A stretch of 64,000 bases of DNA from Zygnema cylindricum. Its lineage: Eukaryota; Streptophyta; Zygnematophyceae; Zygnematales; Zygnemataceae. The notes below the pieces were generated by a model that was given only the letters and a program-made list of their open reading frames with translations, ran no database searches and was not told where the DNA came from. The stretch spans positions 1 through 64,000 of the forward strand of contig JBBHKE010003070.1 in the NCBI GenBank assembly GCA_037447655.1, given 5' to 3'. Below, piece after piece: positions 1 through 64,000 of the stretch. A program made the translations under genes and the position numbers. Position 1 is the first letter of the stretch; the number at the start of each line of letters is the position of its first letter.

Positions 1-574
1 AATGTTTAAAAAAAACTGATGTTTTTTTCGTAGTTTTTTTTTTATATTTTTTTCATTTTTTTTTCCTTTTTCCTTTTTTTTTTTTTTTAGGCTCACTTCC
101 TTCTTGCTCTCCTTTTAAATTTTCTTTCAATAGAATAAAAAATAAAAAACGATGATTCCAAGAATTTCCCTCTTCCTCTTTCTCTCCCCCCCCTCCCTCT
201 CCCTTCCCTTCACCCTCCCTCTCCCCTCTTTCTCTCCCCTCTCCTCTCTCTGCTCTCCTCCCTCTCTCCCTCTCCCCTCCCCTCTTATTTCCCTTTTTTT
301 CATGGTTTTTTTTATGGTTTTTTTAGATCTTAAAAATTTCCAAAGATTTTTGAAAAAGAAATTGAGGTCTTTCCACTCCTCTCACCCCCACCCCCTTTTT
401 CTCTTCTTTTTCATTTGTTTAACTTTTTTCTTTTTTTCCTTTTTCCCTTTTTTTTCCTTTTTTTTCCCGTTTTCTTTTTCCTTTTTTCATTCCATTCCAT
501 TTCATTTCCTTTTTTTTTCTTTTTTTTACCTTTTTTTTTTGTTTGTTTTTTCTTTTCATTTTTTTTTCGGGCAG
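1..574 (+). other. Pyrimidine-rich intron ending at the TPC1 exon
   Basis: Nearly pure T/C on the plus strand, with long T runs and CT-rich blocks around 180-290 and 400-570. It ends in a T-rich stretch followed by CGGGCAG, an ordinary 3' splice site, and the channel reading frame becomes recognisable from base 575. I read it as the end of an intron of the TPC1-like gene. The open frame starting near 152 is only a consequence of the skewed composition. Confidence 0.6.
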
Positions 575-1214
575 TATCCGGTACCCTTTAATTTTCCGTC
601 CCCTCCGTCTTGTCGCGCTTTCGTCTCACATCCCTCGATGGCACATAATAAGACAAACTTTTTTCGTCCTTTTCCCGATCCTCCTCCCCGTTCTCGGTCT
701 CCAATTCTCGATTTGCTCTCTCTTCTCGTTGGTGGGAGTTCAAATCTTCGGAGGTCAAATTAACACCGAAAACAAAAAATTAGAGGGAACCGAATACTGG
801 GAAAATGGGTATATCGTTTTTAATTATAACGATTTCGGTTTAGCGATGGTTACTTCTTTTAATTTGTGTGTGGTTAACAATTGGTACGTAATTATGGACG
901 GATTCGTCGCGAGTTCCGGTACGAATTGGACTGTAGCTTATTTTGTCTTATTCTATATAATCGCGGCAGTTTTCGGGCTTAATTTGGTGGTGGCTTTTGG
1001 GGTAGAGGTTTTTCTTAACGAAATTAGTGTGAGAAAAGATGAAGAAATGGAGGAAAAGGACAAATTTGCTGTACGGAATGAGAAAAGTATATTGGGAAGA
1101 GACAACAGTACGGTAAAAAAAGACAAAAGTACAGTACCGGGTTTTCGAGAAAATAGGAAGTTGAGAGCGAAAAGTGATCTGTGGAGCGGTAGTTCGGGTA
1201 ATTTTACTCCTTGA
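575..1214 (+). CDS. TPC1: TPC1-like two-pore cation channel, C-terminal exon
   Basis: About 213 codons open from a 3' splice site at 574/575 to a TGA at 1212-1214. The first residues (IRYPLIFRPLRL) look like the arginine-bearing end of the domain II voltage sensor (S4). They are followed by an S5-like helix, GVQIFGGQ, the second pore loop (MVTSFNLCVVNNWYV), and an S6 helix rich in F, Y and I ending NLVVAFGVEVFLNE. Order and spacing match the plant vacuolar channel TPC1, a Ca2+-regulated cation channel of the tonoplast (slow vacuolar current). The pore loop has VVNNW where Arabidopsis has VMGNW. The tail is short and K/E-rich and lacks the His-rich ending I would expect from Arabidopsis. The exon has no intron, whereas this part of the Arabidopsis gene is divided among several short exons. 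It could be a divergent bryophyte/lycophyte-type TPC paralogue or the end of a partly processed copy. Upstream exons lie outside the window. Confidence 0.82.
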
Positions 1215-1610
1215 TTTTTTTTTTTTTTTTTTTTTTTTGTTTTTTTTTTTGTATGAAAGAAAGGGGAAGGTTTTATTAAGAGTGGTAGTTCTGGATTTTT
1301 TTGTCTTTAAAGGGTTTTTTAGGGATTTTTTTTTTTTTTTTGGGGTAAAAAAGAAAGTGAGAATGTTCCATTGAGAGTTGTAGTTTCGAAAATTTTAAAC
1401 GACACCAGTAGGTTTAAAGATTTTAGCGTCCCATTTTTGTAATTTTTAAGAATATTTTGAACCAATCCTTCGGTTAAGTGTATTTTTTCTTCCTCTATTT
1501 TTTTTTTCATGTTTTTATATTATAATTTAAAATAAAAGGTTAAAGTTTGTAAACTTCAAATATCGATAAATTTTAAAAGTTAATTTTAAAGTGAAAGTTT
1601 TAGTGCTGTT

Positions 1611-1612
<2 letters not shown>
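1215..1612. other. 3' flank of the channel gene, no gene seen
   Basis: Starts with a T run directly after the stop codon, then AT-rich sequence with further T runs near 1330. An AATAAA-like motif lies near 1531 and could serve as a polyadenylation signal, but support is weak. No coding similarity was recognised on either strand. Confidence 0.5.

Positions 1613-1686
<74 letters not shown>
1613..1686. repeat. (AT)n microsatellite, about 37 units
   Basis: An uninterrupted run of alternating A and T about 74 bases long, followed by a short GT stretch. It is likely length-polymorphic. The open frame across it (IYIYIY) is not a gene. Confidence 0.97.
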
Positions 1687-1692
<6 letters not shown>

Positions 1693-4600
1693 ACAGACAT
1701 GTATATATATGCATGGAGAATCAGACAAGTGTGCATTGAGAAAAGACGTTTAAAGAGAGAATAAAAAACATTAACACCAATAGTGATGCACAGTGTAGTC
1801 TCCTCTTCTTTTTCCTTTATTTATCCTAAGTAGCTCATGATTGAGCTCCACCGACTCGTGACATTGGAACATTGCCATTAAGAAAACTAAAAGCCAGATT
1901 TGATGACCTGTCAACGTATAATTATTGTAGCGTATTTAACATGAAAAGAAAATGACTGTAGGATAGGGCTGGCATACCATAGATTCCACCTACCATGGAG
2001 ACTTCGACGGGCTTTATTGCGTCCCATTATCTCCTTTCCTATGCTTATAACCGTTTTATGCTCAAATTTTGGGTATTGGTGTTTGTCGAAACAAGTACCT
2101 TTAAGTCATATAGTGTTAACTTGTTTACGAAACCGAGAAAATGTAACTTCGTCTTTCGTTGGCAATTGTGCTTAACATAAGTGGAATCTCATCGAGGCTT
2201 GTCTACTGTTGATCATTACGATGACTACTAAAGTTAATTGACGATTTGGCACGCAAAATGCTTGTGCAAACAAGTAAATCTTTAATACACGGGAATATTT
2301 TTTACTTATTTATGATTCACATTGAGTGGCATCCATGGTTGGAATTGTGTTTAGTCAGTTATTTGGTTATACTTACCATTTAGTAAGGTTTACATCAAAT
2401 GGTGACAGTAATCGTACAGACCCATTTACAAGCAACTATTTTTGGAAGAGTTGCCACCAGGTTGTGCCAATAAAATATCTTACATACGTGTTCTGTTCTG
2501 AGTGGTACCACGTGGGCTACAGTTGCAATATTGACAATCGTCAAAGATTTTCAACCATGCGATCTAATGTGAAATTTGTACTTGTGTACCAGGCTACTAT
2601 ACGAATTGTACACTGTGTCTTTGAACAATCGAAATCCACCCTTTCAAAGAATTTGAAGAAATAAACACTGCAAACCACGAAAGTATGACAACCACGAAAG
2701 TATGACAGGAAAACTTTCGGCAAAAAAAAATCTTAGATTTTCGTAGAATCCTGTCCACTTTATGCAACACCGCGTTTATCTTTGTCGGTTGGGTGTAACA
2801 ATTCTACACGCCTTAAAATCCTTCCGAGCTCCACGATCTAACATTTCCACCATGTTGGGAAAATTCGAATTTCCAAATCGGGCAGAACTTGGAAGTGGAT
2901 ACTTAAAGTTTCCTTCGACCCACGGACCCCTGTCCTTGGGTTAACTTTCCAATCTTGACTCACAAAGGAAATTGTAGGATTTCTCGCAACGAACCTCTCC
3001 ATCTTAAAACTCACGATAGCCATCATTCTCTCCATTATGTTTTGACAAGTTGTAGTATCCACAACCGACGTCAAGGGCAGGGATGTAGAGGTAGTTCCAT
3101 GATTTGGGGTAAGATCTATAGACCCTCGTCTAACAAAGTGATGGCGACAAAAAGATGGTCAGGTGTCGAAGGAAAGTCCGAATTGTCCTTTGTATGTATG
3201 CACCTCCATCTAGTGGCCCATTTTTCGTAACGGGAGCGCGTTCAACACCCAAAGGTCGAGGACCCGAATCCCCCTAAACAATCAAAAGCTCCTATTTAAT
3301 TTTGGTGGGATTCGCGCCCTCCAAAGTCCACTAAGAACGGGTTTAGCTATTTCTGTTTTTCCGATAGTTTCTTCCAAAATCGCGGGGTTAACATCCTCCA
3401 GATCTGGAGAAGGGAGGATAAGAAATCATTTTTGGAGCTTTAACCAAGGTATTTCAATCTTTTCCAAACCGAAAAAAACTAGTTGCCCTATTCTGAGGGG
3501 TCTTCCCCATTATCACCAAATTATTGTCACGGGTATGAATCTCAAAGAACAGAGCTTCAGGGCAAGGATATCCCTGTCACACCCTTGGAACTAAAACATT
3601 TCCAACTTTTTCTTACATGGATGTATCCCTTAGACCAATTGGAGACACCCTCCCCTCACCTCCTCCACTAGTGAGGAAGCTCAAGATCATCACCTCTTTG
3701 GTGACAACCCTGCCGTGAAACCTCCCCCACTTGGATTTTTCCCTCTCTCGTCTTACTAACCTATGCGTAATTATCGCCCCCAAAGTTTCGTGAAAAGATG
3801 ATTAATTTCACAAGTTCAGTAAATCAGGTTCTCCATTGGGAAAGGGCGAGGAGGTCTTATTCCCATGGCTGAGAGTCGGTCCTACAATCGCAGCCTTTCA
3901 CCGTAAAATAAAGTTAGGTGCCCCCAAAATCGGAACACCTTTTCCAATAGTGCCTTGGGAGAGAAAAAAAAATAAGTTTCATAAGTAAGCCATTTTTACC
4001 ACCACACAATTGAATCCTCACGTTTGATAGGGCTTCTGAGTTCTGTTCTACGTCTTAGGTTGAGGATGATAGGCCAACCCGTTATTCTCACCCCAACGGA
4101 AGGTGAGTCCAAACTCCCACTCATTTCCAATTTGGCCGTGCGTCGTTAGTGAGATTAAGAATATCAATCTTATGGAGGCTTTAGAATAAAGAAACTTTGG
4201 CTGACATGTTTTCAGAAACCCATTAGCGATCCAACTAAGTCAATTAGAGTGCAAACTATCTTTACGTTTCCACGCCCTAATGCACAAAAAGTTGAGGGTA
4301 AAAACTCACTCCCCAATCCTAACGCCTTGTCCTAGTTCTCCTCCTCTTACTCCACGTCCAACTACCAACTTTCAACAACATCGCCAAAGGATGCCAACCC
4401 AATGCACAGATGTGACAAAGAGTCAGAAGACAAGCACGATGGCAAATGAAGACAAGCACGATGGCAAATTATCTCCTTGGTTATGAGCTCATCCTTACAA
4501 GACATAAAAAACTCAAAATCTATATCGTGACTAAGTTTTCTTGGGTAATAATGCTTAGAATCTTGAGTGAACATGAAGGTATCTTAACACAACCATAAAG

Positions 4601-4905
4601 TTCTATTAATCTATACTAACTGGTTGGGACTTCATCAAAGTCCTCTCTTTGACACGATACCTTTAAACCCATCGCCCGTGGTGGAGTGTCCGTATCCAAA
4701 ATTCTACCTGGGTGTTGGCTATTGCGTGGTCTTCGAAGACCTCGAGGGCATGGCCTCTCCCTTTGTGACATGAGATTCTTTGACATAGCATGGCGATTTT
4801 TTGGCCCTGTCAATTGGTCTTGTAAGGTTGCATGCTTTCTCTCCATCTATTCCTTTTTGCTTACGTTAGAGGGTTCACGTGGAAGAATTGTTATGAAGCT
4901 CTAAC
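1687..4905. other. Unassigned intergenic sequence
   Basis: Only short open frames with no recognisable domain. At 4893-4904 the minus strand reads TGGTGTTAGAGC, two mismatches from the common plant LTR-retrotransposon primer site TGGTATCAGAGC. This stretch may be the decayed body of a minus-strand element whose LTR lies to the right, but no gag or pol motif was found to support that. Confidence 0.3.
2673..2706. repeat. Perfect 17-bp tandem duplication
   Basis: The unit AACCACGAAAGTATGAC occurs twice head to tail without a mismatch. It lies in otherwise unassigned sequence, and no function is evident. Confidence 0.9.
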
Positions 4906-7194
4906 ACCATAAATTTTCTTATCTGGATTCTATTCAAGCGGGCTAGCCTGGTTCAACCTAAGACAAGTCGGGCTCGTGCCGCATTGTGCATGCTCAAAGG
5001 TGGAGGAGTCTCTTAGCTTCCAAAGTGGTTATTTGTCAGTGTGTTCCAATTGTTTTGGCAACGGTGCTCCACTTGAGGTCATATTCAGCCATGAGGTTAT
5101 CGTCAGTCGGGAAGCGATTGTCAACCTTTAGGTGGTTTCTCAATCAGGAGGGCACCGTCACCTGGAAGGCCATGGTCAACTTCGTGGTCCTCCACAATAA
5201 ATTAGTCGTTAGTTTTGAAGCGATTGTCAAATGTAAAACCTTCATTAGGTTTGGCGGCCGTTGTGAGTTGAAAGTTCGTTGTTAATATGACGACCTTCCT
5301 TAATCATCTGTTTGTCGCCATGCCCAAAGGCATCCTCAATATTAAGGCTTTCATCTATTCGTATGGCCGTTAGTGATGTTTTGCCTCGTCATTTCTAACG
5401 TTCATTTGTGCCTTTGATTCTCGTGTACGACATAACGAGCCTAAGCTAATACGCGCAAGATATGCCTGACCCGATCATAAGCCAACAGTATCATACACCA
5501 TAACGTTAGGGTTGTGTGGAATTTCTTTCTTTGATACTGTAACTTTCGACCTAATACAAGTTCATGAGCTTCAGATCCACCTCAAATGCTTTAGGGCAGC
5601 CCACTAATAGATGGTTGCCAAGGGCCTACACTCCTCATTGCCAAGTAAGTACCTTCCTCGTCCTAATCTTTCACGCCCTGAAACGATGTACGTCCCTTAG
5701 GTAGGCATCTTTTGAAGACTTTCTCAATTGGCTACATTTGGCCTGATTATTTCCCGACCAACCGATCCTCGAGGTTAAGGGGTTTCCCATTATAAACCTT
5801 TTATAGCTTATTTGGCCATACATGGTCGAACATGCTTCTTGTGCCTAATCTTGAAGTCATAGGAATGTGCCGTGTCAGGATGAACGGTCTAGATGACCAA
5901 TAAGGCGTTAACCTTGTCTCTCCAAATTAGTAGTGCGTGACATTTCGTTAGGTGAGGGAAGAATGTGGTCCTTCCGATCTAAAGAGACGAGTCCGAAGAA
6001 GTCATCTCTAACGGGGCGGCAACGTCCCCCTAACGTCGTTTTCAAATGTGGCGGGGGACGACATCCATCGAACACCAATGGTGTTTGTCTAGGTTTTGGA
6101 ACAAATTTAACTTGACGCTCCTACGAGGTGGAACATTCTCGGTGTCGCGAATGGTTTGTACGCATGCCTTTGAGCCCTTTAGGTCCATTGGCCTTGAAAT
6201 CAATGAGTTATTATTAGGTCGAATGGAGTGGTAAGTAGTTTCAACCCATATAGTAAGGAAGCACTTGTCTTGCGTCGCAACAATACAAAAAGAATTTTGA
6301 CGCTTTACCTATTTATTTGATACCAATTATGCTTATAGGCCATCAGTAAGAAAGCGTAGTTTGATGAAAGCATTATACAACAAGTAAATTCCATTTATGC
6401 GTAGCACTAAATTGCGATTTTTTATTTTTTACATGTCAACAAAATATAATTATATATTTTGGAGGTTACAAAAACATAAAATTAGTGGGTAACTTTAGAA
6501 ATGTTATTATTCCCATTTATATTGTGTCTTAGATCACGTTATTCAACACACTTAGAAGCATCATTGTTCTTTTGAGGCATTGCGCGGAATCGAGAGTAAC
6601 ATTGCGTATGAATAGCACAGGTGGGCAAACATTGAAAAATTCTGTCAAACTACGTATTTATTTTTGTGGCAAATTGCGACATTGTGGAAACCTAATCGAC
6701 ATTCCAATAGTACGAATTCATTTTGCAAGTATTTATTCAACCATCGAATACCATATTATTAACAAACACTGCAAATGGTTTCTACGAAATCCGATTTCTA
6801 CGAAATCGTCCAGGTGGTTCGACTCTCAAGCTAGGCATTTAGTTCGCTCAAAGATCCCTTTACATAGGTATATGTGATTTCGCCCCCAGCTTAATGGTTC
6901 CCCCAATCCTTGTAAATATCTTCTCTCTGAAAAGGGTATCTCGTTAAGGATTCTTTCCCTCTCCATTGACTTAGCATTAATTCCCTCAAACCCCTTCCTT
7001 TACATTACTTTTCGGTTGTCTTACCTTGTTCATTGATTTGATGGCATGAACCCCAAGATTTGGGCGAATCCAATTGTTTTTCGCGATAGAGGACGTCTTT
7101 CAAAAGTTTCACGGGCTGCTTCAATGCATTATGTTCTGGTTTTTATATCCCACGTGCCCGTTGTCACACGGCTATCCCCACCTTTGTCTTTTTG

Positions 7195-7306
7195 TTCCCC
7201 TTGTAAACTACACTCTTGTGCCCGATGTCCCACGGTTGTCAAAACCATATTTTTTTGTTTCTTTTGTAAACTACATTTTTTTGTTCCTTTTGTAAACTAC
7301 ACTCTG
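7195..7306. repeat. Three spaced copies of a TTGTAAACTACA motif
   Basis: CCTTGTAAACTACACTC, TTTTGTAAACTACAT and TTTTGTAAACTACACTC occur within 110 bases, each preceded by a T-rich TTTTTGTT-type stretch. It looks like a decayed tandem repeat in a non-coding context. Confidence 0.6.
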
Positions 7307-8730
7307 AATCACTATTAGTGTAAACAAATTATTACTTCAAGGAAAAGAATTATGTTATTAACATTTTTTTTGGTTCAATGACTTAAAGCCAACTAAAATA
7401 CATTTTCACTAACTAAACATACATACATTAATTTGTCTGCACATTCCCATAACTTAGCGATTGTATTTGTGTTACCGTAGTCTACGTTTGAACATTTGAG
7501 TACAGGTTAGGGCTATTCCCCGTCTTTATTAACATGATTCAAAGCTAAGTGCGCTTAACTTTGTCCTCGCTACCCATTTTCCCGTGTCGACGCCATTATG
7601 TGACAATTTGTATGTTTTTTGCTCAACGTAACGAATAGTTAGCGTACGTATTAAAACATTCCATATGATACAGTTCAAATACTTCTCGGATTAGTGTAGT
7701 TTACACTTATTAATCTTATCTACACTAGCGTAAAAGAAAATAAACTATTATTAAAATTCTGATTACGTTCGAGGGTCGTAACTGAGGGGCGCGGCGCAGA
7801 TATACTGTTGCGTTGTTCACACTAATAGCATAACACATTGTACATGCATAGTAAAATAAAAGGTCAGCCCAGTGTCCACAGCTATCGCAATCATTGAGCT
7901 TTTGAAGGTATATGAACTTTATTTTAAAAAGTGCAATGGAAAATACCACGGAGGTACAAAGGGGTATTGAGATTTTACAGCGCTGTACTTTTGCGGATTA
8001 GGGTCAAGTTCCATCAGTCGTTTCTCTAATCGTACGGCCAATTCTACGAGCCGGGTTGATTGATGGTCGTGCTCCATCAAGCAAAAAATGAGGTTGTTTA
8101 CTAGAAAATGTAGTTTTTCGTGCTCACGCCGTACTGTTTTTTTTCCTTTTTTATCAAACATTTTTATTGGAGATTCGACAAGATTCTCTAAACTTTTGGG
8201 CTGAAATGTAGACCGTCCGATTTTGAGATTTCGAAGCAAACGCTCCTTCTGTCCACTATGTGGACAGACTCCTCAGTTGTCTTCGGGAGGACACTTTCCA
8301 CAAACATGACGTTTCTATTATTGCACTATTCAAAGTCAGATATGATCCACAACGGACGTGAAGTAAAAAACTTACATGTGGCATAGGGCGTGTGCATTCT
8401 GACAGCAATCCACCGTGTTTGACGATAAGATCTTGGTTGACGACATCGTGTCCCGCGATGATACATGAATGTAAGCGAGGATTCACTGTTTACTGTAACA
8501 TTAATTCTGGTACATACTGAACCAGACTTTCACAAAATATTCTAAGTACTGAGAAAACACTCCCCTCACCTATGAAGCTTAGTGAGGACTAAAGCTTTCA
8601 AAACAACACAAATTATACATTCGCGTGACGTTGCTATATATTTTAATATGCGTCCGCCGTACAGATACGCTGTTCAGATTTTGTACTTTCAAATCTTTCA
8701 ATATTCCCGGCCGCGTTCATAGGATCCTAC

Positions 8731-8799
8731 GTGGTTCCAATCGTAATCTAACACGTAAGAAATTGGTGGTTCAATCGTAATCCAACACGTAAGAAATTG
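8731..8799. repeat. 35/34-bp tandem duplication
   Basis: Two adjacent copies starting GTGGTTC and ending CACGTAAGAAATTG, differing by one indel and one substitution. The similarity suggests a fairly recent duplication within unassigned sequence. Confidence 0.9.
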
Positions 8800-9853
8800 T
8801 TGCCTTTGTGGCACGACCTGATGGATAAGTGATACAAGTATTACTGCCAGTTAACGTGTCTGTATAATTACTGGACACGCGTGATGCACTATGACCGTGA
8901 TAGCCTATTCCCACTGGAAAAAAGTTCACTTCCCCAACAGACGGGCGTTCAAATAATGTACGACTTTCCGAGCAACGACTTTGTTGTTCTCAGAAGTTCT
9001 CGGAAAACCGTACAATAGAACTTCCTCAAAATATTTGAGGATATTGAAGTCATGTTAAGGTTGCGTCTTTTTTTGAAACAGGCCAAGGGTAACCCAAAAG
9101 CTGAATAAGCAAAAACAACATCCGAACGGCTATTTCATTGTTTTCGCGCAAAAAAACTGTCCATCTTTGTACCACCGTTGTTGTCCTTCAAACATTCATT
9201 CTCGCCTATGTTTTCACGCCTATGTTTGATGACGTAAAAGCCTTTGACGTGTCACATAACCCCTTTAATCGGAGTTACGTGCCAAAATTTTGGTGTGAAC
9301 AAGACCTGTTTTCTGATGAGTTATAGGAAAATCATCGGAATGGGCAAAAAGTTACAAATGCTCCGAAGGGAATAGGCTATGAGTCGATGTTCGATCACGA
9401 AGAGTCAGTTAACCACTTGTTATAAATTGAGTGGCACCATGTGGGATTTGAGTGGATATTCAAAATCTTCTAAAAATCTTCACACCGACCAGTATTAACT
9501 TCAAGTCTTTACGCACCTTGTACCTTTCAACCAAGTGACTTTACCACATATTTGATCACTTGATGCAAAAGGACTCTGTCTTCTACACCACATCTGCTTT
9601 AAGGATTCGTTATTTTTTAACGCAAAAAAATGGTTTCGCCAATATTGTATTTCTAAATACTATTTTACGAGTATTTTTCCCCTAAAATAAAATTAGTCTT
9701 TCTTATGCTAACCACCCTGCTCGACCATTTCTCGTTGGAAAGTGTTCAAATATCCTTCCAACGGGTAAGGAATCGACAAAAAAAAACATTTTCTCAAGTT
9801 TTTAGGGTTTAACATAATCTAACTCGATGAAGGTTTTGAAAACGAGACAAACA

Positions 9854-10102
9854 TGGAATTGATTCTAATCTTGTTCATCTTGTTACGGTAAAGTGATAGT
9901 GCCTATAATGATGAAGAGTTGATTATACTGACATTCATCATGTATTTTGCACATAAAAACATGACGTCTAGTTCCCAAAATATTATAGAATTTCCGGATG
10001 TTTTCGAGAGGACGATAATCAGATAAACATGGGCACGTTGCGGTTTCGACATCCAACCTCAAAGTCTTAATTTCTCCATAAACCTTCTAAGTGCGTACAG
10101 TG
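9854..10102 (+). pseudogene. PIF/Harbinger transposase, N-terminal fragment
   Basis: From a plausible ATG at 9854, one frame reads to the edge of Copia D with two in-frame stops. The last part (QPQSLNFSINLLSAYSEE, counting across the D insertion) matches the helical region before the catalytic domain in PIF/Harbinger (DDE_Tnp_4) transposases, where a motif like 'FxFLLxLLSPYIEK' is usual. Its remainder continues at 16,541 and then 29,647. The joined gene would be about 1.23 kb (about 410 codons), a normal length for this family. The class is clear; the start codon is a guess. Confidence 0.65.
10098..10102. repeat. TSD of Copia D, left copy (CAGTG)
   Basis: CAGTG here matches CAGTG at 16536-16540. 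Removing D plus one copy rejoins the transposase frame (SAYSEERYK). Confidence 0.9.
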
Positions 10103-11168
10103 TGAAACTCTAAGACCTCCACAGGTCCTCAAAGTAGGTAGCTCACACGAAGCCTCTAAGATAACCCTCACCACTTTATGTTTCAGCAAGAATAAATGCC
10201 ACCACCCTGGCAGACAAAAGCTCTAAACACCTTCACCCGTGTGAAGGCAAGACTCCCTTGAGTCGATAGCAAAAATAATTTCTAAATTTTCTCCCTGAGC
10301 AGGAAGTTATGGTGGGTCAAAGTTGACCTTTTGTACAAAAGCTCTCTCGGAGAGAGGGTCCTATCTACCAAATTTTTCTAAGTCCTATCTCTCTCTAAAA
10401 CTCTATCTACTGATGTACGACACCAATCACAACACTGTGTCGTACAAAAAGGTACAGGTGTCGGTGTAATCGTAAAAAAAGGTACAGGTGACATTGTACT
10501 TTTTGTAAGGCCATTTTACGACATGGCCAACAAGTCAACATATGCCATTTTTGGATTCGTTCATGTAATCCTCGGAGATGCCGTTTTCCAATATGGTTGT
10601 GCCACGTGCCAATCGATGTGACGTTGACGGCAAACGGCCGATAACCTATTCCGCGATCTCGGCATGCTTTGCGGTCGTCCGATTAAACCGGATTTCAATC
10701 GTAGTCGTCACAAATATTTGCGCGATATTTGTTTCGCCTTCAAAACAAAGTGCGCGGTATCCAATCCGGATGTTCCGTACGCCCTAGAACACAAACTTTA
10801 TCTATGTCCAAATATCCCGTTAAATGAAATAGCCAACGTGTAAGTATTTATGTAATTATCAAACCCTATATCGTATAACCTTGATCTGGGACTAATTGGC
10901 TAAGGCAACTGGCAACTGGGTGCTCAAACAAACAGCAAGTACCACGTTCAAATCCCGGGGCCGTCAATTACTATTTTGGTAAATCTACCAATCTAATGTT
11001 TGTCCCCGTCTGGATAGTATAGGCGGCCATGGCTCTACTCCCACTCCAACTTTTAGTGACTGCGACAAGTGTGGGAGCTGGAGAGAGGAGTTAGAGGCAG
11101 ATTGCCTCTACTTCTTTTCTGTATTTTACAAAACCTAGAAAATACTAAAATAGCCATTAATTTCTACA
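10103..11168 (-). repeat. 3' LTR of Copia D
   Basis: About 1,066 bp, homologous to 15500-16535. Read on the minus strand it starts TGTAG and ends TTTCA. At 10342-10356 it carries the CTCTCTCGGAGAGAG palindrome shared with the E and F LTRs. The gag ATG seen in the 5' LTR is GTG here. Confidence 0.9.
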
Positions 11169-11181
11169 CTGCACTTATTTT

Positions 11182-11820
11182 TTAGTCACTCTTTATTTTA
11201 AGACCACACTTCTCCTGGAAGAAAATTAGTTTAGGGGAAGGCACCTGTTTGGTCATCATATCTGGTACCATTTCACTATCAGGTTTATACTCCAAATTGA
11301 TTATCTTGTTTTCTACTTTCTCCCTAACAAAGCTAAGTCTAATGTCCATGTGCTTGGCTTTAAAGTGATGTTTAGGATTGGCAGAAATGGCAATGGCAGC
11401 TTGATTATCACAAAATACTTCTTGGACACCACTCTTAAGATGATCAAGCTCAGTAAGCAAAGACTTGACCCACATTAATTCTTTTACAGCAGAGCAAGAA
11501 GCCATGTACTCAGCCTCCATGGTTGACTGAGCAATGACATTTTGCAGCAAGCCCCATCACCCACATATAATACATATCCAGATGTACATCTTCTCATAGG
11601 AGCATCCCTATAGCTGGCATCACTCCAAGTGGTGATGTCAGTATTGTTCCCACCCAAATGCAACCATAGATCCCTAGTCCCTATGAGATATCTAAAGACT
11701 CTCTTAGCTGCCTCCCAATCTTTCTTAGTGGGAGCATTCAGACTCCTACTTAGTACTCCTACAGCTGCGGCTATGTCCGGACGGGTACAATTTATGAAAT
11801 ATATAAGGCTGCCCACTACT
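11182..11820 (-). pseudogene. Copia D RNase H
   Basis: Two overlapping frames cover the RNase H domain that ends Copia pol. Visible signatures are GSLIYFINCTRPDIA at the RT/RNase H junction, SDASYRDAP, AQSTMEAEYMAS, CDNQAAIAI and the C-terminal VREKVENK...VPDMMTKQVPSP. RNase H degrades the RNA of the RNA:DNA hybrid during reverse transcription in the virus-like particle. A frameshift near 11,500-11,550 splits it. The catalytic D and E residues are present, but the enzyme cannot be made in one piece. Confidence 0.9.
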
Positions 11821-11822
11821 TG

Positions 11823-12760
11823 TCAATAAGGGATGATCTGCATAAATCTTTTCTCTTCCGGGCCTTCCTCATCATCTAAGATTATAACTCCCTCTTCCAC
11901 ACTCCCCTCACTTCCCTTCTTTAATTCCATATGAGTGGTTCTACTATTAGCCTTGTCCATTTGGAATTTTTCTAACATGTTTCCAACGGCCTCCTTTTTA
12001 GTTAATCCTATTATTTTTCTATCTTTATCTCTCTCTACCTGATTTCCCAAAATATACCTTGCTTCTCCCATATCCTTTATCTCAAATCTTCCTTTTAGAT
12101 CATTTTTCAACTTATTTATTTTATCCAGAGAATTTCTTAAAACAAGCAAATCATCAACATAAATTGTAATAAAAATAATTCCTTCCTTATCTTCAAACAA
12201 ATAAATTGAGTGATCTGAGCTTATTTGAATATATCCCAAACCTATAAGAAACTCATCGAGTTTCTTGTTCCATTGGCAAGGCACCTGTTTCAACCCATAC
12301 AAAGATTTGATCAATCGGCATACCTTGTTTTCCTCCCCTTGCTCCACAAATCCTTCAGGCTGTCGCATGAAAATTTCCTCTTCCAACTCTCCATGTAGAA
12401 AAGCCGTCTTGATGTTCATCTGATGCACTTCCATGTCTTCTACTGCCACCATAGTCAGAAGTATCCGAACCAAAAGAAACCTGACGACCAGAGCAAAAGT
12501 CTCCTCGTAGTCAATTCCCTCTTTTTGGGTAAATCCCTTCGCCACTAACCGAGCGTTGTAGCGCTCAATGGTGTTATCTAGGTTGAGTTTCAGCTTAAAA
12601 ACCCACTTACATCCAATTGGCTTCCTGTGAAGAGGACAATCCATCAATTCCCATGTATTGGCAGCCATGATTGAGGACATCTCCTCATTAATGGTTGTCT
12701 TCCACCGATTTCTCTCAGGACAAGTCATTGTCTCATTATAAGTTTGAGGTTCATCAGGGT
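11823..12760 (-). pseudogene. Copia D reverse transcriptase
   Basis: An almost uninterrupted 301-codon frame with the Copia RT signature in order: NRWKTTINEEMSSIM, IGCKWVFKLKLN, DYEETFALVVRF, IKTAFLHGELEEEIFM, SLYGLKQVPCQWNKKLDEF and the catalytic YVDDLLVL. RT copies the element RNA into DNA. This is the best-preserved part of D. It is separated from the RNase H part by a frame change near 11,820 and from integrase by a disordered, stop-containing linker (about 12,760-13,300). Confidence 0.93.
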
Positions 12761-13249
12761 GAGACAGCTTGGTTACCTTATTGTTAACATGCCTCTCTTG
12801 CAGTCTTTTGTTGCATCTTCTTCCTCCCTCAAACTCGGTTGCCGGAATAGATAGCTCACTTCGATTCTTTCGAACAGTTTCAACTTATCCACTATCCCAT
12901 GATTCTGAGTCGATTTCCACCCAACTTCCGCTTCGGTTGTAGTTAATACTAGGGGTTTCACATTTGGGTCTTTCTCGATCTGATCTGTACCTACAAGATC
13001 ATCATCTTCTTAAAATCATGGATAGTTAGGAAGCTCAATGTCATCTGAATTTTCTGACCCAAATCTGATTCTGACTGTCTTTGTATGCTTAAAGGGATCT
13101 ATAGATTTTCTTTCATCCATAACCACTAGATGCTTCACGAGGATAATATCCTCTCTTTTGAGATCATAGACTCTATATCCTTTTACATCTTCATCATATC
13201 CTAGTAGATAACTTAGTTTTCTTTTTGGATCTAACTTCTAGTTTGACCA

Positions 13250-14505
13250 ATCTGTGTCTAAACTGAACACTTGACTACCGAAAACCTTTAAGTGTGAAAC
13301 ATTTGGTTTTCGGCGTGTTCATCTCTCATAAGGTGTTTGGCCTTTTACTGCCAAAGTAAGAACTCTATTTTTGAGATAATTTGCACAGTTCATTGATTCA
13401 GCCCAAAACTTCTTTCCTATCTTCTTATCTGACAGCATACTCCTAGCACTATCACTTAGTGTTCTATTTAATCTTTCAGCTACACCATTCTGCTCAGGAT
13501 TTTCAAAAACTGTCTTTTGATGTTGCACTACATCTTCTCTCAAAAAATCCTCAAACTGGTAAGATGTATACTCTCCACCATTTTCACTCCTTACTCTTTG
13601 ATTGGGGTTTCTAGGAGTTTTTCACCCCATGCATTATGTTGTCTAAAACATTCTTGAGCCTCTGACTTATTTTTCAAAAAACACACCTTGGAATATCGAA
13701 ACCTATCATTGGTGATAGTCATCATAAATCTCTTCCCTCTGGATGAGGGCACTGTGGCTTGCCCCCAAATATCTATGTGTACTAAATCTAGAATATTTTC
13801 TCCCTTTTAGGTGGCACTTTTTTTGAAGGGTAACCTGTGTGCTTTACCTTGAGCACATTCACTATAATCACTTAGATTCTCACTCTCACCGAATTGAATC
13901 CGTTTAACTACTCCCATCTTTTTCATCTTTCTTAACTTATCTAGATTCACATGCTCAAGCCTCTTATGCTACAACATTATATCATGAACACTAGCATAAT
14001 AATTTTTCTTCTTTTCATTGCTTAAAATCAGCCTAAACATCCCTTGGCTACCTATTTTAGTAGTGAAATAAACTTCTTCCACAAAACAATCTGTAAAGAC
14101 TCTTTTCCTAGTGCTAGTATCAAAACCTTTACCATCTAATACAAATGTAGAGATGAGGTTTTTGTTCAGCTTCTGAATAAACAATACATCGGAGAATGTA
14201 AGTATGGATAACTTTCCTTCTACTAACACTTTCAGATCTACGGATCCTACAAGAGTAGTGACTATCCTCTTATCGCTGTACTCTATCTCTACGGTGGGAA
14301 TCTTTTTTATCTTAGTGATTAGGTGTTTATCCTTACACATGTGAATGGAGGCACGTGAATCTACAATGCAACTTGCTTCACCTTTTAATCCACTGAAAAG
14401 CACATTTATGTTTTCGTGGAATTTGGACCTCGTTTTTTGCTTCCAACTCCTCATCCAATAGGAGCTTATTGTTCTCGTCCTCGGATTCTGCCTCATGAAC
14501 ATGTG
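13250..14505 (-). pseudogene. Copia D protease and integrase region
   Basis: Begins with the aspartic protease, where the DSGAS active-site motif is degraded to VDSRAS, followed by IHMCKDKHL. Next comes the pre-integrase zinc-finger region, then the integrase core ending with PEQNGVAERLNRTLSD, which carries the catalytic Glu, and KFWAESMNCANYLKNRV. Several stops and frameshifts lie between 13,550 and 13,970. The protease cleaves Gag-Pol and the integrase inserts the cDNA; neither is functional here. Confidence 0.88.
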
Positions 14506-15519
14506 TCACAAGGGCTTTTTTCTTTCGTCTCGGGGGTCTATTCGTCTGCCCTCCTTTAACCGCAGCTTGTTTAACTTAGTGCACTCTGCCATATAGTGCC
14601 CTGGTTTCTTACAAAAGTGGCACAAACCCTTGGGAGCCCTTCGTCCGAACTCGTCGGTCTCATTTTTCTGCCCCTCCCTTCCATAATATCCGACCTGTTT
14701 CTTGGAATCATTTTTCCTCCTATCGGTCCCTATTGCCAAAGCTTGCCCACTTTTTCCTCCCCTTTTAATCTCAATCGTATTCTCCCAAACAAGAATCATC
14801 CCTACCACTGAATTCCATATCCACCTTGAGTCTGGCAAGTCGTGCACACAGTTGACTATGTTGCCGAACTCATCTAGTAACTTCATGAGCAATCAATTAA
14901 CCTTCATCTTTTCAGTTTTAACTTGTCCAACACTCTCTCGCTCATGGAAAAGTCTTGCGAGCAAATTACAAAAATCCAACATCTTCACCCCCTTGTATAC
15001 ATTAGCGTCAATTTTGTGACAAGCGAACTGCTGTTGCTGAATAGTACCACTTCGGTACATCTTTATGAGAGCCACCCAAAGATCGCATGCCCTCTCTACT
15101 TGCCAATGAGGAGATGGAAGCCCTTGAGTAAGATGGCGGAGGATGAAGTGCTTTGCCGCTATATTGTTGTAGTCCTAGGTATCAGTATCATTCTCCTCGT
15201 TCCTTTGAATAGGTGACATGAATGCCAAACCGGTTGCTATTGGTGTGACCGTCTCCTTCTGCTCTCTTTTGTCCACCACCTCCCATTCCTTTGTTTCCTC
15301 CGTTGGAGATGGATCTGCATCTGTGGTGAATGTGCTTCCTGTAAACCTTCGAAGGATCCCAAGACTAGATGGACGCCTCAGAGGTCCACTCACTATTCCC
15401 CAAAACCGTTTCTCACATATAAGTCCTATCATCATACTTTCCCATTATATGATTCCAGTTCCATTGAAGATGGGCACCCTAGAGGGTAGGCCCATAACTT
15501 GTAACTCTAAGACCTCCAT
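14506..15519 (-). pseudogene. Copia D gag, starting inside the 5' LTR
   Basis: The first ATG in frame is at 15519-15517, still inside the LTR, with a stop codon just upstream in frame. Translation reads MEVLELQ across the LTR end, then VMGLP through the primer site, then SRVPIFNGT, the usual Copia Gag start. After interruptions it reaches a CCHC zinc knuckle, CHFCKKPGHYMAEC, and a Lys/Arg-rich end. Gag forms the virus-like particle and binds the genomic RNA. Stops and frameshifts near 15,450, 15,150 and 14,893 make it a pseudogene. The start inside the LTR recurs in B, C, E and (from its 3' LTR) F. Confidence 0.8.
15485..15499 (-). other. Half-tRNA primer binding site of Copia D
   Basis: Immediately after the LTR end the minus strand reads AGTTATGGGCCTACC. 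This matches 13 of 15 bases of GGTTATGGGCCCACC, the complement of the anticodon stem-loop region of plant initiator tRNA-Met. There is no TGG-starting site complementary to a tRNA 3' end. Confidence 0.8.
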
Positions 15520-16535
15520 AGGTCCTTAGAGTAGGCAGCTCACACGAAGCCTCTAGGATAATCTGACCCCTTTGTGTTTCAGCAAGAATAGCTGCCACCT
15601 TGGCAAACAAAAACTTTGACCACCTTCACCCGTGTGAAGGCAAGACTCCCCTGAGTTGATAGCAAAAATAATCTCTAAATTTGCTCCCTGGGTAGTAAGT
15701 TACGGTGGGTCAAAGTTGACCTTTTGTACAAAAGCTCTCTTGGAGAGAGGGTCCTATCTACCAATTTTTTCTAAGTCCTATCTCTCTCTAAAACTCTATC
15801 TACAGACGTACGGCACCAATCAGAATACTGAGTCGTAGAAAAAGGTACAAGTGCCGATGTACTTTTTGTACCGACATTGTACGACATGGCCAAAATGTTG
15901 ACACATGTCACATCTGGATTCGTTCTTGTTATTCCTGGAGATGCCGCAATCGAATGTGGTTGTGCCACGTGTCATTCGATAGGGGGATGATCGCAAACCG
16001 CCAACATCGTATTCCACGATCTAAGCTTTCTTTGCCATCGTCTGATCGAAACCAAGTTTCAATCTTAACCGTCATAAATACTTGCGCGGTATTTATTTCA
16101 CACTTGAAACAAATTCGAGATATTCGTTTCAAGATGTTTTGTATCCCGTACAATACAAAGAGTATGTATGTCCTAATATTATGTTAAATGAAATAGTCTA
16201 CGTGTAAACATTTATATAGTTATCAAACCTTATATCACGTAACACTGGTTTTAGACTAATTGGATAAAACTACTGGCTAACGACGTCTTTGACGGACAGC
16301 AGGTACTACGTTCAAATCATGGGTCCGTCAAGTACCATTTTGGTAAATCTACCAATCTACTATCTTCTCCCTCTGGATAGCATAGGCAGCCATGGCTCTT
16401 GCTCCCTCTCCAACTTTTAGTGACTGCGACAAGTGTGGGAGCTGAAGAGAGGAGTTAGAGGCAGACTGCCTTTGCTATTTTTTGCATTTTATCTTTTACA
16501 AAACCTAGAAAATACTAAAAGAACCTTTAAATACA
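15500..16535 (-). repeat. 5' LTR of Copia D
   Basis: About 1,036 bp. On the minus strand it starts TGTATTTAAAGG and ends GAGTTACA. It contains the CTCTC/GAGAG palindrome near 15,738-15,752 and the GTACA-rich block shared with E and F, and holds the first six codons of gag. Confidence 0.9.
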
Positions 16536-16540
16536 CAGTG
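16536..16540. repeat. TSD of Copia D, right copy (CAGTG)
   Basis: A perfect match to 10098-10102. Confidence 0.9.
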
Positions 16541-16879
16541 AAGAAAGGTACAAAATGTTGTTCTATCCCCTTTGTCATCTTGTTTACTATTTAGTAGATA
16601 ATATTGGGTGTTGAATGCAAAATGACCCACGAACAACTTTTGCGAATTTACCAAACTGAAAAATTCAAGTGAAATGTCAAATAGAGATGGTGCTTTACCG
16701 TGTTGCCATGGGGAACTCACCCATCTTTGTTGAGGAGATGTTTGGAGAAAGTAGTCACGATGTTTGGAGTAAGTAGTCACGGTTTTAAAAAAGTAAAATA
16801 TTGTAAAGCAGTGTGGGAGATTATTACACTACGATTAATTAAATGGCCTATCGTTTCAAAGTTTGACGTACTTGTATAG
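16541..16879 (+). pseudogene. PIF/Harbinger transposase, middle fragment
   Basis: Lies between D and E. Readable pieces, in more than one frame, are VKCQIEMVLYRVAMGNSP followed by IFVEEMFG. They correspond to the conserved 'ALYRLATGNSYRTxxxLFG' helix-turn-helix segment. Near the right end, KAVWEII...IKWPIVSKFD corresponds to the 'VWxxLxxxYIKWP' segment that precedes the first catalytic Asp. It continues at 29,647 after E is removed. Stops and a frameshift show long decay. Confidence 0.7.
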
Positions 16880-17837
16880 TATAACAATGTGGCCTCAATT
16901 AACACAAAGTGTTTACAACTTACTACTGGCCTCAGGGTAACATTTGCAATTTTCTCTTCCTCGCAGAATAAGTGCCACCGTCGCACACAAATATTTAGAC
17001 CACCCTCACCCGTGTGAAGGCCCTACTTTCTTGAGCCGAACAATTTTTTTTTTTGTTGAATTTGCTCCCCTGAGCAGTTTATACTGGCTGGCCAAAGATG
17101 GTCTATTTATACAAAAGGTCTCTCAAAGAGAGGCGCCTCAAAAACACTAAGTACCTAATCTTCCTACTCATCACTACCTACTACTAAACCCTAGACCTAT
17201 AAGAAGACTATATAGTACAAGAAGGTACACTAGTAGATGTACTTTTTGTACGACCATTCTACAGCATGGCCTCCGAGGTGACGCAAGTCAGCTCGGGAGC
17301 CATGGTTCCACCTCCCATCTGTTTGGTGTCGAATTATATGGTGCCACGTGGCATTGCGTGATGTTGTCTCCAAATAACCGCCAAAATTCCATTCCGGGTT
17401 GGCGGCGGCAACGACAACAGTCCGATTAATGTTTTTAAATAGCTAGATTTGCGTCTCTGCATTCCCTCTGTTTACATGCGCGTCTTCGCCAATTTGTTTA
17501 GTTAAATGGATTTGCCGTTGCGTTAATCTTTAAATATATATCGCACCCCATGCATGTAACAATTCTTCTACGAGTGGATTGATAAGGCAAACGACTGTTT
17601 AATCGGTAACGACTTTGTATGACCAGTATCTAATGCAAGTCAAGTCACATGTCTTTTTGGTAGAAGCAAAACTACATGTTTCCTCAGTTTGTCTTTTTGT
17701 CTGCTTGCAAGCAGCCATTGCAGTGTGTCTTTTTGGCTGCTTGAAAGAAGCCATTGCTGTCTAAGTCTTAGTGACTGCAACAAGTATTAGACTTAGAGTT
17801 CCGTCTAGAAGATATAACTAGAAAATCCTTTTCAACA
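16880..17837 (-). repeat. 3' LTR of Copia E
   Basis: 958 bp. On the minus strand it starts TGTTGAAAAGG. A TATA box (TATAAATA, 17104-17111) lies a few bases downstream, in element orientation, of the palindrome CTCTCAAAGAGAG (17120-17132). A GTACA-rich inverted-repeat block lies near 17,215-17,255. The outer minus-strand sequence next to it is a polypurine tract ending ACGAGAG. Confidence 0.88.
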
Positions 17838-17864
17838 CTCTCGTTATTTTCTAGTCTATCTTTT

Positions 17865-18340
17865 CTTTTAAGCCACAATATTCCCTGCAAAATATCAATT
17901 TCGGAGATGGAACAAGTTTTGTCATCTTATCTGCTATCATTTCCCCAGTCAACCTATATTCCAATTTTATAAAAATACTCTCAACTTTTTTGTATTACAA
18001 AGCTCAATCTTACATCCATATGCTTTGCCTGAAAGTGATGTTTAGGATTGGCTCCAATAGCAATTGCAGCCTAGTTATCATAGAATACATTTATGAACAC
18101 CACATTTTATAAATCTAAGTTCTTGATGCAATGGTTTTACCCACATTAATTCCTTTACAGCAGAGAAAAATGCCATGTACTTTGCATCTATTGTGGATTG
18201 AACAACGACCTTTTGTTGTTTGTTGCTGCAACAACATGCCCCAGATCCCACTTGCAATATATAAAAGAGGTAACTTTTCTGGTTGGCACATCTCCATAAC
18301 TTACATCACTCCAAGTGGTGATATGTCAATATTATCCCTA
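17865..18340 (-). pseudogene. Copia E RNase H remnant
   Basis: Broken frames still show the AQSTIDAKYMAF-like, N-Q/A-rich and KAKHMDVRLSF-like signatures of the Copia RNase H C-terminus, running antisense to the plus strand. A short insertion of glutamine/lysine-type codons (QQQTTKG) disrupts the SWSSKLQK-type segment. Non-functional. Confidence 0.7.
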
Positions 18341-19440
18341 GCCATTTGCAGCCATAACTCCCAAGTTTCCACCATATACCTCATAACCCTTTTGGTTACC
18401 TCCCAGTCTTTCCTACAAATGTTATTAAGGTTCATGTTAAGACTTCCACAACTGCAATTATGTCTGGTTTGGTAGAGTTCATAAAATAAATCAGATTGCA
18501 AATAGTTTGTGTATAAGGGATATTGGGGATATTGTTCATGCAAACAGTTTGTCTATAAGGGATATTGTTCATGAACTCTCTCTTTTCTGGACCTACCTGA
18601 TCTTCAATAATAACAATTTTTATTCTAGACTCCCCTTATTTAATTTCTTCAAATTCATTAGAGTAGAGCAACTGTTGGCTTTCTCCATCTAATGTTTTTT
18701 AAGCATGTTCCCTATGGCTTCTTTCTGTGTCAACTTTATAATCATTATTTCTCTATCCCTCCCTATCAGAATTTCTAAAATATACTTAGCCTTGGTAAGG
18801 TCTTTCCTAGCAAATCGACTTCTCAGGTCATTTTCAACTTATTTATTTTCTATAATGATTTACTCAATACCAATAAATCATCAACATAAATAGTAATGAA
18901 AAAAACTCCATCCTCGTCTTTATACAAGTATATAGAGTGGTCCAAGCTAATTATGACATACCCGAAATTGGTCAAAAATTCGTCCAACTTCTTGATCCAT
19001 TGTCTTAGAGCCTGTTTCAGTTTGAACAATAATTTTATCAGCTTGCACACTTTACTCTCCTCTCATTCCTCCACAAACCCCTTTCGTTGCCTCATGAAAA
19101 TTTATTCCTCTAGTTTTCCATAGAGGAAGGTTGTTTTTATGTCTATATGGTGTATCTCTATGTTTTCCTATGTCGCCAAAGTGAGCAAAATTATGACCGA
19201 GGGAAATCTCACAGGTAGAGCAAAGGTCTCCTCATAGTCAATCCCCTCTTTCAGAGTATACCCTTTAGCCACTAATATGGCCTCATACCTCTAAATGGTC
19301 TTTTCAGGATTGAGTTTGAGTTTGAAGACTCACTTACATCCGATTGGTTTTTTGTCTATTGGACATACATCAACTCCTAGTTATTTGCCTCCATGATTGA
19401 GGCCATCTCCTCATTAATAGTTGTCACCCATCTGTTGCTT
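18341..19440 (-). pseudogene. Copia E reverse transcriptase remnant
   Basis: The frame at 18850-19050 carries LIKLLFKLKQALRQWIKKLDEF and the catalytic YVDDLLVLSKSL. Further out are RWVTTINEEMASIM (near 19,400) and the RT/RNase H connection near 18,300-18,540. Numerous stops. Homologous to D at 11,823-12,760. Confidence 0.85.
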
Positions 19441-21385
19441 TTTGAGCTGTTTATCGCCTCTAGGTATGTTTGCGGCTCGTTAGGGTGAGACAGCTTGGTG
19501 ACCTTCTTGTTGAGCTGCCTTTTTTGAATCCTCTCATTGCTCCTTCTACCTCCCTCAAAATCCGCAATTGCTATAGAGGGCATCTTTGGATTTCTTCTTT
19601 CCTTCTCTTCTTCTCCCCTATCCGTGAGATCTCTCATTCATCTCCTTTTTTTATTTCTGTCAGAAAAAACATCTTTAGAAATGCGTTTTTTTTCTTTTGA
19701 AATCTGAACTAAATCTAGTTAAACTAGTTGAATTGTCTCCATGAAGGATCTTTTGTATTATTTTCTAGATCACTTTCAATTTTTTTTTTTTTCATTTTGG
19801 TATATTTGAAGAGATCTACAAATTTTCCCTCATCCATCACTAGAAGGTGCTTTACCATAATTATGTCTTTCTTCTCAAGATCATATACTTTATACCCCTT
19901 TACATCATCATAATATTTTATTAGATACGTGGGCTTCCCTCTTGCATCTAATTTCTAGTTTACCTTGTTATTATGTAGACTGTACATTTGACCACCAAAG
20001 ACCTTTAAATGACCACCAAAGACCTTTAAATGAGACAAATGTGGTTTTCTACCTGTCCATCTCTCATATGGTGTCTGGTTTTTAACAACTGATGGCAGCA
20101 CTCACTCTGTTTTTGTGATAATTTGTTTTTGTGATAATTTGTACAATTTATAGCTTCAGACCATAAACATCTTCCTATTTTTTTCTCATTTAGCATATAC
20201 CTTGCATTGTCACCAAGAATTCTGTCACCAAGAATTCTATTTAACCTTTCAACCACTCCATTGTGTTATGGGTTATTTGGAAAAGTTTTTTGGTGCTCTT
20301 TTGTTCTCAAATAGTTCTCAAACTGATTTGATGTATATTCTCCTCCATTATCACTTTTTATTCTCTTTATAGGGGTTCTGTGTAATCTTTCACTCCACGC
20401 CTTATATTTTGTAAAGCGATCGACAGCCTAAGATTTATATGTAATAAAGTATACTTTAAATATCTGGACCTGTCATCTGTAATAGTTAACATATACCTTT
20501 TCCCTCCAGGTGATAAAAATCTAAGTGGCTCCCATATCTGTAATAGTTAACATATACCTTTTCCCTCCAGGTGATGGAACTCTAAGTGGCTCCCATATGT
20601 AGTGTGAACTAAGTCTAATACATCCCCTCCCCTATAGGTGGCAAATTTAGGAAAAGATAGTTTGTGTATCTTTCCTTGGGCACATCCAATAGAATCACCT
20701 AGAATCTCATCATCCCCAAACTTCATTCCATCTATCACTTTTTTTTTCATTTTTATTAATCTTTCTAAATTCACATGCTGAAGTATTTTATGCCATATCA
20801 ACATTTCATTTACACAAGCATACAAAAGCCCATTTTTTCCATTACTAAAGATCAGTTTGAACATTCTCTGACTTCCCTTCATAGCTGTAAAATAGACACT
20901 ACTATCAAAGCTAGCAAGAAAGACTCCTTTTTTGGTGTTTTCTCAAAACCTTCATTATCTAGTACAAAGATGGATATAACATTTTTGTTAAGCTAAGGTA
21001 TGTAGAGAAAATGTGACAGAGTGATTGTCGACACTTGTCCCTCTACCTTAACTTTTACATCTACAGATCCCACTAAGCTAGTGGTCACAACTCTCCCATC
21101 TGTATACTTTATCTAAAGTGATGGGATGTTCCTAAGTTTGGTAAATCATCTCTTATCTCTGCACATACGCATGGAAGCACCAGATTCTATAATCCATCCA
21201 TCCTCAAGAGACTCTTTCAAACCTTCGAAGGCACATTTTTGCTTTCTTGGAATCTTAGATCAGTCTCTTATTTTTCTCCAGCTGTTTGTTTAGGAAAAGG
21301 TCTCCTACCTCCTCATCGAGCTCTTCCATCTCATCCTCTTGCACTTCTGTTGCCACAAGAGCCTTTTTCTTTCCTCCCAGATTTA
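19441..21385 (-). pseudogene. Copia E protease-integrase remnant
   Basis: The protease motif near 21,180 reads GWIIESGASMRMC (catalytic Asp changed to Glu). The pre-integrase finger includes GCAQGKIHKLSFPK near 20,660. The integrase end reads VERLNRILGD and SEAINCTNYHKN near 20,200. Several short local duplications, such as ILGDRILGD and the doubled block near 20,470-20,580, are peculiar to this copy. Inactive. Confidence 0.8.
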
Positions 21386-22275
21386 GATTTCCTTAACAAT
21401 CCTCTTTCCTAAGTTATGGGAATCAGTTGCAGTCAGCCATTGTTCAGGCATGTTCAGGCTTTTTGCAGAAATGACACACTCCTTTGAGAGGATCCTTTGC
21501 TGATCCATCCGTAGTATTCTTTCGTACTTGGATCATTTCTAATACTGAAGTCCAAATTCATCTGTCATATGGCAAATCTTGAACTTTGTACACAATATTT
21601 TCATACTTGTTCGGCAGTTTCATGTTCACAGTATTCGCCTTCTTCTTCTGTGTTTCCTCCCTTCCTGCACTTTGAAGCTCCATTAACAGCCCAACTTGGA
21701 AAAGCAAAAGTCTCACATCTTTCCTCCTTTATATACATAAGCTTTTAACAACTGATGTGCAAATTGTTGTTGCAGAATAGTTTCACTTCTGTATATTTTG
21801 ACAAGAGAGTCCCATAGATCCGCAGATACAGTGACATTGAGGAGGGGAATAACATCTGGTTCAATGTTATGTTGGAGAATGAAATGTTTTGCAACCATTT
21901 TTTTTATTCGTAGGAGTTAGCATACATTTCTTCTATTTTTTGTTTAGTTGATGCAAAAACATGTTTTGTAGCTATTGGTGTTGACTTTTCTTTTCCTTTT
22001 TCTACGATGATGCTTTCCCCATCATCATCTTCCTCCCACGTGGTTACTCTAGTTGTTTCTGATCCTTTTGGAAAACGAATTCCTCCAAAACCTAGTGGCA
22101 CTCCATGACTTGATGAAGGATGCCTCACATGTCCGCATACAATCCCCCATAAGTGTTTTTCGAAGAGAGCTCCTTGCATCATTGTATCCCTCTAGATTAA
22201 TCTTGTTCCACCAAAAATGGGCACCGTAGAGGGTGGGCCTATAATTAGTAACACTGTGGCCTCTATTTGTAACAT
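21386..22275 (-). pseudogene. Copia E gag, starting inside the LTR
   Basis: An ATG at 22275-22273 inside the LTR opens the frame MLQIEATVLLIIGPPSTVPIFGG across the LTR end and primer site; the rest is broken by stops. Later pieces show the Copia Gag N-terminal helices (ALFEKHLWGIVCGHV) and a zinc knuckle CHFCKKPEH...MADC near 21,450. The in-frame start is the same arrangement as in D. Confidence 0.75.
22232..22246 (-). other. Half-tRNA primer binding site of Copia E
   Basis: The minus strand reads AATTATAGGCCCACC directly after the LTR, 12 of 15 bases identical to the complement of the initiator tRNA-Met anticodon region. Confidence 0.7.
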
Positions 22276-22699
22276 TGTGGCCTCCATTAGCACACACTCT
22301 TTGTGGCCTCCATTAGCACTCAATGTTTAGAGCTTACTACAAACCTCTAAGAAAATATTTGCCCTTTTATCTTCGTCGCTAAAATAAGTGCCACCCTAGC
22401 ACACAAACATTCAAACCACCCTCACCTCGTGAGGGCCCAACTCTTTTTAACTAAACGTCAAAAGAATTTTTGAATTTACTCCTAGCCTAAGATGGCCTAT
22501 TTATACAAAAGGTCTCTCAAAGAGAGGCGCCTCAAAAACATTAAGTACCTAATCTTCCTACTCACAACCACCAAATACTAAATCCCAAACCTATTAGAAG
22601 ATTTTATAGTACAAGAAGGTACACTAGCGGATGTACTTTTTGTACGGCCATTGTACGACATGGCCTTCCTAGTGACCCATGACTCTAAAGACATGGTTT
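22247..22699 (-). repeat. 5' LTR of Copia E, gag-proximal half
   Basis: Homologous to 16880-17305. It holds the LTR end, the gag ATG, a TATA box (22498-22505) and the palindrome CTCTCAAAGAGAG (22514-22526). It stops at the F insertion; the remainder is at 29158-29641. Confidence 0.85.
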
Positions 22700-23721
22700 T
22701 GTTGAAAAAGGTATTTAATCAGCTATCTCTTTAGTCTATAGTCTTACTATAGCCCTCATACTTGACGTAGGCAATGAGGACTGGCAAACATATATGGCTG
22801 CCACATGTAGATAGAGAGACATGCTAAATGAACAAAAGAGAAAACCCTCTGCAAAAGATAGGCGGTCAAGTCTAAGATAGATAGACGGTCAAGTCTAGGA
22901 TTTGATCATATGACCTTTTGTATGATTGCCGTACGGCATAGCCATTTGCCTTATCTATTAGGTCCTGATAAAACGTTATATATATGAGGTACGGCATCCA
23001 TTTAAACTTGGACAACGCGATATGTTTCATTAAACAACCTACAGGATAAATTGAGCATGTAAATGAACTAGACCGCACGAAATTCGTACCGCACGGAATT
23101 AATGAAATAACATTTCATTTTGACAGACGAAATCAAATGTCAATCTTATATCAAAAACCTCACAGCAGAGCTGATATACCGGAGTAGACATTTGATTTTT
23201 TGCGGAGCTAATGTTCGCCAATGACACGTGGCAGGCCATGAGTGGATAATAGATATTGAGGGAGGAGCAACTATGGTTTAAGAACAGACGGGCGTTAGCG
23301 GGACGGCCATGCTGTACCATGGCAGTACAAAAAGTACAACAACACTTGTACCTTCTTCTACCTTACAGTCTTCTGATTGGTCAAGTACACTAGTAGTAGG
23401 AGGTTTAGAGAGGGAGTTTAAGACTTAGAATTTTTGAGGCATCTCTCTCAGAGAGACCTTTTGTATTTATAGGCCATCTTTGGCCAGCCATAACTTAATG
23501 CTCAGAGGAGCAGTTTCAGCGATTCTTTTTCTGCGCACTCAAAGGAGCGATTATTTTTCTGCGCACTCAAGGGAGTCCAGGCAAAACAAAGGTATAGTCA
23601 ATTAGTGATTTTTCGTGCCAAGGTGGCACTTATTCAGTGGGAAATAAAAAGGGCAAATATTATCCTAGAGGTTTCATATAAGCTAAACATTCTTTGGACC
23701 AATAGAGGTCACAAAATAACA
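22700..23721 (+). repeat. 5' LTR of Copia F
   Basis: 1,022 bp, TGTTGAAAAAGG...AAATAACA. It contains the CTCTC/GAGAG palindrome at 23,442-23,456 and TATTTATA at 23,464-23,471. A GTACAAAAAGTACA-type inverted repeat lies near 23,325-23,345. Confidence 0.9.
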
Positions 23722-23736
23722 ATTTATAGGCCCACC
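23722..23736 (+). other. Half-tRNA primer binding site of Copia F
   Basis: ATTTATAGGCCCACC directly follows the LTR, 12 of 15 bases identical to the complement of the initiator tRNA-Met anticodon region. Confidence 0.7.
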
Positions 23737-24700
23737 CACTAGGGTGCCTATTTTCAATGGAACGCGGTTTATATACTAGGAAACCATGATGAGGGGTGCA
23801 TTGTTTGAAAAACGGCTATGGGGCATTATGAGTGGTCGTGTGTGGCGGCCTGTTGCAAAATTGGGAATTCCATCTGGGTTTGGAGGATCTTGATTCTCAA
23901 GAGGATCTGCGGAGGTAGAGGTGGTAGAAAATGATGGGGAAAGCATCTTGTTAGATAAAAGTAAAGAGAAGGGGAAGGAGAAACTCACACATATAGCTAT
24001 TGGATCGGTAATGGAAGTGGATATTCAAAAAAACTGAGGCAAAAAAAACTGAAATTTGGGATTTCAACAACAGTGTGGCAACTCATTTTATTCTCGGGTG
24101 TCTCACTCAAGCAGTTCCTACACCTTACCTTCATGTGGACAAGGCGACCGAGTTGTGGGAGGCTCTTGTCAACATTTACAAGAGTGGTACAATTGAGCAG
24201 CAGAAGCTGGCAGATCAGAAGGTACAAACATATGTTTACAAATGAGGAAAGATGTTAGACTTTTGTTAAGACTTCGCTGGGTTACTTATGGAGTTGGAGA
24301 GTGCAGGGAAAAGGGAGACCGAGAAAGAGAAGGTGAATAATTTGTTAATGAAACTTCCAAATGATTAAGAAAACATTGTTAACAAGGTTCAAGATTTGCC
24401 AGATTATCGATGGATCTGGAACTCCGTTGTCTGGATCATTTTAGTTTGGGAAAGCACAATAGAGATTTGAAAAAGAGGGAAGAATGTTAAAGCATTGGCT
24501 GCTAGAACTAACAGGGGGGATAAGGATTCCCATAAACCTTATGGCAACTTTGGTGGAGGAGGAAGAAAAACTAATCAGACGAATTTGGATCAAGGCATGC
24601 AAAGGGAATCTCTCACTTTTGTAAGAAGCAGGGACATTACATGGCGGAGTGTACTAAACTGACAAAGCTGAGATTGAAAGAGGGGCAAATAGGTAAATCA
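23737..24700 (+). pseudogene. Copia F gag
   Basis: After the primer site the frame reads RVPIFNGTRFIY, then a stop, then MMRGALFEKRLWGIMSGRV. Later segments include KATELWEALVNIYKSG, matching the UBN2/retrotransposon Gag fold. The zinc knuckle SHFCKKQGHYMAEC has lost its first Cys. The 5' LTR frame is closed by a TAA; the 3' LTR retains the ATG (29124-29126) of the ancestral start. Confidence 0.8.
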
Positions 24701-25144
24701 GAGGCAGGAAAGAAGAAGACATTTGTGGCAACACAAGTCAAGGGAAAATATTTTGATGAGGACGATCGAGAACTCCTCGTCAACGAGGAGCTAGAGGTGA
24801 AACGTGAGCCGGAGATTCTAAAGAGGCAAAAGTGTGATTGCGGTGGAGTAAAAGAATCTCCTGAAGAAGGATGGATAATTGATTCATGTTCCTCTATGCA
24901 TATGTGTAGAGAAAAACAATTGTTTACCAAAATGAGAAAGATCTCTATTATAGAGATAGAGTATGGGGATGGGAGAATAGTAACCACTAGTTTTGTGAGA
25001 TATGTGGATCTGAAATTCATAGTTGATGGTAAGACATCCATAGTCACTTTCTTTCATGTTCTTTTCATTACAAAGTTGAACAAAAATATTATCTCTACGT
25101 CGGTCTTAGATGATAAGGGTTTTGAGGCTAGTAGTAAGAAATGA
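24701..25144 (+). pseudogene. Copia F protease
   Basis: An open stretch with a Glu/Lys-rich linker, then GWIIDSCSSMHMCREKQLF, where the DSGAS active site has become DSCSS. The fold continues with the YGDGRIVTTSF and FHVLFITKLNKNIIS strands typical of Copia aspartic protease. Ends at a TGA. Confidence 0.82.
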
Positions 25145-26620
25145 GTCTTTGTTGCTAGATATAAGAATGAAGTGTATTTCACAGCTGAAAACGGTAGCTA
25201 ATAAATGTTTAGGCTGAATTTGAGTAATGGAAAGACGGGAGTTTACTATGCCAGTATAAATGATTTGATGATGTGGCATAAAAGATTGGGACATGTGCAT
25301 CTCGATAGATTGAAAGAAATGAAGAAAATGGGTGTAGTTGAGGGAATACATTTTGGAGATAACGAGACATTGGATGACTGTAGTGGATGTGCTGAAGGTA
25401 AGGCCCACAGATTGCCTTTCCCAAAAACCCCAACATATAAAGGTGAATTGATCGTAGATCTAGTTCCTACTGACATATGGGGACCGACCAAAGTGCCATC
25501 AGTTGGAGGTAAAAGATTTATGCTTACTATCATGGATGATTAGTCTAGATACTCAAGAGTCTATTTCTTGAAAAATATATCTGAGGCCTCGGCTTATTTT
25601 AAAGAGAAAAAAACATAGAGTGAGAACCTTCATAAGACACCTATAAATAGAGTGAGGAGTGATAATGGGGGGGAATAAACCTTCAATGAGTTTGAGGATT
25701 TTTTGAAAGAGGAAGAGGTTCAACACCAAAAAAATGTTACAAAGAACCCAGAACAAAATGGTGTAGCCGAGAGACTAAATCAGACATAAAGTGATAGTGC
25801 CCTTAGTATGTTATCGAATAAAAAGATAAGAAAAAGCTTTGGGGCAGTAGCTATGAATTGTGCTAATTGTCTTAAAAATATAGTCTTTACCTCGGCATTA
25901 TAAGGACAAACACTTTATGAAAGATGGACTGGGAGAAAACCTAATATTTCACACTTAAAGGTGTTCGGAAGTCAAGTGTATAGTCTAAACACATAAAAAT
26001 CTGATTGGAAGTTAGATGCAAGGGGAAAACCGGGATACCTACTTGGATATGATGAAAATGTAAAAGGGATATGAGTTTAGGATCTCAGAAGAGAAGATAT
26101 CATTCTAGTAAAACACTTGGTAGTCATGGATGAAAGAAAGTCCATAGATCCTTTTAAATATACTAAACCGGTTAGAATTAGAATTGAATCCGAAAATGAG
26201 TTAGATTATGATTCTTCTAACCAAACTTTGATTTAGCCTGACCTTTGAGTGGAAGAGAAAAATATGACGGAGAGTGACCCTCTCTTAGAGTCACATCTTT
26301 CGGTTTAAATTGAGGAAGAGATCGAGCAAAGATCCAAAATGGATGTTGAACGTCCGGAGGTGGACTCCACGGATAGGGGAGAAGATGAAGTCATTCGGAG
26401 AAATCCGAGATTACCCTCCATTCCAGCATCAGATATTGAATGAGGAAGGAGAAGCTGCGAAAGACTTCAAGAGAGATTAGTGAACAATAAGGTAACTAAG
26501 CTGTCACATTTGCAAGAGACTTTCAAGAGAGACAAGTGAACAATAAGGTTACTAAGCTGTCACATTTGAGCGAACCCCAGAGTTACTCGAAAGCAATTAA
26601 TAGTTTGAAACAAGTAGATG
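25145..26620 (+). pseudogene. Copia F integrase
   Basis: The frame at 25205-25543 shows the pre-integrase domain with MMWHKRLGHVHLDRL and GCAEGKAHRLPFPK (HHCC finger), then TDIWGPTKVPSVGG with the first catalytic Asp. Later bits show VRSDNGG (second Asp) and NPEQNGVAERLNQ (catalytic Glu), with stops between them. The region after 26,100 is the variable integrase-RT linker. Confidence 0.85.
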
Positions 26621-27511
26621 GATGACAACCATTAATGATGAGATGGCTTCCATTATGAAAGCAAACACATAGGAGTTGGTGGATTGTCCTCGTGACAGAA
26701 AGCGATAGGAGGCAAGTGGGTATTTAAGTTGAAACTCAATCCCGATAACACTATTGATGGATAGAAGGCTAGATTAGTAGCAAAGCGGTTCACACAGAAG
26801 GAGGGAATCGATTATGAGGAGACCTTCGCTCTGGCTGTTAGATTTCCCTCCGTATAGATTTGACTTAGTCTAGTGGCGGTAGAAGACATGGAAGTGCACC
26901 AAATGGACATCAAAACCGCTTTCTTACACGGAGAATAAGAAGAAGAGATCTTCATGCCACAGTCGGAAGAATTTGTGGAAAAACGAGAAGAAAGTAAGGT
27001 GTGCAGATTGATAAATTCTCTTTATGGACTAAAGCAAGCTCCACACCAATGGAACAAGAAGTTGGACGAGTTTTTGACAAGTTTGGGATATATCCGAATC
27101 AGTTCGAGTCATTTCATCTATCTATTTGAGGACGAGGAAGGTATAATTTTCATTGCCATCTATGTTGATGATTTCTTTGTTTTGAGTAAATCAACCAAAA
27201 AATTAATAGATTGAAAAATGATCTAAAGAGTAGATTTGAAATGAATGACTTGGGAGAGGCAAAATACATTTTGAGAATTCAGATGCAAAGGGATAGAGAG
27301 AAGAAAACAATTAGGCTTACTCAAAAGGAAACAATAGGAAATATGCTTGAAAAATTAAATGGATAAAGCAAATAATTGGACTACTCCAATGGATTTAAAG
27401 AAGGGAAGTGAGGGGAGCTCAGAAGGGGGAGTCTTGATCTTGGATAATGAGTTAGGACCAGATGAGAGTGAGTTTGTGCAAACTATTCCGTTTAGATAGG
27501 TTGTTAGTAGT
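26621..27511 (+). pseudogene. Copia F reverse transcriptase
   Basis: Reads TTINDEMASIMKAN, GGKWVFKLKLNPDN, KTAFLHGE, then an open stretch with LINSLYGLKQAPHQWNKKL and YVDDFFVLSKS (catalytic YVDD), then the RLTQKETIGNML segment. At least six stops interrupt it. Homologous to D and E. Confidence 0.88.
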
Positions 27512-28150
27512 TTGATATATTTTATGAACTGTACTCGTCCCGATACAGCATTAGCTATGGGGATATTAAGTAGGAGTCTAAATGATCATAGGAAGAAAGA
27601 TAAAGAAGCGGCCAAGAGAGTCATGCCATACTTGATAGGAACGAGAAATGTGTGGTTCCATTTGGGAGAGGATAATACTGACATCACAACTTGGAGTGAT
27701 GCCAAATGTGGGGATGCTCCGACGATGAGGTGTACTTCTAGGTAGGTGTTTTATGTTGGGAATGAGGCTTGCAGTAGGAGCAGCAAGCGACAAAAGGTGA
27801 TTGCTTAGTCCACCATGGTGGCTGAGTATATGGCCTCTTGTTTGGTTGTCAAAGAATTAATCTGGGTGAAATCTTTGCTTAAAGAACTTGGATATATGAA
27901 CAATGGATTGCAAAAGATACTTTGTGATAATCAAGCTGCAATTGCAATTGGAGCAAACCCAAAGCATCACTTGAAAGCAAAGCATATGGATATATAATTG
28001 AGCTTTGTTAGAGAGAAGGTTGAGAATAAAATAATTAGTTTGGAATATAGACCAGATGGAGAAGTGGTAGCAGATATGATGACTAAGCCGGTTACTTCTC
28101 CTAAATTGATATTTTGTAGAGAGAAGTGTGGACTCAAGCAAAATATAGAT
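27512..28150 (+). pseudogene. Copia F RNase H
   Basis: IYFMNCTRPDTALAMGILS, SDAKCGDAPTMRCTS, then STMVAEYMAS, CDNQAAIAIGANPKHH and VREKVENK. Three stops occur. A polypurine tract and the 3' LTR follow directly. Confidence 0.88.
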
Positions 28151-28166
28151 TAGAAAATAAAGGGAG

Positions 28167-29152
28167 CGTTTAAGAATGTATTTTATCTTCTATATCTTTA
28201 GTCTATAGTGTTACTATAGCCCTCATACTTGTCGAAGTCACTGAGGACTAGCGGGCAGCCATGGTTACCACACTCGCACGCAGCCATGGCTGCCGCAGCC
28301 AGACAGAAAGACAAGCTAAGTGAACACAAGAGACATCCCTTTGTAAAAGATAGGCGGTCAAGTCTAAGATTTGATCCTGTGACCTTTCGGATGACCGCCA
28401 TACGGCATAGCCGTTCGCCTTATCCAATAGGTCTTGATGAAACGTTATGTATATGGGTTACTACATCTATTTGAATTAGTAAAACGCGATATGTTTCATT
28501 TAACGATTCACGGGACAAATTGAACATGCAAAATGGACCGGACCGCACCAAATCCGGGCCGCACGCAATTTACAAAACGACATTTCATTTCGACGAACGA
28601 AATCAAATGTCAATCTCAGCTTGAATGGCTCACAGTGGAGCCAATGTACCGGAGAAGACATTTTGCAGTTTGCGGAACTAATGTCGGCGGGTGACACGTG
28701 GCAGGCCATGAGTGGACATAAGATATTGAGAGAGGAGCAACTAGGGCTTAAGAACTGACGCACGTCAGCGGGACAGCCATGTTGTACCATGGCCGTACAA
28801 GAAGTACAGCGGCACTTGTAGCTTTTTTTACTTTACATTATTCTGATTGGTCATGTACACTAGTAGTAGGGGGTTTACAGAGGGTGTTTAGGACTTAAAA
28901 TATTTGAGGCACCTCTCTCTCACAGACCATTTGTATTTATATGCCATCCTTGGCGAGCCATAACTTAATGCTTAAGGGAGCAATTTCAGGGATTCTTTTT
29001 GTTGCGGACTCAAGCGAGTCTGAGCTACACAGATGTGTATTGGGTCACAGTTTTTGCGCGCCAATGTGGCACCTATTTAGTGGGAAAGTCAAAAGAGCAA
29101 ATATTATCCTAGATGCTTTATATATGCTAGACACGGAGGTTGCATAATTACA
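28167..29152 (+). repeat. 3' LTR of Copia F
   Basis: 986 bp, homologous to the 5' LTR. It starts CGTTTAAG (first base mutated from the expected TG) and ends AATTACA. An ATG at 29124 is in the phase that would read through the LTR end into gag, apart from one internal TAA. Confidence 0.88.
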
Positions 29153-29157
29153 AGTTC

Positions 29158-29641
29158 CACCTCCCATCTTCTCCAATGTCCAATTATATGGTGCCACGTG
29201 GCATCGCGTGAGGCTGTCTCTAAAAAACTGCCAAAATTCCATTTTGGGTTGGTGGCTACTAACACAACCGTCCGATCAATGTTTAAAATGGTTTGATTCG
29301 GTTGTGCATTCCGTCAATTTACATGAGTGTCTTTAATAATTTGTTACTTAAATAGATTAGTCAGGGCTTAATTGTTTAAAAAATATACACCCTATGTGAC
29401 AACAATTTAACAATTATTCGGACTGGTGGATAAGTTGGACCACTGCATAGTGGTAGTGACTCTGTAGGAAGAAGATCAATCTTGGTCAGTTCACATATTC
29501 TTTTGGTGAATGAAACTAGCTACTCTAAGCTTTCTCATTTTGTCTCTTTGCTCCTCAAGGCACCCATGGCTATCAAGTCTTTGTGATTGCAAAAGATTAG
29601 ACTTAGAGTTTCTCTTGGAACATCTACAAAATACTTTTCAA
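29158..29641 (-). repeat. 5' LTR of Copia E, outer half
   Basis: Homologous to 17,306-17,837, including the GGTGCCACGTGGCAT block. It ends CTTTTCAACA on the plus strand, which is TGTTGAAAAG on the coding strand. CATAG follows, the target duplication of E. Confidence 0.85.
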
Positions 29642-29646
29642 CATAG

Positions 29647-30288
29647 ACGAATTCAAAGATTACAAATTTGAATTTCCAAATTGTTGCGGGGCTATAGATG
29701 CTACCCATATCAACATCAAATTAGGGGATGAGATGAGGTTAGCTGGTTGGTATGATAAAGAACATAATTATTGTTTAATTTTTTAGGACGTAGTATCACC
29801 AAATACGCCTATATTAGACGCGTGTGTTGGTTGGACTGGTAGCGTTCAGGATTCTAGAGTGTTTAAGAATTCCGATGTCGGCAACGCAATATTATTCTGT
29901 GCAAGAATAAAAGGTCCATCCGTTAATGTTACTTGGATGGAAGTACAACCTTTCATTATTGAGGATGCATGGCACCCATTACACAAGTAGTTAATCACCC
30001 CATATCCAGGCAAAAATTTACGAGAACGGCAACGATTGTCAATTATTACCATAGCAGTAAACGAATATATATAAAAAGAACCTTAAACATTTTGAAGAGA
30101 AAGTGGCCCATATTAGACAAGAAAATTACTTATTGAAGTTCGGAGCATTTAGTAAACAAAATCATTACTGTCTTCACGCTACATAATTTGTTATTAGAGG
30201 AAGATGTGTCTTGTATGGACGAAGTTACTCCACCGCGTGATTTTTTAGCTGAAGACATGTACGAAAGGCATGGGGTTTATGTACGGTA
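29647..30288 (+). pseudogene. PIF/Harbinger transposase, catalytic C-terminal fragment
   Basis: The clearest part of the DNA transposon. FPNCCGAIDATHINIK carries the first catalytic Asp of the DDE_Tnp_4 domain. DEMRLAGWYDKEHNY, DACVGWTGSVQDSRVFKNS and IIEDAWHPLHK follow; the last holds the second Asp, in a motif usually GDAGYPL. The third motif reads IKRTLNILKRKW, where the catalytic Glu before RT is replaced by Lys. The C-terminus reads HNLLLEEDVSCMDEVTPP and stops at 30286-30288. An indel and several stops confirm decay. PIF/Harbinger transposases need a Myb-like partner; one candidate lies at 32.5-33.4 kb in the opposite direction. Confidence 0.85.
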
Positions 30289-32494
30289 AGGTTGATGCTT
30301 AGAAATTGGTTAGGTATTTGTAATAGAGTGATTGAATTTGGAGGGACCAAGTGGGTTAGCTTCAAATAGATTCATTCCATTGTGGCCAACAAGATTAATT
30401 ACAAATTGAAGAAGAAAGAGTATGAGAAGAGGAGATATGTTGCAATGAGATTAGAACATTAAGAATTGTAAGGGTAATATTTGAAGACCGGAGGTAATAC
30501 AAGATCATTCATTAGGCATGATCATTGATCAGGCAGTTTTCAGGTTTTATCAAATAGATGGCAGGTATCGAATTCGAAGTGTAATACTCAATAAACTGGT
30601 TTTTTTGTTATGTTTTTATGTTTTTTTATTTAATGAAGGTTAACGTTTATAAAATTTCCAATGTTTTTATGATTTACATTTTTTTCATCGTACATTTTAT
30701 ATTTGCCTCTACTTTATCCATTTTTTTCCTTGTGGATAACCATTTTTTGTGTTGGTTCTTTTGTATTAGATACCGAATGCGAGTGGTGGGTTCATATGTG
30801 TCGTGTTTTATTCGAGATGTTTTGTGATTTTTATTTAGATGGATAGACTTTTATCAAAATTATCCTTTTCAGTGGTTTAATGCACTTTTCCTCTTGAATT
30901 CGAAAGTTTTGTGAAAGTCAGCCATTACGAGAAAAATTGTAGTAAAATATGATGTGCAAATAATTTCAATCTTAATCTTGAATCTGCTCAACTGTAATTG
31001 TGGAGGAAACATTTCCAACATGTCTTTTATGTTCAATCAAATATTGGTGCGCTAAACAAAGGAATAACAAAGAAAAGTAGATGGAAAGGGAAATAGGTTC
31101 CCAAGTTCCATAATACTTTAGGCCTCCTAAATAGTAAGTTTGTCATAAATGCTTAGATAATTATTATAAAAGGTATGAGTTTTTTTTTTCGTTTCTTACT
31201 TCTGTGGTATCTAGCCCTATGACCCTCGTTCACATTTACAGAAGCAATTTATAAATCATGCGAGAATTTACAATAGTTGCTTCAAAGCTGTGTCCATTGC
31301 CTTTTTATCAATATTTGTTTTCATATTTTTGATTTTTTTACTTGTTCCACGTGATGTTTGTTTGCTTGAATAAGTTGAAGTAAAGGTATCCACACTTTTT
31401 CTTCTCTACAACTAGTGTTGCCTGGAATATTTTGGCGTTTGAAACCTGTGACCTTTATGCGTTAAACAATTGTGCTTCATTTTCATTTTCAAATTACTAA
31501 CTTCTCTAAATCCATTTTGTCTAATTCTAAGAAGGGATGTTGTTGATTGAATTTATGTTGCTGAATTGTCACTTTTGATATGTTTTTTTTTCTCTTTTTT
31601 TTCGGTTGAAATGTGGTATATGCTATTTCCAGTGAAAGTTTCACACCCCCCCCCCACCACCAATTGCAAAACAAATAATAATCATATAAAAATTCACATA
31701 AAATTATCATCCTTTTGTTTCCCTCTCTTCCTCCCTCTCCTACCCCTATCATCATCTCTTTTTGCCAACAAACTTCAGCGCAAAGTAAATGAAAATAGAA
31801 GTAGGTGATTTAGAAAAAAAAAAACAGAACCGAGCAGAGGAAGATGTGGAGGTTACGAGCATTTTTTTTTTGATCTTTATAAAATTTACATCTTATACAA
31901 CCCAACTATATCAACTAACATACCCCTAAAGATAACTATAGCTTGCTATAGAGTTACCATAACATTTATCATGGATCTTCTAACATTAATAAATATGAGG
32001 AAAACCTTGAAAATATAAGTTAACCCTAAATAATCCTGAAATCATAGTGGAATTGGGTAAACTTAGAGAAACGTTTACCCTGACGTAAACAATTGTGCCA
32101 CCATCAACAACAACAATAAAAATACAATAGTAAAATAGAACAGTACAAAAACAAGAAAAATGTTAACAATAACCTGGGTATATATTTTGATATAAATTTT
32201 AAATATATAACAAAACACATTTGGAAACCAAACTCGTGGATGACACAAAAATTAACATATTAAAATATGAGTTTTCAGTATAAAATCCATAAAGTAACAA
32301 TCAGCCATCATAAGTGAAAAAACTAAAATAAAACACTTAATATACAAAAATCATACTAGAAGATATGCAAAAGCAAAAGAATGCATACCTCAAATTTCAT
32401 TTCGATTTTGTATGTGTTTTTCCATGAAAGAGCGTTTTTGCCAACAAGTGAAAGTACAACATTGTAATTTTTATCGTACTTTAGCTTCTTTTTC
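30289..32494. other. Non-coding interior between transposase and Myb gene
   Basis: AT-rich, with T runs near 30,600-30,730, a C homopolymer at about 31,646-31,656 and short poly-A runs. No domain recognised. If the transposase and the Myb-like gene belong to one element, this is its internal spacer. Confidence 0.4.
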
Positions 32495-33361
32495 CTATCG
32501 GCGTTCATTTTTTTCCCAACTTGCGGCCAATAATTCTCCTATCTTGTCAAATGTTTTTTTGTTCTCCTTCACTGTCATGTCATGTATTTCCACAACTACA
32601 TTTTCAAACCCCTCAAGGTCCAATACCCTTGATGTGTATGGGCTGGTTTCCTGTTCTCCTACGTTTTCCACTACTGTCTCCTACATTTTCCACTACTGTT
32701 GTCATCAGTAGATTGGGAAAAGGTATTAATTTCCTTTGGTCCGCTATCATCATGAACTGAGGTAAATTTGCCTAGACTTACTACAAAGGTGTCTCGCACG
32801 TACCCCCTTGTCCGCGGCTCTATAGAAACATTCATTAAAAATTCCAAGCAAATTCTCGTCGGTCCTATCTTTGATCCACATCATCCAGTACCACTTGTTA
32901 CCACTCGGGGTTTTGTTCTGCCAATCTCGTACTTTCTCATAATCTTGTTGATTGTTGTCCCATTTGTTCGAACATTGCCTGATCTCTCTTTCCACCCCAT
33001 TTTTTACAAGTTTATTACTTATTATCCCCCACTTTTCTAAGACTGAACTGTGGGTTGCTCTCAACCCATTTGTTCTTTCTTTTTGAACTTCCCTAGTTTT
33101 TAAATAAATCAATTGCAAAGTTTCGTTATCGCTCCATCGGTCGTTCCGAACCGGCGAATCTTCTTCATGATTGTCAACCTCATTTTGTTCATTCGGTACT
33201 TGACCATTAACCATGTTTTTCATTTTTCCTCGTCCCACCTTCTTGGTGCCATTACTCGCGACTTCTTTAACACCATTTGAGCCTCTATGCTTTCTAATTT
33301 TTTTTTTCAAATCTCCAGTTTTTTTCCTCGAACGCGTTTGGGTACCAACTCCACCATCTAC
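32495..33361 (-). pseudogene. Myb/SANT-like (trihelix) DNA-binding protein, probable Harbinger partner
   Basis: The open frame runs 33361-32750. A Lys/Arg-rich N-terminus (TRSRKKTGDLKKK) precedes a trihelix Myb/SANT domain: RWSDNETLQLIYLKTREVQ (helix 1), SSVLEKWGIISNKLVKNGV (helix 2), then REIRQCSNKWDNNQQDYEK, VRDWQNK and WYWMM (helix 3 and tail). Similar domains occur in plant ASR3/trihelix regulators and in the second protein of PIF/Harbinger transposons, which recruits the transposase. The frame hits a TGA at 32750. A coherent tail (FENVVVEIHDMTVKENKK...) continues in another frame to 32495 past a 23-bp tandem duplication, so the 3' part is frameshifted. No good ATG is visible: the upstream bases TTTTTTTGGTAG look like a splice acceptor, so this may be an internal exon. 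It could instead be a host trihelix gene. Confidence 0.65.
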
Positions 33362-33364
33362 CAA

Positions 33365-34975
33365 AAAAATGGGTCACGGCAAGAAATAATAAACATCAAT
33401 GGAGGAAGAATAAAAGTGGAAGCAAAAGAAGAGGAAATAAGAAAAGACAAAAAAATGAGCAAGAAAAAGTGGAAGAAGAAGACGAAGAGTGGAACGGGAG
33501 AGAAAATAAAAGTTTAAGGTAGAGAATTGTATGTTTGATTAGAAGATGTGGAGGAAAAAGAAGAAGTGGAAGAATAAGAAGAAAAGGTGGAGATAAAAGT
33601 TTAGGTGAAAACTAAAGGACAATAGGAGGATAGAGTGAAGTGAAAGTGGAATAAAGAGTGGAACAAAAAGAAGTGGAATGGGACGAAATGGGAGGAGATG
33701 AAACAAAAAAGTAGAAGAAAACGAAGATGAAGACAAAGACGATTCAAAAAAAAAAGAACAAGAAAAAGAAACAGAAAAATACAAAGCTCAACCCTAAAGA
33801 AAAGATTGAGTAAAAAAAAGAAGGATGCATCTTAAGAAAGAGAATGGGTGTAGGTGGCAAAAGAATCCGAGGAAGAATGAGTAGAAGGACAAGAAGTGAA
33901 AATTGCTAAAGAGGTGAGTAAAAATAAGGAGGGGATAAGCAGCTATAGAGGAGGAAGTTTGTTATAAGGCGTTTAAAAAGAAGAGAAATAAGTGGATTAA
34001 GGGGAAGGGGTGGAGGAAGTATAAAGAGAAATAGTGGAGGAAGAATATGGAGAAGAAGCGGCGAAGACGAAGAAATAGAAACGATAGCCAAAAGTGGAAG
34101 CGGACGAAAAAAGGTTAATAAGACAAAGAAGAAAACAAAAATGATAAGTCAAGAAAAAGGAGGAATAAAATTTAAAAGAAGAGATTGAACATAAATGGGA
34201 GAAAATAATTGCAAGGAGAACAAGTAGAGTAACACGTAGAATAAAAGAAAAATAAGTTGGAAAAACAAAGAGGAGAACTAAAGGAAGAAAAAGAAGCGAA
34301 AGAGAATTGAAAGTGGAAGGACTAAAGAAAAAATGAAGAAGGAAAAAAGGGGAAAAAAAAAAGATAAAACAAGAACGTAGGGTAGGAGGAAGAAAGAAAC
34401 GAGAAAAAAAACAAAGGAAAAACAAGTGCAGGAGAAAAAGGGAAAAACATGAAGAGGAACGAGAAAAAAAGGAAAAAGATACGAAGATGCATTGTAAAAG
34501 ACGGAATAAAGCCTTTTCTAAGTGGAATAGGCAAGTGGGAAAAATTGGTAAGAATAATGGTATAAAGAGAAGAGTACCACAAAAAGAATATGTAAAAAAA
34601 AAGAGGATGATGAAACAAGAGACGATGAACATGTGCACAAATAAGATGAAAAAACCAAGAGGAAAAGACAAAATAATAAGGAAATAAGAAAGAAAGGAAG
34701 GAAAAAAACCTAAAAACAAGTTCAAATGTGCACAAAAAAGTTGAAGTGTGTAAAAAGAGGACCCAAAGAAGAAAATCAAAACAAGAGGAGAAAAGGTGAG
34801 GAAGACAAGGAAATAAAAAACTGAAGAATATAAGATGTGTACACACCAAAAGATAAGAAAAAAATGGCGCAATAAGAAAAACAAGTAGAGGAACAAGAGA
34901 GTTTTTGGTGAAAATAAAGTGGAAAGGAAAAAAATGAAAGTAGAAGAAAAGTATAAAATCAGAAGACACAAAAAA
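33365..34975. repeat. 1.6-kb purine-rich (GA) tract, polypyrimidine on the minus strand
   Basis: Almost only A and G on the plus strand, with irregular GAAGAA, GGAAAA and AAGTGGAA motifs and no strict repeat unit. It lies directly upstream of the Myb exon in that gene's orientation, as the T/C tract at 1-574 lies upstream of the TPC1 exon. The long minus-strand open frame across it (L/F/S-rich) is a by-product of composition. Confidence 0.85.
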
Positions 34976-35619
34976 AAATGCTTAGTTTGTTATATATATT
35001 TTTTTAACGATTCACTTTAGCCTTTCAAAAACATTATTGTTGCATCTGTACCTTGTTGAGCATCGCCTCCTCGTTTCAAGTTTATCAAATGTTCAATGTC
35101 TTGCCCAGATTCTCTATGAATCATATGATTTTTATCATGGTTGGTGATTTATGGGTGTTTGAGCCATTATTCTACGCAATAGGTTGTGGTAATCCTTCTA
35201 GGCGGAAAATAAAAGGGTTGTTGAAACCCCCCCCTACGAGAGACATCTTGAGGTATTAAACAATGATAACTTACATATGCCTCCACAATTTGAGAATTCA
35301 GGTACCCTTATTTTTAAATGTTCTACTTAAAGAGAAGTTATTCTTGTACATGTGGATTTTTGAAACCAATGGTGGCTCCATCTTTCGTGGGAGCTTTACA
35401 AAGCTGAATGTGTTTGTCAATTTAAAAATTTGGTATTTGAAATTGCAATCCAAAATTCGAAATTAAAAAATTAGAGTCGAAATATAAGCGTGAAACCACG
35501 TAGCCAAAAGGATGTGAAAGAAGGCCTGAATAAGCAAAGATGGAAAGAGGGGCAAGAATAACGTCACCAAAAAGCGTTGTCATAAATAGTGTGATGGAAA
35601 TACATTGCAAGAAATAGTG
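34976..35619. other. Unassigned spacer left of Copia B
   Basis: No domain recognised in the short open frames. It includes a C run at about 35,227-35,235. The related phrases AATAGTGTGATGG and AATAGTGTGACA just before B continue across B as AATAGAGTGACA, showing that both sides were one sequence before the insertion. Confidence 0.4.
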
Positions 35620-35624
35620 TGACA
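35620..35624. repeat. TSD of Copia B, left copy (TGACA)
   Basis: Identical to 43226-43230. Confidence 0.95.
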
Positions 35625-36684
35625 TGTTGTAATTTATAAATCTTTATTTCAGTAGATAGGGCTAAATATTTTCTAAGTAGTTTGCTTTGATACTTACCTT
35701 AATTAGTGTTACAATAGCAAAAGTACAATAGAGTATATTTTACTTTTACAAGGACACGTTTCGGCAACAGAACGTATGCAGGTTTTACAGAGTGGCGTCG
35801 ACAGTCAACAACACGCGTGACGCAGTTGACGATTGGATTCACAAGATCAGACAAATGAAATCTGAACCAGGTATTCCACAAATATATAGTACGGTTCGAC
35901 AATACCATCATCGATTGAATGTGTTCCAACAAATGAAATCTGAACCAGGTATTCCACAAATATATGGTAAGGTTCGATAGTACCATCATCGATTGAATTT
36001 GTTCTAACGAACGCGATTCACTTAGGACCACAAGCGTGATTCACGTGGGACCACAAGTGACGAAGCACTCAGGTGCTTCGTACTACACGACCAGAGTCGG
36101 CTAGACTTTAACGACTACCGCTGACTAAGCATCTAGAACGTTTTGTGTACGGTTCGATATCTGAAAATATCTGAATAAACATTGTTTTGTAGTTTAGTGT
36201 AATAAAAAATATTGTTCTACTAGTTAGGTTTTTGGAAAGTAACAATTAGGGTTTTTGATGTACTAACGGTACACTAACGTACAGGTAGGATACTTTGTCG
36301 TTAGTCAAGATAATAACCACAATAATAATTACCCAAATTAGTGTAGACCAGTAGATACACACTGTGAGTATATAACTTAGGACTTAACCAATTTTGTAGT
36401 ATCTAGTTTTGTGAATATGATTTTCTAAGCGCAGATTTTGGGAAACTTCCACACATCATATCTTATGGTTCACTTAGTCATTCGGGGTGCGATTTAAGGA
36501 ATTGTCAGTTTACTCTCTTGTGTATTACTGTGAAAAATTTAAGGCATTTTGGTCTTTTCAATCATATTTTGTGTAAGCTCAAAGTTAGCTATTGAGTAGG
36601 TGTTTGATAGCTTCTGCTATTTTCCATGTCTACTTCCACTACTACTGCTAGTCTTCATGCTGCAGCGGTGGTTGTAGAACAACA
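35625..36684 (+). repeat. 5' LTR of Copia B
   Basis: 1,060 bp. Features are a 78-bp tandem duplication (35852-36007), a hairpin CGAAGCACTCAGGTGCTTCG near 36,064-36,083, a TATATAA at about 36,369, and the gag ATG at 36626, which leaves 19 gag codons plus CA inside the LTR. Confidence 0.93.
35852..36007. repeat. 78-bp tandem duplication in the 5' LTR of B
   Basis: Two adjacent copies, each starting CAAATGAAATCTGAACC; they differ by a few substitutions. The 3' LTR and the LTR of G have one copy, so the duplication is private to this LTR. Confidence 0.9.
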
Positions 36685-37430
36685 GGTTATGGTCCTTTCG
36701 TCAAGAGTTGCTATCTTTAATGGCCAAAAGTATGCATATAGGGCGGCGATGGTTGGATCTTTGTTTGAAACTGGTGACTTATTGGGGGTCTGGGATGGCT
36801 CCCTTGATGAAACAGATCCTAGTTGGGCGAAAAAGAATTCAATGGCAAGGAACAATCTAATTCTTTGTATTTCAAAATATCTGGTCATGTCTCGCCTGAA
36901 AATAAAGAAGGCGAAGGAGATTTGGACATCACTGAAATCCGCTTTTGAGAAAGCGAATTTCCAAGAAGAGCTCTTGGTGGCTGGAAAAATATGGGGGAAC
37001 TATGGTCCACTATTGTGACAACTTTCGTGCACTAATTGATGCACACTCTTCTGCTGGGGGGTCATTTCCTGAGTTTCAGCAGGCAACTTTGCTTATTAGA
37101 GGACTTCCTAGTAGCATGAAAGGTGTGTCTGCTCATTTAAAGAGTCGTGATAAAGCTAGTTGGTCGTTTCAATTAGCATATAATCATATATTAGAGGAAG
37201 AGTCTAATACTAAACTTCTTAAAGGAGAAGGAAAGGTTGAAGCTTTTGCAACTAACTTTGACAATAGAGCTCAGTTTAATCAGAAGAGGAATTAGTTTAA
37301 CCAAAATCAGAATTAGTTTAATCCGTTTAATCATAGACCAAATAGACAATCATCTATTGCATATTTCTATTGTTGTGAGAAGGGTCATGGATACAGATAT
37401 TGTCCTAAGCTGAAAAAGGCTAATGAGACA
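36626..37430 (+). pseudogene. Copia B gag, starting inside the 5' LTR
   Basis: The ATG at 36626 lies 59 bases before the LTR end. The frame runs MSTSTTTASLHAAAVVVEQ, crosses into the primer site as QVMVLS, then SRVAIFNGQKYAYRAAM and a typical Copia Gag core (WDGSLDETDPSWAKKNSMA, KKAKEIWTSLKSAFEK). A frameshift near 37,000 leads to the second frame (GGSFPEFQQATLLIRGLPSS). A zinc knuckle near 37,365 reads YFYCCEKGHGYRYC, its first Cys mutated to Tyr. Stops near 37,293 and 37,312 follow. Gag assembles the particle and packages RNA. Confidence 0.88.
36685..36699 (+). other. Half-tRNA primer binding site of Copia B
   Basis: GGTTATGGTCC immediately follows the LTR-terminal ACAACA. The first 11 bases match the complement of the initiator tRNA-Met anticodon region with one mismatch; similarity then fades (11 of 15). 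Confidence 0.72.
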
Positions 37431-37589
37431 AGTTTATACAGGCCGGGTTGGCAGCAAAGCCAATATCACAAAGGTTTTTATGGAAATCCTCATTGTGGAA
37501 ATGCTCTCTTTTCAGCTTCTGCAACTGATGCAGATGAGTCCTTGAGCTTCAATGAGCAAGAGGAAGCAGAGTTATTTGCTATGGCGGCA

Positions 37590-37880
37590 ATAATGGAGGG
37601 TCCTAAGGGTGCAGGATGGATCATGGACACGGGAGCATTGGCCCACATGTGCTAGAACAAGGTGGTTTTTACAAATTTGCAGCAAACGCCTCCAAAGAGT
37701 ATATACTATGCTTGTGGGATGAGTGTTCAAACCTCAGTTTAAGGTGATGTATCTTTAATGGTAGATGTGGGGGGAAAGTAGGTAGAGGGAACTCTTGAGA
37801 ATGTTTTATATGTTCTAGACTTTAAAAAGAATCTTTTATCTACATCATTAGTGGAAAGCAAAGGCTTTGAATCATTATGA
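37590..37880 (+). pseudogene. Copia B protease
   Basis: The active-site region reads GWIMDTGALAHMC (DSGAS changed to DTGAL), followed by strands like GDVSLMVDVGGK and LENVLYVLDFKKNLLSTS. A TAG lies directly after HMC and other stops follow. Confidence 0.82.
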
Positions 37881-38760
37881 GAGGAGGTAAACAGGTTGTT
37901 AGCAAGAAAGGAAAAGTAGCAATAACAGGAACTAGAGATGCTAGAAAAATATACCGGATAGACATTGCTGAATATAAGGAAAACGATGTTCTCTACTCTT
38001 TTGTCCAATCTGATAATAAGTTATGGCATAAGAAATTAGGACAGATGAATTATGATAGTCTAAGGAAAATGGTGAATTTGGGAAAAGTTGATAGAGTTTC
38101 TCTAACTTCTCATCCTATAAAATCATGTGATGGTTGTTCACATGGCAAGATCCACAAATTGCCATTTCCACAGAAAACAGACCATAGATCGGAAAAATTT
38201 ATGCAGCTAATACATTCTGATGTTCTCAATCCTTCACAAATGGCTTCGGCTAGATGCGTCCACTATCTGGTCACATTAACAGATGACTACTCGAGGTACA
38301 CCAAATTTTACTTCATGCAACATAAAAGTGAAGTGTTTACTCACTTCAAACACTACAAAGTGTGGGAGGAAAGGCTTCATGAAGTCCTAATATAGGCACT
38401 GAGATCGGACAACGGGGGAGAATACACATCAAAAGAATTCGAATAATTTCTCCTTTAGGATAGTATCAGTCACAATCTTACAGTTCTATATACACCGGAA
38501 AAGAATGGTGGTTTTGAGAGATTAAATAGGACAGTGACAAAGAATGCTCGGTCCATGCTTGCAGATAAAGGGCTAAATTTGAAATTATGGGTTGAAGCAC
38601 TTAACTGTGCTGTTTATATTAAAAATAGAATTGCTTCTAGATCTGTTAGCACTACACCTTATGAGCTTTGGCCAGGAGAAAAACTTGAGGTTAGTCACTT
38701 TAAGATCTTTGGCAGCAAGTGTTTTATCTTAGATACTTAACAGGATAGATGGAAAATGGA
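37881..38760 (+). pseudogene. Copia B integrase
   Basis: LWHKKLGQMNYDSLRKM and CDGCSHGKIHKLPFPQK form the HHCC finger. IHSDV...YLVTLTDDYSRYTKFYF brings the first catalytic Asp, LRSDNGGEY the second, and PEKNGGFERLNRT the region of the catalytic Glu. Frame breaks at 38,395 and 38,450. The end reads LWVEALNCAVYIKNRI and ISRNIQIKDEQ. Confidence 0.88.
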
Positions 38761-39249
38761 GGCTAAAGGCCTACCTAGGATTTTCATGGGGTATGATGAT
38801 AATGCGAAAGGATATAGAGTTTTTGTATTTGAGAAACAAAAAGTGATTATCTCTAGGAATATCCAGATTAAGGATGAACAGGATTCGGTTGACCTTTTTA
38901 AAGTGCAAGATAAACCGGCAAAAAAAAAGCAAAAAAATGACATTTTTCACCATACGCAACGAATCTACTTTCCACCGGCAAGTGGGACACCAATTCCTTC
39001 AGTTACTGTGTTGCCTTCACAAGATGGTTCACCACAAGCTTCACCTCAGGCGAAAGGAACTACTACACACTCAGTACCATCTCAAGTTACGGTTCAAACA
39101 AAACGGAAAAATCAGAGGTTGCGGACGATTTCAACCTCATAATTTCCTAGGGGAAAGAGATGTAGCAGCCGTCTGTAAGCAAGCTCTCACTTTGATTTTT
39201 CTGCAGCTACAGAGGAGCATCTTACGATACAGGAGGCCTTCTTGTAACG

Positions 39250-40080
39250 TGAGAGAAATCAGTGGATTGAGGTAGCAAACGATGAAATGAAGTCTATAAT
39301 GGAGGCACATACATGGGAGCTGGTGGATCATCCTCCAAGCAGAAAAGCCATCGGCAGCAAATGGGTATTCAAGGTGAAGTTGAACTCGGACAACACCATT
39401 AAAAGGTATAAGGTTAGACTAGTGGCCAAAAGGTACAATCAAGAAGAAGGTATTGACTTTAAAGAAACATTCTCTTCGTTGTCAGATTTCCCACTGTCAA
39501 AATTTTGCTAAATCTAACAGCTATAGAGAATATGGAAATACATCAAATGGATGTAAAAACGGCTTTCTTCCATAGAGAGTTAGAAGAAAACCATTTATAT
39601 GAAACAACCCAAAATGTATGTTTAAAAGGGAAATGAAGAATTAGTGTATAAATTGATGAAATCTTTGTATGGGCTAAAACAAGCCCCGCGTTAGTGGAAT
39701 TTGAAGTTAGATGAGTTTTTGACAAGGCTAGGTTTTGAGAGAATTAGCTCAAATCATTCTATATGTCTTACAAGGCGAGGATAGGATACTATACATTGCT
39801 GTATATGTGGATGACTTATTATTAATAAGCAAGTGAATGAATGAAATAAACGGCATTAAAGCGGCTTTAAGGTCTAGGTTCGAGATGAAAGACCTCGGAG
39901 AGGCCAAGTATATCTTAGGAATACAAGTAGAAAGAGACAAAAACAAAAGACTGATTATGTTGACTTAGAAAGAAGCAATAGGTAACATGCTGAAAAAATT
40001 TGAAATGAAAGATGTAAAGGGATCTGTAACTCCCATGGAGTTTAGGCATAAATTGGAAGGAATTGATTAAGACTCAGACA
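39250..40080 (+). pseudogene. Copia B reverse transcriptase
   Basis: EMKSIMEAHTWELVDHPPS, IGSKWVFKVKLNSDN and KETFSSLSDFPLSK, then after stops VKTAFFHRELEE, SLYGLKQAPR and YVDDLLLISK (catalytic motif), then IQVERDKNKRLIMLT and KEAIGNML. Frame changes near 39,510 and 39,600 plus stops disable it. G at 49,520-50,440 is its close relative. Confidence 0.88.
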
Positions 40081-40325
40081 TAATGGTTTGTGAGGGTCTA
40101 CAGACAAAGGAGGAAGAGTTTATGGCTTCAAAGCCATATAGACAGATAGTCGGAAGTCTTATATATTTTATGAATTGTACAAGACCCGATATTGAAGCAA
40201 CTATAAGAGTCTTAAGTAGAAGTTTGCAGAATCCTAAAAAGGCAGACTGGGAAGCACCAAAAAAGGTGCAGAGATATCTTGCAGGTACTCGAAATCTTAA
40301 GCTTCTACTCAGAGGAAGAGAGGTT

Positions 40326-40330
40326 AAAAT
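40326..40330. repeat. TSD of the solo LTR, left copy (AAAAT)
   Basis: Identical to 41741-41745. Confidence 0.85.
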
Positions 40331-41740
40331 TGTTGTTCTTTGGTCTAAAATAGACCGCAGAAGCCACCCAAACTATCATGCAAAAAGCTAAGCAAAAATA
40401 GGTCGACGAACAATCATTTGAAATGCATCCTCCATTTAACATACAACAACATTTAGGGTTTCATGGAATAATCAACATAAATAAACCCTATGACAATATC
40501 TAAGGTTTGATAGAATAATCGACATAAACAAACCCTAGGACAAATGCATAAACAATGCATATCAAACATATATAAAATAACATAAATAATAAAAACAAAT
40601 GCATCACACATAAACAAGAGTATAATCAAGGTATAATCATTATATCATTCAAAAGTGAATGACCTAATCGACAACCCTAAAATACTACATCTTCGGTCCC
40701 CACTTTACTAACCAGCATTGATTATTAATTCCTAACAAAGCTCATTCCTATATATACACTTGTGAGCTGTCAATGAATCACTAAGTGTCAAAATAACCAA
40801 CATACATTACGTATCTGTCACAATATCCTATTTAATCATAATTAAACTGCTATTAAGAATAAACTAATCGTAAGCGTACACCTGAGAGTCAAGCAATCGT
40901 AAGCGTACACTTGTCTATAAATACGACACATAAATACACAATTTAAAGTGTCTAAACCCTAAATGATCACGTAAATAAAACCTGTCATATTCAACACTAA
41001 TTTATTAATGCGCAAAAGACAAAACATTGTTGCTCCAAATATTTACACCGACGCGTCCGCAAAATACGCTTCATAAACGACAACTCGCTTAGTCACTTGT
41101 AGATAAATCCACGTAGTGAACCGACATCGTATATGTACGGTCCACCTAATTAACACGTCATCAAACAATACGATCCCTTGGAAATATCGGCGGACGCCAT
41201 CCGCCTTCCACGTGTACCACGAATCACTTGTCAAACAATCCGGAACGTCCAAAAATAAATATCGTGTGATTGACGCGATTTCGCGTCACCACTACATAAA
41301 AAATCTCGGCGGCCTATATCCGCCGTCCGTCGCTCTTAATCGGCACCCTTGATGTCGCGCCGCGTGGTCATAAAAACCAAACAAAAATTCCACTTGTCAA
41401 CAATATCGTACAGCCGAATTTATTTCCGTACCGAGACCACGTACTATGTCATAAATTCCGCCGGTCAAAACTAAAGTACACCTGTCGCATTTTGATTTGT
41501 ACGGCTGGCGTACATTTTCAAATACTTCGAATATTTCAAATCATCGTCGGATCGCTTCGCGATCCGCCGTCCATTTCTGAGCGCATTCCGCGCCACTCAG
41601 TTTGTTCTTTATGTCCATTTAATTTCACTCGCACACTTACTCCTCCGATCCACAAATCTCTTCAAATCTCCACAGTATATCAAGTAAATATATATGCACG
41701 CGCACGCATGTACGAAACTGAATCTTCCCAAAAACCAACA
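40331..41740. mobile_element. Solo LTR, 1.41 kb, inside Copia B RNase H
   Basis: Begins TGTTGTTCTTTGG and ends AAAACCAACA, with AAAAT duplicated on both sides. It has no internal coding region, so it is a solo LTR left by recombination, or a small non-autonomous element. It contains a roughly 50-bp imperfect tandem repeat near 40,453-40,550 (ATGGAATAATC.../ATAGAATAATC...), a doubled ATCGTAAGCGTACAC near 40,866-40,911, and TCTATAAATAC at about 40,913. The family is not identified. Read on the minus strand its end (AAAGAACAACA) resembles the LTR end of B (GTAGAACAACA). Confidence 0.85.
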
Positions 41741-42226
41741 AAAATACAGTCGTGGAGCGATGCTAGCTATAGAGACATGCCAAGCTAGAAATCTACAACC
41801 AGCTTTGTTTTGAAGATTGGAGATGGAACTTGCTGTTGGAGTAGCAAATTACCAAAGGTTACAGCTCAATCCACAATTGAGTCAGAATATATGGCAGCAA
41901 CTTCTACCCTAAAAGAGCTCTTATGGGTCAAGTCCATTTTACACGAACTTAGGTATATGCAAACCAGTCCTCAAGCTATCTCGTGTGACAAGAAGGCCGC
42001 CATCGCAATTGCCTCTAATAAAGCCATCACTTTAAGAGCAATCACATGGATGTTAGACTTCACTTTGTTAGAGAAAAAATACTTGCAAAAGTAGTTAAAT
42101 TGTGTCATTTACCGGAGGAGAAGACGGTGGTTGATATTTTAACAAAAGCCCTTCCTGCTCCAAATTATTGTTTTGCAAAGATGCTATTGGACTAAGTGAG
42201 TAACAGAGTCTAAAGATTTAAGGGAG

Positions 42227-43225
42227 TGTTGTAATTTAGAAATCTTTATTTCAGTAGAGAGGGCTAAAATAACTTAGAAAATTTCTAAGAAGTCTGCTGT
42301 AATACTTACCGTAATTAGTGTTACAGTTGCAAAAGTACAATATAGTATATCTTACTTTTACAAGGACACGTTTGACAAGAGAACGTATGCAGGTTTAACA
42401 GAGTGGCGTCGAGAGTCAGCCACACGCGTCACGCAGTTGACGATTGGATTCACAAGATCGGACGAACAAAATCTGAACCAAGTATTCCACAAATATATGG
42501 TACGGTTCGACAGTACCATCGTCAATTGAATTTGTTCCAATAGCCGTGATTCACCTAGGACCACAAGCGTGATTCATGAGGGACCACAAGCATGATTCAC
42601 GTGGGACCACAAGTGACGAAGCACTCAGGTGCTTCGTACTACACGACCACGGTCGGTTGGACTTTAGCGACTACCGCTGACTAAACATCTAGAACGTTTT
42701 GTGTACAGTTCAATATCTAAAAATATCTGAATAAACATTGTTTTGTAGTTTAGTGTAATAAAAAATAGTGTTCTATTAATTATGTTTTTCGAAAATAATA
42801 AATATGGTTTTTGAGGTACTACGGTACAATAATTTACAGGTAGGATACTTTTTCCTTAGTCAAGGTAATACCTGCAGTACAGTTACCCTAATTATTGCAG
42901 ACTAGTAGATACAAACTGTGAGTACATAACTTAGCTAATTTTGTAATATCTAGTTTTGGGAATATGATTTTCAAAGGTCAGTTTTTGGGAAACGTCTGCA
43001 CATCATATCTTATGGTTTACAGAGTCATGTGGACTGCAATTTGGGGAATTTTACTCCGTTGTGTATCACTGTGAGAAATTTGAGGAATATTGGCCTTTTG
43101 AGTCATATTTTGTGTAAGCTGAAAGTTGGCTGTTGAGTAGGTGTTTAATAGCTTCTGTTGTTTTCCATGTCTACTTCCACTACTACTGTTGGTCCTCCTA
43201 CTGCATTGGTGGTTGTAGAACAACA
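42227..43225 (+). repeat. 3' LTR of Copia B
   Basis: 999 bp, TGTTGTAATTTAG...AGAACAACA. It has three GGGACCACAAG-type direct-repeat units (the 5' LTR has two) and the CGAAGCAC/GTGCTTCG hairpin near 42,618. It also holds the orphan gag start ATG at 43167 (MSTSTTTVGPPTALVVVEQ), in the same phase as in the 5' LTR. Confidence 0.93.
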
Positions 43226-43230
43226 TGACA
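43226..43230. repeat. TSD of Copia B, right copy (TGACA)
   Basis: Identical to 35620-35624. Confidence 0.95.
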
Positions 43231-43859
43231 AACAAAAGTCACCGATAATAGAGTGACAAATGAGCGTTACGAAATTGCATTTTTATTTTCGGTTGTATTT
43301 TGGAAATAACGTGTTATGTGCTAATTTTGTCAATTTTCATTGGTTCTTCATCGTGACACGTAGCTTAATCGTCCAGCTTGTTGCGATTCATTTTTTTTTG
43401 TAACTGTCAATCCACCCACCTTCTACAGCAATATTTTCACCTATAGAGAAAAACGAAGCGAACACCTCGCGAATGAATATCTTACGGTCGGTGTTACCTT
43501 CTAAACCTTCAGAGAGTATTGGCAAGATTTTCTGTAATGTTGTTTCACTTATAAAAACAAAACAAGTTGTACGGTTTGGTACGGATAAGTGTAGATTTCT
43601 ATAAACTATACCGTAAATCGTTGTTAGCGTTCATAACGCTATTTCAACGCCCCCAAATTTTGACCAAAATTCTCAAATATAATTATTTATTATACTTTGG
43701 AAAACTCCAAATTCCCAATGAGAGTCAATGATTTCCTTGAAAATCCACAAATTCCCAATTAGCGTTAATAAAGCTAATTGTGTTTTTAACTCTAATTATT
43801 TCATAATGCTAATAGTGATTCACAATGTACACCACTTTTTGACTAATGAGACTTGACCC
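43231..43859. other. Unassigned sequence between B and Gypsy H
   Basis: AT-rich with no coding similarity. It may be part of the U3 of the H LTR, whose left edge I could not fix, or the same unknown sequence as left of B. Confidence 0.3.
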
Positions 43860-44919
43860 TGTAATGTAATTCAACAACAGGGCAACCCAAATGGTCCCAA
43901 TAGAGCCCAACCCTAAACTTGAATCACTATTTGAAAACTACATTCCATAAAAATTGTAATAGTAATAAAAGATTAATCGTGTTCGTAAATGGGTATTTAA
44001 GTTTCACGAATATAAAGATATGAATTTGGTAGACGTCCGCGAAAGAATCGCACGATTTGGAGTTGTATTTTAAAAGTTATAGTGATTCGTGTATTTAGGC
44101 GACAATGCGAGGTCAAAATAACAAATGAGTGTTCTTTATAGCAGGTTAAGGGTCAAATTAGTAGCGGAATTTCCGGCATACGTTTGATAAAGTACTAATA
44201 GTTGATTGTTACGAATGATGGTTGGTTTCTTACGATTTTTAGTACGAAAAGTCATAAGTCAAAATTTCTAAATTATATAGGTATTTCGCGTATAAAATAT
44301 GTGGTAGGCAAACGTGTGAAGTCGCGTTTCAGTTCGCGCACACTTTTGCACGTAAATTTACTTAGTGAAAGGTATCATTTGATTGGTTAGAAATGCTACG
44401 TAGTTAGTTAGAGATTTCGCACGTTTTTGCATTGGTTAGTCTTAGTCGAAGTTGATCAATGATTGGCCCAGGTGTGAACCTGTTCAACAGAGCGTTGACT
44501 TTGGCCTAGCTAGTCCAGGGCGATGAGGTATAAATGGTGAATTCGAAAAGGAAAGTAGGCATCTTTTCCTTTGGAAAACTTCGTAGAAATTTGACGAATC
44601 CTAGTCCTGAGCGAATAATACCAAATTGGAGCAATGGCATTTTGCATTGACATCTCTTACTAACTAAGTAATGTTTTATTAGTTAAGAGATAGAATTATT
44701 TAAGAGTTGAGGGCAGTGGAGAATACTTTAAAAGAAGGGTTGAGCCAAGAAGGGAAGAGACCAAGCTAAATGTCATGTGAACTAAAGCTTCTTGTAATTA
44801 AAAGTTTATCCTTATGTGAGTGGTGCCCAATTGAAATGTGTGTATTTCAATATATAGAATGTGTGGTTGAAATTGGTGGTAGTAATGGGATTTTTTGGGA
44901 GGTTAGAAATCGTGTTACA
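43860..44919 (+). repeat. 5' LTR of Gypsy H (left edge uncertain)
   Basis: Ends CGTGTTACA at 44919, two bases before a primer site. GGTATAAATGG at 44526 is a good TATA box. A TGTAATGTAATTC near 43,860 could be the LTR start, but there is no second LTR in the window to test it. Confidence 0.5.
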
Positions 44920-44921
44920 TA

Positions 44922-44933
44922 TGGTATCAAAGC
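44922..44933 (+). other. Primer binding site of Gypsy H (3' end of tRNA-iMet)
   Basis: TGGTATCAAAGC, one mismatch from the standard plant site TGGTATCAGAGC, two bases after the LTR. This is the conventional 3'-end priming, unlike the Copia elements in the window. Confidence 0.85.
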
Positions 44934-45459
44934 TTTGGTTAGAAACTAGGGAGAAGCTTGCTCAAGCAAAAAACAACTACCGTGACCGGTGAGGGTGCTC
45001 TAACCCGTGTAGGTGGAACCACAATGTGAAGTGGTAGGGGATTGGAGGGGAACTAAGTGACCACACTTCAAGCGGCCGCTGGTTAGATGTGGGGCGTGCT
45101 TAAATCCTAAGGACTCAGGCGGGGTGGGCAGTGTAGCCACTGCTAAATATCACTCCAATTACCTAGAGGCCAAACAAACATGACTTCTCTTAGCGATTAA
45201 TCTTGTGTAGAGGGAGTGCTTAAAGCCATGAAGGGTGAGGATGTGAGAATTAGAGAATAAAAGATCCTGAGAATTTGAAGAATTTAATTTGCACTAACTT
45301 ACTTTCAATGTCTTATTGATTTCTCAGATTTTGATCTTTTTCAAATGATTTGTTAAGGAGAAGAAGTCTTGGATTGTAGCAATCAGAGGATTTAAAATCT
45401 GGAGCAAATTTCTTTGGGAAATTATATTCTATCTTTTCTTTTATTTGATTTCATTGTGT
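44934..45459 (+). other. Leader of Gypsy H
   Basis: Untranslated leader between primer site and gag. Contains no recognised gene. Confidence 0.5.
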
Positions 45460-46780
45460 GATGGTGGCAAATTGTGCATGGAAACGTGAAATGGAAATGC
45501 CTTGAATGTGTTGAAAAAGCTTACTGTGAAATTGGTAAATAGATTTAATAATCATGCAGATCATGCTACACTTGTGGATGAAACAACTTCTGAATTGAAA
45601 AGTGAATTGAAAGTTGTGAAGGAAAATGTAAATGTTTGAAATGAGAAATTGGATGAACTCATTAACTTAATTCAGACCAAAAATGATATTAATGACCAAA
45701 TGGGTGAGAGTAGTACAAGGAATGTTTGTTTTAGGGAGAATGATCATGATACACCTAAGAAGATAAGAGATCTATAATTGTCTATTAGTGAGGCACCATC
45801 CTTTGATGATAAAAAGATTGATGAGTTGGATGCGTGGATATTCCACATATAATATTGTTTAGAATCTAGAAATTGTGATTCTGATGATTACACTTCTTTT
45901 GCTGTCACTTGTCTGAACGGTGATGCTCAGATTTGGTATTACACTCAGAGAAGGTCTACTTTGATTCGCGATAATGCCAATTGGGAAGCTTTTAAAACCG
46001 AGATCAAATCGCGTTTCTTGTCTATCACTTATAAATCCATAATGGAAAAAATATGGCTGAACTCTAAGCAGACTAGATCGTTGAAAGATTATGTTGTGGA
46101 ATTTGACTATTGAAGCATTCATGTCATAGGCTTCACTGATGAAATGGTTAAGTTGCATTTCTTCAACTATTCAAATCCTATACTAAAATCAGAACTGAAA
46201 CATCAAAAAATTATTAATTTGAACAAATTACAAGTTAAGTTATTCCAATTAGCGTATAAGTTGGGGTATAATCGGGAAACTTGATCACTCAGGGGTAATT
46301 TGAACGAAGTATCAGAGCGGGGTGTGGAGGAATTTGTAGAAGAGGGTCTAAATGCGGGTCCAGTGAACAAGCAGAATATCTTCAAAGGAAACCAGAGAGG
46401 TGGACAAAGTGGTAATGTAGGAAACAAATTTAAAAATAGAGGGGGATACATTAAGAGTCATAAACCGAGCATTAATGCTTGGAAACCTAATTTTACTATA
46501 CCAACATGCACTATTTATTAGAAAAAAGGTCATGGAGCATTTTAGTGTGCACAATTGAAGAAGATTAACTGTTATAACTGTGGAGAGGAGGGACATTTCA
46601 GTTGGGAGTGCACAAAACCCAATTAAAAAATCACTTGTTTTAGATGCGGAGGTGCCGATTATTACACTAAGGACTGTATAGATAAAGGTTTTCTCAAAAC
46701 AATCGATTTGAATGAAGGTTTTTAGGAAGATATTGTATTATACATAGCCGAGCAAGAAGCCTAAGAGGTGGGAAAAGGAA
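45460..46780 (+). pseudogene. Gypsy H gag
   Basis: Broken frames read APSFDDKKIDELDAWIFHI, YCLESRNC, LNGDAQIWYYTQRR, NWEAFKTEIKSRF and SLKDYVVEFDY, matching the Gypsy retrotransposon Gag domain. Two zinc knuckles follow: CYNCGEEGHFSWEC (intact CCHC, near 46,570) and CFRCGGADYYTKDC (His changed to Tyr). Stops interrupt several times. Gag packages the element RNA. Confidence 0.82.
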
Positions 46781-46878
46781 ATGACTAGATGAAAGTCCTC
46801 AATTGAGTCAACCTGATTGAGAAGTTAAAGAGTCAACCTGATTGAGAAGTTAAAGAGTCAACTCTAGAAGGCAAGTTC

Positions 46879-47322
46879 ATGATTGGAAAAGCTAGGATAG
46901 CAGAACTTGTAATGATTTTCACAACACTGCATAGTAGGAAGAATCCTTTTGATGAAGTTCTTTACAACAAACCTATAATAGGACAGTTAAGTAACGATAA
47001 CACGAGACACAATTTGATCAGATTTGAGTTATTAGTGAAAGGAAGACCACTAACAGTAAAGGTTGATTCAAGTGCTACACATAATATTTTTTCACATAAG
47101 TGTGTAGAGAAAAATACAATTCATATTGTCATAAGGGAAAAGCCTTTGCATGTTCAAGTGGCAAATGGTAATAAGTCCACATTAGACTTACAAACTGACA
47201 CAATAGAAGTTGATATTCAGGGTCATAAATTGAAATTTGTGTGTGAAATAATGAATTTGGGAAGCGAGGAACTAATTCTAGGAAAGCCTTGGTTAACTAA
47301 ACATAATCCTCAAATTAATTAG
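46879..47322 (+). pseudogene. Gypsy H aspartic protease
   Basis: An open 147-codon stretch with LVKGRPLTVKVDSSATHNIFSHK, in which the DSGAT active site has become DSSAT, then LHVQVANGNK and EELILGKPWLTKHNPQIN, the characteristic end of Gypsy proteases. Homologous in position to the gag-PR end of element I at 56,954-57,400. Confidence 0.88.
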
Positions 47323-47629
47323 GAAATTAACACCTTGAAAGTGGAGTTTAGAATGATTGGAAGGTTTTGCAAACATTACTTTCAAAAAAAATTCATGGGA
47401 ATCATATAAATAATGTAAAAAAACTGTGAATGGAAGGTTTGATTTTAGCTAAACAATTTAAAAAGCATTTAAAAGATAAAACAAATCATGCTTTCTTGTT
47501 ATTAGTAATTGAGGCAGTCACTGATGAAAAGGGGGAGAAAACACCAACATTGATGTCATTCCTAAATCAAATACCAAGAAAAAAAATTAAAAACTAAAAT
47601 CTGATTTTGTATCTAACATTAATACATCT

Positions 47630-47888
47630 GATGCTACTGTTAAAGATTTCATTTTTGAATTTCGAGATGTTTTCCCGAGTAATTTACCTTAGGAAGGCCA
47701 CCTTCTCGAGATGTGGAACATGTTATTAATCTTGAATCTGGATGTAATCCTCTTGTCGCAAGAATTTATAAGCACAATTTTTTTGAGCAAGGGGAGTTAA
47801 AAAAACAGATCAAGGAGCTTCTAGATAAAAAACATATTCAGCCCAACAATTCACCGTACAAGCACAAATTCTCTTCGTGAAAAAAAAG
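47630..47888 (+). pseudogene. Gypsy H reverse transcriptase, N-terminal piece
   Basis: FEFRDVFPSNLP, DVEHVINLESGCNPL, ELKKQIKELLDKKHIQPN and NSPYKHKF are the first conserved blocks of Gypsy RT. The sequence stops a few codons later, at the edge of Copia G. Confidence 0.85.
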
Positions 47889-48902
47889 TATTGTTCTACA
47901 ACCACCGCTACAGCAGAAGGACATGCAGTAGTAGTGGAAGTAGACATGGAAAACAACAAAAGCTATCAAGCACCTACTCATCACCCAACTTTAAGCTTAC
48001 ACAAAATATGACTCAGAAGGTTAACATGCCTCAAATTTGCCACAATGGAACACAATACAGTAAACTGACAATTCCCAAAATGCAACCCAAATGACCGAGT
48101 AAACCATTAGATATGATGTTTGGAAGTTTCCAAAAAACTGCCCTTAGAAAAGCATATTCCCAAAATTGGATACTCCAAAATTGGCTAAGTCCTAAGTTTT
48201 TTTCTCACAGTGTGTATCTACTAGTCTACACTAATTTGGGTAATTGTTATTGCGGTTTTATCTTGACTAACGACAAAGTATCCTACGTGTACGTTACTGT
48301 ATTGTTAGTACCACAAAAACCCTAATTACTACTTTCGAAAAACCTAATTAATGGAACACTATTTTTTATTACACTAAACTACAAAACAATGTTTATTCAG
48401 ATATTTGCAGATATCCAACCATACATAAAACGTTCCAAATGGTTAGTTAGCGGTAGTCGCTAAAGTCCAACCGATTGTGGTCGTGTAGTACGAAGCACCC
48501 GAGTGCTTCGTCACTTGTGGTCCCACGTGAATCACGCTTGTGGTCCCTCATGAATCATGCTTGTGGTCCCACGTGAATCGCGTCCGTTGGAACAAATTGA
48601 ATTGACAATGGTACAGTCGAACCGTACCATATATTTCCATAATACCCGGTTCACATCCCGTTCGTCCAATCCTACGAATCCAATCATCAACTACGTGACG
48701 CGTGTGGCTGACTGTCGACGCTACTTTGTAAAACCTGCATACGATTTCTTGCCGACGCTTGTCCTTGTAAAAGTACAATATACTTTGTTGTACTTTTGCT
48801 ACTATAACACTAATAAAGGTAAGTATTATAGAATATTACTTAGAAAATATTCGAAGTTATTTTAACCCTATCTACTAAAATAAAGATTTATAAATTATAA
48901 CA
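47889..48902 (-). repeat. 3' LTR of Copia G
   Basis: 1,014 bp. On the minus strand it reads TGTTATAATTTATAAATC...GTAGAACAATA. It has three GGGACCACAAG-type units and the hairpin CGAAGCACCCGAGTGCTTCG (about 48,490), whose stem equals that of B while the loop differs. The gag-start coding block is present in antisense near 47,890-47,950. Confidence 0.9.
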
Positions 48903-49510
48903 CTCCCCTAAATCTTTAGACTTAGTTACCCACTTAGTCCAATAGCATCTTTGCAAAACTGTAACTTAAGAGCGAAAAGGCTTTTGTTAACATGTCAGCC
49001 ACCATCTTCTCGTCCGGTAAATAACACAATTTAACGACTTTTGCAAGTACTTTTTCTCTAACAAAGTGAATTGTAACATCCATGTGTTTGCTCTTAAAGT
49101 GATGGCTTGGGTTAGAGGCAATTGCAATGGCTGCTTGGTTGTCACACCAGATAGCCTGAGGAACAGTTTGCATATACCCAAGTTCTTGTAAAACGGACTT
49201 GACCCATAGGAGCTCCTTGGGGGCGGAAGCCACTAACATATATTCTGACTCAATTGTGGATTGAGCTGTAACCTGTTGTAATTTGCTACTCCAGGAACAA
49301 GTTCCATCTCGAATCTTCAAAACAAAGCCAGTCCTAGATTTTCGGCTTGGCATGTCTCCATAGCTAGCATCGCTCCACGTCTGCATTTTCACCTTTCCTC
49401 CTCCGAGTACAAGCTTAACATTACAAGTACCTGCAAGATATCTCAGCACCCTTTTTGGTGCTTCCCAGTCTGCCTTTTTAGGATTCTGCAAACTTTTTAC
49501 TCAAGACTCC
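48903..49510 (-). pseudogene. Copia G RNase H
   Basis: An almost intact 185-codon frame: MQNPKKADWEAPKRVLRYL, TWSDASYGDMPSRKSRTGF, GTCSWSSKLQQVTAQST, IESEYMLVASAPKELLWVK, WCDNQAAIAIASN, VREKVLAKVVKLC and KMVADMLTKAF. Catalytic Asp and Glu positions are kept. This shows what the B copy looked like before its solo-LTR insertion. Confidence 0.93.
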
Positions 49511-50583
49511 CACAGGTGTGCAATATTACGTCTTGTACAGTTCATAAAATATATAAGACTTCCAACTAGGTGTCTATATGGCTTTGAAGCCATAAACTCC
49601 TCCTCCCTTAACTCTACACTCACACACTATAATGCTTGACTCTGAATCCATTCCTTCTAATTTGTGCCTGAATTCCATGGGCGTTATACATCTGTTTACA
49701 TCTTTTATTTTAAATCTTTCCAACATGTTACCTATTGCTTCTTTCTGAGTCAACATAATCAGCCTTTTGTTTCTGTCTCTTTCTACCTGTATTCCTAAAA
49801 TATACTTTGCCTCACCAAGGTCCTTAATCTCCAACCTAGACCTTAAAGTTGTTTTAATGCAATTTATTTCATCCATTGACTTACTTATTAATAATTAGTC
49901 ATCCACATATATAGCAATGTATAGTATCCCATCCTCTCCTTGTAAGACATATACAAAATGATCTGAGGTAATTCTCTTAAATCTCAGCCTAGTGAAAAAC
50001 TCATCTAACTTCAAATTCCACTGACGCGGGGCTTGTTTTAGCCCATACAAAGATTTCATCAATTTACACACTAATTTTCCTTTCCCTTTTCAACATATAT
50101 TTTAGGTTGTTTCATATAAATGGTTTCTTCTAACTCTCCATGGAAGAAGGCCGTTTTAACATCCATTTGATGTATTTCCATATTCTTTATAGCCGCTAGA
50201 CTTAGCAAAATTTTGACAGTGGGAAATCTGACAATTGGAGAAAAGATTTCCTCCAAGTCAATAACTTCTATTTGATAATACCCCTTGGCCACTAGTCTTG
50301 CATTATACCTCTTGATGGTGTTGTCCAGGTTCATGTTCACCTTGAATACCCATTAGCTGCTGATGGCTTTTCTACCGGGAGGAAGATCCACCTGTTCCCA
50401 TGTCTATGCCTCCATAACAGACTTCATTTCATCGTTTGCCGCCTCGATCCACTGATATCTCTCAGGATATGAGAAGGCCTCCTTGATTGTTAGAGGCTCC
50501 TCTGTAGCTGCAAAAAAAGCAAAATGAGAGCTTGCTTCCAGACGGTGCTTAGATGGCTTTCCCCCCGGAAATTCTGAGGTTGA
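49511..50583 (-). pseudogene. Copia G reverse transcriptase
   Basis: Segments in order: EAANDEMKSVMEA and the KPSKHRLEASSHF linker near 50,550, NMNLDNTIKRYNARLVAK, DVKTAFFHGELEETIYMKQ, SLYGLKQAPRQW, a YVDD region now ending in a stop (near 49,900), and GEAKYILGIQVERDRNKRL. Several stops. Homologous to B at 39,250-40,080. Confidence 0.9.
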
Positions 50584-50588
50584 GATCG
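50584..50588. repeat. TSD of Copia C, left copy (GATCG)
   Basis: Identical to 63406-63410. Confidence 0.93.
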
Positions 50589-51273
50589 TATTGAAAAGGA
50601 AGCTTTAGTAAGTCTTAGAAATTTGAGTATAGGACTTAGAATATTTTTGGAATACCAACTATTCAATATAAACCAAATTTAGTGTGGAATATTTGTAGTA
50701 TCTACACAAATAGTTAATCTTTAAGAAAAGTAGTGTGTAGGGATGTCAATGAATGTTGACGTGATAAGAATCACCCGGATTTTTAGGGTATAGATATTGT
50801 TAGTGGACAATTCCGGTCCAAACATTTAGATTTTTGTCTGTAGGTTGTCTAGTGAACCCTGTACATATGTTTTATATGTTTTCTATATATTTTGAGTATT
50901 AAGTTTAATTAGGATTGATCAATTTGATACAGAATGTACAATCTACACAGAGTTTAAGGAAATGAGAGCACTAAGTGCAGTTTAAGGTGTTTTGTGCTCT
51001 ATTGTCTTTGATTTGCTTGTAGGACATGTTTGTTTCCTTGAAAGACCTATTTCATTTGTAGTTACATATCTTACAGTATTGATCTAATCTGATATGTATT
51101 CCTCTTTGGGTTTGCTTCCGCTAACATGTCTGATAATGGCTCAGCTCCTGCTGGAAGTGCTCCTATTAGCCCTAGTGCTCCACCTGCTTCTGCAAGAATA
51201 TCCCAACTGGTGCAAGTGTGACTCCTAGTGGGAGTGGATCATAGCCGAGTCTAAATGCCCATGATCTTCAACA
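50589..51273 (+). repeat. 5' LTR of Copia C
   Basis: 685 bp, TATTGAAAAGG...CTTCAACA. The gag ATG is at 51126. In this copy a small deletion shifts the frame before the LTR end; the 3' LTR copy keeps it open. Confidence 0.95.
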
Positions 51274-51288
51274 GGTTACGGGCCCACC
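51274..51288 (+). other. Half-tRNA primer binding site of Copia C
   Basis: GGTTACGGGCCCACC, 14 of 15 bases identical to the complement of the plant initiator tRNA-Met anticodon region. It is the best match among the five elements and lies directly after the LTR-terminal CA. Confidence 0.85.
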
Positions 51289-51560
51289 GCCCAAATTGCC
51301 TATCTTTGATAGATCGGACTACTTGTACAGGGAAGATATGCTGAGCTCCTATTTCGAAGAGAGCGACTTCTCATCCATTGTGGATGGGACTGCTGATGAG
51401 ACTGCACCGGATTGGAGAAAGAAGAATCTCCCCTGCCTCAATGTCTTGAATTAATCTATGACAAAGGATTTGGTAATGTCTTACCTTGATATGAAAAAGG
51501 CTTCTCAAATATAGTTTAGTGTACATGTTATGTATGTTCAGCTTGATGTCACTGTTCAGA

Positions 51561-51565
51561 CTAAT
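51561..51565. repeat. TSD of Gypsy I, left copy (CTAAT)
   Basis: Identical to 58870-58874. Confidence 0.97.
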
Positions 51566-52059
51566 TGTAAAAGAGGTAACAACACCCCACAATACGTCAC
51601 AATGCACAGCGGAAAATACCAAGGATCTCCCCGTAGCAACAGCAAGAGCACACAGAACTCACAGACAAAGTTGGGCTTGGTTACTTGAAAGAGAGTACAA
51701 GGTTGCGCTAGCTGCGTAGGTATATTTCAGGTCTACTTCCAGTGCCTTATTCACTAGGTCTACCTGTCTATTTAAACTAGCTAAGTGCTGGTCAACTTAG
51801 TACTATACAGCTGTCCACGTGGACCTTCGCGGCCAATCCAAAATCTATCCAAACTTCCTTCTAGAACTATACAGTTCAATCTACACAATTGCGGCGTTGC
51901 TATGCTGCGCTGCTACGCCGCTAAGTTGCTATGCTGCTATGCTGCGCTGGTCTAGAATCGCAGCTGCGCTGCTTGGCATCGCAACAACGCTGCTCTGAAA
52001 TCGCAACTATAGCAGCCTAGCCCTAACTACTAAGTACCTAATTCTGTAACCCTGTTACA
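51566..52059 (-). repeat. 3' LTR of Gypsy I
   Basis: TGTAAAAGAGG...CCCTGTTACA, with inverted TGTAA/TTACA ends. It contains a GC-rich block with repeated TATGCTGCGCTG/GCTGCGCTGCT motifs (about 51,900-51,995). TTTAAATA on the coding strand near 51,768 is a possible TATA element. Confidence 0.95.
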
Positions 52060-53373
52060 ATGCCTTCCACTAAGGATTCAGCGTCCCGCTGAACTTTGAT
52101 GGAGTCAGGGAAACTGCAGTTGCCGGAGTATGTCGTATGTTTCTTCACGATACTCCTCGAACTCCTGGCGAAGAACGTCGAGTTGATGTTGGAGCTGTCA
52201 CATCGGGTCTCCAGTAACGCGATGTGACGATCTGTAGCTGCCAACCGCCGCCGAGTAATTCGTTCCCGAACCTGATTTTCCGCTTCCTCCATGGGTACTG
52301 CGGTTTGCTACCGAACGTCCGCAGGTGCAGGCTCCTTGGGTGCCGGAGTCCTGGGTTCTCCGGGTTCAGCCCCTGGGGTAGCTTCCTCTGGTTCCTCGTC
52401 CGCCGGTTCCCACCGAGGCACCTTTCGTAATTTGAAGGACACGTGTTTTCTTGCAGCTCGGCCTGCTGCAGAGCATTCCTTCGAGCCAGCTTGAGTACTC
52501 GCACTTCAAGGGTGACTTCCGCTGGAGAGATGATGTCGTGGAGGAGGAAATCCCACAGGTGATAATGGCGAAGTAACCCGGGAACATCAATTCTGTACCT
52601 GTAGTTTTCCTCTACCACCTCTACGAACGGTAAGGTGTGAGGATTCTGTGCACATAGCCTTTATGATTATTCCCCAGGTCCTTGGTCCGCATGAAATTCC
52701 ACGCTGGGTGTGACGGAACGTTGGTAGGGATGTGGATAGGATCTCCAGGCTTCCCTATACGCCATTCTTTGGGCCACTCTGAGGGGTCCCTATAAAACCT
52801 TTTGGCGAAGCTGAAGGCGAGGTCCGGATGCTGGGTGTCGACCGATAGTGGGAAGAGGTAGTCGGGAATTTCCTCTCCCTTTTCACTCTCCTCCTCCGAA
52901 TTTCTTCGGTTTTCGCGGAAGAGAAACACATCATCACCACTGGGGTATTGTTCCTCCGCCTTCCTCTCCGCGCTTTCAGACGACTGCTCGTCTGGAGTGC
53001 TCTCCTTGTTTGGGTCCCGCGTCACCTCCAGATCTAAGGCGCGCTCCTCAATTGGCGGAGGCGTTGGTTCGCGTTCCGGCTCCTCCGCCTCCGACAGCTC
53101 ATGATCTGCTTGAAGTTCCTGATCACCTTCCCGCGTTGGGGTGTATTCAGGGTCCTGTGAGTTCTCTGACCCCTCCCCTCCACTGGTCTCCGCCGGTCCT
53201 GCCTCGTAACTGACACTATCCTCCGGTTCCGGCTCCACTTCTACCTCTCTTCGCCTGCTTGCTTCCACCATGGCTTCCGCCGCCTTTAGCAATCTCTCGG
53301 GGGCGCTTGGGTCTCCTTGTCCCACCCGTACCAGTCTCCTCCTTTTCGAGGGTGGAAAGGACGACGACGCCAT
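52060..53373 (-). CDS. Extra ORF downstream of pol in Gypsy I, function unknown
   Basis: From an ATG at 53373 one frame stays open for 251 codons to 52621. The start MASSSFPPSKRRRLVRVGQG contains a basic KRRR stretch that could be a nuclear localisation signal. A long Glu/Pro/Ser-rich acidic region follows (EVEVEPEPEDS, EPEREPTPPPIEERA). Then comes a more structured part, HPDLAFSFAKRFYRDPSEW and PIHIPTNVPSHPAWNFMRT. After 52,621 a second frame continues sensibly (FVEVVEENYRYRIDVPGLL, HYHLWDFLLHDIISPAEV), then a Pro/Glu-rich frame and MEEAENQVRERITRRRLAAT, to the 3' LTR edge, suggesting one longer protein broken by frameshifts. I recognise no domain. Typical chromoviruses end soon after the chromodomain, so this is an added gene. 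It is not obviously an envelope: no signal peptide or membrane helix is seen. Confidence 0.55.
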
Positions 53374-53869
53374 AGACACTGCTGAACCAAACAATTCTGG
53401 TAGCTCCAAAAGCGGAGGTAAACTAATTGTGCGGAGAGAAGCCGTTTCTAAGCTGCCGAGACTGAGTTGGTTGTGAGGACGAATGATGGTTGTGTTCCCG
53501 GGGGTTGAGGGTTTCAATTTTGGGCTGTGCGCAGCGTCGCAGCGTGCGAGGGTATCGCAGTATCCAACATGTCTAAAACTGCGCTGCTGCGGCGGAACCG
53601 AGGGTTCGTCGTTACCTACATAGTGAAACACAATTGCGCCGTTGCGCTTTCCTGTCAGCGCAGTGGTGATACTGCGATCCTCTGACGTCATCATGACCAT
53701 GTTGCGCTGCGGTGGTTGCGCTGCTACAGCGCTGCAGTGTGGTAACATCGCCGCTGCGGTCCTTTGCCGCGTCCCCAATATTATTGCGATGGTTGCGCCA
53801 CTGCGATTCGCCCCTTTGTTGCGGCCGCTGCAATTGCCCCTCGGGTAAAGCTGAGTGTCCTCACTCTGC
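53374..53869 (-). other. GC-rich spacer after the Gypsy I chromodomain
   Basis: The pol frame stays open through it, but the translation (S/A/Q-rich, no pattern) does not look like protein. It is rich in GCGCTGC/GCTGCGG motifs like the GC block of the LTR of this element, suggesting a non-coding spacer or promoter region for the downstream ORF. Confidence 0.5.
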
Positions 53870-56520
53870 AGAAACCGGCGCAGCAACTCCGGGGAATGCA
53901 GATCCCCCTCGTCCACCCAAGAGTCGTCCTCAGCACCGTAACCCTTCCAACGCACCAAGTATTGCGTGGAGTTAGAATTCCGAGAGCGACGTGACTTAAG
54001 GATCTCTTCCACCTCATACTCGTCTGAGGTACCTTGAACGGGTTGTAGAGGAGTATGCCGTCGTCGGTTAGGGAACACCGAATCAGGATCACGGAATGGT
54101 TTAAGGAGGGAAACATGGAAAACATTGTGGATATGCCAGTCCGTCGGGATATCCAACCTGTAAGCGACGTTGCCCACACGGGACAGAATTGTGAACGGGC
54201 GCGTGAACTTTGGGGCTAACTTTTTAGAGAGGGCTCCCGGCAAGGAGAGGTTTGCCATATTAAGGCGAACCTTGTCCCCCACACAGAAGACTATTTCCTT
54301 CCGGTGAGCGTCCGCCTGCGACTTTTGGCGATCCTTTGCCAGTTGGAGCGCCTTTGCCGCCTTTTCCAGGTTGCCTTGCAACGTCTTGGCAAAGTCTAAA
54401 GCAGCCGGTGTTTCGCAGTCCGCTACCAATAAAGTGTGGGGAAGAGTGGGTTGTCGTCCATTGAGGGAGAAAGGCGTAGCATTTGTTGACGAGTGGACTG
54501 CACTGTTGTATGCTACTTCGATTGCCGTTAAATGGTCCACCCAATCCGTTTGGTGCACCGAGACATAAGCCCGCAATGCTTCCTCCAAAGTCCGATTCAC
54601 CCGTTCAGTTTGACCATCAGTTTGAGGGTGGTAGGCTGTGGACATGGCAAGCTGCGTTCCGCATAACGCAAATAGATTTTGCCAAAAGTGGCTCACGAAT
54701 TTTCGATCGCGGTCGCTGACGATCCTTTTTGGAAGACCGTGATGGCGGAATATTTCCCGAAAGAATAAGTCCGCAATATCTCGTGCAGTAGCCGTAGTGG
54801 TCGTGGGTAGAAAATGTGCCATTTTCGTTAGGTAATCCACGACGACGAAGATTGAGTCGTAGCCCTCCTTCGTCCGGGGAAGGGCCACGATAAAATCCAT
54901 CGAGATCGCCTCCCAAGGAACAGATGGTATTGGGAGGGGTTGTAACAGACCTTGTTGCCCTGAATCAGATTTGTTTCTATTACACGAGTCACACGTCCGG
55001 ACATATTCTGCAATGTCTCGAGTCATGTTTGGCCAGTAATACGCTTCAGCGACACGTGCGGTTGTTTTATCTCGTCCAAAATGTCCACTGAGCGGCTCGT
55101 CATGACTCATTTGAAGAATTGCGTGACGAAGTGCCGTATTTGTCGGCACATATAGCCGTGTTGTCTTACTCGGTCTATACCGCCACATATCATTGGCAGT
55201 TCGAACGAGTACTTTCCGTTTGACAAGTTCCTTTAGTGAACCATCATCGCCGTAGGCGGCCTTTATCCGACTTAACCACTGTTCGTCCACTTGCACCGTA
55301 CTGGTGACTGCGCTGAGCTTCTGATTTTGCGCTTCGGTCAACGCTGCGCTTTTCTCTTTCACAGAGTCTCCGTTCCTCTGCTGCGGTGCTTGCGGTTGTT
55401 GCTCCGCTGCCGGCGCAGCGACGTCAGGTCTTCTTGACAGCGCATCCGCCGGGTTCGTTTTGCCCGGCTTATATTCAATAACAAGTTCCGGACCGAAGGT
55501 TTGCAGGAACGTCATCCAGCGCACTTGTTTCTTGGACAACTTCGGCTGGGTTTGGAGATATTGTAAGGCGTGGTGATCCGTGATAACCGTGATCCGTTTT
55601 CCCTGAACGTAACACTTCCAAACCTCCAGCGCATTGATAATAGCTATTGTTTCCTTCTCATGGGTAGCCCAGTTCAACTCTGCTGCCTTTAGTTTGCGAC
55701 TGTCGTAGGCGATGGGTTGAAGGCCTTTTCCTTGATCCTGCATAAGGATCGCTCCAATAGCCATATCGCTAGCGTCAGTAATTACCGTCCAAGGTAAATC
55801 CGGATCGGGAACAGCTAACACAGGGGCGGTAACCAACCGCTCCTTTAGCGTGTTAAAGGCTGTTTCTTGCGCCGCTTTCCAATCATAGGGCGCATCATTC
55901 TTGAGCAATTCCGTGAGCGGTGCAGCGATTTTTGCGAAACCTTCGACAAAACGTCGATAATAGGAGCATAGTCCGAGAAAGCTTCGTAACTCCGTAATAT
56001 TCGCCGGCTGCGGCCACTCCTTTACTGCTCTAGTCTTGTTGGGATCCACTGCGATCCCGTCCCGGCTCACCACATGGCCTAGAAAGTCAATTTTCTCCTT
56101 AAAGAAGTCACATTTACTTCTTTTTGCGTATAACTTATGCTCCCGAAGGACTTGGAGGACCGTCCGTAAGTGCTTCACATGCTCCTCCTGCGTTCGGCTA
56201 TACACCAATATGTCATCTAAGAAGACGATCACGAATGCGTCCAGATATTGTCGAAAGATGGAATTCATTAAATGCATAAAGGTCGCCGGTGCGTTAGTCA
56301 ACCCGAACGGCATTACCCGAAACTGGAAATGACCGTATCGAGTTCTGAACGCCGTCTTTTCCACATCCTCCTCGGCAATTCTGATCTGGTGGTAGCCGCT
56401 CCGCAAGTCATTTTCGAAAAATATTTGGCACCTCGAAGTCGATCCAACAATTCGTCTATCCTCGGTAGGGGGTACGCATTCTTCACCGTTAACTTGTTCA
56501 GCGCTCGGTAATCTATACAC
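53870..56520 (-). pseudogene. Gypsy I pol: RT, RNase H, integrase, chromodomain
   Basis: Open frame of nearly 900 codons. RT continues with NDLRSGYHQIRI, FRVMPFGLTNAPATFM and the catalytic FLDDILVYS. RNase H has TVITDASDMAIGA, HEKETIAI and TDHHALQYL. Integrase has the HHCC finger (HDEPLSGHFGRDKT...CDSCNRNK) and catalytic blocks ISMDFIVALP, VSDRDRKFVS and TDGQTERVNRTLEE. A chromodomain at about residues 828-880 (YEVEEILKSRR, QYLVRWKGYG, DSWVDEGDL) may direct integration to marked chromatin, as known for chromoviruses. The frame is offset from the upstream RT part by a one-base deletion near 56,410, so it cannot be made as one Gag-Pol without frameshifting. Confidence 0.95.
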
Positions 56521-56953
56521 ATACGGAACCCTCCATCTTTCTTGTTCACAAAGAGAACAGGGGCTCCATACGGTGACTTGCTTGGTTCGATTGCTCCGGC
56601 TTCGACCAACTCCGCGAGTTGCTTTTTCAATTCGTCCAACTCGGTGTAGCTCATCTTGTACATCCGATTAGCCGGAGGTACCGCTCCAGGAACAAGCTCT
56701 ATTTTATGATCCACTTCGCGCTTCGGAGGTAATCCTTCGGGGAGCTTCGGGGGAAATACATCTGCGTACTCCTCGAGAAGTTTTGACACGACTTCCGGGG
56801 CCTCTTCGGAAGTCTTTCCAATGTCGTCACTTTCTTTGGAGTCGAAGTCGGGGTCCTTCTTTTCCATTCTTCCGGGATCTCTTCCTTCGCCTCCTCCATT
56901 GGCTGGACGACCGCCATATAAATCGTTTCCCCTTTCTTGAGTGCCCTCTTAAG
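56313..56953 (-). pseudogene. Gypsy I pol, N-terminal RT part
   Basis: Reads DVFPPKLPEGLPPKREVDH, IELVPGAVPPANRMYKMS, ELKKQLAELVEAGAIEPS, SPYGAPVLFVNKKDGGFRM and CIDYRALNKLTVKNAYPLP, the first RT blocks. It is separated from the gag-protease frame by a TAG at 56954 and a frame change near 56,870. The segment after the TAG (LKRALKKGETIYMAVVQP) is the normal continuation, showing the stop is a mutation or a readthrough site. Confidence 0.9.
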
Positions 56954-58339
56954 CTATAAGGCCGAAAGCAGGCGTCCCTCTTCCGTTCCCTTGCCAGCCG
57001 CTCCCGCTGTTACCTCAAACTCTTCTTCACCTTTCTTCACTCTCATGGCGCCACTTCTCCAATCAATCGTCGGATTCCATTTTTGCAGCCACGGCTTCCC
57101 TAATATTACCTCATGGTCCCCAAGAGGTAATACATGAAGTGTGTCGTACCATCGGAATTTCCCCATGCCGACGCGTAATCTCGGGGTACGATGGGTGATG
57201 GATAAGGAACTGCCGTCGGCCAATTGTACCGACTGGGGATTATTTAGTACCACAAGAGGAAGTTTCAACCTTTTTACCGTCGCCTCGTTAATGAAGTTCC
57301 CCGACGCTCCGGAGTCCACCATGAAGTCAGCTGCACTCACTCCTATTTGACCCCGAAATATCAAAGGGTCTCCTCCTTCTCCGGCTAACCTCATAACGGT
57401 AAGTTTTCCTTTTTTGGGGACTTTCCGTTTTGGACACTCTCGAGCCATATGATCTGGAGAACCACATTGGAAGCATAGGCCATTTTGCCTCCTCCGTTGG
57501 ATTTCCTCGGGGGACAAGTCATTGGTCTTGGTCTTGGCGGTTTTCTTCTTTTTCCGCAGGACGTTGACCGCTTCCTTATCCTCATTAATTGCGCCAAGCT
57601 CCATGGGGGTTGGACCTTCGTCTCGTCGGTTTCCTCCGCTACTGCTCGACCCGTAGTGATAAGGTCTCCGGAGATTAAAGTCGACCGAATCGGTCCGCTC
57701 CGCAAACTGGATGATTGCTGAGAGAGGAGGAGTTGTGCTTTCACGAGCAAGCCATTGTTCCACATCTCTACGAATAGACGACTTAAGCCCCTTCACGTAA
57801 CGATCCACGGCTTCATCCTCCGTCATCGTAGGTATTTGAACCTTGCACTCCAAGAACCTATGCGTAAACTCCATCACTGAAGTTCGTTGTTTCAATACTG
57901 CGATCTTATCTCTCGCCGCCTTCACCGTGTTGACAAGCTGCCAAGTGTCGCGGAGGAGTTGAACGAAGAGCGCCCAGACGTTCGGTATTTCATCGTCCTC
58001 CACCAATGTTCTCCACCAAGCCCCCGCTGCCCCTTTAAGAAGACCACCCGCGTAGTGAATCTTCTCACGATCTGATAGGCTAGGAAAACTCTCGAGATAG
58101 TTCGCCACGGAGAATAGCCATGAGTCAAGGTTCTTGTGTCTAGCAGGGTCAAACTCGTCGGGAAGTCGTAATTTCGATCTCCGGGAGTCTCTCTCGACAC
58201 CTCCATGAGGTCGCTCGCCTAGGCGCGTCTCCAAGGCAGTGACGGTATTACTCAGCTGCGCATTCTGTAATCTCACACTATCCAACTCCCTGAGAACTTG
58301 CGCCAACATTTCTGTAGTGGATACACCGTGTCCATCCAT
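56954..58339 (-). CDS. Gypsy I gag-protease
   Basis: 461 codons from an ATG at 58339, 21 bases after the primer site. The N-terminus has a coiled-coil-like EMLAQVLRELDSVRLQNAQL. The Gag fold contains FDPARHKNLDSWLFSVANYL and YAGGLLKGAAGAWWRTL. The zinc knuckle is CFQCGSPDHMAREC. The protease has FMVDSGASGNFINEATVKR (active-site DSGAS intact) and HEVILGKPWLQKWNPTIDW. It ends at TAG, after which pol continues in frame for a while. This part looks functional: Gag assembles particles and the protease matures them. Confidence 0.95.
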   Translation of the reverse strand: MDGHGVSTTEMLAQVLRELDSVRLQNAQLSNTVTALETRLGERPHGGVERDSRRSKLRLPDEFDPARHKNLDSWLFSVANYLESFPSLSDREKIHYAGGLLKGAAGAWWRTLVEDDEIPNVWALFVQLLRDTWQLVNTVKAARDKIAVLKQRTSVMEFTHRFLECKVQIPTMTEDEAVDRYVKGLKSSIRRDVEQWLARESTTPPLSAIIQFAERTDSVDFNLRRPYHYGSSSSGGNRRDEGPTPMELGAINEDKEAVNVLRKKKKTAKTKTNDLSPEEIQRRRQNGLCFQCGSPDHMARECPKRKVPKKGKLTVMRLAGEGGDPLIFRGQIGVSAADFMVDSGASGNFINEATVKRLKLPLVVLNNPQSVQLADGSSLSITHRTPRLRVGMGKFRWYDTLHVLPLGDHEVILGKPWLQKWNPTIDWRSGAMRVKKGEEEFEVTAGAAGKGTEEGRLLSAL

Positions 58340-58359
58340 GCTGTCGAGTCACGGGTAAC

Positions 58360-58372
58360 GGCTCCGATACCA
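58360..58372 (-). other. Primer binding site of Gypsy I (3' end of a tRNA)
   Basis: On the minus strand TGGTATCGGAGCC follows the LTR by one base. It resembles the standard tRNA-Met 3'-end site TGGTATCAGAGC with one change. Confidence 0.88.
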
Positions 58373-58373
58373 A

Positions 58374-58869
58374 TGTAAAAGAGGCGACAATACCCCACAA
58401 CACGTCACAGTGCACAGCGGAAAACACCAAGGATCTCCCCGTAGCAACAGCAGGAGCACACAGAATTCACAGACAAGGTTGGGCTTTATTACTTGAAAAG
58501 AGAGTACAAGGTTGCGCTAGCTGCGTAAGTCTATTTCAGGTCTACTTCCGGTGCCTTATTCACTAGGTCTACCTGTCTATTTAAACTAGCTAACTGCTGG
58601 TCTACTTAGTACTATACAGCTGTCCACGTGGACCTTCGCGGCCAATCCAAAATCTATCCAAAACTTCCTTCTAGAACTATACAGTTCAATCTACACAATT
58701 GCGGCGTTGCTATGCTGCGCTGCTACGCCGCTAAGTTGCTATGCTGCTATGCTGCGCTGGTCTGGAATCGCAGCTGCGCTGCTTGGCATCGCAACTGCGC
58801 TGCTCTGAAATCGCAACTATAGCAGCCTAGCCCTAACTACTAAGTACCTAATTCTGTAACCCTGTTACA
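58374..58869 (-). repeat. 5' LTR of Gypsy I
   Basis: 496 bp, near-identical to 51566-52059 (a handful of substitutions and two small indels seen by eye). Confidence 0.96.
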
Positions 58870-58874
58870 CTAAT
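58870..58874. repeat. TSD of Gypsy I, right copy (CTAAT)
   Basis: Identical to 51561-51565; gag of Copia C resumes right after it. Confidence 0.97.
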
Positions 58875-59312
58875 ATAGCAACAGAAATCTTTGAATTTAG
58901 ATATTCTGGAGGTAGTATGTCAGATCATTGCCATGGTATGAAAAGGTTGTTCGTTCAGAGTACAAATGCAGGTGGGGACTTTTCACCACCTTAGCAAGCT
59001 ATGCTATTGATGAGAACTTTATTCAATGAGTATAAGGGAGCCTTGGATAGGCTTAGGGCTCTTCCACAACGTAAATGGAACATAGCATTAGCAATTCAAC
59101 TTATTTTGAGTGAAGAAGCTAACCAGATTCCACAAAGAGGTAGTAGTAAGTCTGTTCAGGCACTAGCTAACCAGTTTTCAGATTCTAAGATTGGTAGTGA
59201 AACTGGTAGAGGTAGTGGTCCTAGAAGGTCACCTTTAACATGCTATTACAATGATGAAAAAGGGCATGTGCTCAGAAAATGTAATCATATAAGAGAGCAA
59301 AAGCCACGGTAA
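58875..59312 (+). pseudogene. Copia C gag, C-terminal part
   Basis: Continues the interrupted gag: TEIFEFRYSGGSMSDHCHG, a stop near 58,994, then MRTLFNEYKGALDRLRALPQ and a zinc knuckle CYYNDEKGHVLRKC, whose second Cys has become Asn. Ends with NHIREQKPR and a TAA. Confidence 0.88.
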
Positions 59313-59670
59313 ATTTTTGCTCTAGATAGGACGAAAGTCGGGTTCCTTCTCAATCAGGTGGTCGACCAACTGCTCTCTTCAACGAACTTGAGGAGGAGGA
59401 CGTGAGCAGCTTTCCCACCAACAGCGAAAAGAAACACTTTGCGATGGCACAAGCAACCGTAGGCGTGGAGGAAGAGGAATGGATAACAGACTCTGGTGCA
59501 TCTGCACACATGTGCCGCAATCACCATCTGTTTGAGAGTATTCAATCTATTTCACCCATCAAAATTTATTTTAGTGATGATACCTTTGTTGAGTCGAAAG
59601 CAAAGGGAAGGGTGTCACTTATGTTGAATGTAGAGGAAAACCTGTGAAAAGGGCTTGGAAGATGTGTTGC
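59313..59670 (+). pseudogene. Copia C protease
   Basis: After a short frame change the sequence reads EEEEWITDSGASAHMCRNHH, with an intact DSGAS active site, then PIKIYFSDDTFVESKAKGR and SLMLNVEEN. A frame change near 59,645 leads to LEDVLHVPAFKRNFFSTS in the integrase frame. Confidence 0.9.
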
Positions 59671-60960
59671 ATGTTCCAGCTTTTAAAAGAAACTTTTTCT
59701 CTACGTCAGTGGTAGAAAAGAAATGTTTTAAAACTATATCTGAGAATGGGAAGAAAACAGTGAGTAAGAATGGGAAAATAGTTGCAGAGGGATTTGCTGG
59801 AGGTAACAATTTGTATCGGTTGAGTCTTGCAAATGATAATGACAATGATGTTATGTACTCAAGTGTAATCAATGATTGTGATTTATGGCATAAACGATTA
59901 GGACATGTGAATTATGATAGATTAGAAAAGATGGTAAATCAAAAAATGGTGGAAGGTGTAAAAATTAGTCAAAACCATCATCAATATATATGTGATGGTT
60001 GTGCAATGGGAAAAATTCATAAGTTGCCTTTCCCTTCGCAAACTGATCATAGAAGTAACAGGGTGATAGAACTAATTTATTCAGATGTATGGGGGCCATC
60101 TAGGTATCCATTTGTGGGAGGTGCTAAGTTTATGCCTACCTTTACTGATGACTATAATAGATTTACTACAGCTTATTTTTTGAAAAGCAAGGATGAAGTC
60201 TTTTCAAGATTTAAAGAGTATAAGGCTTGGGTTGAAAATCGGCATGAGAGAAATACAGCAGGATTCAGATTTGATAATGGAGGGGAGTACATTTCTAATG
60301 AGTTTGCAAAATTCCTAAAATTGCATGGAATCTCACGTCAGTTAACCGTTCCTTATTCTCCAGAACAAAACGGTGTTTCAGAGAGGATGAATATGACCAT
60401 ATTAGAGTGTGATAGGACAATGATGGCAGATATGGACATAGATTTAAAATTTTGGGCAGAGGCTATGAATTGTGCAACTTATGTGAGAAACGGGCTAGAA
60501 ACAAGAGCAGTAAAAGATAAAACTCCCTACGAAATGTGGACAGGACACAAACCAGATGTAAGTCACTTCAAAGTTATTCGAAGTAAGATATTTATGCTAG
60601 ATGATGATCCACAGAAATAGAAATTAGAGCCAAAAGGCATACCAGGGATATTTCTAGGGTATGATGATCATGCCAAGGGTTATAAAGTATATGACATTAA
60701 GAGAAATAGAGTCGTGGTAGCTAGAAACATTACAGTGAAGGATGAGGGAAAAAGGAGTAGATGTATTTAGTCAACGTACAGATGAAAAGAAAGATCGACG
60801 TGTTGATTATATCTTTTTAGAGGAAAATCCTATGTTTTTCAAGAAAAATATAGAAAATGCATCTACATCAACTCAAAGTGACTTTCAATCATCTTCTCCA
60901 CCAGAAAAAAAAATGTTACGTCTGAAAGAGTTGCAGACTCTCCAGTAGCAGACTCTCCTC
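59655..60960 (+). pseudogene. Copia C integrase
   Basis: A 321-codon open frame (59655-60620): LWHKRLGHVNYDRLEKMV and CDGCAMGKIHKLPFPSQ (HHCC finger), LIYSDVWGPSRYPFVGGA (first Asp), GFRFDNGGEYISNEF (second Asp; the usual RSDNGGE reads FDNGGE), YSPEQNGVSERMNMTI (catalytic Glu), FWAEAMNCATYVRN. All three catalytic residues remain. A TAG at 60,618 and a frame change near 60,740 affect only the tail and linker. Confidence 0.92.
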
Positions 60961-61031
60961 TACCTCAAGCTAAAACTGAATCACAAGAAGAATAACATGT
61001 ATCAAGGAGGAGGACCCAACCATCTATACCA

Positions 61032-62054
61032 GTGACAGAATTTCTAGGTGGAGTTAGGCGAAGTGCACGACTCAGGGGAGAAAGTGCAGCCTTTGCTCAC
61101 TCAGCACACACAGAAGAGCCTCTAACGTTAACAGAAGCTTTTTCGAGTAATGAAAGGGAACACTGGGTGGAAGCAGTCAATGAAGAAATGAAGTCCATCA
61201 TGGAGGCCCAAACATGGGATCTGGTGGAACTTCCTCTTGGAAGAAAGGGTATTGGAAGTAAATGGGTGTTTAAATTAAAATTGAACCCAGATAATACCAT
61301 AGACAGGTATAAGGCTCGCTGGGTTTCTAAAGGATGTAATCAAAAGGAGGGGATAGATTATGAAAAAACATTTTCACCGGTTGTAAGGTTTCTAACTGTC
61401 CGCATTTTAGTTACATTAGCTGCCATAGAGGATTTTGACATCCACCAAATGGATGTCAAAACTGCATTTTTGCATGGTGATTTACTTGAGGTCATTTATA
61501 TCAAGAAGCCAGAGGGTTATGAGGAAGCAGGAAAAGAAAATCTTGTGTGCAGACTTATAAAATCTTTTTATGGCCTAAAACAGGCCCTTAGGCAATGGAA
61601 CCGAAAGTTAGATGAGTTCTTGACAGGATTAGGATTTACTAGAATTAGTTCAGATCATTCAGTATATGTGATGTGTGGTGATAATCCTGATGAGGTGATA
61701 TTCATTGCTGTGTATGTTGATGATTTGCTGCTAATTAGTAGGAACAAAAAAGGAATTGCTAGAGTAAAACACGCTCTTAATTCAAAATTTGAAATGAAGG
61801 ATTTGGGTGAGGCTAAATACATTCTTGGCATACAGGTTGAAAGAGATAGAGAAAAGAAAATCATTAGGCTAACTCAAAAAGAAGCGATAGGAAACATGTT
61901 GGAAAAATTTGGTTTGGTTGATGCCAAAGGTTGTGCAACTCCTATGGAGTATAAGCAAAAACTTGAAGGAATGGAGCATGAGTTTGGAGTCATAATAGAT
62001 GAGGAACTCAGTGCAGAAGAGAAAAAAATTATGTCCCAAGTACTCTACAGATAA
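61032..62054 (+). CDS. Copia C reverse transcriptase
   Basis: An uninterrupted 340-codon frame: REHWVEAVNEEMKSIMEAQ, GIGSKWVFKLKLNPDN, DYEKTFSPVVRFLTVRI, QMDVKTAFLHGDLLEVIYI, SFYGLKQALRQWNRKLDEF, the catalytic YVDDLLLISRN, AKYILGIQVERDREKKIIR and LTQKEAIGNMLEKFG. All RT blocks are present. It ends at a TAA at about 62,052 just before the RNase H frame, so a single lesion separates the two. Confidence 0.95.
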   Translation: MTEFLGGVRRSARLRGESAAFAHSAHTEEPLTLTEAFSSNEREHWVEAVNEEMKSIMEAQTWDLVELPLGRKGIGSKWVFKLKLNPDNTIDRYKARWVSKGCNQKEGIDYEKTFSPVVRFLTVRILVTLAAIEDFDIHQMDVKTAFLHGDLLEVIYIKKPEGYEEAGKENLVCRLIKSFYGLKQALRQWNRKLDEFLTGLGFTRISSDHSVYVMCGDNPDEVIFIAVYVDDLLLISRNKKGIARVKHALNSKFEMKDLGEAKYILGIQVERDREKKIIRLTQKEAIGNMLEKFGLVDAKGCATPMEYKQKLEGMEHEFGVIIDEELSAEEKKIMSQVLYR

Positions 62055-62059
62055 GTAGT

Positions 62060-62698
62060 TTGAAGTCTATTTACTTCATGAATTGTACTAGGCCCGATAT
62101 AGCTGCAACTGTTGGTGTGTTGAGCAAAAGTCTGCAAAATCCATCAAAGAGTGACTGGGAAGTAGCAAAAAGGGTCTTAAGATATCTTGTTGGGACTAGA
62201 AATCTTTGGCTTACTTTGGGATGGGACAAGGTTGGCATTAATACTTGGAGTGATGCTAGCTATAGTGATGTGCCTAGTAGGAAGTCTACAACAGGGTATG
62301 TCATTCAGATTGGAAGTGGAACTTGTAGTTGGAGTAGTAAACTTCAAAAGGTCACGGCACAATCGAGTATGAAAGCCGAATACATGGCTGCGAGTGCAGC
62401 CTTGAAAGAGATGCTATGGATTAAGGCATTTCTTGAAGAATTGGGTTTTACACAACACGGGACACAAATTAAGTGGTGCGACAATCAAGCGGCCATTTCT
62501 GTGGCTACAAACCCAAGTCACCATTTTAATAGTAAACATATGGACATTCGGCTACATTTGGTACGAGAGAAATTATTTGCAAAAGTGGTCAAACTTTGCT
62601 ATTTGCGTGATGAGAAAATGGTTGCGGACATGTTGACAAAAGCCCATCCCGCTCCTAAGTTGGAGTACTGCAAAAAATCATGTGGTCGAAGTGAGTAA
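62060..62698 (+). CDS. Copia C RNase H
   Basis: An open 212-codon frame: YFMNCTRPDIAATVGVLSKS, GINTWSDASYSDVPSRKST, GSGTCSWSSKLQKVTAQSS, MKAEYMAASAALKEMLWIK, IKWCDNQAAISVATNPSHH, VREKLFAKVVKLCYLRDEK and MVADMLTKAHPAPKLEYCKK. All catalytic positions are present. It stops 22 bases before the 3' LTR; the polypurine tract TTAAGGGGAG follows. Confidence 0.95.
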   Translation: MKSIYFMNCTRPDIAATVGVLSKSLQNPSKSDWEVAKRVLRYLVGTRNLWLTLGWDKVGINTWSDASYSDVPSRKSTTGYVIQIGSGTCSWSSKLQKVTAQSSMKAEYMAASAALKEMLWIKAFLEELGFTQHGTQIKWCDNQAAISVATNPSHHFNSKHMDIRLHLVREKLFAKVVKLCYLRDEKMVADMLTKAHPAPKLEYCKKSCGRSE

Positions 62699-62720
62699 GC
62701 CTTCTAAAGCTTAAGGGGAG

Positions 62721-63405
62721 TATTGAAAAGTAAGCTTTAGTAAGTCTTAGGAATTTGAGTCTAAGACTTAGAATATATTTGGAATACTAACTATTCAATA
62801 TTAACCAAATTTAGTGTGGAATTTTTGTAGTATCTACACGAATAGTTATCTTTAAGTAAATTAGTGTGTAGGGCCGCCAATGAATGTGGACGTGATAAGA
62901 ATCACCCGGATTTTTAGAGTATAGATATTGTTAGTGGACAATTCTGGTCCAAACACTTAGATTTTTGTTAGTAGGTTGTCTGGTGAACCCTATATATACG
63001 TTTTAGATGTTTTCTAGATCATTTAAGAATTTTGTTCAATGAGGATTGATCAATTCGATACAAAATGTACATTCTACACAGAGTTTAAGGAAATGAGAGC
63101 ACTAAGTGCAGTTTAAGGTGTTTTGTGCTCTATTGTCTTTGATTTGCTTGTATGACATGTTTGTTTGGTTGAAAGACCTCTTTCATTTGTAGTTACATAT
63201 CTTACAGTATTGATCTAGTCTGATACGTATTCCTCTTTGGGTTTGCTTCCGCTAACATGTGTGATAATGGCTCAGCTCTTGCTGGAAGTGCTTCTATTAG
63301 CCAAAGTGCTCCACGTGCTCCTCCAAGGACGAATATCCCAACTGGTGCAAGTGTGACAAGTGGGAGTGGATCACAGCTGAGTCTAAATGCCCATGACCTT
63401 CAACA
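62721..63405 (+). repeat. 3' LTR of Copia C, carrying 49 open gag codons
   Basis: 685 bp, same ends as the 5' LTR. From the ATG at 63257 the frame is open for exactly 49 codons and ends with the LTR-terminal CA as the first two bases of the next codon (MCDNGSALAGSASISQSAP ... LSLNAHDLQ). There are no stops. Confidence 0.95.
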
Positions 63406-63410
63406 GATCG
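63406..63410. repeat. TSD of Copia C, right copy (GATCG)
   Basis: Identical to 50584-50588. Confidence 0.93.
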
Positions 63411-64000
63411 TCGGCACCCTTTGATTTTTCTATTTAGTTTGAACCATAGCTTGAGTTGGTACAGAGTTTGTAGTAGTTCCTTCTGCCTAAGGTGTAGCTT
63501 GTGGTGAAGCATGCTGTAAAGGCACCAGATGAACTGAAGAAAGAGGTGTCCAATTTGCGGGTGGAAAGTAGACTCGTTGCGTATGGTGAAAAATGCCATA
63601 TTCTTGCTTTTCTTTGGCCGGTTGATCTGGCACTTGAAAAAGGTCAACCGAATTCTGTTCATCTTTAATCTAGATATTCCTAGAAATAATCACTTTCTAT
63701 TCTCGAATAAAAAAACTCTATATCCTTTCCCATTATCATCATACCCCATGAAAATCCCAGGTAGGCCTTTAGCCTCTATTTTCCATCTATCATGTGAAGT
63801 ATCTAGAATAAAACACTTGTTGCCAAAGATCTCAAAGTGACTAACATCAGGTTTTTCTCCTGTCCAAACCTCATAAGGTGTAGTGCTAACAAATCTAGAA
63901 GCAATTCTATTTTTAATATAAACAGCACAGTTAAGTGCTTTAGCCCATAATTTCAAATCTGGTCCTTAATCTGCAAGCATGGACCGAGCACTCTCTGTCA
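63411..64000 (-). pseudogene. Copia G integrase end and linker (partial)
   Basis: Minus-strand frames read LKLWAKALNCAVYIKNRI, TTPYEVWTGEKPDVSHFEI, FGNKCFILDTSHDRWKIEA and GLPGIFMGYDDNGKGYRVF, then the Gln/Pro-rich linker toward RT. They match B at 38,560-39,120. The joined continuation is at 50,588 after removal of C. Cut by the window edge. Confidence 0.9.

Follow-up and report, generated by a model that had tools for sequence, protein, structure and literature searches.

Primer-binding sites complementary to half of a tRNA-Met are recorded for the Osser and Bryco lineages and for part of the Gymco-II lineage of Ty1/copia retrotransposons (REXdb; Neumann et al. 2019, PMC6317226). In Ty5, tRNA-iMet is cleaved internally, within its anticodon loop, and the 3' end so created serves as the primer; Drosophila copia likewise primes with a half-tRNA, the tRNA species being unstated in the same account (PMC5371799). 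For yeast Ty1, PMC4974528, which is followed here, puts the primer site within the frame of GAG, while PMC5371799 places it in U5. Ty1 pairs with the 3' acceptor stem of the whole tRNA-iMet rather than with the anticodon arm, and its site therefore lacks an AUG complementary to the anticodon. How the RNAs of LTR elements are split between translation and reverse transcription has been described as an open question (PMC3735527).

We analyzed Copia elements in a window of 64 kb (the whole stretch analyzed, positions 1 to 64,000 of contig JBBHKE010003070.1) and their relatives across the genome of Zygnema cylindricum. Compared by description, these elements resemble Osser, Bryco, and part of Gymco-II in their half tRNA-Met primer site; the lineage descriptions in PMC6317226 make no mention of a gag start in the LTR or of codons in the primer site. 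They resemble Ty1 in having the primer site within the gag frame, and Ty5 and copia in a putative half-tRNA type of priming; in the part of PMC5371799 that deals with priming, the gag start relative to the primer site was not found for Ty5 or copia. Half-tRNA-Met sites and a primer site in GAG are thus known already, and what is new is the combination of a half-tRNA site, a start in the LTR, and a second in-frame AUG complementary to the primer anticodon. A half-tRNA primer site that contains the gag start codon was not found in the titles and abstract openings of the open-licence papers listed by literature searches, which is no proof of absence.

It was noted that the first AUG in phase with the Copia gag frame lies mostly inside the 5' LTR, from which the frame runs across the site matching the anticodon arm of tRNA-Met. 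Because an in-phase ATG at the LTR end is joined to a site that matches tRNA-Met, one stretch of RNA likely both binds the primer and is translated. We consider it probable (roughly 0.68) that Gag is translated from the LTR, with the same RNA serving as U5 end, primer site, and codons; the cap site, the use of the starts, and priming are predicted from the sequence.

Layout of the window

Self-comparison of the window gave the LTR pairs of several Copia elements and a nested Ty3/gypsy chromovirus (Table 1). The labels B to F were matched, by inference from its wording, to those of an earlier sequence-only reading of the same DNA. In element C, the integrase lies upstream of an RVT_2-type reverse transcriptase, which is the Ty1/copia (Pseudoviridae) order. 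Because 5-bp target duplications bound B, C, and D, the LTR ends of these three elements are true ends, and the primer site follows them without a spacer.

Table 1. Elements of the window, their LTRs, start codons, and primer sites (scores are matches to the anticodon-arm site)
Feature	Position	Strand	Remarks
Element D	10103-16535	minus	
D 5' LTR	15500..16535	minus	target duplication CACTG 10098-10102 / 16536-16540
D LTR tail	15500..15519	minus	ATG at -20, MEVLEL + CA
D primer site AGTTATGGGCCTACC	15485..15499	minus	13/15
Element E	from 16888	minus	5' LTR split by F
E primer site AATTATAGGCCCACC	22232..22246	minus	12/15; LTR ends CT; in-frame LTR ATG at -41
Element F	about 22701 to 29152	plus	
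F primer site ATTTATAGGCCCACC	23722..23736	plus	12/15; LTR tail with ATA at -20 and TAA
Element B	35625-43225	plus	
B 5' LTR	35625..36684	plus	target duplication TGACA 35620-35624 / 43226-43230
B LTR-encoded start MSTSTTTASLHAAAVVVEQ + CA	36626..36684	plus	in phase with primer site and Gag
B primer site GGTTATGGTCCTTTC	36685..36699	plus	11/15
Element B2		minus	B-like
Element C	50589-63405	plus	sits inside B2; holds chromovirus
C 5' LTR (TATTG..TTCAACA)	50589..51273	plus	target duplication GATCG 50584-50588 / 63406-63410
C LTR ATG	51126..51128	plus	out of frame in window copy
C primer site GGTTACGGGCCCACC	51274..51288	plus	14/15 to anticodon arm of tRNA-Met(cat)
Nested Ty3/gypsy chromovirus	51566-58869		within element C
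Chromovirus primer site TGGTATCGGAGC	58361-58372	minus	adjoins its own 5' LTR
C gag_pre-integrs and rve	59634-60617		upstream of RVT_2
C reverse transcriptase (RVT_2)	60996..62051	plus	
C 3' LTR	62721..63405	plus	LTR ATG in phase, open to LTR end

The primer site and its tRNA

The canonical 15-nt site, GGTTATGGGCCCACC, stands at the LTR terminus of B, C, and D with four, one, and two mismatches, and the sites of E and F have three mismatches each, exactly as scored by the sequence-only reading. At up to three mismatches, the window holds five matches compared to a mean of 0.56 in shuffled sequence (0 of 100 shuffles reached five); these are the sites of C, D, E, and F and one at 4479, where no LTR pair was found.

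A tRNA-iMet segment matched the genome eight times at up to two mismatches, six times exactly. The one match that was fetched (L103) was called as a tRNA-Met with anticodon cat by ARAGORN, and its nucleotides 25-39 (GGTGGGCCCATAACC) are the exact complement of the canonical site (15/15); this 15-mer is intact in seven of the eight matches. We take genes of this type to encode the initiator, a view that rests on their match to this segment, and the tRNA-Met partner of the primer site is likely the initiator. The half-tRNA-Met site without a spacer that had been proposed for these elements was thereby borne out in the genome's own tRNA. With a site that directly follows the LTR and complements the anticodon arm of a tRNA-Met of the host (putatively the initiator), the elements are probably of the hemivirus type in their priming.

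The nested chromovirus uses the same host tRNA-Met, by its acceptor end rather than its anticodon half: its primer site matches the 3' end of L103 plus CCA at 12/12 positions, CCA being added to the 3' end of tRNAs. Two elements in one window are thus matched to two parts of one tRNA, and the chromovirus forms a built-in contrast to the Copia half-tRNA sites. The earlier reading had named a standard site after the true LTR end as the counter-evidence to look for, and none of the four window matches to TGGTATCAGAGC (up to two mismatches) lies at a Copia LTR end; the one at 58361 stands beside the LTR of the nested element.

Reading frame through the LTR end in the window copies

An in-frame ATG inside the LTR had been claimed for B, C, D, and E. 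We found an in-phase LTR ATG and a frame open to the primer site in B, D, and E; in B, the ATG is at -59 and gives 19 codons, then Q-V-M, and the 3' LTR of B and the LTR of B2 keep the length and the frame with differing residues. The claim did not hold for the named 5' LTR of C, where the ATG at -148 is in phase 1 as the result of a 4-bp deletion, and where the frame that meets the primer site holds six stops in the preceding 50 codons. In the 3' LTR of C, the frame is in phase and open for 49 codons. Eight of the 40 listed places of the C family were fetched, the window copy included and two (L002 and L003) being identical in the stretch compared; an in-phase ATG at -152 was found in 7/8, and 5/8 lacked a stop up to the site. 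One of these copies (L002) retains a natural 272-aa frame from the LTR ATG through the primer site into gag.

The window copies are decayed, with the 5' LTR of C out of frame and that of F without a start. The codons across the site read Q-V-M-V-L (B), Q-V-T-G-P (C), Q-V-M-G-L (D), L-I-I-G-P (E), and Q-F-I-G-P (F), and the statement that in every one of the five the terminal CA of the LTR begins a Gln codon does not hold for E, whose LTR ends in CT. The position of the start differs among the B, C, and D-type families, while its phase does not. It was also noted that the E LTR end (22247-22300, minus strand) carries tandem near-copies of its last bases (GAGGCCACAATGTTACA / GAGGCCACAGTGTTACT), which lengthen the LTR-encoded peptide in frame.

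Genome-wide occurrence and sampled copies

At up to one mismatch, GGTTATGGGCCCACC occurs 10,444 times in 352.8 Mb and the reversed pattern 17 times. CA followed by the exact site was found 5,181 times (reversed, 6), and an ATG stands exactly 20 nt before the site in 4,366 of these (84%; reversed, 5), a pattern that permits stops within the five codons and includes a minority that carry one. This spacing (ATG, five codons, CA|G) puts the ATG in Gag phase. An absent or out-of-frame LTR ATG, which would have spoken against the earlier observation, is therefore not the rule at exact junctions; the observation is partly confirmed, and the trait is wider than had been claimed, extending to thousands of copies.

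The sample comprised 90 of the first 100 exact sites listed by contig. Sites identical over 400 bases and double listings were removed, and the 91 listed, less three second listings of neighbouring loci, left 88 distinct sites. Choosing exact sites favours younger copies, and hardly any of the 88 belong to the B or C type; the only C-like site (L018) has its LTR frame closed by a stop. CA precedes the site in 78/88 copies. An ATG at -20 was found in 81/88, and 70 of those 81 have no stop up to the site; the other 11 carry TAA at codon 5 (six copies) or TAG at the junction codon (five copies). In one further copy (L026; 1/88), the ATG is displaced by a single base. Downstream of the site, 47/88 copies keep frame 0 open for 60 codons or more, compared to 0/88 for frames 1 and 2. 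The LTR frame is open in 24 of the 25 copies with gag open for at least 150 codons versus 46 of the remaining 63 (one-sided p = 0.012; the test takes no account of relatedness among copies). The Ty1-like arrangement, a gag ATG in the LTR with the frame open through the site, is found in most copies, not in all.

Six of the 88 sites (L051, L074, L085, L093, L094, L096) have TA instead of CA at the junction, so that TAG stands in place of the Gln codon; three of them (L093, L094, and L096) are no more than 10 kb apart.

ATG content of the leader and coding constraint

We assessed the leader in one representative from each of 19 clusters (80% identity, 87 sites), with the expectation taken from dinucleotide shuffles. 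Summed over the 19 representatives, the stretch from -350 to -20 holds 32 ATGs compared to 79.6 expected, and that from -600 to -350 holds 90 compared to 93.6. Little or no depletion was seen in 4/19 (L017, L018, L038, L095), and the C leader holds ATGs, some of them out of phase and located between the LTR ATG and the site. Across 24 long-frame copies, the stretch from -340 to -21 has 0.67 ATG per leader (none in 15/24), compared to 4.1-7.7 for the five other permutations of A, T, and G. Such a paucity of ATGs would be expected of a 5' leader that is scanned. In 44/88 copies, the frame has a stop three codons upstream of the -20 codon, so that gag, when the ATG is present, could begin at just two AUGs in these copies.

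Differences by codon position were compared among 18 D-type cluster representatives. In the LTR tail they number 273/235/235, and downstream of the site 340/279/583. Counted by codon, the tail has 461 nonsynonymous and 42 synonymous differences (94 and 115 synonymous in the two shifted frames), and those involving stops number 45 in the true frame and 92 and 0 in the shifted frames. Selection on the LTR-encoded peptide, as previously suggested, is thus not seen in the tail, which has no third-position excess, in contrast to the clear excess just after the site. Gag coding is visible right after the site, and in the LTR tail only the ATG and the openness of the frame look kept, not the residues. 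For Q-V-M-G-P, a constraint on the peptide cannot be separated from the constraint on the primer site. Within the C family, the codon-position comparison gave no signal, as expected of dead copies.

The AUG of the primer site and stop-carrying LTR tails

The anticodon of the primer is CAU, and a perfect site of this kind therefore holds an AUG. This AUG falls in frame and carries G at both -3 and +4, bases that complementarity to the tRNA dictates. At the LTR ATG, position -3 is C in 62/81 copies and position +4 is mostly G; G at -3 with G at +4 is a stronger start context than C at -3. The sequence-only reading is silent on the site supplying its own in-frame AUG, and the second in-frame start is an addition made here.

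Stop-carrying tails leave the site AUG as the sole candidate start. In one such copy (L009), a TAA lies between the two ATGs, and the frame is then open for 504 codons to the end of the fetched DNA. The 3' LTR was recovered for two of the four TAA copies tried; for the others (L035, L042), no matching LTR was found in the stretches fetched. The 3' LTR of L009 (paired L099) reads GAA, with 150/151 aligned bases identical to the 5' LTR, and that of L010 (paired L100) also reads GAA, so the TAA of these two copies need not come from the parent. Thus the same change, a 5' tail CATAA against a 3' tail CAGAA, appears in two families beside the primer-site TTATG. A change limited to the 5' LTR fits a templated (quasi-palindrome) correction of CAGAA..TTATG, an imperfect inverted repeat that would form only at the junction.

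One family has the TAA tail with the site 98 times and the GAA tail with the site 508 times; with or without the site, its TAA tail occurs 324 times in all. At 2/35 listed places with TAA and site (C109, C565), another TAA tail follows after about 5.35 kb, in C109 with a site of its own behind it, and one of the 100 listed places with GAA and site (C339) has a TAA tail downstream. Among LTR tails of one strict pattern in the fetched DNA, CATAA is read by 4/66 that are followed by a site and by 1/17 that are not. Since the second TAA tail lies one element length away, copies such as C109 and C565 may replicate, perhaps helped in trans, and some parents with a TAA tail may have transposed, whether in cis or in trans. 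We considered the TAA tails as an inherited class that starts at the primer-site AUG; the GAA 3' tails of L009 and L010 make this uncertain, while C109 and C565 each have a second TAA tail one element length downstream.

Translation and priming on one RNA

If Gag is translated from the LTR, ribosomes would scan the leader and start at the LTR AUG, and leaky scanning would let some start at the primer-site AUG too, giving two Gag N-termini eight residues apart in D-type families. A tRNA 5' half ending near nucleotide 39 would prime minus-strand DNA. Annealing of this primer would cover the second start codon, and translation and priming would therefore compete for one RNA. A more tentative extension, which we hold to be possible at somewhat long odds, is that the site AUG is a Gag start decoded by the intact tRNA-iMet and paired with a tRNA-iMet half during priming, such that annealing would take the RNA out of translation and commit it to reverse transcription. 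Both processes would meet on a single 15-nt site whose start codon is complementary to the anticodon of the primer, in thousands of places in one genome, and competition between ribosome and primer would thus be directly testable. Annotation pipelines should also take into account that gag can begin before the LTR ends.

The stronger context of the site AUG, the lack of codon bias in the LTR tail, and the numerous TAA tails, including that of L009 with its long open frame, would also agree with Gag starting only at the primer-site AUG; integration or RNA structure would then maintain the LTR end, the conserved -20 ATG included, and the frame of this ATG would be incidental. We regard this as unlikely, since the LTR ATG and open frame are kept in nearly all long-frame copies (24/25), the leader is poor in ATGs up to the LTR ATG, the start of B and C lies elsewhere in the LTR and yet in the same phase, and the GAA tails of the L009 and L010 3' LTRs mean that a TAA need not be parental. 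Far less probable is a Gag start further downstream on a separate RNA, spliced or internally started, with the open frame through the LTR end as a by-product. BARE has been reported with distinct RNA pools for translation and replication (PMC3735527), which would accommodate such an RNA; however, the third-position excess begins right after the site, and in P0001 (L036 translated for 300 codons beginning at its -20 ATG), the Met residues 1 and 9 are followed by no further Met until residue 29, which falls within a weak Retrotran_gag_3 match (residues 18-50, E 0.059, below cut-off). Chance, or an artefact of old repeats, is suggested only by the decayed state of the window copies C and F and is scarcely credible, being already contradicted by the genome-wide counts of the site against its reversed pattern and of the -20 ATG among exact junctions. 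Translation of Gag from the LTR remains the reading that we prefer.

Relatives and genomic arrangement of the elements

The translated P0001 is a Copia-type Gag (Retrotran_gag_2, 3.2e-15), and a 140-residue piece from C matches the same family at 0.002, below the curated cut-off. No public relative of P0001 was found at E <= 0.001 among 1077 candidates. A scan of viral contigs with a 15-base core returned nine contigs, which were taken as chance.

The reverse transcriptase search covered 2871 proteins. Among the best 120 of these, the top identity was 53%, and the named relatives were mostly Tnt1-like or unnamed flowering-plant proteins at 41-49%, with one labelled Serratia. In a tree of 66 rows (six window sequences and 60 of the best 120 public ones), the six window reverse transcriptases form one clade of their own (100/99), with the sub-groups {D, E, F} (100/98) and {B, B2, C} (80/30, weak). 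The view that the trait is common to the lineage in the window holds insofar as it is present in both sub-groups of one clade; it does not hold for the 5' LTRs of F and C, which lack a start or are out of frame.

At three places in the genome (C90, C381, and C109, in G000), primer sites of the same orientation recur at a spacing of 5.34-5.35 kb, every one of them preceded by an LTR tail, and these are likely tandem Copia arrays with shared LTRs.
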